A stretch of DNA of 41,118 nt, from contig JAIOAT010000030.1 of assembly GCA_019873685.1 (NCBI GenBank), positions 1 to 41,118 of the forward strand. The letters run 5' to 3'. The notes beneath the pieces were generated by a model that saw only the letters and a program-made list of their open reading frames with translations, was not told the DNA's origin and ran no database searches. Shown in pieces: positions 1 through 41,118 of this stretch. Both the position numbers and the translations under genes were made by a program. This DNA is from Chloroflexota bacterium (lineage in GTDB: Bacteria; Chloroflexota; Anaerolineae; Aggregatilineales; Ch27). Within the stretch, counting starts at the first letter, position 1, and every line of letters starts with the position of its first letter.

Positions 1-27
1 ACGTCCCGTCGCGCCGCTGGCCGCCCA

Positions 28-45
28 CAGGTCAAAAATGACCTG
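28..45. repeat. Small perfect inverted repeat
   Basis: CAGGTCA and TGACCTG form perfect 7-bp arms around an AAAA loop. The site lies in the gene-less left end of the window. It could be an operator or a chance hairpin; the gene it would serve lies outside the window, so its role is unknown. Confidence 0.35.
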
Positions 46-133
46 CAGGGCGCGTTCCGGGCCTGCTACGGCCCTTCTACGCGGTCGGCTTCTGGCGCTG
101 ACACCCCACATAATAGCACACCTTTCTGATTTT

Positions 134-308
134 TGCGAGGATCGGATTCTGCTGAAAAACGGGGGGGATCCTCGCAGACTAATAGGCCGATTTGTCCAGC
201 TATTGCCCGGAATTGCGGGCCTTGCGGCGGGGTGAAGCTGGTCAAAACCCGGACAGGTTGACGGCATGGCGCTTCACCCCCCGAAAATGACGATCGATCC
301 TCGCAGAC
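134..308. repeat. Non-coding segment with repeated 13-mer and nested inverted repeats
   Basis: The first 537 bases hold no convincing gene. Within them GATCCTCGCAGAC occurs twice in direct orientation (167-179 and 296-308), and its first ten bases are also present inverted (TGCGAGGATC, 134-143). A second perfect 10-bp inverted repeat, GGGGTGAAGC (229-238) with GCTTCACCCC (271-280), lies between the copies. This could be a small non-autonomous repetitive element or structured non-coding DNA. No transposase or target-site duplication is visible. Confidence 0.45.
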
Positions 309-431
309 CACCCCTTCCCGCGGCTATTTTCAGCCATTTCGCGGCAGCGACAGATTGCGCGTCACGCCGTCTGCGTCCCGGTCCGCATGGGGCCAGCTAT
401 GCTCAGGGTACACCCGGACGGCCCGCGCGGC

Positions 432-531
432 AAGTGGCCAGAGGCCAGGTGGCAGGAGGCAGATGGCAAGGGCAAGAGGGCGGGGGGCTAGAGGCCGGGT
501 GGCCAGGTGGTCAAGAGGCCAGAGGGCGGCG
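432..531. repeat. Degenerate GGCCAGAGG-type low-complexity tandem repeat
   Basis: About 100 bases of purine-rich sequence built from loose variants of an octamer like AGGCCAGG. It ends just beyond the stop codon of the leftward ROK kinase and so would lie in its 3' untranslated region. The last bases of the window (41096-41118) show the same kind of sequence after the isomerase gene. Confidence 0.5.
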
Positions 532-537
532 GGGAGG

Positions 538-1497
538 TCAGGGAGCGCTGAGGCCCAGCAGCGCGATGACCGCGCCCAGCAGGCCGGTTTCGTTGCCCTG
601 CTCGCCAAGCACGATCTCCACTTCCCGGAAGTGCCCGCGCGTGTTGGCGGCGATATCCCGGAAGAAGGGGCCGACCAGCGCCTCAAAGCTCTCCCGGCAG
701 GCGGCCAGCAGCACCGGCCCGGCGGCGGCGGTCCCGCCGGTCAGGGCGATGCGGTGGGGGTAGAAGATCACGCTGAGCGAGGCCAGCGTCTGCCCCAGGT
801 ACGCGCCAATCTGGCGGATGATCCCGGCGGCGATGGGGTCATTGCCTTCCCGCGCCGCGGCGATGACGAGGTGAGCGGGCACCTCACACCCATAGCGTTC
901 GCGGGCCAGCCGTTCAATTCCCCGCACGCCGCACAGACCTTCCGCTGAGCCGCGGATGCCGTTGTTATCGACCGGCCCCTGCGGGTCGAGGATGATCAGG
1001 CCGGTGTTGCCGGAGTTGCCGCCGTCGATGATCAGTGGCTTGCCGCGGACGATCACCGCGGCCCCCAGGCCGGTCCCGATAGCCAGGCACATGAAGCGCT
1101 CCACCCCCCGGCCAGCGCCGAAGTAATACTCGCCCAGGGAGTGGGCGGTGAGATCGTTGTATACATCGACCGGCAGCCGGTAGGCGCGTTCCAGCGTGAC
1201 GCGCATGTCGAAGTTGCGCAGGGCCGGGGTGTTGCTGGCGATGATCGGGCCACGGCGCTCATCATCCAGTTCGCCATGCATGGAAACGCCAATTCCGGCT
1301 ACCGGCCCTTCCGCCGCCGCCAGCAGCTCATCAATCTGCGCCAGCAGGCGGGCGACGAAGGGCATGGGGTCGGTTCCCCGCGCCTCAGTCGGGATGCGCC
1401 GGAAAGCCGAGATGCGTCCCGTGCTATCCACCAGCCCCAGTTTGGTGTGGGTGCCGCCGATGTCAATGCCGATGGCAAGGGTGTGGGAAGCGGTCAT
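538..1497 (-). CDS. ROK-family sugar kinase lacking the zinc motif
   Basis: Predicted cytoplasmic sugar kinase of the ROK (repressor, ORF, kinase) family, about 319 residues, with no DNA-binding domain. The N-terminal phosphate loop GIDIGGTHTK is at residues 10-19 and the probable catalytic base is Asp115 in the YNDLTAHSLGEY motif; the LAIGTGLGA stretch is the second ATP-binding segment. The usual CxCGxxGCxE zinc-binding motif is absent: the equivalent region reads GIRGSAEGLCG. The protein is clearly paralogous to the kinase at 12509-13486. An upstream ATG at 1503 lies only 2 nt from the AGGAG ribosome-binding site, while the ATG at 1497 has 8-nt spacing, so 1497 is preferred. It is the last gene of the leftward set headed by the aldolase. 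The substrate is unproven; an N-acetylhexosamine or hexosamine is the likeliest from context. Confidence 0.88.
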   Translation of the reverse strand: MTASHTLAIGIDIGGTHTKLGLVDSTGRISAFRRIPTEARGTDPMPFVARLLAQIDELLAAAEGPVAGIGVSMHGELDDERRGPIIASNTPALRNFDMRVTLERAYRLPVDVYNDLTAHSLGEYYFGAGRGVERFMCLAIGTGLGAAVIVRGKPLIIDGGNSGNTGLIILDPQGPVDNNGIRGSAEGLCGVRGIERLARERYGCEVPAHLVIAAAREGNDPIAAGIIRQIGAYLGQTLASLSVIFYPHRIALTGGTAAAGPVLLAACRESFEALVGPFFRDIAANTRGHFREVEIVLGEQGNETGLLGAVIALLGLSAP

Positions 1498-1521
1498 GGG
1501 CATCGCTCCTGCAAGGTTGCC

Positions 1522-2562
1522 TCAGGCGCGCTGGCCGGGCAGGTCGGGGTTCAGGCCGCGGGCCATGGACTGGCGGCAGATGATCTGCTGGAGCAGCGGC
1601 AGGTAGAGGATGGCCCGCGCTTCAATCGGCAGGCCGGTCTCCAGGGCGATCGGGAAGCGGCGCTCCCCGGCGGCGGGCAGGTCGCCGGGCCGGTCGCTGA
1701 TCCACAGGCAGGTCGCCCCGCGCTGGTGGGCGTCGTCCATGGCCCGGCGCTCTTCCGGCAGGAGTTCGTCCGTCAGCAAGCCGGCCACCAGCGTGCGCTC
1801 CGTGACGATGTACTTTGGCCCGTGCAGGTATTCGAGGGTGTGGAAGGCCAGGGCGGGAACCAGGGTGGTTTCCAGGGCTTTGAGCGCGGCTTCACAGGCC
1901 AGGCCATACAGCGGGCCGGAACCCAGGAAGAGGAAACGCTCCACGTGCAGGTCGGCGCCCAGTTCGGCGACCAGCGGCGTGTAGCGGGCGACCAGGCGCT
2001 CGAGGTGAGCGGGCAGTGCGGCCAGCGGTTCGAGCGCATCCTGACCGGCGAAGAGCAGGGCCAACGCCTGCAGGGTGAGGGTCATGCTGCTGAAGGAGCG
2101 CGTCTGGGCGCGGCTGACTTCCCGCGCGGTGTCGATGGTCAGAACGGCGTCCGCCTCCTGGGCCAGGACGCTTTCGCCGGTGCAGGTCACGGCCAGCGTC
2201 ATGCCCTGGCCATGAACGCGGAACAGGCGGGCGGCCTCGATGGTCTCGCGGGTCTTGCCCTCGCGGGAGACGGTGATCAGCAGGGTGGGGCGCTGCGGGG
2301 CAAATTCGCGCCGGGGAAAGAGCATCAGCTCCGACGCGGAGAGCGCCCGGCAGGGGAGGCCGGTGGTCTGCTGGATCAGCGCCGCGCCGACTAGGGCGGC
2401 GTAATACGTGGAGCCGCAGCCGGTGAGGATGACCTGCTCAAAGCGGCGCTCTTCCCATATCGCCCGGATTTGCGGGCCGCGCCGGTCGATCAGTTCCAGC
2501 GCATCGCGCCAGATGGCCGGCTGGCTGAGGATTTCGGTCAGGGTATGCGTGGTTGCTGTCAT
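1522..2562 (-). CDS. Double-SIS-domain phosphosugar isomerase/deaminase (GlmS C-terminal/AgaS-like)
   Basis: A 346-residue protein with two SIS (sugar isomerase) domains, matching in length and layout the isomerase half of GlmS and related amino-sugar-phosphate deaminases such as AgaS. It contains the first-domain motif TGCGSTYY and the LEYLHGP motif equivalent to the GlmS ELKHGP region with its conserved Glu. The phosphate-binding loop is unusual: the normal SRSGET/SQSGET reads SREGKT, replacing a phosphate-contacting Ser with Glu. The paralog at 6114-7172 keeps SRSGET. A strong AGGAGG site precedes the ATG. It lies between the DeoR regulator and the ROK kinase and probably acts on a hexosamine-6-phosphate in the cytoplasm, but the altered loop makes the substrate uncertain. 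Confidence 0.85.
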   Translation of the reverse strand: MTATTHTLTEILSQPAIWRDALELIDRRGPQIRAIWEERRFEQVILTGCGSTYYAALVGAALIQQTTGLPCRALSASELMLFPRREFAPQRPTLLITVSREGKTRETIEAARLFRVHGQGMTLAVTCTGESVLAQEADAVLTIDTAREVSRAQTRSFSSMTLTLQALALLFAGQDALEPLAALPAHLERLVARYTPLVAELGADLHVERFLFLGSGPLYGLACEAALKALETTLVPALAFHTLEYLHGPKYIVTERTLVAGLLTDELLPEERRAMDDAHQRGATCLWISDRPGDLPAAGERRFPIALETGLPIEARAILYLPLLQQIICRQSMARGLNPDLPGQRA

Positions 2563-2597
2563 GCTGCCTCCTGAGGGTGGGCCGCCCGGCGGGCGGA

Positions 2598-3362
2598 TCA
2601 GGCTTCAATGACCTCGATGCCCATCTGGCGGATCTGGGCCAGCAGGTCGGGGTCGGCTTCCCGGTTGGTGACCAGCCGGGTGATGCGGTCGATCGGGGCA
2701 ACGTAGGCGGAGGCCGTCTTGCCCAGCTTGGTATGATCGACGACGAGGATGTTTTCCGGGGCGACCTGCAGGATGGCCCGGTCGGTCATGATCTCCGGGA
2801 GGTAGTCGTTGGTCAGGCCGGCCTGGGGGCTGACGGCGCGCATGCCGATGATGACTTTGTCGATGCGCACCTCGCGGAGGGCCTGCTCGGTGATATGGCC
2901 GACCATCGACAGTTCTGAGGCCCGCAGCATTCCGCCCAGCACCACCACGGTGATACCCTCCGCGATGGCCAGTTCGGTAGCCACGCTGATGGAGTTGGTG
3001 ACCACCGTGAGGTTCTTGCGGTCGACGAGCTGGCGGGCCAGGTAGGTGGTGGTGGAGCCGGAACTGAGGAAGATGGTATCGCCGGGAGCGATGAGCCTGG
3101 CGGCTGCCCTGGCGATGCGGATCTTCAGGTCGCGGTTCTCCTGCATGCGCTGGATCACCGGCGGCTCCGGGGGCGTTTCGATGGGGTAGACGGCCCCGCC
3201 GTGGGCGCGGCGGACCAGGCCCTGCCGGGCCAGCTCGTTAAGATCGCGGCGAATGGTGATCTCGCTGACGCCGAAGATGCTGCTCAGTTCAGGGACGGTC
3301 ACTTTGCCCTGCTCGCGGAGCGCCTCCAGCGTCAATCGCAGTCGTTCCTCTTTGAGCAACAT
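2598..3362 (-). CDS. DeoR-family transcriptional regulator
   Basis: A 254-residue regulator of the DeoR/GlpR family. An N-terminal winged helix-turn-helix (about residues 5-57, including VSEITIRRDLNEL) precedes a sugar-phosphate sensor domain (residues 75-250) with the characteristic SSGSTTTYLA and GMRAVSPQAGLTND segments. Such proteins usually repress catabolic operons and are released by a phosphorylated sugar. It lies between the aldolase and the SIS/ROK genes, so it probably controls this locus. The repeated TGATTGTTT-type sites at 4635-4666 and 6066-6081 are the best operator candidates. The effector may be tagatose- or hexosamine-phosphate; this is inference. Confidence 0.93.
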   Translation of the reverse strand: MLLKEERLRLTLEALREQGKVTVPELSSIFGVSEITIRRDLNELARQGLVRRAHGGAVYPIETPPEPPVIQRMQENRDLKIRIARAAARLIAPGDTIFLSSGSTTTYLARQLVDRKNLTVVTNSISVATELAIAEGITVVVLGGMLRASELSMVGHITEQALREVRIDKVIIGMRAVSPQAGLTNDYLPEIMTDRAILQVAPENILVVDHTKLGKTASAYVAPIDRITRLVTNREADPDLLAQIRQMGIEVIEA

Positions 3363-3427
3363 GGCTTTATCCCCTCACCCTGGCTTGAGCGTGTGATGCA
3401 CTTTTGCCCCTATCCCCCGACTCCCTT

Positions 3428-3477
3428 CCCCGCCAGCAGGGAAAGGGGAGTAGCCTTATCCCTCCCTGCTGGCGGGG
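3428..3477. repeat. Palindromic intergenic element
   Basis: Perfect 15-bp arms CCCCGCCAGCAGGGA (3428-3442) and TCCCTGCTGGCGGGG (3463-3477) flank a 20-nt centre, and similarity continues outward for several bases with one mismatch. It sits in the 260-bp gap between the aldolase stop and the DeoR start. The sequence resembles the dispersed C/G-rich palindromes seen between genes in many bacterial genomes. It could act as an mRNA hairpin, but no T-run follows. Confidence 0.6.
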
Positions 3478-3622
3478 AGGGACCACAGGGTGGGGTAGTG
3501 CCACGCACATCGCCTCATCTGTTACCCGCAGTGCCAGCGGACCGAATCCCTGGCACATTTAGCGCTGGCTGGCCGGGCGGGCGGGTCGCCCGGCGCGGCG
3601 GCTATACCCGAAGCTGGCGCGC

Positions 3623-4591
3623 TCACTCCCGGTAGTGGCGGTACCACCCTTCGCTGACTGCCATCGGTTCGTAGAAATCCGTCCAGGGGCGGGCTTCCGC
3701 GTTGGCGATGGCCACCAGCCGACGCATACGTTCGGCGGCCACCTCCGTCAGGAAGCGCTGCCGTTCCGCCGGGGGCATGGTCACGCACTCTTTCCAGATC
3801 GCCCGTCCGCCGATGAACCCGCTGGCGCCGTTCTGGCAGGCCACACGCACCTGCTGCTCGAACACCTCAAAGTCCACGCCCGCGCTGAGCAAGGCCCATG
3901 GCACGCAGCTGGCCTCGCTGACGGCGGCGCAGGCCTCGGCCCAGGAGCGCGGGTCAGTGTCAAAGGCAACGTCGACAGGGAACTCCAGCTTGAGGATGTC
4001 CGGCCCCAGGCGGCTCAGACGGGCGGCGGTCTCCCGCACCAGGCGGGGCCGCTGCCGGGCGAACGCCTCGCTGGATCTGGGGACGGCGGCGTCCAGGCTG
4101 TAGGTTAGCGGTTCCAGGTAAAAGGGGATGTCCTCCGCCCGGCACTGATCGCGGACCCGGATGACCAGGGCGTCCAGTTCATCGGCCAGGGGGCCGGAAT
4201 CGGGATGGTAGTAGATGAGCAGCTTGACCGCCGACGCGCCCATGCGCTTGATCTTGGCGACCGACCAATCCGGGTCAAATTCAGTGCGGCGGTAGGTGGA
4301 ATCGCCGGAATAGCCGCTTTCCTCCAGGGCCATCAGCAGGCCGCAATGACCGGACATGTGCAGGGCCGCTTCCAGCCCGTAGGTGGGGTCAAGCAGCACT
4401 GCGCTGGCGATCCCTGAGAGCGCCACCGCCGTATCGCGCTTGATGGCGGCGGCGTCTTCGAAGGTGGCCGAGGGTGGCAGTAACTGGCGGTAGTTGTTGC
4501 GCTGGTCAAAGGCGAGGATGGCGAAGGTATGGTGGGGCGTACTGGTTGCTTTGATGCCGCGCAATCTACCGGGTTCAAGGGCGATTTTCAT
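3623..4591 (-). CDS. lacD: Class I tagatose-1,6-bisphosphate aldolase (LacD family)
   Basis: A 322-residue TIM-barrel aldolase of the LacD/DeoC superfamily, close to the usual LacD length of about 326. It would cleave D-tagatose 1,6-bisphosphate to dihydroxyacetone phosphate and glyceraldehyde 3-phosphate. Matching active-site residues are visible: Lys123 in AVKLLIYY, Glu160 in YLEPLTY and Lys201 in LKLEFPVD, the last corresponding to the Schiff-base lysine. It is the first gene of the leftward set and is divergent from the GatZ/KbaZ-like gene. A perfect TATAAT box on the minus strand (4621-4626) lies shortly upstream. A sulfofructose-phosphate-type aldolase of the same superfamily is possible, but the amino-sugar neighbours favour tagatose. 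Confidence 0.85.
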   Translation of the reverse strand: MKIALEPGRLRGIKATSTPHHTFAILAFDQRNNYRQLLPPSATFEDAAAIKRDTAVALSGIASAVLLDPTYGLEAALHMSGHCGLLMALEESGYSGDSTYRRTEFDPDWSVAKIKRMGASAVKLLIYYHPDSGPLADELDALVIRVRDQCRAEDIPFYLEPLTYSLDAAVPRSSEAFARQRPRLVRETAARLSRLGPDILKLEFPVDVAFDTDPRSWAEACAAVSEASCVPWALLSAGVDFEVFEQQVRVACQNGASGFIGGRAIWKECVTMPPAERQRFLTEVAAERMRRLVAIANAEARPWTDFYEPMAVSEGWYRHYRE

Positions 4592-4620
4592 GGTGGATTC
4601 CCCCGCGATCCTTTGAGGTG

Positions 4621-4649
4621 ATTATAGGCGAAAATGATTGTTTGTGCAA
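4621..4649 (-). promoter_or_regulatory. Promoter for the leftward aldolase set
   Basis: On the minus strand TTGCAC (4644-4649) and a perfect TATAAT (4621-4626) are separated by 17 bp and point toward the aldolase start at 4591. The -35 box is weak, the -10 box perfect. The interval overlaps a TGATTGTTTGTG repeat, as expected for repression. Confidence 0.6.
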
Positions 4650-4666
4650 TTATTTGACTGTTTATG
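4635..4666. promoter_or_regulatory. Probable DeoR operator: paired direct repeats
   Basis: TGATTGTTTGTG (4635-4646) and TGACTGTTTATG (4655-4666) are direct repeats differing at two of twelve positions. Their starts are 20 bp apart, about two helical turns. They lie between and over the two divergent promoters. A closely similar sequence lies on the minus strand at 6070-6081 upstream of the next rightward gene. Binding by the DeoR protein encoded at 2598-3362 is inferred. Confidence 0.55.
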
Positions 4667-4681
4667 ACTTCTTGTTAGAAT
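4654..4681 (+). promoter_or_regulatory. Promoter for the rightward GatZ-like gene
   Basis: TTGACT (4654-4659) and TAGAAT (4676-4681) are separated by 16 bp, a good sigma70-type match. The -35 box overlaps the second TGACTGTTTATG repeat. The promoter location argues against translation starting at the ATG at 4680 and supports the ATG at 4776. Confidence 0.65.
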
Positions 4682-4775
4682 GAAAATAGCCATTCGAACA
4701 CTGCAATTCATCCCGTTTTCCCCGCCGTTCTTCCACCAGGGCGATCGGCCTCTCGGCCCCGGAAAGGTGTCGGCC

Positions 4776-6002
4776 ATGCACATCAAGACGATGATCGAGC
4801 GCATCATTGCCCTGCGGGAAGCACAGGGGATCACCCTGTGCCTGCTGGCGGTCTGCCCCAACTCAGAGGCCGTGCTGGAGGCGGCGGTGAAGGCCGCCGG
4901 GCGCAACCGCACGCCCATGCTCTTCGCCGCCACACTGAACCAGGTCGACCGCGATGGCGGCTATACCGGCTGGACGCCCGCTCAGTTTGTCGAGCGGCTG
5001 AACCACTATGCCGCCGTCTATGGCGTTGATCCGGAGACGTTGCTGCCCTGCCTGGATCACGGCGGCCCCTGGCTGAAAGACCTGCACACGATCAACCGGC
5101 TCAGCTTCGAGGAGACCTGGGAAGCGGTCAAAGCCTCGATCACGGCGGTGCTGCAGGCCGGTTACCGGCTGCTGCACATCGATCCGACGGTAGACCGCAC
5201 CATCCCCGGGCCGCTGCCGGTGGAGCTGGTGGTTGAGCGCAGCCTCGACCTGATCGCCTACGCCGAGGCTGAGCGCGAACGCCTGAAGCTGCCGCCGGTG
5301 GCCTACGAGGTCGGCACGGAGGAGGTGCATGGCGGGCTGGTCAACCTGGACAACTTCACGCATTTTCTGCGCCTGTTGTACGCCGGGCTGGAGGCACGCC
5401 AGCTCAGCCATGCCGCCCCGGCCTTTGTGGTGGCCCAGGTTGGCACCGACCTGCACACGACCGCTTTTGACCGCCAGGCAGCGCAGCGGCTGCGGGAAAT
5501 TGTCGCACCGTATGGGGCGCTCATCAAGGGGCATTACACCGATTGGGTGGAGACTCCGGCGGCTTATAGCGAGGTAGGCATGGGCGGGGCGAATGTTGGG
5601 CCGGAATTCACTGCCGCCGAATTTGAGGCGCTCCAGGCCCTGGCCGCCCGCGAGGCCGACCTGGCGCGCACCGATCCCGGGCTTGTCCCCGCTGGCTTCT
5701 TCGACCACCTGACGGAGGCGGTGGATCGTTCCAACCGCTGGAAGAAGTGGCTCCAGCCGGAGGAACAGGGCAAGGCGTTGCGGGAACTCTCGCCCGCCCG
5801 GCAGGAGTGGATGCTCAAAACGTGCGCCCGCTATGTGTGGACGGATAGCGATGTGGTCGCCGCCCGGCAGCGCCTGTACGACAACCTCAGTCCAATCTTT
5901 CCAGACCCGCACGGGTATGTGGTAGACTGGATTGTAGGGAGTATTGAACGCTATATCGTGGCTTTTCATCTCTTCAACGCGCAGGTTTTCTTCCGGGAAT
6001 AG
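4776..6002 (+). CDS. GatZ/KbaZ-like tagatose-bisphosphate aldolase subunit
   Basis: A 408-residue protein of the GatZ/KbaZ (AgaZ) family. The N-terminal stretch with [20 protein letters not shown] closely follows the family pattern (EATSNQVNQFGGYTG in E. coli GatZ), and [10 protein letters not shown] and VGTEEVHGG match later conserved blocks. In E. coli this family is the stabilising, non-catalytic partner of the class II aldolase GatY/KbaY; older annotations called AgaZ a tagatose-6-phosphate kinase. No GatY/KbaY partner lies in the window; a class I LacD is encoded divergently instead. The ATG at 4776, preceded by GGAAAGG, is preferred over the one at 4680, which falls in the promoter -10 box. 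The real activity here is open. Confidence 0.87.
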
Positions 6003-6025
6003 GGGGCGCTTGGGCACCAAACCGG

Positions 6026-6081
6026 TTGACGGGCATCGGGAATCGTACTAGGATATATTCGTATACAATCAAAAACAATCA
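6026..6081 (+). promoter_or_regulatory. Promoter and DeoR-like operator before the second SIS gene
   Basis: TTGACG (6026-6031) and TAGGAT (6049-6054) are spaced 17 bp apart. Immediately downstream, CAATCAAAAACAATCA (6066-6081) is the reverse complement of TGATTGTTTTTGATTG, matching the repeat at 4635-4646 at 11 of 12 positions over its first half. The arrangement fits repression by the DeoR regulator just after the transcription start. Confidence 0.5.
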
Positions 6082-6113
6082 TATATGTTCATCGCGTACG
6101 GAAGGCGGGGTCC

Positions 6114-7172
6114 ATGGACGAGCGTGGCAAATACACGCTGGCCGAAATCCTGAGCCAGCCAGAGATCTGGTCAGACGCCCTCCAGGTGATTAACGCTCAG
6201 GCACAGGCGCTGGGCGATTTCTGGGGGCGGAACCACTTCGAGCAAGTTCTGTTTACCGGCTGCGGATCCACCTACTATCTGGCGCAATTTGCGGCGGCGC
6301 TGCTGCGCAGCCAGTCGCCTATTCCCGCGCACGCTTACCCGGCCTCCGAACTCGCCCTCTTCCCCGACTCCTGTTTTGACCCTCAGATCAATACATTGCT
6401 GGTTGCCATCTCCCGGTCCGGGGAGACGACCGAAACGCTGGCTGCTGTCCGGCTGTTCCGGGCGCGTTACCGTGGCCAGGTGCTGGTGGTGACCTGCTAC
6501 AGCGAGAGCGCCCTGGCAGCCGAGGCGGACCTGCTGGTCGCCATCGATGCGGCCCGCGAGCAGAGCGTGGCGCAGACACGCTCCTTCAGCAGTATGGCGC
6601 TGGTCAGCCAGGCGATCGCCGGGATATTCGCCGGGCAGGCGCTCGATCTCTCGCCGTTGCCGGCGGTGGCCCGGCGATTGCTGACTGGCTACGGCGACCT
6701 CGCCCGTGAACTGGGCCAGAACGGCCAGATCGAACGGTTCTTCTTCCTGGGGTCGAACATGCTGTACGGGCTGGCCTGCGAAGCCATGCTCAAAATGAAA
6801 GAAATGTCGCTGTCCTACAGCGAGGCGTACCACATGCTGGAATTCCGGCATGGCCCGATGTCGATGGTCAACGAGCACACCCTGGTGGTCGGCCTGCTTT
6901 CCGATCAGGCCGCCGCCCAGGAGACGGCTGTGCTGCGCGATATGCGGGCGCGCGGCGCGCGCATCCTGGCCATCGGCGAAGCGCCGGGCGAGGATGTCGC
7001 CAGCCTGGGGCAGGTGGTGGCGCTGCAGACGGGGCTGCCGCTGGCAGCGCGGGCAATCGCCTACCTGCCGGTGCTGCAATTGCTGGCCTATTATCGCGCG
7101 ATCTTCAACCAGCAGAATCCTGATCAGCCGGCCAACCTGCACGCGGTGATCGTTCTGGAGCCGCTGGTGTAA
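6114..7172 (+). CDS. Double-SIS-domain phosphosugar isomerase/deaminase
   Basis: A 352-residue paralog of the SIS protein at 1522-2562, alike from the first residues (LAEILSQPEIW against LTEILSQPAIW). It keeps the canonical phosphate-binding loop ISRSGETTET and the TGCGSTYY and LEFRHGP motifs of the GlmS isomerase/AgaS group. The most likely role is conversion of a hexosamine-6-phosphate (glucosamine- or galactosamine-6-phosphate) to the ketose phosphate with release of ammonia; no glutaminase domain is present, so it is not a GlmS synthase. It follows the GatZ-like gene by 111 bp with its own promoter and candidate operator, and precedes the transporter genes. Confidence 0.87.
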   Translation: MDERGKYTLAEILSQPEIWSDALQVINAQAQALGDFWGRNHFEQVLFTGCGSTYYLAQFAAALLRSQSPIPAHAYPASELALFPDSCFDPQINTLLVAISRSGETTETLAAVRLFRARYRGQVLVVTCYSESALAAEADLLVAIDAAREQSVAQTRSFSSMALVSQAIAGIFAGQALDLSPLPAVARRLLTGYGDLARELGQNGQIERFFFLGSNMLYGLACEAMLKMKEMSLSYSEAYHMLEFRHGPMSMVNEHTLVVGLLSDQAAAQETAVLRDMRARGARILAIGEAPGEDVASLGQVVALQTGLPLAARAIAYLPVLQLLAYYRAIFNQQNPDQPANLHAVIVLEPLV

Positions 7173-7281
7173 CGCACAGGCGGCGCTGAATCGATCAGCG
7201 TCCGGTGGGTTCCCGGTATAGTGCAGAAAAGGAGGGCAGCGCGTAACCAATAAAAGCGTCTGGTAAGCCTAACCGTCTCGT

Positions 7282-7299
7282 CCAACGAACGTTCTTTGG
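7282..7299. promoter_or_regulatory. LacI-type palindrome before the first binding-protein gene
   Basis: CCAACGAACGTTCTTTGG is a near-perfect 18-bp palindrome (one mismatched pair) with a central GAACGTTC. The same CGAACGTTC core occurs in the palindrome at 26910-26927 upstream of the lacI-type gene. It lies 22 bp before the ATG of the binding protein. Function is inferred. Confidence 0.45.
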
Positions 7300-7321
7300 T
7301 CCCAAGAGTAGGAGAAGAAGC

Positions 7322-8620
7322 ATGTTAAGAACCAAAGGAATTGTGAGCTTGGTTGTCCTCCTGGCGATGGTGGTGGTCGCCCTGGGGAGTGTGGCTGCTC
7401 AGGAAGAGCAGATCGAGCTGGTCTACTGGTCGATGTGGAATGAGACCGAAGGCCAGGCCCTGGTCATCCAGAAGTGGATCGCGGCGTTTGAGGCCGAACA
7501 TCCCAACATCAAGATCAATGCCGTGTGGAACGGGCGGCAGAACCAGACGCTGGTGCGGACGGCGCTGGCCGGTGGGACCGTGATCGACATCGTCGATCAG
7601 GATGCTGACCAGATCGCTGGCGGCCTGATGCAGGAAGGCTTTGGCCTGCGGCTGAATGACTACCTGGAAATGCCGGCGCTGGATGAGGATGTGCCGTTGA
7701 AGGATGTCTTCCTGCCCGGCACGCTCGATCTGTTCGCCATGGATGGCGATATCTACCTGCTGCCGTACATCTACAACACGGTGCAGTTCTGGTATGACAA
7801 GCGGGTCTTCCGGGAAGTTGGCATCGAAGTGCCGCTGACCTGGGAGCAATTCCTGGCGAACAACGACAAACTGCGTGAAGCGGGCTATGCGCCCATCGCT
7901 GCGGAAGGCAACGAGCCGTTCTACTCCACCTTCTACCTGGCCAATATGGTGGCTCGCATCAAAGGCCCCGGCTTCCTGCTGCAGACGGCTGAAGATCCCA
8001 CCGGCGAGATGTGGCGCGACCCGGTTTACCTGCAGACCTCCGAGATGCTGCGCCTGCTGTGGGACCGCGGCGACATCCCCGCTGTGACCCTGGGCTATGT
8101 GTGGCCGCAGGGCCAGAATACCCTGGCCTTTGGCGAAGCGGCCCAGTCGCTGGTTGGCTCCTGGCTGCCGATCGAGCTGGCGAATATGGTCGACCCCGGG
8201 TTTGAGTGGGGCGGCTTCAACTTCCCGGCGGTGGAAGGCGGCGAGGGGTCGGTGAACGATACCCAGGCCCTGCTGCTGGCGTTCATGATCATCAAGGATA
8301 CGCAGCATCCTGATGAGGCGGCGGAATTCCTGCGCTTCATCATGACCAAGGAAAACCAGCAGTTGATGGCCGATGAATCGCTGGTGGGTGTGACTCGCAA
8401 GGGTATTGAGTGGGCGCCGGCGATCGCCGATGCCCAGGCCGCAGCGATGAACGCCGAGAGGATCTTCCCGGATGTGGATGGCGTCTACGCCAAGCATGCG
8501 GAATACCTGAACACGATCCTCGGGGTCAACTACTCTGAACTGTGGCAGGGCAAGATCACGCCGCAGGAATTCGTCGACAAGATGGCAACCCAGTCGGCGG
8601 AATACTGGGCTACGCACTAG
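7322..8620 (+). CDS. CUT1-type sugar ABC transporter substrate-binding protein
   Basis: A 432-residue extracellular solute-binding protein (SBP family 1). A hydrophobic signal peptide spans residues 1-26, ending in SVAA before QEEQ; no lipobox cysteine is visible, so it is not an obvious lipoprotein. The mature start IELVYWSMWNETEG and the later segment DIVDQDADQ are typical of the family, as is the C-terminal part with HPDEAAEFLRFIMTKENQQ. A good AGGAG site precedes the ATG. Two permease genes follow, after a strong hairpin. The ligand is probably an amino sugar or its oligomer, judged from the nagA and kinase genes downstream. Confidence 0.92.
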   Translation: MLRTKGIVSLVVLLAMVVVALGSVAAQEEQIELVYWSMWNETEGQALVIQKWIAAFEAEHPNIKINAVWNGRQNQTLVRTALAGGTVIDIVDQDADQIAGGLMQEGFGLRLNDYLEMPALDEDVPLKDVFLPGTLDLFAMDGDIYLLPYIYNTVQFWYDKRVFREVGIEVPLTWEQFLANNDKLREAGYAPIAAEGNEPFYSTFYLANMVARIKGPGFLLQTAEDPTGEMWRDPVYLQTSEMLRLLWDRGDIPAVTLGYVWPQGQNTLAFGEAAQSLVGSWLPIELANMVDPGFEWGGFNFPAVEGGEGSVNDTQALLLAFMIIKDTQHPDEAAEFLRFIMTKENQQLMADESLVGVTRKGIEWAPAIADAQAAAMNAERIFPDVDGVYAKHAEYLNTILGVNYSELWQGKITPQEFVDKMATQSAEYWATH

Positions 8621-8644
8621 CCACCCGTTGCCAATAGTACGTCC

Positions 8645-8672
8645 GGTGGGGACGGGGGTTTCCGTCCCCACC
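8645..8672 (+). promoter_or_regulatory. Intercistronic hairpin between binding protein and permease genes
   Basis: GGTGGGGACGG (8645-8655) and CCGTCCCCACC (8662-8672) form a perfect 11-bp stem with a 6-nt loop, 25 nt after the binding-protein stop. No T-run follows, so it is more likely an mRNA-stabilising or partial-termination element than a full terminator. Equivalent hairpins occur at 21564-21594 and 28922-28959. Confidence 0.75.
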
Positions 8673-8724
8673 ATCGATCATTCCCGCTTTGATTGCGCCT
8701 TGGGCGCATAAGGGGGGAAGGTAG

Positions 8725-9612
8725 ATGAGGATTTCCAAGCGGCTCATCATTCTTTTCTTGCTGCCTGCCAGTGCCCTTTATTTCTGGTTCTTCCTGGTGC
8801 CAACCTTTTCTGCTCTGGGCTACAGCCTGTATGACTGGCGCGGCTTTGGTACCAACCAGAGCTTTGTTGGCCTGAACAACTATGTGGAGTTGTTCAACGA
8901 CCGGTTGTTCTGGCGCAGCATGTCCAATTCGATTCTGATTCTGTTGCTGGGTGGGCTGATCATCTTCGGCCTGGCGTTTGTGATGACGATGATGATCACC
9001 TCCGGCATCAAGGGCCGCAAGCTCTTCCGGGCTATCATCTTTCTGCCGAATGTGATTGCGGTCATTGCCCTGACGACACTGTGGGGGTACCTCTATACGC
9101 CCAAGTTCGGGCTGCTGGGCGCCTTCTTCGATGCGATCGGGCTGGATCAACTGGCGGAATTCCCGTGGCTGGGGCCGGATACGATCTTCTGGGCGATGCT
9201 CGTGGCGATCGTCTGGATCGAAGTGGGCTTCTATCTGGTGCTGTTCCTGGCAGGGGTGGACAAGATTCCGGAAGACTTCTATGAAGCCGCCCGGCTGGAT
9301 GGCGCCAGCCAGTTCCAGATGTTCCGGCTGATCACTGTCCCGCTGCTCTGGGATGTGATCACCGTAGGCATGGTGCTGTGGAGCATTTATGCCGTCAAAA
9401 TCTTTGAATTCCCGTTCTCGTTCACCGGCCTGGAGCCGAACGTGAATTCGTACACGGTAGCCGTGTACATGTATATTCTGGGTTTCGGCCAGCGCCAGCC
9501 CATCTACCGTCTGGGCTATGCGACCGCGGTCGGGGTTATGCTGCTGCTGGTCGTCATTCTCGTTGTCATGGTGCTGCGCCGGCTGATGCGCCGTGAACAG
9601 CTACAGTATTAG
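8725..9612 (+). CDS. Sugar ABC transporter permease (MalF/UgpA type)
   Basis: A 295-residue integral membrane protein with about six hydrophobic segments, of the binding-protein-dependent inner-membrane component family. The EAA loop that contacts the ATPase reads EDFYEAARLDGASQFQMF followed by the ITVPLL segment. The N-terminal LLPASALYFWFFLVPTFSALGYSLYDW is typical of CUT1 MalF/UgpA-like permeases. GGGGGAAGGT precedes the ATG. It pairs with the permease starting 23 bp downstream. No ATPase gene is in the cassette, so a shared MsmX/MalK-type ATPase elsewhere is expected. Confidence 0.93.
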   Translation: MRISKRLIILFLLPASALYFWFFLVPTFSALGYSLYDWRGFGTNQSFVGLNNYVELFNDRLFWRSMSNSILILLLGGLIIFGLAFVMTMMITSGIKGRKLFRAIIFLPNVIAVIALTTLWGYLYTPKFGLLGAFFDAIGLDQLAEFPWLGPDTIFWAMLVAIVWIEVGFYLVLFLAGVDKIPEDFYEAARLDGASQFQMFRLITVPLLWDVITVGMVLWSIYAVKIFEFPFSFTGLEPNVNSYTVAVYMYILGFGQRQPIYRLGYATAVGVMLLLVVILVVMVLRRLMRREQLQY

Positions 9613-9635
9613 GTGGGATATCGCAGGAGGCGTCC

Positions 9636-10520
9636 ATGGTTGAGCAAGCCGTGAGCAGACATTCGCCGCAACCCGCCCGCACCGCGCTTTCTGACCGCCG
9701 ATGGATTCAGCATATTCCCGCCTATCTGGTGCTGGGTGGCTGGTCGCTGTTCACCGTTTTTACGATTGGCTGGATCGCGCTGGCCTCCCTGAAGTCCAAC
9801 CGGGAAGTCTTCCGCGAGCCCTGGAAGCTGCCGACTGAGCTGCAGTTCGTCAACTACGAACGCGCCTGGAATAGCGCCAAGCTGGGGGAAAACTTCTTCA
9901 ATAGCGTGCTGATTGTCGGCGTCTCGGTGCTGGTCATCCTGCTGGTCAGCGCCCCGGCTTCATATGTTTTGAGCCGGGTCAAGTTCCGGGGCAGAGAGCT
10001 GATCACCATGATCTACATCGCCGGGATCGGCATCCCCTATCCGCTGTTGTTCATCCCCCTGTTCGCCATGCTGGCCGGGATGGGGATGACCAACTCCAAA
10101 GAGGGGTTGATCCTGGTCTATGTTAGCCTGTCCATACCCTTTACGGTGTACATCCTGACCGGCTTTTTCTCCACCCTGCCGGTTGACCTGGAGGAAGCGG
10201 CGGTCATTGACGGGGCGAGCGATTTTCAGGTGTTCAGGCATGTGATGCTCCCGCTGGCCTCGCCCGGTATCCTGACGGCGGCAATCTTCAACTTCATCGG
10301 CCTGTGGAACGAATTCCAGCTGGCGTTGATCTTCATTCAGGACCCGCCCCAGCGGCCGCTCTCACTGGGGTTGTACGCGCTGAAGAACTCGATGACCTAC
10401 ACCGGTGACTGGGTGGGGTTGTTCGCCGGGGTGGTGCTGGTGATGGCCCCCACGATCCTGCTGTTCATCATTCTCTCTGAGCGGATGATCTCCGGGATCA
10501 CGATGGGGTCGGTGAAGTGA
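9636..10520 (+). CDS. Sugar ABC transporter permease (MalG/UgpE type)
   Basis: A 294-residue membrane permease, partner of the preceding one. An N-terminal cytoplasmic stretch of about 25 residues precedes the first membrane helix. The EAA loop VDLEEAAVIDGASDFQVF is well conserved, followed by VMLPLASPGILTA. The C-terminus SERMISGITMGSVK is characteristic of MalG-type permeases. A strong AGGAGG precedes the ATG. The nagA gene follows after 42 bp, which suggests co-transcription. Confidence 0.93.
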   Translation: MVEQAVSRHSPQPARTALSDRRWIQHIPAYLVLGGWSLFTVFTIGWIALASLKSNREVFREPWKLPTELQFVNYERAWNSAKLGENFFNSVLIVGVSVLVILLVSAPASYVLSRVKFRGRELITMIYIAGIGIPYPLLFIPLFAMLAGMGMTNSKEGLILVYVSLSIPFTVYILTGFFSTLPVDLEEAAVIDGASDFQVFRHVMLPLASPGILTAAIFNFIGLWNEFQLALIFIQDPPQRPLSLGLYALKNSMTYTGDWVGLFAGVVLVMAPTILLFIILSERMISGITMGSVK

Positions 10521-10562
10521 AGCGCCAGCCTCGTCCAGCCGATTGAGGGGGAGAAGCTCACC

Positions 10563-11735
10563 ATGCGCACGCTTGTCACAGGCGGCAGGGTGCTGACGCC
10601 TGCCACGCTGCTACCCGATCACGCTGTAGTGATAGAAGACGGGCGGATCGTCTCGATCACCAGAGGCCGACCAGAGGGTTCCTTTGACCGGGTGATTGAC
10701 GCTTCCGGGATGTGGGTGGTGCCCGGCTTCATCGACGTGCACGTGCATGGCGGGGATGGATTTGACGCTATGGACGCCACGCCGGAGGCGTTGCTGGGCA
10801 TGGGGCGTTTCTTTGCCCGGCATGGCGTGACCGCCTACTATGCCACCACGACCAGCGCTCCCGCTGAGTCCATTCTGGCCGCGATCGAAACGGTGATGAC
10901 CACCCCGCAGCCCCGCGATGGCGCCCGGCATCTGGGCGTGCACGTGGAAGGCCCGTACCTGAATCCGGCCCATTGCGGCGCGCAACAGGTCAGCGACATG
11001 CGCGACCCTGACCCGGAGGAATACGGCAACTGGCTGGAAAGCGGCGTGGTTAAGCTGGTGACCGTGGCTCCGGAGCGACCCGGAGTCCTGGAATTCATCA
11101 GGGAAGCTGCCAGCGAAGGGGTAGAGTTCGCCGTCGGGCATAGCGGCGCGAGTTACGAGCAGATGCTGGAAGCGGCCAATCATGGATTGCGGCAGGCGAC
11201 TCATACCTACAACGGCATGCTGGGGCTGCATCACCGCGAACCAGGCACGCTTGGCGCGGTCATGACCGATGACCGCATCTACGCCCAGTTGATCTGCGAT
11301 GGCATCCATGTTCACCCGGCGATGGTCAGGTTGCTGATCCGCGCCAAGGGCGCCGCCCGCACAATCCTGATCACCGATTCCATCCGCGCCGCTGGCCTGC
11401 CGGATGGCGAATACGACATCGGCGACGGCCAGATCGCTACCGTGCGGAATGGCATCGTGCGCGTTCCCAGCGGCAGCCTGGCCGGGAGCACGTTGACCAT
11501 GGATGCCGCCGTGCGGAACGCCATCGCCTTCACCGGCATGTCGTTGCAGGAAGTGCTGCCGATGGCGACATCGGTTCCTGCGGAAGCGATGGGTCTGGCA
11601 GGCAAGAAGGGAGTGCTGGCCGTCGGGGCTGACGCCGATCTGGTGCTGCTGGATCCCGAACTGCGCGTCCGGATGACGCTGGTCGCCGGGGAAGTCGTTT
11701 ACCAGGCCGGTCAGGAGGTCGTGAGCGCCGGTTAA
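10563..11735 (+). CDS. nagA: N-acetylglucosamine-6-phosphate deacetylase
   Basis: A 390-residue amidohydrolase that removes acetate from N-acetylglucosamine-6-phosphate (or N-acetylgalactosamine-6-phosphate in AgaA-type members) in the cytoplasm. The metal and active-site motifs are in order: HVH at residues 60-62, Glu129 in HVEGPYLNP, His193 in VGHSGAS, His214 in ATHTYNGM, and Asp272 in ITDS, which serves as the general base in this family. DGIHVHP at 246-252 is also typical. Length matches characterised NagA proteins. It lies between the transporter genes and the UPF0309-type SIS and ROK kinase genes, which supports amino-sugar catabolism. GlcNAc and GalNAc derivatives cannot be told apart from the sequence alone; the nearby LacD and GatZ-like genes make GalNAc a real alternative. 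Confidence 0.94.
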   Translation: MRTLVTGGRVLTPATLLPDHAVVIEDGRIVSITRGRPEGSFDRVIDASGMWVVPGFIDVHVHGGDGFDAMDATPEALLGMGRFFARHGVTAYYATTTSAPAESILAAIETVMTTPQPRDGARHLGVHVEGPYLNPAHCGAQQVSDMRDPDPEEYGNWLESGVVKLVTVAPERPGVLEFIREAASEGVEFAVGHSGASYEQMLEAANHGLRQATHTYNGMLGLHHREPGTLGAVMTDDRIYAQLICDGIHVHPAMVRLLIRAKGAARTILITDSIRAAGLPDGEYDIGDGQIATVRNGIVRVPSGSLAGSTLTMDAAVRNAIAFTGMSLQEVLPMATSVPAEAMGLAGKKGVLAVGADADLVLLDPELRVRMTLVAGEVVYQAGQEVVSAG

Positions 11736-11752
11736 GCTTTGTCGGAGAGAGA

Positions 11753-12502
11753 ATGGTCATGGCTCTGATGCACGATTACGCTGAACAGGTTACTGCGTTG
11801 ATTCGCCGCCTTGTGGATGAGGAAGAGGACAACATCCGGAAGGCGGCGCAGATTCTGGCGGAAGCTATCGCCGGGGATGGGCGGATTTTCGCTTTTGGCT
11901 GCACCCATTCCTCCACCGTGCTGCAGGATATCCTGGTGCGGGCCGGCGGGCTGATGCTGATCAACCCGATTTTTGCGCCGGGCCTGGAGGCGATTGACAC
12001 CCACCCGGTGATGCTCTCTTCAGCCATTGAGCGGCTGGAAGGGTACGCCGCCGGCATCCTGGACAATACGCCGATCCGGGCCGGGGATGTGCTGATTCTG
12101 GTCTCCGTCTCCGGGCGCAACGCGGTTCCGGTGGAGATGGCGATGGAGGCGAAGGCGCGCGGCATCAAGGTGATCGCCATGACCTCCATGACTTACACCC
12201 AGTCCGTGGAGTCGCGCCATTCCTCCGGCAGAAAGATGTACGAATTCGCCGATGTCGTGCTGGACAACAAGGCTCCCAAAGGCGATGCTATTCTGGCGGT
12301 AGCCGGAGTTCCGCAGCGCATCTGCCCCGTTTCCGGCGTGACCGGCCCGGCCCTGCTGCAGATGCTGGTGGCGGCCACGGTGGAGGAACTGCTGGCGCGG
12401 GGCGTCACCCCGCCGGTGTTCCTGGCGGCCAATGTCGAGGGCGGGGATGAATACAATGCCGCCCTGCTGGCACAGTATAAGGACCGCATCTTCTACCTGT
12501 GA
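11753..12502 (+). CDS. SIS-domain phosphosugar-binding protein (UPF0309/COG4821 type)
   Basis: A 249-residue single-SIS protein. It shows the family pattern near residues 47-73, FAFGCTHSSTVLQDILVRAGGL followed at once by MLINPIF, split here for length; ILVSVSGRNAVPVEMA marks the phosphosugar loop and VSGVTGPALLQMLVAATVEELLARG the C-terminal helix. The family has no firmly established reaction but often occurs beside nagA and ROK kinases. The ATG at 11753 is only 3 nt from the GGAGAG site, while the ATG at 11759 has 9-nt spacing and may be the true start. The ROK kinase follows 6 bp after the stop, so the two are surely co-transcribed. It may act as a sugar-phosphate isomerase or a MurQ-like etherase; neither is shown. 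Confidence 0.88.
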   Translation: MVMALMHDYAEQVTALIRRLVDEEEDNIRKAAQILAEAIAGDGRIFAFGCTHSSTVLQDILVRAGGLMLINPIFAPGLEAIDTHPVMLSSAIERLEGYAAGILDNTPIRAGDVLILVSVSGRNAVPVEMAMEAKARGIKVIAMTSMTYTQSVESRHSSGRKMYEFADVVLDNKAPKGDAILAVAGVPQRICPVSGVTGPALLQMLVAATVEELLARGVTPPVFLAANVEGGDEYNAALLAQYKDRIFYL

Positions 12503-12508
12503 GGAGCA

Positions 12509-13486
12509 ATGGTGAGTTCTGATTCCCTGGCGCTGGGGATTGATATTGGCGGTTCCAATACCAAGATGGGGCTGGTCAGCCCGGAGGGCGTCCTGACCTG
12601 CGTGCGCCGCATGCCCACCGAGGCGCGGGGCAGCGATCCGGGGCCGTTCCTCAGCCGCTTCCTGCCGCTGGTGGATGAGGTGTTTGCGGCGGGGGAGGGG
12701 CGGCTGATCGGCATCGGCGTTTCCATGCACGGCGCGATTGACGAGGAACGGCGCGGGCCGATCGCCTGCAACAACACGCCGGCGCTGCGCGGTCTGAACA
12801 TGCGCGGGTTGCTGGAGGAGCGCTATGGGCTGCCGGTAGTGGTGAACAACGACCTCACGGCGCACTCGCTGGGCGAATACCGCTTTGGTACCGGGCGCGG
12901 ATCGCGCCGGTTCATGGCCCTGGCGATTGGCACAGGGTTAGGGGCCAGCGTCATCCTCAATGGCGAACCGCTGCGCTTCGGGCATGGCACGGCGGGGGAT
13001 ACGGGGCGGCTGATCCTTGACCCGGATGGCCCGGTTGACGTGTATGGCGTGCGCGGTTCGGCGGAAATCCTGTGCGGTGTGCCGGGCATTGAACGGCTGG
13101 CCCGGATGCACTATGGGCGCGATGTCCCGGCGCGGGAAGTGATCACCGCCGCACGCGAACGCAGCGATGAACGTGCGGTCGCCATCATCCAGCAGATCGG
13201 CGCTTACCTGGGCTTCACCCTGGCTAACCTGAGCATGATCTTCTACCCGGACAAAGTGGCTTTGACCGGTGGTACCGCTGAGGCCGGGGAGGTGCTGCTG
13301 GAGGCCGTCCGCAAGCGCTTCTACGAGTTGCTGGGCGACTACTACCGCATCGTCTCCGAACTGACCGGCGGGGCCATCCGCCCGGTGGAGATTGTGCTGG
13401 GGATGGGCGGCGAAACAGGCATCCTGGGATCAGTGGTCGAACTGCTCCCCGCGCTGGATCAGCCGCCCGGTCCGCAGTCGCCATAA
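12509..13486 (+). CDS. ROK-family sugar kinase lacking the zinc motif
   Basis: A 325-residue paralog of the kinase at 538-1497, sharing long blocks such as RRGPI followed by NTPALR and the NDLTAHSLGEY motif with probable catalytic Asp115. The ATP loop GIDIGGSNTK is at residues 10-19 and LAIGTGLGA follows the catalytic segment. As in the paralog, the CxCGxxGCxE zinc motif is replaced, here by GVRGSAEILCG. The ATG at 12509 lies only 2 nt after GGAG, and a GTG at 12512 has better spacing, so the start may be 3 bp later. It is the last gene of the rightward amino-sugar set and faces the YesL-like gene, 17 bp away. It probably phosphorylates the imported N-acetylhexosamine. Confidence 0.9.
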   Translation: MVSSDSLALGIDIGGSNTKMGLVSPEGVLTCVRRMPTEARGSDPGPFLSRFLPLVDEVFAAGEGRLIGIGVSMHGAIDEERRGPIACNNTPALRGLNMRGLLEERYGLPVVVNNDLTAHSLGEYRFGTGRGSRRFMALAIGTGLGASVILNGEPLRFGHGTAGDTGRLILDPDGPVDVYGVRGSAEILCGVPGIERLARMHYGRDVPAREVITAARERSDERAVAIIQQIGAYLGFTLANLSMIFYPDKVALTGGTAEAGEVLLEAVRKRFYELLGDYYRIVSELTGGAIRPVEIVLGMGGETGILGSVVELLPALDQPPGPQSP

Positions 13487-13503
13487 CAGCAGGGCGTATC
13501 CGC

Positions 13504-14130
13504 TCAGGCTGCCGCTGACGGTTTGAGTCTTTCAATGGTCTTGACCACGGCGCGGTTGGCCAGGTAAGCGCACAGGCTGGCTGAGATCACGACCCACGCC
13601 GGCAGGAAGACCAACAGGCTGACCGCGCCGATGAGCAGCACCGGCACAAGCGCACTCAACGCGAGGCCGGGGCAGCGCAGAAACATCACGGCGCTGTTGC
13701 GGGTGGCGACGAGGAAGCGCCGGTCAGTCTGTTCCAGCAGCAACGGAAAGGTGAATAGCTGGAGTTCGGCCCAGATGGCCCCGGCGATCAGGATCGGCCA
13801 GCGTATCCAGTTGAGGGCCGGGATTTCAAGCTGGCTATAGAACTCATGACTCACGCCCAGGACGATAAAGACTGCGGCGTTGATTAAGCCCCAGCGCCAG
13901 CTGAGCCAGAAGTGCTGGCGGAAGCCTTCCCAGAAGACGCGCCAGTTGCCGCCGCTGCCATGCGCCAGCCGGTTAGTCGCGTGGAACAGGCCGCCCAGGG
14001 CGGGGATAGCCGTGATCAGCGGCACGGAGCAGAGGAACCAGGTCAGGTTGATCAGGATCAGATCGATGGTGTCGTAGTAGGCGTTCCAGAACTGATCCTG
14101 AAGTACGCGATCGCTCATCCGACGGGACAC
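13504..14130 (-). CDS. YesL/DUF624-family membrane protein
   Basis: A membrane protein of about 208 residues with four to five hydrophobic helices. The N-terminal segment INLTWFLCSVPLITAIPALG matches the conserved first helix of DUF624/YesL proteins. These are commonly found next to sugar ABC transporter genes (as in the Bacillus yes cluster) but have no proven activity. An open frame continues to 14250, but a GTG at 14130 has a strong AGGGGAG ribosome-binding site 6 nt upstream, 2 bp after the stop of the preceding gene, and fits the family length. An ATG at 14118 is an alternative. It is the last gene of the long leftward run. Confidence 0.85.
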   Translation of the reverse strand: MSRRMSDRVLQDQFWNAYYDTIDLILINLTWFLCSVPLITAIPALGGLFHATNRLAHGSGGNWRVFWEGFRQHFWLSWRWGLINAAVFIVLGVSHEFYSQLEIPALNWIRWPILIAGAIWAELQLFTFPLLLEQTDRRFLVATRNSAVMFLRCPGLALSALVPVLLIGAVSLLVFLPAWVVISASLCAYLANRAVVKTIERLKPSAAA

Positions 14131-14132
14131 GG

Positions 14133-15317
14133 TCAGCTCCCCTTCGCTCCCAGGTAATCCAGCAGGAACAGGAATCCGCGAATGTGGTGGGTGGCCTGGT
14201 CGCCGGATACCGTGTAATCGTAGTACGGGTCCCAGGACCAGAATCCCCACGCGACGCAGGGATCGTCCGCATAGGGATGCGAGCCGCCCGGCACGATCTG
14301 CATGCTCAGGCTGTAGCGCAGGGCCAGCTGAGCAGCGTCCAGGTACGCCGCCTGGGCGGTGACGGCATGCAGGCGGAGCAGCGCAATGGCGATATTGGGC
14401 ATGTCGCCGGGGCCGACGGTGGGGACAACCACATTGCCGTCGCGGTCGATGGTTAGCGGCCAGGCGCCATCATCGCGCTGGCGGGCCAGCAGCCAGTCGG
14501 CAAAGCGCACAGCAGCAGCCAGGAAGCGCTCCTGCCCGGTTTGTTCGTACAGGAAGGTGAAGGCCCGTAACTCGTCGGCGGCGATGTCGGTATTGAAGTA
14601 ATCGTCGTCGATCAGGTAAAACCCGCCATCTTCTGCTTGCAGGCCCAGGCCGAATTCGCCCCACGCCAGAGCGCGCTCCTGCCAGCGGCTGTCGCCGGTG
14701 AGGTCAGCCAGTTCCAGGAAGGCCTCCACAACACGCCCGAACGACTGCCAGCCCAGCGGCAGCCAGGCGCCGTTGCGAACATCGTAGCGGGGGGCGAAGT
14801 GATGGCGAGCCGACTGGATCAGGAACCCGGCGCTCTGCAGAGCGCGTTGCAGAGCGGTCTGGTCGCCAGTGCGGCGATACAGGCCAGCCGCCAGCAGCAC
14901 GTACTCCGCCGCGAATTTGGTCCACAGTGCACCATCCGGCAGGCTTTCGCGCACGCCGCCGATGACCACGCTCATCGGGTGGGTGATCACGAAACGATCA
15001 TAGAACCAGGCGGTTGCTCGCTGCGCCATCTGCAACAGGGAGTCGTCCTGAAAGCGATCGTAAGCAGCCAGCAGCAGCCAGGGTGCGATCAGGTTGACTG
15101 TCTGGGGTGGCTCCAGGTACTGCCGGGGGGCGCTGTAGAAGCCATGAAACGCCCCTTCGGCGGCGTTAAAGTGGCGCGGCAGCCAGCGGTGAAGGCAATG
15201 CTGGATGCGCTGTTCTAGCTCCGCGACCGTGATTCCCAGCTCCTCCAGCCGGATGTTGCCATCCCATCTGGATACGGGTAAGCCCCAGTCCTGCGGAGAA
15301 ATGACGCCGATGCGCAT
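14133..15317 (-). CDS. Six-hairpin glycosidase-like protein
   Basis: A 394-residue protein of alternating helical segments typical of the (alpha/alpha)6-barrel glycosidase superfamily, for example DSRWQERALAWGEFGLGLQ, ERFLAAAVRFADWLLARQRDDGAW and AYLDAAQLALRYSLSMQ. No signal peptide is visible, so it is probably cytoplasmic. Candidate acidic residues occur in LIDDDYFNTDIAADEL. I cannot assign it to a GH family; unsaturated-glucuronyl hydrolase, epimerase or lyase-type activity are all possible. The ATG at 15317 overlaps the TGA of the preceding gene by one base and has a GGAGG site 6 nt upstream, which decides this start over a GTG at 15320. Confidence 0.72.
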   Translation of the reverse strand: MRIGVISPQDWGLPVSRWDGNIRLEELGITVAELEQRIQHCLHRWLPRHFNAAEGAFHGFYSAPRQYLEPPQTVNLIAPWLLLAAYDRFQDDSLLQMAQRATAWFYDRFVITHPMSVVIGGVRESLPDGALWTKFAAEYVLLAAGLYRRTGDQTALQRALQSAGFLIQSARHHFAPRYDVRNGAWLPLGWQSFGRVVEAFLELADLTGDSRWQERALAWGEFGLGLQAEDGGFYLIDDDYFNTDIAADELRAFTFLYEQTGQERFLAAAVRFADWLLARQRDDGAWPLTIDRDGNVVVPTVGPGDMPNIAIALLRLHAVTAQAAYLDAAQLALRYSLSMQIVPGGSHPYADDPCVAWGFWSWDPYYDYTVSGDQATHHIRGFLFLLDYLGAKGS

Positions 15318-17632
15318 CACTCACCTCCCAAGGCCCGCCGGGAAAGCAAGGCCAGTGTGGCATAGAGCGCAGCGCCCATTAACAGCGCAGCGCCGAAACC
15401 CCATGTCATCGAGATGGCCAGCGCAAGGATGGACCCCAGCACCGAAAAGATGCCATTCAAAGCCCAGATCAGCGCGACCCGGCGCTGTTGCTGGCCGACT
15501 TGCCGGATCAGGCTGGGGAAGGGAATGCCCATCGGCACGCCCAGCAGCGCCGTCAGCGCCGCCGTAACCGCGATCCGTAGCGGCAGCGATGCCGCCAGCG
15601 CAGCTTCCACCACGGCGGGCAGAACGAAGCGGTAGATCACGCTCACGGCAGCGATCCACAGCCCGGCTACCATGACCGGAACGCCCAGCCGTGACACCGG
15701 CAGACGCTGGCTGAGCAGGCTGCCTGCTCCTCCGCCCAGCAGCAGGGCGCTCAGCACGACCACCAGCGAGAACACCGGGTATCCCAGTAGCAGCTGGAAG
15801 CGCTGGATCAGCGGGATTTCCACCAGCATGAACGCCGCGCCGATGATCATAGCGTAAAGCATCCTGCTGGCCCAGACGCCCGCACCGCTGGCAGGCCGGG
15901 TGGCGCTGCCGCCCATCAGGAAGGCCAGGGCGGCCAGGCCGATCGCCAGCAGCGCAGTAGTGACCAGCGCCGATTGCACCGGGCGGGGCAGGCCAAAATC
16001 GAGATGGAAGAAGAAGGGCCTGTCATCGCTGGTCGGCGCCAGGTTGTAGTCGGCGTCGTCAGCGGCGAAGGTCTCTAGGCTCATCCCATCCCGTAGCGGC
16101 GCAAAGAGGACTTCATACGCGCCGGGCACGAACAACTCCTGCATCCCCAGCCGCCGGGCGTTGGCTGTGAACGTATCGATCACGTCAGGAGTGAGCGCTT
16201 CCCGCCCGACCAGCAGCACCGACGTGCGCACGGTAGCGTCAGCGGCGGGGAGCATCCACAGCATCAGGTGATCAAGCGCCTGCGCCGGGGGCACGCCCAT
16301 CGCCTGCAGCGCCTGCAGGGCGGTCACCGCGGCCCGGCTGGCTTCCAGCGCGTTGTGGGAGATCACGGCCAGCCGCCCGCCGGGACTCAGGCGGCTCAGG
16401 TAGGTCTGGAAGGCCTGCCAGGTGAAGATGTAGTTTTCAACCAGCACCTGGCTGCCCGGCTCCGCCGCCTGGGTGTAGACAACGTTCAGGTAGATCAGGT
16501 CGTATGTGCTGGCGTCGCGCTCGGCAAAGGTACGGGCATCCCCTGCCACCAGGTTGACCTGCGGGAGATCGAGGATGTTGCCGTTGTAGTCGGCGAAGGC
16601 GCGGGTGGCTTCGATGACGGCAGGGTTGACCTCCACCGCGGTGATGTCCTCCGCCCCGGCCAGCAATCCGAGCAGGATATCCTTGCCGCCGCCAGCGCCA
16701 ATGACGAGCAGGCGGTCGGCCTGACCGGCAGTGAAAGGCAGGTACTCGATGCCTTCGCGCCAACTCTGCAGGGCATCCAGCGAGCCGTCGAAGCGCAGCA
16801 TATAGCTGCCAGCGCCGCCGTCAGTGAAGACAAACTTGGCCGCCGGATCGGTGGTTTCGACCACATCCACACGGGCGAAAGGACTCCACACCGTGCGGGC
16901 GATCCGGGCCTGGCGGGCCGGATCACCCAGGATCATCAGCATCGTTTTGTCGCGCGGTGCGTCGGCCAGGTTTTGCGGGTGAAAGTCGGCCACGCCGGTC
17001 GCCACGTTGGCGACCAGCAGCAGGATACCGGCGCCGCTGCTCACCGCAGCGGCAACCGGCAGCCGCCCCCGGCGCAGGGCCGGATCGCTCAGGCTGATGG
17101 CAAGCGCGGTCAGGCTGACCAGTGCGCCCAGCAGCAGCGTCATGCTGAAGGCGCTCCACAGGCTCAGGAGCAGCAGGACAGCGATCACGCCCACCGCAGC
17201 GCCAGCCAGATCGGCGGCGTAGAGCAACCCGCCAGCATCGGCATGACGCTCGAAGACCAGCGCCATGAAGAGGCCCGCCAGCAGAAACGGGATCAGGGCC
17301 AGGATGGCGTATGGCGCCACCGACGCCGCTGAGGGATACCAGGACAGGGCCAGCGTGACCAGCGGGTAGGCAGCGCCCAGCGCCGTCAGCACGGCAACCG
17401 GCAGACTCGCCGCTGGCCGCCGGATGAAGTGCCCGGCGCTGGCCCCCAGGCTCAGCCCCAGTACCGCCAGTGAGACCGCCAGAAAGGCGAAGTGATACTG
17501 GAAGACCAGCGAGAACACGCGTGTCAGCGCGATCTCAAAGGCCAGGCCTGCTGCCGATACCACAAAGACGGCCAGGATGGTGGCCGGACGCCGGGGCGTC
17601 TCGGCGCTGCGCGCGCGGGTTATTGCGGCCAT
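15317..17632 (-). CDS. Membrane protein with spermidine-synthase-like domain
   Basis: A 771-residue protein in three parts. Residues 15-215 form an N-terminal bundle of membrane helices, including AGLAFEIALTRVFSLVFQYH. Residues 250-470 form a Rossmann-fold domain of the spermidine synthase/methyltransferase type with IGAGGGKD (311-318), VEVNP (333-337) and GDA (364-366). Residues 560-771 form a second membrane bundle. The aminopropyltransferase catalytic Asp, normally in a VDSTDP-like motif, appears replaced by Asn (YLNVVYTQ, about residues 381-388), so ordinary polyamine synthesis is unlikely. The start overlaps the preceding glycosidase gene by 13 bp. Its place inside a sugar operon is unexplained. 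Confidence 0.82.
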   Translation of the reverse strand: MAAITRARSAETPRRPATILAVFVVSAAGLAFEIALTRVFSLVFQYHFAFLAVSLAVLGLSLGASAGHFIRRPAASLPVAVLTALGAAYPLVTLALSWYPSAASVAPYAILALIPFLLAGLFMALVFERHADAGGLLYAADLAGAAVGVIAVLLLLSLWSAFSMTLLLGALVSLTALAISLSDPALRRGRLPVAAAVSSGAGILLLVANVATGVADFHPQNLADAPRDKTMLMILGDPARQARIARTVWSPFARVDVVETTDPAAKFVFTDGGAGSYMLRFDGSLDALQSWREGIEYLPFTAGQADRLLVIGAGGGKDILLGLLAGAEDITAVEVNPAVIEATRAFADYNGNILDLPQVNLVAGDARTFAERDASTYDLIYLNVVYTQAAEPGSQVLVENYIFTWQAFQTYLSRLSPGGRLAVISHNALEASRAAVTALQALQAMGVPPAQALDHLMLWMLPAADATVRTSVLLVGREALTPDVIDTFTANARRLGMQELFVPGAYEVLFAPLRDGMSLETFAADDADYNLAPTSDDRPFFFHLDFGLPRPVQSALVTTALLAIGLAALAFLMGGSATRPASGAGVWASRMLYAMIIGAAFMLVEIPLIQRFQLLLGYPVFSLVVVLSALLLGGGAGSLLSQRLPVSRLGVPVMVAGLWIAAVSVIYRFVLPAVVEAALAASLPLRIAVTAALTALLGVPMGIPFPSLIRQVGQQQRRVALIWALNGIFSVLGSILALAISMTWGFGAALLMGAALYATLALLSRRALGGE

Positions 17633-19704
17633 TGCAGGTCCGTGGAGTCCCCCGGCGCCAGCGTGACACCTACCACGTGATCGCGGTACTGGATGCGCCG
17701 TGTGAGCGTCATTGGCGAATCATTACGCAGGGTGCAGGTCACCCGCGATCCGTCGTACCGCGCTGATACCGTCAGCCCTGCCGCCAGCAGGTTCTCAAAG
17801 GCCGCTTCCGGCCAAGCGGAAGGCAGGGCCGGGAAGAGGCGGATGATATCCGGTGGGGCAACCTGCAGCAGCAACTGGTGCAGCGCCGTGCAGACGGCCG
17901 CCTGCGCCGTGCCGAAGTATTGCATGTTCCATTCGCCCGCTTCCATCACCTCGGTCATTCCGCCAAAGCAACAGATCGTCGGGCGCGCTCCTTCCAGGAC
18001 TCCCCAGGCCGCGTCGCCGTCATTCTGCCGGGCGACCACGGTGGCCAGCACACCGGCCAGCCAGGGGAACCCGTACTCGTGGCTGCCATCGCCCATCAGC
18101 CGGCCATGATACTTCTCGACAAACGCGCGGGCGGTCTGAATAGCCCGCGGATCAGTCGGCTCGATGACGCCCATCGGATAGATCGGGCCAAGCGAACTCA
18201 TGTTGAGGATGTCCTGGTCAGCCGAAGCCTGGAAGTAACGGCCATTGTAAAGCTGATCCTGGGTTTTCTTCAGGCCCTCGGCCACGGTCGCGCAGCGTCG
18301 GGTGAATTCGGATTCTACGCCGAGCAACCGCGCCGCCTCGGCGCAGTGGCGCAGGATGGCGATCGTTGCCGCCAGGTTCATGCCATCATTGCGCACTTTC
18401 TCCGGGCTTTCGTGTACGCCGACCTGGTAGCCAACTTCATACCCCTGATCGGTGGCGGTCACAATGCAGTTCAGGTAGAAGCGGGCCAGCCCCTCCAGAA
18501 TGGGGTAAAACTCCTGCAGCATGGCGCGATCCTGCGTGTAGTCATAGTAACCCCAGATTTCGTTGGCGTAGGAACCATTGTTGTGAATCTGGTACTTCAT
18601 GTGCAGGAGTGCACCATAGGCTTTGCGCCCATCATGGGTGATTTCCCAGTCCCACTTGAGGCCGTCGCAGCCAAATTCCTCCCGCGCATGGCGGCGGGCA
18701 TGGTCAATCGTGCGTTGGAAGAAGCGGCAGCCTTCCAGCGCCTCATGGCGGTGGTTAGCTTCCAGCAGGGCGCGATGGAGGAAGTACGAGTCCCAGAAGA
18801 TGTGCGACGACCAGGTGCGACGCAGATTGTTCACCGGCAGACCACCGGACTCGCGGTTCTGCATCGCCTTGAAGTGGTACATACTGGCGTTATAGAAGTA
18901 CTGGAACTGGGGATCGGGGATCGTGATATTCGATACAGCGAAGTACTCGCGCCAGAAGGCCAGGTGCTCCTCGCGCAGCGCATCGTAGCCCCGTGCGATC
19001 TGCTGGTCGATGATCGCCGGATCCAGCGGACCCTGCCGATTGTCGATGATGGCAAAGTACTTGGTTACCTCAGCGGAGCGCACCGTCAACGAACGGTTAA
19101 GCCCGGCTTCGCCCAGCCGGGCAGTGTCGTCCGCCAGCCGCAGCAGCATGATCCCCTGCGTCTCGCCGAGGTCATAGCGGATCTGCGCGGCATGCTCAGG
19201 CGCCTCAACCGCGTAAAACGGATCGCTGTCCCACCCTTCCTCGACCCACACACCGGGTGCCATCCAGGCGCGGAACTCCACCTCCTGGCTGAAGGTGTAG
19301 CGTTCGACCAGCAGGGATTGCGTCGGGTGCAACCAGGTGACGACCTCGCCGGTAACGGGGCCATAGTCCACGTGGCTGTAGAGCGTGCCTTCCTGGGGGA
19401 CAAAGCGCTGCTGGCTGGCCTGCAACGCAAGTGGCTGCCCGTCGACCAGCACCTCATACCAGGTGCGGCCCAGCGGCGCGACATCGTACCATCCAGACCC
19501 TTCGGCATGTTCCAGGGGTTTATCCACCGGCCAGCGCCCCGCCGGCAGCACCAGTTTGTCTTCCGGGTAGTAGCGGTCGGCTTTGTACCAGTGGCAGCGG
19601 TCTACGCCGACCTTCTCCCCGACCATCGACCCGGTTGGGCCGATGAGCACGGCGTCAAGGCCGTTGCCGAGAAAGCAGTGGTAGTAATCAGCAGGCAGTT
19701 TCAC
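17620..19704 (-). CDS. GH65/GH95-like (alpha/alpha)6 glycoside hydrolase or phosphorylase
   Basis: A 694-residue predicted cytoplasmic enzyme; no signal peptide is seen. A beta-rich N-terminal region (1-250) is followed by an (alpha/alpha)6 barrel (about 260-600) and a C-terminal beta section, the layout of clan GH-L. HIFWDSYFLHRALLEAN (301-317) corresponds to the GHVFWDTEIF motif of GH65. VGVHESPEKVRNDGMN aligns with the GPDEYHDHVDNN acid motif, making Glu432 the candidate general acid; WDWEITHDG (351-359) is another acidic patch. It is distinct from the true GH65 domain at 22969-25836. The start is a GTG at 19704, 6 bp after the permease stop, with AGGGA just upstream. It probably hydrolyses an imported glycoside; the linkage is unknown. 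Confidence 0.8.
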   Translation of the reverse strand: MKLPADYYHCFLGNGLDAVLIGPTGSMVGEKVGVDRCHWYKADRYYPEDKLVLPAGRWPVDKPLEHAEGSGWYDVAPLGRTWYEVLVDGQPLALQASQQRFVPQEGTLYSHVDYGPVTGEVVTWLHPTQSLLVERYTFSQEVEFRAWMAPGVWVEEGWDSDPFYAVEAPEHAAQIRYDLGETQGIMLLRLADDTARLGEAGLNRSLTVRSAEVTKYFAIIDNRQGPLDPAIIDQQIARGYDALREEHLAFWREYFAVSNITIPDPQFQYFYNASMYHFKAMQNRESGGLPVNNLRRTWSSHIFWDSYFLHRALLEANHRHEALEGCRFFQRTIDHARRHAREEFGCDGLKWDWEITHDGRKAYGALLHMKYQIHNNGSYANEIWGYYDYTQDRAMLQEFYPILEGLARFYLNCIVTATDQGYEVGYQVGVHESPEKVRNDGMNLAATIAILRHCAEAARLLGVESEFTRRCATVAEGLKKTQDQLYNGRYFQASADQDILNMSSLGPIYPMGVIEPTDPRAIQTARAFVEKYHGRLMGDGSHEYGFPWLAGVLATVVARQNDGDAAWGVLEGARPTICCFGGMTEVMEAGEWNMQYFGTAQAAVCTALHQLLLQVAPPDIIRLFPALPSAWPEAAFENLLAAGLTVSARYDGSRVTCTLRNDSPMTLTRRIQYRDHVVGVTLAPGDSTDLQWPQ

Positions 19705-19710
19705 GATTCC

Positions 19711-20598
19711 CTAACCCTTCAGTCCGGTCATGGTAATGCCTTCGACAAACGCGCGTTGCGCGATGAAAAACAGGATGAGCGTCGGCATCATCAGCGTCAC
19801 GGAGGCGGCCATCAGCAGGTTCATCTGGGTGTCGAATTGCCCGTTGAGATAGGCCAGACCTACCGCCACAGTATACTTACTGACTTCGTTGAGGTAGAGC
19901 AGTGGCCCCATGAAGTCGTTCCAGATGTCCTTGAAGCTCAGAATTCCGATGACCGTTACCACCGGTATGCTGAGCGGAACGATGATCTGGAAGATCACCT
20001 GCAGGCGGTTAGCGCCATCGACGATGGCCGATTCCTCCAGCTCTTTGGGGATGGTGCGGAAGAACTGGCGCATCAGGAAGATCGCGTACGCCTCGCCAAA
20101 CCAGGCCGGGATGATCAGCGGATTGAAAGTGTTGATCCAGCCCATCTGGCTGAACAGGATGAAGCGCGGGATGAGCAGCACAGCGCCGGGCAGCATCAGC
20201 GTTGCCAGCAGGATGCCGAAGATCAGGTCTCTGCCGGGCGCCTCCAGCCGGGCGAAGCCGTAGGCCACCAGGGTGCACGAGAGCAGCCGACCGGTGATCA
20301 TCCCGACTTCCAGGATGAGGGTGTTCTTGATGAATACCTGGAAGGGCAGGTAGGGGTTGCCGAAGACATCCGCAAAATTCGACCACTGGATCGGGTCAGG
20401 GAACCATTGCGGCGGCCACCGGTAAATCTGATGCTCTGGCTTCAACGCGGAAAGGATCATCCAGAAGAAGGGAAACAGGAAGAGCAGGCTCAGGCCAATC
20501 AGCAGGGCGTAGACAACGCCTTTGTGAAGGATATTACCGAGGTTGTATTCTCGCCGCCTGGCGACTGGCGCTGGCCGGGAGGTTGTCTGGATAGCCAT
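19711..20598 (-). CDS. Sugar ABC transporter permease (MalG/LacG type)
   Basis: A 295-residue membrane permease. The EAA loop IPKELEESAIVDGANRLQVI followed by IIVPLSIPVV is clear, with Ser in place of the second Ala (EES). It begins with a 25-residue polar stretch before the first helix and ends with EGITMTGLKG, the usual MalG-type tail. AGGGAG precedes the ATG, and the upstream permease gene ends 12 bp before. It works with the MalF-type permease at 20611-21540 and the binding protein at 21616-22911. Confidence 0.93.
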   Translation of the reverse strand: MAIQTTSRPAPVARRREYNLGNILHKGVVYALLIGLSLLFLFPFFWMILSALKPEHQIYRWPPQWFPDPIQWSNFADVFGNPYLPFQVFIKNTLILEVGMITGRLLSCTLVAYGFARLEAPGRDLIFGILLATLMLPGAVLLIPRFILFSQMGWINTFNPLIIPAWFGEAYAIFLMRQFFRTIPKELEESAIVDGANRLQVIFQIIVPLSIPVVTVIGILSFKDIWNDFMGPLLYLNEVSKYTVAVGLAYLNGQFDTQMNLLMAASVTLMMPTLILFFIAQRAFVEGITMTGLKG

Positions 20599-20610
20599 GG
20601 TTTGCTCCCT

Positions 20611-21540
20611 TTACCCGTAGAATACCCAGCGGCTGGAGGTGCGGTTGATCAGGTACGTGATGGAGACAATCACAATGAAGAGCACCCAGGCCATCGCCGC
20701 CGCGTAACCCATCTTCAGGAAGCTGAAGGCATTTTGATACAGATACAGCATGTAGAACAGGGTGGATTTCAGCGGCGAGCCGATCGCGCCTGCGCGGGCG
20801 GTGGAGATGACAAAGGCGCTGTCGAAGGTCTGGAAGGAACCGATCACGGACATGACCAGGTTGAAGAAAATGGTGGGGCTGAGGATCGGCAGCGTGATGC
20901 GCAGGAAGCGCTGCAACCGCCCCGCGCCATCGATCTCGGCGGCCTCGTACAGTGTCTGCGGGATGCCCTTCAGGCCGGCCAGGAAGATTAGCATCTCGCC
21001 GCCGACCCCCCAGGCGCTCATGATCACCAGCCCCCAGATCGCCCAGTTGGGGTCACTGAACCAGCTGGGTCCCTGGATGCCAAAGAGCCTCAGCGCGGCG
21101 TTGAACGGCCCGAAGCGCGGATTGAAGATCCACTGCCATAGCACGGCCACGCTGACGCTGGCGACCACCCCCGGCAGGTAGAATGCCGTTCGGAAGAGGC
21201 CCACCGCAATCGTCGCTTCATTGAGCAGGATGGCCAGGAACAACGCGACTACCAGCCGCAGCGGCACGCTGGCCAGGGAGTACTTGGCCGTGATCCCCAG
21301 AGAATGGCCGATGTCAGGGTCCTGAAAGATATTCCGGTAGTTCTCCAGGCCGACCCAGACCGGCTGACTTAACATGCTCCATTGGGTGAAGCTCACATAG
21401 AGGGAAAACAGAATCGGCCCCAGCGTGAAGACCAGAAACCCGATCACCCAGGGCGCGACCAGCAGGTAAAAGATCAGTGCTTCCCGGCGTTTTGTTGTCA
21501 AGAACGGTTTTCTTAGTTGGATTCGAGAAGAAACAGCCAT
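20611..21540 (-). CDS. Sugar ABC transporter permease (MalF/LacF type)
   Basis: A 309-residue membrane permease with six hydrophobic segments. The N-terminal part YLLVAPWVIGFLVFTLGPI and the EAA loop IPQTLYEAAEIDGAGRLQRF, followed by ITLPILSPT, identify the family. A GGGAGGGGA site lies upstream of the ATG. It follows the binding protein after a 75-bp gap that contains a strong hairpin. No ATPase is encoded in the operon. Confidence 0.93.
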   Translation of the reverse strand: MAVSSRIQLRKPFLTTKRREALIFYLLVAPWVIGFLVFTLGPILFSLYVSFTQWSMLSQPVWVGLENYRNIFQDPDIGHSLGITAKYSLASVPLRLVVALFLAILLNEATIAVGLFRTAFYLPGVVASVSVAVLWQWIFNPRFGPFNAALRLFGIQGPSWFSDPNWAIWGLVIMSAWGVGGEMLIFLAGLKGIPQTLYEAAEIDGAGRLQRFLRITLPILSPTIFFNLVMSVIGSFQTFDSAFVISTARAGAIGSPLKSTLFYMLYLYQNAFSFLKMGYAAAMAWVLFIVIVSITYLINRTSSRWVFYG

Positions 21541-21563
21541 GTATCCCCTCCCAGCGGTATCAA

Positions 21564-21594
21564 GATGAGGCGGACCGGCCCGGCCCGCCTCATC
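21564..21594 (-). promoter_or_regulatory. Intercistronic hairpin between binding protein and permease genes
   Basis: GATGAGGCGG (21564-21573) and CCGCCTCATC (21585-21594) form a perfect 10-bp stem with an 11-nt loop, 21 nt beyond the binding-protein stop on the minus strand. No T-run follows. Position and form match the hairpins at 8645-8672 and 28922-28959. Confidence 0.72.
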
Positions 21595-21615
21595 CTCTTC
21601 ATGGGTTAGATCAGG

Positions 21616-22911
21616 TTACTGGCTGTAGCCGTCGAGGCAAGCCTGTGCTTCGGCAGCGGCGGCATCCAGCGCTTCCTGAACCGGCATATCCTCGAGGAGG
21701 ATCTTCTCAAGGTGCTGCTGGAATGGGGTTACCACGCATTCCCCGGCGTAAGGCGACAGCGCTTCGGGGATAGGGGCAACGTTCTCCAGGTAGGCGATGA
21801 TCGGGCCATCGTATTCGTCTTCGGTCAGGCCCTGCGCCTCGGCGATCGGCTGAACAGCCGTGAAGGCATAGTTGGCGAATTCCTTGGCGCCATCGCCAGC
21901 GGCAATGTACTTCAGGAAGGTCCAGGCGGCTTCCTTGTTCTGGCTGGCGGCGTTGATAGCGAAACCAGCCCAGCAGAGGGTGTTGCCTTCGCCAGCAGGA
22001 CCGGCGGGCAGGCCCATCGTGCCGAAGTTGAAGCCGTCAATGACGCGCCAGTCCTTCAGCGGCCAGCGGCCCGTCCACACCATCGAGACGATGCCATTGG
22101 CGAAGAGGTCGGCGCCGGCGAAGGACTCCACATCCTGGCGGGTGGGCGCGACCCTATGCACCTTGAACAGGTCCACATACCACTGAATCGCTTCAACGGT
22201 CGCTTCGCTGTTCATGATGCCTTCAACGGTCAGACCGTCTTCGCTCAGCAGGTGGGTGCCATTCTGGGCCAGCAGGGGCAGGATACCGCGCGTCCACAGC
22301 CAGTCACCCCAGTGCGCCGGGATCATCAGGCCCCAGCGGTCGGCCGTGGTGAGGGCCTTGGCCGCGTTCAGCAGGTCATCCCAGGTCCAGTCCGGATTGG
22401 GATATTCCAGCCCCGCCGCGTCGAAGTGATCCTTGTTGTAGTAGAGCACCAGCGGGCTGTAGTCCTTGGTCAGCAGGTAGGTCACGCCGCCCACCTGGCC
22501 GAAGGAGGCTACGCCGGGGAAGAACACATCCATGCTGAAGTCCGGATCGTTTTCGATCCAGGAATCGAGCGGCTCCATCATGCCTTCGCGGGCGAAGCGG
22601 GCCACATCGCCATCACCGACCTGGAAGATGTCGGGGGCTGTGCCCGCCGCGATCTGCGCCAGCAGCTTGGTGCCGTATTCCTGCGGGATCGGCTCCAGCT
22701 CAACATTGATGTCCGGATACTCCGCCTCAAACGCGGCGATGGCATTGGTGAATGGCTCCAGCGCGTTGCCGCTGTCCCAGGTGGTCACGCGGATCGTGCC
22801 CGATCCCTGAGCGTCCGCCACGGGCAGCTGGAAGATCGCGCCGTTTGCCATCAGGCTCATGAACGTGAGGACGATGGTCAGGGCGATCAGCAGTCTCTTC
22901 TGAGTGGCCAT
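21616..22911 (-). CDS. CUT1-type sugar ABC transporter substrate-binding protein
   Basis: A 431-residue extracellular solute-binding protein. The signal peptide runs through a hydrophobic stretch to about residue 34 (VADA before QGSG) and lacks a lipobox cysteine. The mature start IRVTTWDSGNALEPFTNAIAAFEAEYPDI and the PDIFQVGDGDVARFAREGMMEPLDSW region, each split by family convention, are typical of SBP family 1. An ATG at 22920 abuts the GGAG site, whereas the ATG at 22911 has 9-nt spacing and is preferred. It follows the GH65 fusion gene by 57 bp, so the ligand is probably an alpha-linked disaccharide or oligosaccharide. Confidence 0.92.
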   Translation of the reverse strand: MATQKRLLIALTIVLTFMSLMANGAIFQLPVADAQGSGTIRVTTWDSGNALEPFTNAIAAFEAEYPDINVELEPIPQEYGTKLLAQIAAGTAPDIFQVGDGDVARFAREGMMEPLDSWIENDPDFSMDVFFPGVASFGQVGGVTYLLTKDYSPLVLYYNKDHFDAAGLEYPNPDWTWDDLLNAAKALTTADRWGLMIPAHWGDWLWTRGILPLLAQNGTHLLSEDGLTVEGIMNSEATVEAIQWYVDLFKVHRVAPTRQDVESFAGADLFANGIVSMVWTGRWPLKDWRVIDGFNFGTMGLPAGPAGEGNTLCWAGFAINAASQNKEAAWTFLKYIAAGDGAKEFANYAFTAVQPIAEAQGLTEDEYDGPIIAYLENVAPIPEALSPYAGECVVTPFQQHLEKILLEDMPVQEALDAAAAEAQACLDGYSQ

Positions 22912-22968
22912 GTTATGCATCTCCTTTGAGAAATCTCTATGGCCGGCGTATCTGGGTTACGGCTGTGT

Positions 22969-25836
22969 TTACTGCGAAATGATCTTATAGGCGCCTCCTT
23001 CACGACAGATATCCACAGTGTGGCGTTCTCCACGGTAGTAGTAGCGGAAAGCCATGCGTCGCCAGTGGCCGGGGAAGCGGGGCCGGAGCGACGGGCCATC
23101 CGGCCCGAAGCGCAGGCCGGCGAACCCGAAGACGGCAGCCTGCCAGAGGCCGCCCGCCGAGGCGGCGTGAATACCGTCTCCCGCGTTGCCACGGACATCG
23201 TACAGATCCGCCTGAGCGGCCAGCATGAAATGCTTGTAAGCTTCCTCCGGCTCCCCGATCTCACAGGCGGCCCAGGCATGGAAGCTTGGCCCCAGCGAGG
23301 AACCGTACTGGTGGTCGGTGATCGGCATGTAGGTATCCCAGTTCTTGCGCCAGGTCTTGTGATCGTAGTCGTCGCGGAACAGACATAGCAGCATGATCAC
23401 GTCGGCCTGCTTGAGCACCTGGCTGGCGTTGGCCCCTTCGATGCCCAGCACCACCTGCATCGATCGGTCGGTGCTGGCGATCACCTGCGGGTCGATGTAT
23501 TGCCGTTCGAAGAAGCCGTCGAATTGCACCATCAGGCCTGTCTCAGGATCGTAGTTGATGATGATGTGCTCGATCACGTCCTGCCAGTGCGCCAGGCGCG
23601 CCTCCGTCAGATCGAGTTGCTGGCGCAGCGCCCGCGCCCGATCGGGGTAGTGGGCTTCCAGCCAGGCCAGCACTTTGAGCGCGGTTTGCAGGTGCCACTG
23701 GGCCATCCGGTTGGTGTAGACGTTGTTGTCCACGTGGTCGTGGTATTCGTCGGGACCGATGACGTTGCGGATCGCGTAGCGCCGGCGGCCATCTTCCTCC
23801 TCCGGTTCGGCGCGGTCGCCCCAGAAACGGGCGGTATCCAGCACAATCTCCGCGCCATAGTCGCGCATGAAGGCGTCATCGCCCGTGGCTGACCAGTACT
23901 GCAGGATCGCGTAGGCGACATCAGCGGTGATATGAATCTCAATGTCGCCGGTCCAGATGCGTACCAGCCCCTTACCGTCAAAGCTGGGAACCCAGGTCGG
24001 GGTGACTTCGTCGCCGGTGGCCGCGCTTTCCCAGGCGTACTGCGCCCCGCTGTACCCGTTGCCGGCGGCCTTCCGCCGGGCGCCGGGCAGGGTATGGTAG
24101 CGGTACATCAGCATATTGCGCGCCAGTTCAGGCCGCGTGTGGATGAAGAACGGCAGGATGAAAATCTCTGTATCCCAGAAGACATGGCCCCGATAGCCCA
24201 ATCCGCTGAGCGTCTTGGCGCCGATGCTGACGCGGTCATCGTGCTGAGGGGCGGCGATGAGCAACTGGTACAGGTAGAAACGGATCGCCAGTTGCGCCTG
24301 ATCATCGCCTTCAATGATCACGTCGCAATCCGCCCACAGCGCGTCCCAGGCAGCGACCTGCGCCGCCCGGAGCGCGTCGTAATCCAGGCCCTGCAGCGCC
24401 GCCAGGGCGCGACCAACCACGTCGGCGGCCTGATCAACCGGATCGCGGCTGGCGGTATAGCTCACCAGCTTGTCGATCTGCAGGGTCTGGTGCCTATCCA
24501 GGGGGCTTTCGAGGACAATTCCGGGGTGGCCGGGGCACTGGCGCGGCTCCGGCGTCCCTTCACCGGATGCGGCGATCCGGGTTGCGGCGGCCAGGTACAA
24601 ACCGCTGTGGCGGGTGCAGCTCTGCAGCCAGACTGCGCCGTCGGCTGTGTGGCCCTGGTCAAGATGTTGCCAGTGCAACAGGTCGCCATTGGCGACATGG
24701 CCGTTGATGCCCGCCTGTACAGCGATCCGGCAGGGCCGGTTGACGGCCGTAGCCAGCACGCGCAACGCGCCGACGTGCTCATGCGCATAACTGGCGAAGC
24801 GTTCGAAGGTCAGATCAAGTACGACGCCGCCCGGCGATTGCCAGCGTACCTCGCGCCGCAGCATCCCCCTGCGCAGATCAAGCAGACGCCGGAAGTGCAA
24901 CACCTGCCCCCGATCCAGGCGGAACGGTTCGCCATCAACCATCAGCGTCAGGTCAAGCCAGTTCGGCAGGCTGGCCAGTTCGGTGAAGGCGATTGGCATG
25001 TCGTCAAAGATGCCATGAGCCAGCGTGAGCGGGTGGTCACCCGGATAGCCCTCTTCGAAGCTGCCGCGACTGCAAAAGTAGCCATTGCCGTTGGTGAAGA
25101 CGGTCTCCATGTGGTGCTGGCGTTCCGGCTCAAAGGCTGCCTGGGTGATCGTCCAGGTGCTATCCGGGCAGGCGGCAGCCTCTAATTCGGCAAGGCGGAC
25201 ATCCCGCAGATCGTCGCGTCGGGCGATTGGCCCGAACCGGCGCTGCAGCTCAGTGAAACGCTCTTCAGGGCCGAGCGCCAGGCAGGGCATCCCGGCGGCC
25301 AGTGCTGCCTCGACCCCCGCTGCAGCGTCCTCCACCACCAGGCACTGCGAGGGGTGGTAGTTTAGCATGGCCGCCGCACAGCGGAACAGGTCAGGGTGCG
25401 GCTTCTGGCGGGTCACGCTGTTGCCGTCAGCCAGTGCGCTCAGGCGCTCCAGAATGCCCAGTCGCTCAATCACCGTACGGGCGTTACGGCTGGCGGAAGC
25501 GATAGCGTAAGGGATACCGGCGGCGTCCAGTTGATCCAGCAGCTGCGGCACACCCGGCAGCAGGTCATGCGGTGTGATCCGGGTCAGCAGGTCCTGGTAG
25601 TAAGCGTTCTTGCGGGCCATCATGGCCTGCATCTGTTCCTCAGGAAGGGGCTTGCCTTTCAACAGGCGCAGCAACGATTCCCGGCGCGGGACGCCGCGCA
25701 GCGCCTCGTTATCCTGGCGGGTGAAGGGCAGACCCTCTTCTTCAGCAAGACGCTTCCAGGCCTGGAAGTGGTATTCGGCGGTATCGGTAATGACGCCGTC
25801 AAGGTCAAAGATGACGGCTTTGATCGCTTCAGACAT
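22969..25836 (-). CDS. Beta-phosphoglucomutase / GH65 glycoside phosphorylase fusion
   Basis: A 955-residue bifunctional enzyme. Residues 1-220 form a HAD-family beta-phosphoglucomutase: nucleophile Asp11 and acid/base Asp13 in FDLDGVITDT, SASRNA at 114-119, Lys145 in QKPHPDLF and Asp170 in VVEDAAAG. Residues 230-955 form a complete GH65 phosphorylase: GHVFWDTEIF (550-559), general acid Glu697 in GPDEYHDHVDNN and the phosphate-site loop GSSLGPSFHA (845-854). GH65 phosphorylases cleave alpha-glucosides with phosphate to beta-glucose 1-phosphate, which the N-terminal domain would convert to glucose 6-phosphate. The start overlaps the LacI gene by 8 bp (ATGTCTGA). Trehalose, maltose, kojibiose and nigerose are all possible substrates; sequence alone does not decide. 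Confidence 0.93.
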   Translation of the reverse strand: MSEAIKAVIFDLDGVITDTAEYHFQAWKRLAEEEGLPFTRQDNEALRGVPRRESLLRLLKGKPLPEEQMQAMMARKNAYYQDLLTRITPHDLLPGVPQLLDQLDAAGIPYAIASASRNARTVIERLGILERLSALADGNSVTRQKPHPDLFRCAAAMLNYHPSQCLVVEDAAAGVEAALAAGMPCLALGPEERFTELQRRFGPIARRDDLRDVRLAELEAAACPDSTWTITQAAFEPERQHHMETVFTNGNGYFCSRGSFEEGYPGDHPLTLAHGIFDDMPIAFTELASLPNWLDLTLMVDGEPFRLDRGQVLHFRRLLDLRRGMLRREVRWQSPGGVVLDLTFERFASYAHEHVGALRVLATAVNRPCRIAVQAGINGHVANGDLLHWQHLDQGHTADGAVWLQSCTRHSGLYLAAATRIAASGEGTPEPRQCPGHPGIVLESPLDRHQTLQIDKLVSYTASRDPVDQAADVVGRALAALQGLDYDALRAAQVAAWDALWADCDVIIEGDDQAQLAIRFYLYQLLIAAPQHDDRVSIGAKTLSGLGYRGHVFWDTEIFILPFFIHTRPELARNMLMYRYHTLPGARRKAAGNGYSGAQYAWESAATGDEVTPTWVPSFDGKGLVRIWTGDIEIHITADVAYAILQYWSATGDDAFMRDYGAEIVLDTARFWGDRAEPEEEDGRRRYAIRNVIGPDEYHDHVDNNVYTNRMAQWHLQTALKVLAWLEAHYPDRARALRQQLDLTEARLAHWQDVIEHIIINYDPETGLMVQFDGFFERQYIDPQVIASTDRSMQVVLGIEGANASQVLKQADVIMLLCLFRDDYDHKTWRKNWDTYMPITDHQYGSSLGPSFHAWAACEIGEPEEAYKHFMLAAQADLYDVRGNAGDGIHAASAGGLWQAAVFGFAGLRFGPDGPSLRPRFPGHWRRMAFRYYYRGERHTVDICREGGAYKIISQ

Positions 25837-26884
25837 GCGCTCTTTCCTGCTCGGCGGGCTGGTAGCCCAGGCTGGATTCCCGGATCACAAGTTTTGAAGG
25901 CAACAGAATCTGCTGGCAGCCGGTCGTCTCGCCGCTTAACTGGCTGACCAGCAGCCGCACAACATGCTGGCCGACCTCCCAGGCCGGCTGGCTGATCGAC
26001 GTCAGGGCAGGCTTGAGGTAACGGGCGACTGGCGTGTCGTCAAACCCGATCACGGCGATATCCCGGCCAACTGTCATGCCGCGCTCTTCGATGGCGCGCA
26101 TAGCCCCGATAGCGATCAGGTCCAGCATAGTCACGACGGCGGTGGGGCGCTGGGCAGGGGGCAGGGCCAGGAATTGCTGCATGGCCATATAGCCGTAGTT
26201 GTAGTCGCTCTCGCCGCGTACGATCCACGCCGGGTCAACCGGCAGGCCGGCGGCTGCCATCGCCTGGAAGTACCCCGCCAGACGCTCATTCCCGACGCGG
26301 GAGTACTCCGGCCAGGCCAGGGCAGCGATGCGCCTGTGGCCCTGGGCGACCAGATGCTCGACAGCCTGCTGGACGCCGATGCCGCCATCGACATCAACAT
26401 AGGCGCTGGGCGGATCGCTTTCCGTGCGGCCAAAGGCTACCAGGGGCACCTGGAGCCTTTGCAGGATGGGGATGCGGGGATCGTGGTATTCGATGCCGGA
26501 GAGAATGAAGCCGTCGACGCGCCCGGTGATGACCAGATCGCGGTAAGTCTCTGCCTGTTCGGCGCCTTCGCCCTGTGGAAAGAGCAGAATGTGGTAGCCG
26601 AATTCCTCGGCTGCGCAAACGATGCTCTGCTCGAATTCCTCCAGGATCGGGTTGAAATAGCCCTGGCGGTCCGGCTGCCAGGAATAGCCGATCAGGTGGC
26701 TGGTCTTGGCCCGCAGGTTGCGGGCAACCACGTTGGGCCGGTACCCCAGCTCGGCGACAGCAGCGGTGATGCGTTCGCGCACTTCTGGCGAGACACGCAT
26801 CTGGTCACGCAGGACTTTGGAGACTGTTTGATAGCTGACCCCCGCGCGCCGGGCGACGTCTTTGAGGGTAGCTTTCCTGGACAT
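25829..26884 (-). CDS. LacI-family transcriptional regulator
   Basis: A 351-residue regulator. An N-terminal helix-turn-helix TLKDVARRAGVSYQTVSKVL with hinge region NVVARNLRAKTSHLIGYSW precedes a periplasmic-binding-protein-like sensor domain (about 60-340). The open frame extends to 26962, but the ATG at 26884 places the helix-turn-helix at the usual position and has GGGGGAAG just upstream. It heads the leftward run of nine genes. A near-consensus promoter and a perfect palindrome lie just upstream, which implies autoregulation and control of the GH65/transport genes. Confidence 0.93.
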   Translation of the reverse strand: MSRKATLKDVARRAGVSYQTVSKVLRDQMRVSPEVRERITAAVAELGYRPNVVARNLRAKTSHLIGYSWQPDRQGYFNPILEEFEQSIVCAAEEFGYHILLFPQGEGAEQAETYRDLVITGRVDGFILSGIEYHDPRIPILQRLQVPLVAFGRTESDPPSAYVDVDGGIGVQQAVEHLVAQGHRRIAALAWPEYSRVGNERLAGYFQAMAAAGLPVDPAWIVRGESDYNYGYMAMQQFLALPPAQRPTAVVTMLDLIAIGAMRAIEERGMTVGRDIAVIGFDDTPVARYLKPALTSISQPAWEVGQHVVRLLVSQLSGETTGCQQILLPSKLVIRESSLGYQPAEQERAHV

Positions 26885-26909
26885 CGGACTTCCCCCCACC
26901 CGCACACCA

Positions 26910-26927
26910 CAGGCGAACGTTCGCCTG
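26910..26927. promoter_or_regulatory. LacI-family operator (perfect 18-bp palindrome)
   Basis: CAGGCGAACGTTCGCCTG is a perfect palindrome with the central CG pair typical of LacI-family operators. It lies immediately downstream of the predicted transcription start of the lacI-type gene and 25 bp before its ATG. Confidence 0.8.
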
Positions 26928-26934
26928 GATTCAT

Positions 26935-26962
26935 CGTATAACTGAATCTGTGCACTTGTCAA
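26935..26962 (-). promoter_or_regulatory. Promoter of the lacI-type gene and its operon
   Basis: On the minus strand a perfect TTGACA (26957-26962) and TATACG (26935-26940) are spaced 16 bp apart, ending just before the 18-bp palindrome. Confidence 0.7.
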
Positions 26963-27075
26963 GTAGGTTGAGGGAGGAATCGATAAGGTGGGTCAAGCAG
27001 AAGCACGGCCCGGTGGGGGCCGCCATCAGAGAGCTATTTCGCTGATTGAAAGTAGGGCCGGCGCAGGGGGGTACT

Positions 27076-27969
27076 TTACCCCTTGACCGCGCCGAGGGTC
27101 AGGCCGCTGATGAAATACCGCTGGAAGAAGATGAAAATAAACAGGGTGGGGATGCTGGCAATGACGGACATCGCTCCCTGAACGCCCCAGGCCACCGAGT
27201 ATTGCCCTTTGAGCGAAATCAGGCCCACCATGATCGTCCGGCTGTTATCCGACTGGGTGAAGATCAACGGCCACAGAAAGTCGTTCCAGATCCAGGTGAA
27301 TTGCAGGGTGGCCAGTACCGCCAGCGCCGGCAGGCTGATCGGCAACATGACTTTGACCAGAATCTGGCCCTCGTTAGCGCCATCGATGATCGCCGCTTCT
27401 CGCAGCGCGGAAGGCACCGTGGCGAAGAAGTTGCGGGTGATCAGGGTGCAGATCGGTAGCCCAAAGGCCACGTGGACGATGATCATCGGCCACAGGGTGT
27501 TGTACAGGCCGACTGTATTGAACAGCCGGAACAGAGGCACCAGGACAATCTGCGGCGGGAAGAACATCCCGGAGACGATCAGGATGAACAGCGCCTCACT
27601 GCCCCGGAAGGGAAGCTGGCTGAAGACATAGCCCAGCAGCACGCCGAGAGCGATGGAGAGCACGGTCGCCGGGATGGTCACCAGGAAGGAGTTGAGCGCA
27701 TACGTGCGCACGTTGCCATTGACCCAGGCTTCCTGGTAGTTAGCGAAGTTGAGTTGCGCCGGCGCCGACCACAACCCGCCCCGCGAGATTTCCGCGTTTG
27801 ACTTGAAAGAGGTGATCAACACGCCGATGCTGGGCATCGAATAGAGGATCACCAGCACAGTCAGCAGCAGGTAGAGTACCACCTGCAGCACACGCCGCCG
27901 GGTCGCCTCCCGCGCCGCCAGACGATCCCATTCCTCCTGCGAATAGCGGTAGAGCGACAGGTCAGTCAT
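27076..27969 (-). CDS. Sugar ABC transporter permease (MalG type)
   Basis: A 297-residue membrane permease. The EAA loop VPSALREAAIIDGANEGQIL followed by VMLPISLPALAV and the C-terminal SGLTLGAVKG identify a CUT1 MalG-type subunit. An N-terminal charged stretch of about 28 residues precedes the first helix. It overlaps the preceding permease gene by 8 bp (ATGACTGA), which implies translational coupling. It is the last gene of the leftward set; 113 bp separate it from the lacI promoter region, with no strong terminator visible. Confidence 0.93.
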   Translation of the reverse strand: MTDLSLYRYSQEEWDRLAAREATRRRVLQVVLYLLLTVLVILYSMPSIGVLITSFKSNAEISRGGLWSAPAQLNFANYQEAWVNGNVRTYALNSFLVTIPATVLSIALGVLLGYVFSQLPFRGSEALFILIVSGMFFPPQIVLVPLFRLFNTVGLYNTLWPMIIVHVAFGLPICTLITRNFFATVPSALREAAIIDGANEGQILVKVMLPISLPALAVLATLQFTWIWNDFLWPLIFTQSDNSRTIMVGLISLKGQYSVAWGVQGAMSVIASIPTLFIFIFFQRYFISGLTLGAVKG

Positions 27970-28843
27970 ACAGGTGCTCCAGCGCCCGAATCTGACGGAA
28001 ATAGAAGGCGATGACGGTCACCGCAATAATGAAAAGCACGACGGAAATCGCGCTGCCGTAACCCATGTAGTACTTCTTGAACGACTCATGGTACATGAAC
28101 ATGGCCAGCGTATCGGAGGAATGAAACGGTCCGCCGCCGGTCATGATGTAGACGATGTCAAAGCTCTTGAGTGAGTTGATCACCGCCAGCGCCACGACCA
28201 CCACCGTGGAAGGCTGTAACAGCGGCACCACCACATGGCGCAGAGTCTGCCAGTAGTTCGCGCCGTCGATCTGGGCGGCGTCGGTCAGTTCGGTGGGCAC
28301 AGCGGTCAGCCCGGCCAGGAAGATGACCATCCCCAGCCCGAGCTGCTGCCAGACCCAGGCCAGAATCACCGAAGGCAGGGCCGTGCCGGGGTCAGCTAAC
28401 CAGGCGCGCGAGAGGTCTTCCAGGCCGATTCCATTCAGGGTCAGGTTGAGCAGTCCCCAGCGCGGCTGGTAAATCCAGATCCAGATCTGGCCGATCACAG
28501 CCAGGGACAGGCAGATGGGCAGGTAGAAAAGCGACTTGTACACGTTAGCGCCGCGCATCCCCTCGTGCAGGATCAGGGCCAGCCCCAGTCCGCCCAGCAC
28601 CGGCACGGTCAGCGCGACTGCAATCCAGATCACCGTGTTCTTGATGGCGTTGCCAAAAAGCGGATCGCTGAAGATACGCTCGAAGTTGCCCAGCCCGACG
28701 AAGTTGTACTCCGGGTTGAAGCCGTTCCAGTCGGTCAGGCTGAAGAAGAAGGAGTAGGCGAGCGGAGCGATGACGATCACCAGGTACAGGGTGAGTGGCA
28801 GCGCCAGAAAGCCAATCCGCCACAACCATTGTGATCGAGCCAC
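27962..28843 (-). CDS. Sugar ABC transporter permease (MalF type)
   Basis: A membrane permease of about 293 residues with EAA-type loop VPTELTDAAQIDGANYWQTL followed by VVVPLLQPS, where the usual EAA reads DAA. The open frame begins with a GTG at 28852 that abuts the AAAGGAG site (no spacing), while the GTG at 28843 has 8-nt spacing; 28843 is preferred. It pairs with the MalG-type permease overlapping its end. The binding protein lies upstream, separated by a gap with a 15-bp-stem hairpin. Confidence 0.9.
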   Translation of the reverse strand: MARSQWLWRIGFLALPLTLYLVIVIAPLAYSFFFSLTDWNGFNPEYNFVGLGNFERIFSDPLFGNAIKNTVIWIAVALTVPVLGGLGLALILHEGMRGANVYKSLFYLPICLSLAVIGQIWIWIYQPRWGLLNLTLNGIGLEDLSRAWLADPGTALPSVILAWVWQQLGLGMVIFLAGLTAVPTELTDAAQIDGANYWQTLRHVVVPLLQPSTVVVVALAVINSLKSFDIVYIMTGGGPFHSSDTLAMFMYHESFKKYYMGYGSAISVVLFIIAVTVIAFYFRQIRALEHLYD

Positions 28844-28921
28844 CGGGGACACTCCTTTTACACCGCCGGTCTGGCTGCCGCCAGGGTGGTTTTTCCCTGC
28901 AGCGCCAGCACACAGAGCTGG

Positions 28922-28959
28922 ACAATGAGGGCAGGGGGAACATTCCCTGCCCTCATTGT
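28922..28959 (-). promoter_or_regulatory. Intercistronic hairpin between binding protein and permease genes
   Basis: ACAATGAGGGCAGGG (28922-28936) and CCCTGCCCTCATTGT (28945-28959) form a perfect 15-bp stem with an 8-nt loop, 18-19 nt after the binding-protein stop. It is the strongest hairpin in the window. No T-run follows on the minus strand, so complete termination is unlikely. Confidence 0.8.
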
Positions 28960-28977
28960 AAACGAAGATGCGGGGTG

Positions 28978-30243
28978 TTAGCTGCCGCCAAAGACCTGGA
29001 CGGCGACCGCCTGGGTTTCTTCCAGGTAGGTCTGGTAGCCAGCCGGATCGTTCATGAACTTGGCGAACAGGTCCAGCCCGCCTTCCGCCATGGGCGGCGT
29101 GGTCGCCAGGTCGTAGTTGAAGGCGAACGTATCCGCGGCAGCCACAGTATCGGCGGCGCGGCTCATCACGTCGTTGTAGATCGAGGGATCAACGTTGACG
29201 TTCGGCGACAGGGCGCCCTGGCCTACCGCCCAGACAGCCTGTGCGTCCGTATCAGTCAGCAGGTAGAGCAGCAGCTTCTGGGCGCTGACCGGGTGGGCGG
29301 CGTTGGCGGACATCACAAAGCCATCCACCGGGCCGACCACCGCATTGGGCACGCCCTCATCAATGGCCGGGAAGGGGAAGAAGTCATAGTTGGTGACCGG
29401 TTCCAGCCCCTGCCCGTTCCAGTAGCCGGTGATCCAGGTGCCCATCAGGGTCATAGCCGCTTCGCCGTTGGCCACCTGATCAGCCGCGTCCGTCCAGTCA
29501 TAGGCGTTGGCGTCGGGAACAAAGTAGCCCTTGTCGACCAGCTCCTTCCACAGCTCCATGACCCGCACGACCTGCGGATCGGTGTAGGAGGCTTCGCCGG
29601 CCATCAGGGCTGCGCGGTATTCTGGCCCGGCGGTACGCAGGAGCAGGTAGTCAAACCAGAACTGGGCCGGCCAGCGGTTCATCGAGCCGAGCGCGATAGG
29701 GGTGACGCCGGAAGCCAGCAGGGTATCGCACATGGCCTTGAACTCGTCCCAGGTGGCCGGGAATTCGGTGATGCCCGCTGCTTCCATCACTGCCGGATTG
29801 TAGAAGAACCCGGCATAGTGATAGCCGAAGGGGATCAGGTAACGCGCGCCGTTGTAGAGCGTGGCGCCCTGAGCAATGGAGGCCGGGACGACCGCATCCA
29901 GGTTGTTGGCGTTCCACAGCTCATCGATCGGGGCCAGTGCGCCGCTGTCCACGACAAACTGCACGCGCGCGCCTGCCCAGTAGGAGAACAGGTCAGGCAG
30001 GTCGCCGCCGGCCGCCATCACTAGGATGGTCGTCTTGAAGTCTTCGTGACCGATGGGGTTATCGAAGATCGTGATGCCGGTCTCGTGCTGGAATTCCTGG
30101 AAGATCTGGTTGAGCGACTCGCGGCCCAGCGTGCCGGTGAAGTAATGCATCACCGTGACGAAACTCTCGCCCTCCTGGGCCAGCGCCGGGAAGACACTGG
30201 CGATCAGGAGCACTGCAACCAACAGGACAGAAAGGCGTTTCAT
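28978..30243 (-). CDS. CUT1-type sugar ABC transporter substrate-binding protein
   Basis: A 421-residue extracellular solute-binding protein. The signal peptide covers residues 1-22 (FPALA before QEGES) without a lipobox cysteine. The mature start VTVMHYFTGTLGRESLNQIF and the AAGGDLPDLFSYW segment fit SBP family 1. The open frame extends to 30270, but the ATG at 30243 starts the signal peptide and has GGAGGAG 8 nt upstream. It lies 58 bp after the duplicated CUT2 binding protein and may be co-transcribed with it. The ligand is unknown. Confidence 0.92.
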   Translation of the reverse strand: MKRLSVLLVAVLLIASVFPALAQEGESFVTVMHYFTGTLGRESLNQIFQEFQHETGITIFDNPIGHEDFKTTILVMAAGGDLPDLFSYWAGARVQFVVDSGALAPIDELWNANNLDAVVPASIAQGATLYNGARYLIPFGYHYAGFFYNPAVMEAAGITEFPATWDEFKAMCDTLLASGVTPIALGSMNRWPAQFWFDYLLLRTAGPEYRAALMAGEASYTDPQVVRVMELWKELVDKGYFVPDANAYDWTDAADQVANGEAAMTLMGTWITGYWNGQGLEPVTNYDFFPFPAIDEGVPNAVVGPVDGFVMSANAAHPVSAQKLLLYLLTDTDAQAVWAVGQGALSPNVNVDPSIYNDVMSRAADTVAAADTFAFNYDLATTPPMAEGGLDLFAKFMNDPAGYQTYLEETQAVAVQVFGGS

Positions 30244-30301
30244 GTTCGGGACTCCTCCTGGAAAAACCATACAAACGGTCTTTAACGACAGCCCAGTTCA
30301 G

Positions 30302-32071
30302 CTACTGGGCCAGCGTTTCCTGAGTGATGAACTGCACCGGGATGGTGTTCTGCACCGGCACGGCGATATCATGGGTGACGGCCCAGACGCCAAAGCGGGT
30401 TGCCCAACGGCCCATGTCGTAAACCGGGATGCGGATGGTCATTGCCAGCTTACCCGCGCGGACCGCTTCCAGCGCATCCGGGAGGGCGTCGATGCCGGTG
30501 ACGATCACGTCATCGCGGCCAGCGGCTTCCAGGGCAGCCAGCGCGCCCATGGCCATTTCGTCGTTGTAGCAGAAGACGGCGTCGATGTCCGGCGTAGCCT
30601 GCAGAATGTTCTCCATCACGCTGAGGGCGGTCGCCCGGTCGTATTCGGCGGTCTGCTGGGCGACGATCTCAATGCCCTCGGCGGCTTCAAAGACGGGGGT
30701 CGAGCCGATCTTGCGATTCTCTGAACTGGCCGCGCCGGGGATGCCCTCCAGCACGACGATACGCCCCGTCCCGCCCAGCCGGTTGACCAGCCATTCAGCG
30801 GCCAGCCGGCCAATCAGGACGTTGTCCGTGCCGATGTGGCTGGTGACCAGCGAGGAGGGTACGCCGCGCTGCATGGTGATCACCGGGATGCCGGCCTGAG
30901 CGGCCTGTTCGACGACGCCGACCGCGCCATCCTGCGTAGCGTTGATCAGCAGGGCGTCAACGCCCGCGGCGATCAGGTCCTCAACGTCCGAAATCTGCTT
31001 CTCCAGCTGGTCATCCGCGCTGAGGATGGTGGCCTCGTAACCCATCGCTGCGGCTTCGTCAGCGGTGCCCTGAGCCAGCAGTTGATAGAAGGGGTTGCTC
31101 TGGGTGGAGACGGATACGCCGATCTTGATCGGCCCTTCGAAAGGCGCAGGCGCGGGGGCATCAACGTTTTCCGCGGTGATAAACTCGATCGGGATCACCG
31201 AACGCAGCGGGACCATATTGCCCTGAATCGCTTCCAGCGCGTAGCGTACTCCCAACCGCCCCATGTCATAGACCGGGATGCGGATGGTCATGGTCAGTTT
31301 GCCGGCCCGGATGGCTTCCAGCGCATCCGGGAGGGCGTCGATGCCGGTGACGATCACGTCATCGCGGCCAGCGGCTTCCAGGGCGGCCAGCGCGCCCATG
31401 GCCATTTCGTCGTTGTAGCAGAAGACAGCGTCGATGTCCGGCGTAGCCTGCAGGATGTTCTCCATCACGCTGAGGGCGGTCGCCCGGTCGTATTCGGCGG
31501 TCTGCTGGGCGACGATCTCAATACCCTCGGCAGCCTCAAAGACGGGGGTTGAGCCAGTCTTGCGGTCTTCCGAACTGGCCGCGCCGGGGATGCCCTCCAG
31601 CACGACGATGCGCCCCGTCCCGCCCAGCCGGTCGATCAGCCACTGGGCAGCCAGTTGACCGATGAGGACGTTGTTGGTGCCGATATGGCTGGTGACCAGC
31701 GAGGAGGGCACACCACGCTGGAGCGTGATCACAGGGATACCGGCCTGAGCGGCCTGTTCGACGACGCCGACCGCGCCATCCTGCGTAGCGTTGATCAGCA
31801 GGGCGTCAACGCCCGCGGCGATCAGGTCCTCAACATCCGATATCTGCTTCTCCAGCTGGTCATCCGCACTGAGGACGGTCACCTGTGCGCCAAGCGCCTG
31901 TGCTTCAGCGACGACGCCCTCAGCCAGGTTCCGGTAGAAGGGATTGCTCTGGGTGGAAACGGATAGCCCCAGCAGCACCGGTTCCTGCGCTGCACTAGCA
32001 GCAGGACCGGCCAGGCCAATCAGCAAGAGGACGATGGCCATGAACAACCCTAAATGTCGTGAGTGAAGCAT
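30302..32071 (-). CDS. RbsB-like sugar-binding protein with two tandem binding domains
   Basis: A 589-residue exported protein, about twice the usual RbsB length. The signal peptide spans residues 1-28 (GPAASA before AQEP). Two complete periplasmic-binding domains of the RbsB type follow: QSNPFY at 41-46 recurs at 324-329, a shift of exactly 283 residues, and NATQDGAVGVVEQAAQAGIP, CYNDEMAMGALAALEAAGRD and TGIDALPDALEA occur in both. The linker around 300-314 is Ala/Pro-rich (VDAPAPAPFEG). The duplication is recent, since the DNA of the two copies is nearly identical over about 600 bp. AAGGGGGAA precedes the ATG. It presumably serves the RbsC/RbsA-type genes just upstream. Confidence 0.92.
   Translation of the reverse strand: MLHSRHLGLFMAIVLLLIGLAGPAASAAQEPVLLGLSVSTQSNPFYRNLAEGVVAEAQALGAQVTVLSADDQLEKQISDVEDLIAAGVDALLINATQDGAVGVVEQAAQAGIPVITLQRGVPSSLVTSHIGTNNVLIGQLAAQWLIDRLGGTGRIVVLEGIPGAASSEDRKTGSTPVFEAAEGIEIVAQQTAEYDRATALSVMENILQATPDIDAVFCYNDEMAMGALAALEAAGRDDVIVTGIDALPDALEAIRAGKLTMTIRIPVYDMGRLGVRYALEAIQGNMVPLRSVIPIEFITAENVDAPAPAPFEGPIKIGVSVSTQSNPFYQLLAQGTADEAAAMGYEATILSADDQLEKQISDVEDLIAAGVDALLINATQDGAVGVVEQAAQAGIPVITMQRGVPSSLVTSHIGTDNVLIGRLAAEWLVNRLGGTGRIVVLEGIPGAASSENRKIGSTPVFEAAEGIEIVAQQTAEYDRATALSVMENILQATPDIDAVFCYNDEMAMGALAALEAAGRDDVIVTGIDALPDALEAVRAGKLAMTIRIPVYDMGRWATRFGVWAVTHDIAVPVQNTIPVQFITQETLAQ
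30409..31876 (-). repeat. Intragenic tandem duplication (849-bp period)
   Basis: Bases 31258-31876 and 30409-31027 are near-identical direct copies with an offset of 849 bp (283 codons), both inside the binding-protein gene. Differences are scattered single bases, most heavily outside this core. This suggests recent duplication or ongoing gene conversion. Confidence 0.88.
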
Positions 32072-32135
32072 AGGTTCCCCCTTCTCTCAGTAAGAATCGA
32101 TTTTTGGGCTGCACTCCCCAGTCGGGGTAACAGCG

Positions 32136-32160
32136 TGAGCAGGAAAAGCGGGGGTGCTCA
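32136..32160 (-). other. Weak stem-loop between permease and binding-protein genes
   Basis: TGAGCA and TGCTCA form 6-bp arms around a 13-nt loop in the 100-bp gap after the permease stop. The stem is short and may be fortuitous. Nothing else was seen in this gap apart from the ribosome-binding site of the next gene. Confidence 0.3.
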
Positions 32161-32171
32161 GACCGAGATGT

Positions 32172-33140
32172 TCATGCGGCGCTGCTCGCACGAACCCGAC
32201 GATCTACCAGGATAGCGATCAGAATGACGACGCCTTTGGCTACGGGCTGGTAGTAGGCATTGACATTCAGCAGGTTGAGGCCGTTGGAGAGGATGCCGAT
32301 GATCAGCGCGCCAACCAGGGTTCCCACAATGCCGCCCCGGCCACCGGCCAGGCTGGTGCCTCCCAGGACAACCGCGGCGATGGCGTCCAGTTCATCCCCT
32401 GAGCCGAGGTTAGGCTGGGCTGAGCCGAGTCTGCCGGTCAGGATCACCCCGGTGAGACCGGCCAGCAGACCGCTGATGGCATACGTGGCGGCCTTGATCA
32501 GGCGCACCCGCACACCCGACAGGCGTGCGGCTTCCTGGTTGCCGCCAATAGCGTAGACGTAGCTGCCGAATGTCGTACGGTTAAGCACAAAATAGACGGC
32601 TAAATACACCACGATCAGAATAACGATGGGAACCGGCAAGAAGCCGATTCCCCCCCGACCAAGAAAGCGAAAATCGTTGTCCATAGCCATGATGGGCGCG
32701 CCGTTGGTGTAGACGAGAGCGATGCCGCGCGCGATGGTCAAGGTGCCGAGGGTGACGATGAACGGTGCAACGTCGCCAACGGTGATGATCAGGCCATTGG
32801 CCACGCCGAAGGCAAGTCCGATGCCAATGCCAGCCAGGATGGCTGCCAGCGGGCTACTCCCGGCTGCCAGTGTCCCGGCGCTGAAAACGCTGCTGACCGC
32901 CAGCAGCGATCCCACGGAAAGGTCAATACCGCCGGTCAGGATGACCAGCGTCATCCCGGCGGCAACAATGGCGTTAAGCGAAGACTGGCGTACTACATTG
33001 ATGAGATTCTCGGAGGTCAGGAAGCGGGGAGTGAGCAGGGAAAGCAGCAGGCAGATCAGAATCAGCACCACGATGGGTGCCACACTCCCGCCGATTCTCC
33101 GCCAGTCGCGAGTCTCAGTCCGCAAACGCGCCGGAAGCAT
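32172..33140 (-). CDS. Ribose-type (CUT2) ABC transporter permease
   Basis: A membrane protein of about 322 residues (E. coli RbsC has 321), with eight to ten hydrophobic segments. LTGGIDLSVGSLLAVSSV is the signature of RbsC/XylH-type permeases, and GSYVYAIGGNQEAARLSGVR is the cytoplasmic loop that contacts the ATPase. The open frame extends to 33224, but the ATG at 33140 gives the family length and overlaps the ATPase gene by 26 bp; an ATG at 33170 is possible. It forms the channel for the duplicated binding protein encoded downstream. Confidence 0.9.
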   Translation of the reverse strand: MLPARLRTETRDWRRIGGSVAPIVVLILICLLLSLLTPRFLTSENLINVVRQSSLNAIVAAGMTLVILTGGIDLSVGSLLAVSSVFSAGTLAAGSSPLAAILAGIGIGLAFGVANGLIITVGDVAPFIVTLGTLTIARGIALVYTNGAPIMAMDNDFRFLGRGGIGFLPVPIVILIVVYLAVYFVLNRTTFGSYVYAIGGNQEAARLSGVRVRLIKAATYAISGLLAGLTGVILTGRLGSAQPNLGSGDELDAIAAVVLGGTSLAGGRGGIVGTLVGALIIGILSNGLNLLNVNAYYQPVAKGVVILIAILVDRRVRASSAA

Positions 33141-34671
33141 AGCGAATGATGGTCTCCGCAGTGGCAGCATGCCGTTCGAATTGGGCGACAAGGCGACCTC
33201 CGTAGACGACCACGACCCGATCACACAGGCCGAGGAGTTCGGGCAGATCAGATGAGATCAGCAGGATGGCTTTTCCCTGCTCCACCAGCTGGCCGATGAC
33301 GCGATAGATTTCAGTGCGGGCGCCCACGTCAACGCCGCGCGTGGGTTCGTCCAGGATGAGCACGTCGCAGTGGCTGGCCAGCCACTTGGCCAGGATGACC
33401 TTCTGCTGGTTGCCGCCGCTCAGGGTGCGGACCACCTGGGCGATGTGCTGGATGCGGATATCAATCGCCCTGACCAGCTCCCTGACCATGTTTCGTACAT
33501 CAGCCTGCCTGACGATCATGGCGCGGGCGTATCTGGATAACACGGGGAGGCTGATGTTGTCGGCTACCGAACGCTCCAGGATCAGCCCCTGGGTCTTGCG
33601 ATCCTCGGGGACCATGCCGATCCCGGCTTCGATCGCCTGCCAGGTGGAGTGGATCCGTACCGGGCGGCCACGGATTTCGATCCGGCCATGGGGCATCGGA
33701 TCGGCGCCGAAAATCTGGCGGGCCAGTTCTGTTCGCCCGGAACCCATCAGTCCGGCCAGCGCGACAATCTCCCCGGCGCGGACGACCAGTTCGGCGTCAT
33801 GGTCGGTTCGCCCCGGTAAGCCGCTGACCCGCAGGACCACTTCACCCGGTTGGACCTGGCTCTTGGGGTATTGTTCGGTGATTTCCCGGCCAACCATCAT
33901 CCGCACCAGGTCATCGCGGGTCACGGCTTCCACGGGTCGCGTTCCGATCACCCGCCCGTCACGGAGGACGGTGACCCGATCGGCCAGCCTGAACACTTCC
34001 TCAAGCCGGTGAGAGATGTAGATGACGGTCACTCCCTGCTGGCGCAGCCGCCGGACGACGTCAAACAGCGTGGCCGTTTCCTGTTCGCTGAGGGGAGCGG
34101 TGGGTTCGTCCATGATCAGCAGCCGCACACGCCGGGAAAGCGCCTTGGCGACTTCCACCAGCTGGCGTGCTGCGATGCCGAGATCGGCGACAAGCCGGGT
34201 GGGGGGGAGGTCGATCCCCAGCAGGTTAAGCAACTCCCGGCTGCGCTGGTGCATGGTGCGGAAGTCGATGACTCCCTGGACGATTTGCGGCTCGTGGCCC
34301 AGGAAGATGTTGCGCGCCACGCTGAGGTACGGCACCAGGTTCAGTTCCTGGTAAATCACACTGACCCCGATGTGCTGCATACGCGCCGGGGTGGGCTGCT
34401 GAATATGCTGGCCGTCAAAGATGAGTTCGCCGCTATCGGCCTGGTATGCGCCGGAGAGGATTTTGATCAGGGTCGATTTGCCTGCCCCGTTTTCGCCGAT
34501 GAGAGCGTGAATCTCACCAGTCTGGACTTCGAAGTCCACCCTGTCCAGCGCGAGCACGCCCGGAAAACGCTTGGAGACCTGGTTCATACGCAACAGGCAT
34601 GGGGAAGCCGCGCTGCCGGCAGTGGCATCCGGCGGGTGGGCTTGACCGGTGGCGTGCATCAGGTCGTTCAT
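33115..34671 (-). CDS. Ribose-type (CUT2) ABC transporter ATPase with two ATPase domains
   Basis: A 518-residue ATPase of the RbsA/MglA type with two ABC domains. The first has Walker A GENGAGKST (59-67) and Walker B LLIMDEPTA; its signature is LGIAARQLVEVAKAL. The second has the degenerate Walker A GLMGSGRTE usual in this family, signature LSGGNQQK and Walker B LILDEPTRGVD. About 25 residues precede the first domain. It is the first gene of the leftward set, divergent from the IclR regulator, with a near-consensus promoter overlapping two palindromes. It is the only transporter ATPase in the window. Confidence 0.94.
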   Translation of the reverse strand: MNDLMHATGQAHPPDATAGSAASPCLLRMNQVSKRFPGVLALDRVDFEVQTGEIHALIGENGAGKSTLIKILSGAYQADSGELIFDGQHIQQPTPARMQHIGVSVIYQELNLVPYLSVARNIFLGHEPQIVQGVIDFRTMHQRSRELLNLLGIDLPPTRLVADLGIAARQLVEVAKALSRRVRLLIMDEPTAPLSEQETATLFDVVRRLRQQGVTVIYISHRLEEVFRLADRVTVLRDGRVIGTRPVEAVTRDDLVRMMVGREITEQYPKSQVQPGEVVLRVSGLPGRTDHDAELVVRAGEIVALAGLMGSGRTELARQIFGADPMPHGRIEIRGRPVRIHSTWQAIEAGIGMVPEDRKTQGLILERSVADNISLPVLSRYARAMIVRQADVRNMVRELVRAIDIRIQHIAQVVRTLSGGNQQKVILAKWLASHCDVLILDEPTRGVDVGARTEIYRVIGQLVEQGKAILLISSDLPELLGLCDRVVVVYGGRLVAQFERHAATAETIIRYASGAFAD

Positions 34672-34751
34672 GGCTCGCTACCCTGACGGTATCTCGGCAA
34701 GCGCAGCCGTGCTGATAAAGAGGCATAAACCGGGAATCTCCGGCGTTAGTC

Positions 34752-34768
34752 GTTGTTTATTGTACAAC
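34752..34768. promoter_or_regulatory. IclR operator candidate, site 1
   Basis: GTTGTTTATTGTACAAC is a 17-bp palindromic site of the form GTTGT-N7-ACAAC. It covers the -10 box of the leftward promoter. Confidence 0.7.
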
Positions 34769-34787
34769 TGAGTTTCTGTATTGTCAA
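34759..34787 (-). promoter_or_regulatory. Promoter of the leftward CUT2 transporter genes
   Basis: On the minus strand a perfect TTGACA (34782-34787) and TACAAT (34759-34764) are spaced 17 bp apart. Both boxes fall inside candidate IclR sites 1 and 2. Confidence 0.78.
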
Positions 34788-34791
34788 CAAC
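34775..34791. promoter_or_regulatory. IclR operator candidate, site 2
   Basis: TCTGTATTGTCAACAAC has a perfect right half (ACAAC) and an imperfect left half (TCTGT) of the GTTGT-N7-ACAAC pattern. It starts 23 bp from site 1 and covers the -35 box of the leftward promoter. Confidence 0.5.
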
Positions 34792-34803
34792 ATCGGATTC
34801 TCG

Positions 34804-34832
34804 TTGACAGTCCGGGGTGGCTGTTGTATAAT
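34804..34832 (+). promoter_or_regulatory. Consensus promoter of the IclR gene
   Basis: Perfect TTGACA (34804-34809) and perfect TATAAT (34827-34832) with 17-bp spacing. The -10 box lies inside candidate IclR site 3, so autoregulation is likely. Confidence 0.85.
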
Positions 34833-34839
34833 GCACAAC
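34823..34839. promoter_or_regulatory. IclR operator candidate, site 3
   Basis: GTTGTATAATGCACAAC repeats the GTTGT-N7-ACAAC pattern exactly in its arms, spanning the -10 box and transcription start region of the iclR-type gene. Confidence 0.7.
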
Positions 34840-34878
34840 GACTAGACCGGAAGCCGCCTACCACTAAAAGGAACGATC

Positions 34879-35622
34879 TTGTCCGAGATTAAATCACTCG
34901 CCCGCGGGTTGAAGCTGTTGGAGCGCCTGGCTCTGGCTGAAAATGGCGCCGGGATCACGGAATTAGCAGCCCAGCTCGACATCGATAAAAGCAGCGCATC
35001 GCGGTTGGTTCAGACCCTGGCCAGCTATGGCTTTGCCGAGCAGGACCCTGACACGCGCCGCTACCGGCTTGGCCCGCGCATCGTCACGCTCAGCCGCTAC
35101 ATGTTAACGCGCATGCCGCTCCGCGATGAGGCCAAACCGTACCTGCGCCGCCTGGTGGAGCGGACTGGCGAGGGCGCCCACCTTGCCATCCTTTCCCAGG
35201 GGGGCGCTCTCTACATTGATCAGGTCGAATCGCCCGCTACCCTGCGGGCTACCACTGGCGTGGGCACTGTGGCCCCGCTGCATTGCACGGCCCTGGGCAA
35301 GGTCTTGCTGGCCTTTGACGCCAATGCTCGCATGCCGGAGGAATTGAAGGCCTACACGCCGCGGACGATCACATCGCCGGAAACGCTACGTATGCATCTG
35401 GAGCAAACCCGCCGCCAGGGGTATGCCATTGACGACGAGGAGTACGAATACGGCGTCCGCTGTGTGGCGGTGCCCGTGTTTGACTACCGGGGGAAGGCCG
35501 TCGGCGCGATCGGGATTTCCGGCCCGGCGGGCCGGATCAGCCTGGAGCGCCTCCCTGAGCTGGCGGCGATCACCAAGCAAATCGGCCAGGAACTGACCGA
35601 TCGGTTGAGCTTCCGGCCCTAG
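34879..35622 (+). CDS. IclR-family transcriptional regulator
   Basis: A 247-residue regulator. The N-terminal winged helix-turn-helix (about 5-65, with ITELAAQLDIDKSSASRLVQ) precedes the IclR effector domain (75-245), with LHCTALGKVLLAF and GAIGISGPAGRI as recognisable motifs. The start is a TTG at 34879, supported by AAAGGA 7 nt upstream and by the promoter 40 nt before; no better ATG is available. It lies between the leftward CUT2 transporter and the rightward catabolic genes. The 17-bp palindromes at both promoters and before the dehydrogenase gene are its likely sites. Confidence 0.93.
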   Translation: MSEIKSLARGLKLLERLALAENGAGITELAAQLDIDKSSASRLVQTLASYGFAEQDPDTRRYRLGPRIVTLSRYMLTRMPLRDEAKPYLRRLVERTGEGAHLAILSQGGALYIDQVESPATLRATTGVGTVAPLHCTALGKVLLAFDANARMPEELKAYTPRTITSPETLRMHLEQTRRQGYAIDDEEYEYGVRCVAVPVFDYRGKAVGAIGISGPAGRISLERLPELAAITKQIGQELTDRLSFRP

Positions 35623-35679
35623 ATACCGACCGGGTAGGGCTGGGAAGGCCGGTTATTCGCTGCTAATTTACGCAACATG

Positions 35680-35696
35680 GTTGCATAATAAGCAAC
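35680..35696. promoter_or_regulatory. IclR operator candidate, site 4, before the dehydrogenase gene
   Basis: GTTGCATAATAAGCAAC has the same GTTGY-N7-RCAAC layout as the sites at 34752 and 34823. It lies 11 bp before the ATG at 35708 and overlaps a CATAAT that could serve as a -10 box; no good -35 box is seen. Confidence 0.6.
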
Positions 35697-35707
35697 ATGG
35701 AGGCATT

Positions 35708-36775
35708 ATGGAACAACTGCGCGTAGGCTTCATCGGTACGGGGCGTATCTCCGACCTGCATGCACTGGGCTATCTGGGGGATGACCGGGCGCGGATTGTC
35801 GCGGTTTGCGACGTCAACGAAGAAGTCGCCCGCCAGCGCGGGCGAGCCTGGGGCGTCCCCGAAGATCGCATCTTCACCGATTACCGGGACCTGCTGGCGC
35901 TGCCGGATGTCGATCTGGTTGAAAACCTGCTGCCTCATCATCTCCATTACCAGTCTACGCTGGACATCGCCGCTGCTGGCAAGCACATCTCCCTGCAAAA
36001 GCCGATGGCGCTCACCGTTGAGCAGGCCGACGAGATGATCGCTGCGGCCAAACGGGCCGGGGTGATCTTCAAGGTGTTTGAGAACTTCATCTTCTATCCG
36101 CCCATCCAGCGGGCCAAGGCGCTGATCGACGCCGGAGAGATCGGTGACCCGCTGACCATTCGCATCAAGAGCAATTCCGGGATCAGTCCCAATGAGTGGG
36201 AAATCCCGGGGACGGCGTGGGCCTGGCGCTTTAACCGGGAAACGTGCGGCGGTGGCCCGCTCGTTTTCGATGACGGCCACCACAAGTTCTCGCTGGGCTG
36301 GTACTTCATGGGGGAGATTGCCGAAGAGGTGCACGCCTGGATTGGCGAGACGGAATTCGCCCCTGGCCTGGTGCTTGATTCCCCGGCGGCAGTGACCTGG
36401 AAGTTTTCCAATAACCGTTTTGGCCTGTTTGAGGCGGTTCGTTCGCCGGAGCTGGTTATGGATACCAACCACTACGCGCAGGACGACCGGATCGAAATCA
36501 CCGGCACTAAAGGCGTGATCTGGATCACCCGCGGCCACGGCAAGATGCTGGACATCCCGCCGGTGATCCTCTATCGCGACCGGCAGACGCGTACTTTCTC
36601 TGATATGCCCGTAGGCTGGGAGCACAGCTTCATCAATTCGACGCGCCACTTCATCGATGCCTACTTCAAGGGCGAGCCGCCCAGCCTGACTGCCGAGCAG
36701 GGGCGGGACATCCTGCGCTTTGCGCTGGCCGCCCAGGAGTCCGCACGGACTGGCCGTGCTGTGTCGTTGAAGTAA
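35708..36775 (+). CDS. Gfo/Idh/MocA-family NAD(P)-dependent oxidoreductase
   Basis: A 355-residue dehydrogenase. The Rossmann nucleotide loop GFIGTGRIS is at residues 7-15. The usual EKP motif reads QKP (Lys98). The substrate-side motif GGGPLVFDDGHHKFSLGWYF (181-200) holds the conserved Asp and His. The frame is open from 35681, but the ATG at 35708 has GGAGG 4 nt upstream and the upstream part overlaps a palindromic operator. It is probably the first catabolic step, oxidising a hydroxyl of an imported polyol, cyclitol or sugar. Overall fit is to IolG/MocA-like enzymes, but no specific substrate can be named. Confidence 0.92.
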   Translation: MEQLRVGFIGTGRISDLHALGYLGDDRARIVAVCDVNEEVARQRGRAWGVPEDRIFTDYRDLLALPDVDLVENLLPHHLHYQSTLDIAAAGKHISLQKPMALTVEQADEMIAAAKRAGVIFKVFENFIFYPPIQRAKALIDAGEIGDPLTIRIKSNSGISPNEWEIPGTAWAWRFNRETCGGGPLVFDDGHHKFSLGWYFMGEIAEEVHAWIGETEFAPGLVLDSPAAVTWKFSNNRFGLFEAVRSPELVMDTNHYAQDDRIEITGTKGVIWITRGHGKMLDIPPVILYRDRQTRTFSDMPVGWEHSFINSTRHFIDAYFKGEPPSLTAEQGRDILRFALAAQESARTGRAVSLK

Positions 36776-36796
36776 GCCCGGAAGGCGGGTGAAACT

Positions 36797-38596
36797 ATGA
36801 GACTGACAGGCGCAGAAATCGTCGCCGAGATGCTGATCCGGGAGGGCGTCCCTTATGCGATTGGCATCGGCGGCCACGGCAATCTTCCGCTGCTTGACGC
36901 GTTCCGGCAGCGGCGGGATCGTATCCGGGTGATCATGCCCCGCCATGAGCAGGCGGCTGTCCATATGGCGGATGGCTACTACCGGGTCAAGGGGCAGCCG
37001 CTGGCGGTGTTTACCTCGATCGGCGCGGGCGCTTCCAATACCGCTATCGGTCTGGCGACCGCTTATGTCGATTCCATCCCCCTGCTGCTGTTGATCGGGG
37101 AGACCCATACCTATATGCGTGGCGTTGGTGTCCTGCAGGAGATCGAACGCCAGCGCTGGTCTGATCTGCCGCGCATGCTGGAGCCGGCTGTCAAGCGGAG
37201 CTGGCACATCGACAGCGCGGTCCAGTTGCCGCGGGCGGTCTCCCAGGCCTTTAACGCCATGTGCACCGGGCGGCCTGGCCCCACCCTGATCACGCTGCCG
37301 ATGGATGTGCAGGCCGATGCGGTCGAGGTCGACGCGCTGAATCCAGCGGCCCGGCGGCCTCATGATCGTCCGTCGGGCGACCCGGCGGCGATCCGGCAGG
37401 CGGCAGACTTGCTGCTACAGGCCCGGCGGCCCGTCATTGTAGCGGGCGGCGGGGTGATCCTGGCCGCCGCGGAGGCTGAACTCCTGGCCCTGGCGGAGCA
37501 TCTGGGGGCCTGTGTGGTGACGACCATGCAGGGCAAGAGCGCCTTCCCGGAGCAACATCCTCTGTACGCCTGGCATATGGGCACCAACGCCACCACCTGT
37601 GGCAACCATATGACGGTCAACGCAGATGTGATCCTGGCGGTCGGGGTGCGTTTTGCTGATAAGGCGACCTGTTCCTACCGGCCCGGCCAATCGTTCAGCA
37701 TCCCGCCCACCCGGCTGATTCATGTCGACATCGATCCGTTCGAGATCGGCAAGAATTACCCGGTGGAGTGTGGCATCGTCGGGGATGCGAAGGCGGTGCT
37801 GGCGGGATTGGTGGCGGCGGTCAGGGAAGCTACGCCGCCCCGCGCCTGGCAGAACTCCCCTTATACCCGCGAGATCGCCGAGCAGGTTCAGGCCTGGTTC
37901 GCCAGCAACCGCGACCTGCGCGAAGCGGATACGACGCCGGTGACCATGGGGCGGGTGATCACTGAGGTGCGCAAAGTCTTGCCCCGGGATGGCATCGTGC
38001 TCACTTCTTCCGGCAACATCCAGGCGCAGGTATTCCAGGAGATGCCCTTCAGCCAGCCGCGCACGTACATCTCGGCGGGTGGTTTCAGCACGATGGGCTG
38101 GTCGTATCCGGCGGCGCTGGGCGCCAAGCTGGCCGCCCCGGAGAAGCCGGTGGTGGCCATGGTGGGCGACGGCGACTTCCTGATGACCTTCCAGGAGGTG
38201 GCGACCGCGGTGCAATACAACATCCCGGTTGTGGCCGTGGTGCTGAACAACGTGGGCTGGCAGGCCATCCGCGACCTGCAGAAGATCGCCTTTGCTGATG
38301 ACGCGGACTATGCCACGATGTTTGAGCAAAACGGCCAGCCGATCACGCCCCACATCGCTAACGCTGCAGCGGCCTTTGGCGCCTATGCAGTGCGGATCAG
38401 CCGCCCGGATGAAGTCGGGCCAGCGTTGCGCGAGGCGCTGGCGGCCAACCGGCCGGCTGTGGTGGAAGTGATGGTCGATACCCGCTTCGGGACTTCTGGC
38501 GGGCTGGCGCCCGGCTGGTGGGATGTGCCCATTCCGGAATACTACCGGGATCGCTATGAGGCCTACCTGCAGGCCCGGCGCGAAGAGCGCGTGTAG
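36797..38596 (+). CDS. Thiamine-diphosphate enzyme, acetolactate synthase/IolD-like
   Basis: A 599-residue cytoplasmic enzyme with the three-domain layout of acetohydroxyacid-synthase-like proteins: N-terminal pyrimidine-binding domain with catalytic Glu51 in PRHEQAAVHMADGYY, a central domain (about 195-345), and a C-terminal diphosphate-binding domain with the GDG...NN motif (457-485). The C-terminal GWWDVPIPEYYRDRYEAY recalls the WWDVPVAE tail of IolD (trihydroxycyclohexane-dione hydrolase), more than acetolactate synthases. No small regulatory subunit is nearby, which argues against branched-chain amino acid synthesis. It starts 21 bp after the dehydrogenase gene. It likely cleaves or condenses the dehydrogenase product; the exact reaction is unknown. 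Confidence 0.88.
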   Translation: MRLTGAEIVAEMLIREGVPYAIGIGGHGNLPLLDAFRQRRDRIRVIMPRHEQAAVHMADGYYRVKGQPLAVFTSIGAGASNTAIGLATAYVDSIPLLLLIGETHTYMRGVGVLQEIERQRWSDLPRMLEPAVKRSWHIDSAVQLPRAVSQAFNAMCTGRPGPTLITLPMDVQADAVEVDALNPAARRPHDRPSGDPAAIRQAADLLLQARRPVIVAGGGVILAAAEAELLALAEHLGACVVTTMQGKSAFPEQHPLYAWHMGTNATTCGNHMTVNADVILAVGVRFADKATCSYRPGQSFSIPPTRLIHVDIDPFEIGKNYPVECGIVGDAKAVLAGLVAAVREATPPRAWQNSPYTREIAEQVQAWFASNRDLREADTTPVTMGRVITEVRKVLPRDGIVLTSSGNIQAQVFQEMPFSQPRTYISAGGFSTMGWSYPAALGAKLAAPEKPVVAMVGDGDFLMTFQEVATAVQYNIPVVAVVLNNVGWQAIRDLQKIAFADDADYATMFEQNGQPITPHIANAAAAFGAYAVRISRPDEVGPALREALAANRPAVVEVMVDTRFGTSGGLAPGWWDVPIPEYYRDRYEAYLQARREERV

Positions 38597-38634
38597 CGGG
38601 CGGCTGGCAGGCGCGGAGGAGAGAGGAAGCTGGC

Positions 38635-39471
38635 ATGCATGCGCATACCGACACTCTGATCAGCGAGCTGCAGGAGCGGGCGCGCCAGATCCGCCTGGAT
38701 ACGCTGGATATGGTCTACCGGCGTCAGGCGGGCCACCCCGGCGGGTCATTCTCGGCGGCGGAAATCCTGGCGGCGCTATACTTCCACCACCTCAAGATTG
38801 ACCCGGCGAATCCCCGCTGGCCGGAGCGCGACCGCTTCATCTTGAGCAAGGGGCACGCTGCGGCGGCGCTCTACGCGGCGCTGGCCCGGCGCGGCTATTT
38901 CCCCGTGGAGGACCTGGAGAAATGGGGGCACCTGGACGGCCACCTGCAGGGCCACCCGGACCGCGTCAAGACGCCCGGCGTGGAAATGTCTTCCGGCTTT
39001 CTGGGGCACGGGTTGTCGATCGCGGTGGGGATGGCGCTGGCGCAGCGTCTGGGCGGGCCGCGTTACCACATTTATGTCCTGATGAGCGATGGCTGCATGC
39101 AGTCCGGAGTCGCCTGGGAAGGGGCGCTGGCGGCGGCCAAGTACCGCTGCCATGAAGTCACGGTGATCATGGACTATAACGATGTGCAGCTGGACGGCGC
39201 AGCCCATGACATCATGCCGTTGGAGCCGCTCATCGATAAGTGGAAGGCCTTTGGCTTTGCCGTGCTGGAGATCAACGGGCATAACCTCCGGCAGGTTCTG
39301 GATGCCCTGGATGAAGCCCTGGAAATCCACAGTATGCCGACGGTGATCCTGGCGCACACCACCAAGGGCAAAGGGGTTTCCTTTATGGAAAACACGGCGC
39401 TGTGGCATGGCGCGGTCCCCAACAGCGAGCAGTACGCCAAGGCCCGCGCCGAGTTACTGGGGGGAGCATGA
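38635..39471 (+). CDS. Transketolase-like N-terminal subunit
   Basis: A 278-residue protein equal to the thiamine-diphosphate-binding half of transketolase. Conserved histidines are in QAGHPGGS (34) and SKGHAAAALY (74). The metal/cofactor motif normally written GDGE...EG reads SDGCMQSG (151-158), with Asn182 in DYNDVQLDG still present; this departs from housekeeping transketolases. It overlaps the start of the C-terminal subunit gene by one base, so the two are translated together and form one enzyme. Split transketolase-like pairs act in specialised routes, for example on apulose 4-phosphate in apiose catabolism. Confidence 0.92.
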   Translation: MHAHTDTLISELQERARQIRLDTLDMVYRRQAGHPGGSFSAAEILAALYFHHLKIDPANPRWPERDRFILSKGHAAAALYAALARRGYFPVEDLEKWGHLDGHLQGHPDRVKTPGVEMSSGFLGHGLSIAVGMALAQRLGGPRYHIYVLMSDGCMQSGVAWEGALAAAKYRCHEVTVIMDYNDVQLDGAAHDIMPLEPLIDKWKAFGFAVLEINGHNLRQVLDALDEALEIHSMPTVILAHTTKGKGVSFMENTALWHGAVPNSEQYAKARAELLGGA

Positions 39472-40421
39472 TGGCTGAGGTACCACAACGCCAGGCTTAT
39501 GGCATGGCTCTCGCTGAATACGGGGATGTGAACCCGGATGTCGTCGTCCTCGACGCCGATGTATCGTCCTCCACGCTGACCAAGTACTTCGCCGATCGTC
39601 ATCCATCTCGCTTTTTCAACCTGGGGGTCACGGAAGCGTCGATGGTCAATGTCGGGGTAGGGCTGGCGCTGAGCGGCAAGATTCCCTTCGTGAACACCTT
39701 CGCCGCCCTCTTGACCCTGCGCGCCTGTGAGCAGATCCGTACCTGTGTGGCCTACGCCAACGCCAACGTTAAGCTGATTGGCGGCTACGCCGGACTGTCG
39801 GATTACAAAGACGGGCCGACGCACTTCGCTGTCAACGATGTCGCCCTGATGCGCGCCATGCCCAATGTGGTCGTCATCGCCCCGGCGGATAACATCGAGG
39901 CGGCGCGGATGGTGCGGGCCATTGCCGAGCATGAAGGCCCGGTGTATATGCGGATCAGCCGGGCGGCAGTGCCCGACGTGTTCGGCCCGGATCATCAGGT
40001 GCAGATCGGCAAAGGGATCATGCTGCGACCCGGCAGCGATGTGACCATCATCGGCTCAGGCAGCATGATGGGACGGTGTGTCCGGGCGGCGGATCAACTG
40101 GCGGCGGAAGGGGTGAGCGTCCGTCTGCTGAACATCCACACCCTCAAGCCGCTGGATGTTGACCTGATCTGCCAGGCCGCCGAAGAAACCGGCGCTCTGG
40201 TGACAGCAGAGGATCACAGCGTCATCGGGGGACTGGGTGGAGCGGTGGCCGAGGCGCTTGGTCGCTGTTGCCCGACGGTGCTGGAAACGGTCGGGTTGCA
40301 GGACACCTTTGCCGGCACCGGGCTGGACACCGAGTCCTTGATGGATGCCTGGGGGCTGGCGGTACAGGATATCATCAACGCAGCGCGGCGGGCTGTGGAG
40401 CGCAAAGCCCGGCGCCGCTGA
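39471..40421 (+). CDS. Transketolase-like C-terminal subunit
   Basis: A 316-residue protein equal to the pyrimidine-binding and C-terminal domains of transketolase. The catalytic Glu55 is in GVTEASMVNVGVGLAL. GGYAGLSDYKDGPTHFAVND is the conserved loop of the family. Two candidate ATGs occur, at 39468 and 39471; the latter has better spacing from GGGGAG and overlaps the TGA of the N-terminal subunit by one base. It forms the active enzyme with that subunit. Confidence 0.92.
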   Translation: MAEVPQRQAYGMALAEYGDVNPDVVVLDADVSSSTLTKYFADRHPSRFFNLGVTEASMVNVGVGLALSGKIPFVNTFAALLTLRACEQIRTCVAYANANVKLIGGYAGLSDYKDGPTHFAVNDVALMRAMPNVVVIAPADNIEAARMVRAIAEHEGPVYMRISRAAVPDVFGPDHQVQIGKGIMLRPGSDVTIIGSGSMMGRCVRAADQLAAEGVSVRLLNIHTLKPLDVDLICQAAEETGALVTAEDHSVIGGLGGAVAEALGRCCPTVLETVGLQDTFAGTGLDTESLMDAWGLAVQDIINAARRAVERKARRR

Positions 40422-40465
40422 TCCCGCCCGTCATCGCTATGCCAGTCATTGAAGGAGCGTCACCC

Positions 40466-41095
40466 ATGCGAATCGCCGTGATCAATGAAACCAGCGCCGC
40501 TGACCGGAACGCCGATATCCTGGCGGCGCTGGAAGGCCGCGGGCACACCATCATAAACGCCGGGATGGTCAGGAACGGGGCCAAACCGGAACTGACTTAC
40601 ATCCACACCGGGCTGTACGCCGCCATGCTCCTCAACCTGGGCCGGGTGGATTTTGTCGTCGGCGGGTGCGGGACGGGGCAGGGCTTTTTGAACGCCGTCA
40701 TGCAGTACCCGGGGGTGGTCTGCGGGCATATCCTCAACTCGCTGGATGCGTGGCTTTTCGCCCAGATCAATGGCGGCAACTGCATCTCGCTGGCGCTGAA
40801 TCAGGGCTATGGCTGGGCGGCGGATGTCAACCTGCGCTTCATCTTCGACCGGCTGTTCAGCGTCGAACCCGGCGGCGGCTACCCGCCGCACCGCCGCGAA
40901 TCGCAGCAGGAATCGCGGCGGATTCTGGCCAGCGTCTCCGCGGCGACTCACCGGCCCTTCGCTGAGATCATCGCCCTGCTACCCGATTCGGTGATCAAGC
41001 CGGTGCTGGAATTTCCCGGCGCGGCGGCGCTGATTGACGTCGATTCGATCGCGGATGCCGATCTCCGCGCGGCGCTGCGGCAGCGGATGATGTAG
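40466..41095 (+). CDS. RpiB/LacA/LacB-family sugar-phosphate isomerase
   Basis: A 209-residue protein. The first 150 residues follow the RpiB/LacB fold; the catalytic Cys68 lies in GCGTGQG (67-73), and NGGNCISLA corresponds to the NANVL segment of RpiB. An extra C-terminal tail of about 60 residues is typical of the longer subgroup linked to unusual sugar phosphates. The ATG at 40466 has AAGGAG 8 nt upstream; an upstream in-frame ATG at 40439 lacks such a site. It begins 44 bp after the transketolase subunit and is the last complete gene of the window. It probably interconverts an aldose and ketose phosphate produced or consumed by the transketolase. Confidence 0.88.
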   Translation: MRIAVINETSAADRNADILAALEGRGHTIINAGMVRNGAKPELTYIHTGLYAAMLLNLGRVDFVVGGCGTGQGFLNAVMQYPGVVCGHILNSLDAWLFAQINGGNCISLALNQGYGWAADVNLRFIFDRLFSVEPGGGYPPHRRESQQESRRILASVSAATHRPFAEIIALLPDSVIKPVLEFPGAAALIDVDSIADADLRAALRQRMM

Positions 41096-41118
41096 GGCGG
41101 AGGCCGGGAGGCCAGAGG
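41096..41118. repeat. GGCCAGAGG-type repeat at the window edge
   Basis: The final bases (including GGCCGGGAGGCCAGAGG) resemble the degenerate repeat at 432-531. The element may continue past the window. Confidence 0.35.

What the first reader, a model, noticed from the sequence alone, without database searches (positions are those of the whole stretch)
34672..41095. IclR-controlled catabolic locus for an unidentified polyol, cyclitol or branched sugar
A Gfo/Idh/MocA dehydrogenase, an IolD/acetolactate-synthase-like thiamine-diphosphate enzyme, a split transketolase and an RpiB/LacAB-type isomerase are packed in one operon, divergent from a CUT2 transporter. Each family is known, but I do not recognise this exact set as a described pathway. 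Oxidation, C-C cleavage or ligation, two-carbon transfer and isomerisation would make a coherent route. The known use of split transketolases on apulose 4-phosphate, and of IolD on a cyclic diketone, gives two starting hypotheses.
Basis: partly seen in the sequence, partly recalled or inferred. Interest (0 to 1): 0.75.

Follow-up and report, generated by a model that had tools for sequence, protein, structure and literature searches.

The report
Operon predicted to make malonate semialdehyde
A cluster of sugar-breakdown genes with its own regulator gene, found together from Chloroflexota to Clostridia, likely forms an undescribed route that would cut an unidentified sugar acid or cyclitol into xylulose 5-phosphate and malonate semialdehyde.

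Summary
In detail: IclR, Gfo/Idh/MocA dehydrogenase (GFO), ThDP enzyme (TPP), split transketolase (TKN, TKC) and an RpiB-fold isomerase (RPIB) lie in one operon divergent from a CUT2 transporter. The unit is widely conserved: of 80 loci with the TPP gene, 41 have RPIB, and 33 of those 41 have TK. The isomerase is of the DhuI-type family (42% to DhuI) but forms its own clade. A palindrome, GTTGN9CAAC, flanks IclR; a stricter form has 3 sites in the 4.1-Mb genome, all here, and the palindrome recurs in Clostridia.

A partner lies beyond the window in many relatives: a malonate-semialdehyde-type dehydrogenase (MMSDH). In 30 RPIB genomes it is in the locus in 19, elsewhere in 8 (all 8 with canonical IolD), absent in 3. 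So the route likely ends in malonate semialdehyde.

Best reading: GFO and TPP give a deoxy-uronate; RPIB and TK cut it to xylulose 5-phosphate and malonate semialdehyde, a carboxylate twin of the sulfo-transketolase pathway. All chemistry is inferred and the substrate (hexuronate or cyclitol) is open; an IclR relative with the same operator heads an inositol operon in another genome, which favours a cyclitol.

The parts
34752..34768 (.). operator-like palindrome GTTGTTTATTGTACAAC, between transporter and IclR
   Evidence: binding not tested
34823..34839 (.). operator-like palindrome GTTGTATAATGCACAAC, between transporter and IclR
   Evidence: binding not tested
34879..35622 (+). IclR-family regulator
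   Evidence: HTH_IclR and IclR_C over cut-off
35680..35696 (.). operator-like palindrome GTTGCATAATAAGCAAC, before GFO
   Evidence: binding not tested
35708..36775 (+). Gfo/Idh/MocA dehydrogenase (GFO), IolG-like but below the IolG cut-off
   Evidence: (123 of 355 bits)
36797..38596 (+). ThDP enzyme (TPP), 599 aa, outside the IolD and acetolactate synthase cut-offs
38635..39471 (+). transketolase N-terminal subunit (TKN)
39468..40421 (+). transketolase C-terminal subunit (TKC)
   Evidence: start at 39468 or 39471
40466..41095 (+). DhuI-type isomerase (RPIB)
   Evidence: PRK09273 over cut-off; 42% to DhuI 4u8e over 182 residues; own clade
33115..34671 (-). CUT2 ABC transporter ATPase
32172..33224 (-). 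CUT2 permease
30302..32071 (-). CUT2 sugar-binding protein, two binding domains in tandem
27076..30270 (-). CUT1 ABC transporter (two permeases, binding protein); candidate second uptake system of the locus
   Evidence: binding protein SBP_bac_1 with relatives near TPP in 10 of 80 loci; permeases read by eye; role inferred from placement

Best explanation
This is a conserved catabolic operon in which the dehydrogenase and the IolD-like ThDP enzyme likely turn a sugar acid or cyclitol into a short deoxy-uronate, which the DhuI-type isomerase and the split transketolase would then convert, with glyceraldehyde 3-phosphate, into xylulose 5-phosphate and malonate semialdehyde. Malonate semialdehyde would be burned to acetyl-CoA and CO2 by an IolA-type dehydrogenase (MMSDH), which is encoded in the locus in many relatives and, in this genome, only in the separate canonical inositol operon. 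IclR likely controls the operon and the divergent transporter through three GTTGN9CAAC sites. Shown here: the genes, their linkage across genomes, the isomerase family and clade, the sites as sequence motifs, and where MMSDH lies. Inferred: every chemical step. The inferred intermediate is 4-deoxy-penturonate, OHC-CHOH-CHOH-CH2-COO(-); the isomerase would make HOCH2-CO-CHOH-CH2-COO(-), which a transketolase can cut to malonate semialdehyde. Most speculative: GFO makes a 5-keto-hexuronate (C6H8O7) and the ThDP enzyme removes CO2, expels the neighbouring hydroxyl and hydrolyses the acyl-ThDP, giving C5H8O5.
For: Linkage: of 80 loci, RPIB in 41, TKN in 36, TKC in 33, GFO in 54, IclR in 37; TK in 33 of 41 RPIB loci. 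RPIB of these loci is one 100/100 clade apart from DhuI. Neighbouring dehydrogenases are MMSDH over cut-off. In 30 RPIB genomes MMSDH is a single copy in 27 and absent in 3; it is in the locus in 16 of 18 without and 3 of 12 with a canonical IolD, and the 8 that keep it elsewhere all have canonical IolD. G496 has canonical IolG, E, D, B and C but its only MMSDH is in the TPP locus. Canonical IolC is over cut-off in 10 of 32 RPIB genomes. The order TKN-TKC-RPIB is that of SqwG-SqwH-SqwI (passages). IlvD-type loci, none of 11 with RPIB, share GFO, TPP, IclR and often the CUT1 binding protein, and carry SSADH-like dehydrogenases; from the same C5 acid these would give 2-oxoglutarate.
Against: No substrate or activity is known for any of these proteins. 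8 of 41 RPIB loci lack TK in view, and 3 of 30 RPIB genomes lack MMSDH (G510, G511, G512). L079 has TPP and MMSDH without RPIB or TK. IolG and IolD likeness and an IclR relative (about 50%) with the same palindrome on an inositol operon in G503 favour a cyclitol over a uronate. The C5 of a uronate has no free hydroxyl in the pyranose form, so oxidation there would need the furanose or open form. No authenticated SqwI was at hand to place RPIB. The MMSDH tests do not correct for kinship.
Confidence: 0.42

Rival explanations
1. An inositol-isomer pathway without IolB, IolC and IolJ: GFO oxidises a cyclitol, TPP gives 5-deoxyglucuronate (C6), RPIB does the IolB step, and TK cuts 2-deoxy-5-ketogluconate into xylulose 5-phosphate and malate semialdehyde.
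For: TPP shares GHG and WWD motifs with IolD; GFO is IolG-like over its whole length; DhuI is the counterpart of KduI, which is in one family with IolB (passages of PMC12838403); an IclR relative with the same palindrome heads a canonical inositol operon in G503.
Against: It makes malate semialdehyde, so it does not explain why a malonate-semialdehyde-type enzyme goes with RPIB. TPP and GFO miss the IolD and IolG cut-offs. The own genome already has a canonical inositol operon.
Confidence: 0.27
2. TPP cleaves a 3-keto sugar directly into malonate semialdehyde and a three-carbon aldehyde, and RPIB and TK deal with the other half.
For: GFO enzymes often make 3-keto sugars (recalled); a PF01261 protein with a weak match to a 2-hydroxy-3-keto-glucal hydratase lies in some loci.
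Against: MMSDH is beside TPP in 19 of 30 RPIB genomes but in 1 of 18 without RPIB (as read by me), so it follows RPIB, not TPP and GFO alone.
Confidence: 0.08
3. A sulfoquinovose (sulfo-transketolase) pathway, with TPP acting as a sulfoacetaldehyde acetyltransferase-like enzyme.
For: Same order as SqwG-SqwH-SqwI, and SqwI is PF02502 (passages); TPP scores 310 bits on Xsc TIGR03457.
Against: Xsc cut-off 676 not met; none of the operon's genes is left over for the SqvD or SqwF roles; MMSDH rather than a sulfonate enzyme goes with RPIB.
Confidence: 0.04
4. Apiose/apulose catabolism through the split transketolase.
For: Split transketolases act on apulose 4-phosphate (recalled).
Against: No gene of the operon is a kinase or is left over for an apiose isomerase; GFO, TPP and MMSDH would have no role.
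Confidence: 0.03

Closest known systems
Sulfoglycolytic transketolase (sulfo-TK) pathway, SqwGH and SqwI
   Same: Split transketolase followed by a PF02502 isomerase in the same gene order; predicted substrates share the head OHC-CHOH-CHOH-CH2
   Different: Carboxylate instead of sulfonate (predicted); GFO, TPP and MMSDH instead of SqvD and SqwF or SqwD; no SqwI sequence was compared
Canonical myo-inositol pathway (iolABCDEG)
   Same: IolG-like and IolD-like first enzymes (both below cut-off) and an IolA-type last enzyme, which the two systems seem to share
   Different: No IolB, IolC, IolE or IolJ in the operon; isomerase and transketolase instead of kinase and aldolase
[quoted passage not shown]
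   Same: Same family (PRK09273 over cut-off; 42% identity over 182 residues)
   Different: Separate clade, linked to TPP and transketolase, not to the reductase DhuD
Split-chain transketolase, PDB 6yak
   Same: Two-gene transketolase; TKN scores 312.7 bits against 152.7 for the next chain
   Different: Here bound to one operon, beside a full-length transketolase gene elsewhere in the genome

Membership tests
IolD (TIGR04377) | score over 715 bits | tested here: not met
   319.1 bits; the own genome's IolD scores 952.6
IolD (TIGR04377) | GHG near the N-terminus and WWD tail, as in the own IolD (my choice of motifs) | tested here: met
   GHG in 79 of 80 loci, xWD tail in 78 of 80, both misses cut by a contig end
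Acetolactate synthase (TIGR00118) | score over 538.35 bits | tested here: not met
   419.5 bits
Sulfoacetaldehyde acetyltransferase Xsc (TIGR03457) | score over 676.4 bits | tested here: not met
   310.2 bits
PRK09273 / DhuI-type isomerase family | score over 137 bits | tested here: met
   195.8 bits
DhuI proper | linkage to a DhuD-type reductase and grouping with DhuI | tested here: not met
   no reductase of that kind among the operon's genes; other side of a 100/100 branch
Canonical inositol pathway | IolB, IolC, IolE and IolJ in the operon | tested here: not met
   gene content of the operon
Sulfo-TK pathway | transketolase pair followed by a PF02502 isomerase | tested here: met
   SqwG-H-I order and PF02502 from passages
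Sulfo-TK pathway | SQ isomerase and sulfoacetaldehyde reductase or dehydrogenase | tested here: inconclusive
   none among the operon's genes; rest of the genome not searched for them
IclR regulon | binding of IclR to GTTGN9CAAC | not testable with these tools
   motif evidence only
Route to malonate semialdehyde by isomerase and transketolase | enzyme activities | not testable with these tools
   inferred from the placement of MMSDH

The most novel reading that the evidence does not exclude
A new sugar-acid pathway, the carboxylate twin of sulfoglycolysis: a dehydrogenase makes a 5-keto-hexuronate, and one ThDP enzyme performs decarboxylation, beta-hydroxyl elimination and hydrolysis in a single active site, giving 4-deoxy-penturonate. 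Two alternative modules bring it into central metabolism: DhuI-type isomerase, split transketolase and MMSDH (to xylulose 5-phosphate and acetyl-CoA), or SSADH-like dehydrogenase and an IlvD-type dehydratase (to 2-oxoglutarate). The first module shares its MMSDH with the inositol pathway.
Probability: 0.27. Interest if true: 0.78.

Novelty: new variant of a known kind. Interest (0 to 1): 0.6.

Why it matters
If right, Chloroflexota and Clostridia known mostly from metagenomes hold an unrecognised route for a sugar acid or cyclitol, with an isomerase clade of its own and a ThDP enzyme family that the curated IolD and acetolactate synthase models leave below their cut-offs. It would extend the transketolase logic of sulfoglycolysis to carboxylates and explain why single MMSDH genes sit outside inositol operons. 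The palindrome and the placement of MMSDH make it directly testable.

Tried and rejected
Housekeeping acetolactate synthase or transketolase: rejected as the main reading, since the genome has a separate ALS-like enzyme (its role judged from the alignment) and a separate transketolase N-terminal match in a 670-aa open frame.

Sulfoquinovose and apiose readings: see rivals.

Direct formation of malonate semialdehyde by TPP: I leaned to this until I saw that the aldehyde dehydrogenases of IlvD-type loci are SSADH-like with the Glu motif, not MMSDH. My cluster c1 and the 'MMSDH' column had lumped both types, so I do not use that column; MMSDH counts come.

Structure prediction of TPP (mean pLDDT 78.1) and Foldseek gave glyoxylate carboligase, HKA synthase, acetohydroxyacid synthase and cyclohexane-1,2-dione hydrolase together; not decisive.

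Search for further operator sites in 28 relatives with the looser GTTGYNYANNRNRCAAC: 22 of 28 had a match, 62 strand matches against 32 for the reversed pattern, so at this looseness it is only about twice its control. Of ten regions fetched, eight lay around sites outside the TPP locus: G503 showed an inositol operon with its own IclR; two sites (L197, L201) lie in or at the start of a weak GPH-like transporter frame (23%); the other five told me nothing about the substrate. The last two regions, inositol operons of G495 and G496, had no site.

Literature (open-access library): searches listed no paper on this gene set; none of the 8 papers shown holds 'apulose'; one search showed nothing on the enzyme BbmA. 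Sulfoquinovose listings.

The script had a wrong expression for GHG and reported 0; one search gave 77 of 80, and one search showed the motif in two of the three misses, hence 79 of 80 (L074 has CHG). Not run: a tree of TPP with authenticated IolD, CDH, GCL and Xsc; a comparison with authenticated SqwI.
Full report
WHAT IS THERE. The window is contig C30 of a 4.1-Mb genome; the best named matches of TPP are Aggregatilineales and other Chloroflexota. The contig ends with the window, so what follows RPIB was read in relatives.

FAMILIES. RPIB is over the cut-off of PRK09273 (195.8 against 137 bits) and nearest the solved gbs1892 (4u8e), which I know from memory as DhuI; it is 42% identical over 182 residues. 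DhuI is described as of the RpiB/LacA/LacB family and as the non-homologous counterpart of KduI, which is in one family with IolB (passages of PMC12838403). TPP scores 419.5 bits on acetolactate synthase (cut-off 538) and 319 on IolD (cut-off 715), so it is a member of neither. It shares a GHG motif and a WWDV tail with the genome's own IolD and not with its ALS-like enzyme; GHG is in 79 and the tail in 78 of 80 loci, both tail misses being cut by a contig end. A histidine at this place matters, from memory, in cyclohexane-1,2-dione hydrolase; PDB 4d5g is its H28A/N484A variant. GFO is IolG-like but below cut-off (123 of 355 bits). TKN is nearest the split transketolase 6yak.

THE UNIT IS CONSERVED. 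A scan of named genomes gave 217 relatives of TPP, of which the best 80 were kept. Within 8 kb: RPIB in 41, TKN in 36, TKC in 33, GFO in 54, IclR in 37 of 80. TK is in 33 of 41 RPIB loci; the 3 TKN loci without RPIB end within 1.8 kb of TPP. Fifteen of 80 show none of the partners. Contig ends cut many loci, so counts are lower bounds. In Clostridia with TPP at 45 to 50% identity the order TPP-GFO-TKN-TKC-RPIB-IclR recurs. In 291 genomes of the class of a Clostridia relative, 47 had an RPIB homologue; the four with 61% identity or more to the query, its own genome among them, lie in TPP loci. None of 16 stretches fetched around weaker homologues, three of them short, shows a TPP-family gene. 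In a tree of RPIB (84 rows, 72 different) the 49 TPP-locus rows and one more (L097, long branch, next to a transketolase in L135) form a 100/100 clade apart from DhuI.

REGULATOR AND SITE. GTTGN9CAAC occurs three times in the window, at 34752, 34823 and 35680, in the two gaps beside IclR. Markov sequences of like make-up give 0.40 on average and reached three in 2 of 300. The stricter GTTGNNYAWTNNNCAAC has 3 sites in the whole genome, all here; the reversed pattern has 0. In the 80 loci, 46 of 58 sites of GTTGN9CAAC lie near starts of genes of the families used (9% of the bases), against 6 of 37 for the control CAACN9GTTG; 31 of 80 loci and 29 of 37 IclR loci have such a site. A palindrome scan upstream of TPP in 15 Clostridia loci, which did not ask for this motif, found it in 8. 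A looser pattern in 28 genomes was only about twice its control (62 against 32 strand matches). Binding by IclR is inferred.

THE MISSING PARTNER. In L004, L005, L008 and many Clostridia an aldehyde dehydrogenase lies in the cluster. Those scanned (L004 518, L045 550, L008 545, L073 521 bits; cut-off 448.5) are CoA-acylating malonate/methylmalonate-semialdehyde dehydrogenases. The window's genome has one close relative, 65% identical to that of L004, beside IolC and IolD in an inositol operon (IolB, IolE and IolG read by eye). Of 48 genomes searched, 30 have an RPIB locus: one MMSDH in 27, none in 3 (G510, G511, G512). It lies within 10 kb of TPP in 16 of 18 genomes without a canonical IolD over cut-off and in 3 of 12 with one; the 8 that keep it elsewhere all have canonical IolD (Fisher p 0.0012, not corrected for kinship; G520, with an IolD piece below cut-off, counted as without). 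G496 has canonical IolG, E, D, B and C, yet its only MMSDH is in the TPP locus. Canonical IolC is over cut-off in 10 of 32 RPIB genomes, the window's and G421 included. In the 18 genomes without RPIB, MMSDH is beside TPP in 1, L079 (read by me). So MMSDH goes with RPIB rather than with TPP and GFO alone. I take this as the best evidence that the module makes malonate semialdehyde.

CHEMISTRY (INFERENCE). A transketolase releases malonate semialdehyde from HOCH2-CO-CHOH-CH2-COO(-), whose aldose isomer is OHC-CHOH-CHOH-CH2-COO(-). The substrates of DhuI and SqwI carry the same OHC-CHOH-CHOH-CH2 head, with CO-COO(-) and SO3(-) (structures from general knowledge; roles from passages). SqwI is PF02502 and its activity was not measured directly (PMC9594981, one passage); in Faecalicatena the isomerase gene follows SqwG and SqwH (PMC11659671, passages), as here. 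A C5H8O5 acid can come from a hexuronate by oxidation to C6H8O7 and loss of CO2, if the ThDP enzyme then expels the beta-hydroxyl and hydrolyses the acyl-ThDP, as phosphoketolase and Xsc do in related steps (recalled). Eleven of 80 loci have an IlvD-type dehydratase near TPP on its strand, none of them with RPIB. The dehydrogenases seen beside it (L011, L013, L014, L015, L018, and L025 on the other strand) have the Glu motif LELG, and the five scanned (all but L013) are SSADH-like, below cut-off. From the same C5 acid these two enzymes would give 2,3-dihydroxyglutarate and 2-oxoglutarate. The CUT1 binding protein of the window has relatives in both kinds of locus, as if the substrate were the same. 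That two modules suit one intermediate is suggestive, not proof.

THE MAIN RIVAL. A cyclitol is favoured by the likeness to IolG and IolD and by G503, the genome of L018, where an inositol operon is headed by an IclR about 50% identical to those of Chloroflexota loci here and by the same palindrome. It would lead to malate semialdehyde, which leaves MMSDH unexplained. L079 (Haloarcula) has TPP and MMSDH without RPIB or TK, with aldolase-like and dehydratase-like genes by eye, and may be a true inositol variant: relatives of TPP need not share one substrate.

VERDICT. A real, conserved catabolic operon that I did not find described. The module-level reading (isomerase and transketolase to malonate semialdehyde) is moderately supported; the substrate is open.

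Noticed in passing
window 30302-32071: The CUT2 binding protein is two binding domains in tandem (halves 82% identical in protein over 274 residues, 89% in DNA over 723 bases); the same-genus locus L133 has a single-domain gene of 320 aa.
   Followed up: partly
window 22969-25836: A HAD hydrolase domain fused to a GH65 enzyme in one 955-aa frame.
   Followed up: no
L195 (G503 C58:136000-153000): A canonical inositol operon headed by an IclR gene 49-50% identical to IclRs of this study, with GTTGTGCATTATGCAAC.
   Followed up: partly
L147 / L153 (G247): A different cluster: CUT2-like transporter, TKN, TKC and a DhuI-side isomerase, a VOC-like protein and a transaldolase-like protein by eye.
   Followed up: no
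L033, L036, L037, L041, L043 (L044 in part): Marine Chloroflexota carry a TPP relative in a fixed block; in L036 it holds a CoA-transferase III, a CopC/CopD/cytochrome protein and an HpcH/HpaI-like protein.
   Followed up: no
L082, L083: TPP relatives beside ThuA-like and histidinol-dehydrogenase-like genes and a permease, all judged by eye.
   Followed up: no
L133 16249-19000 (same genus, G421): Downstream of RPIB lie frames that look like CRISPR-associated genes, judged by eye and not tested.
   Followed up: no
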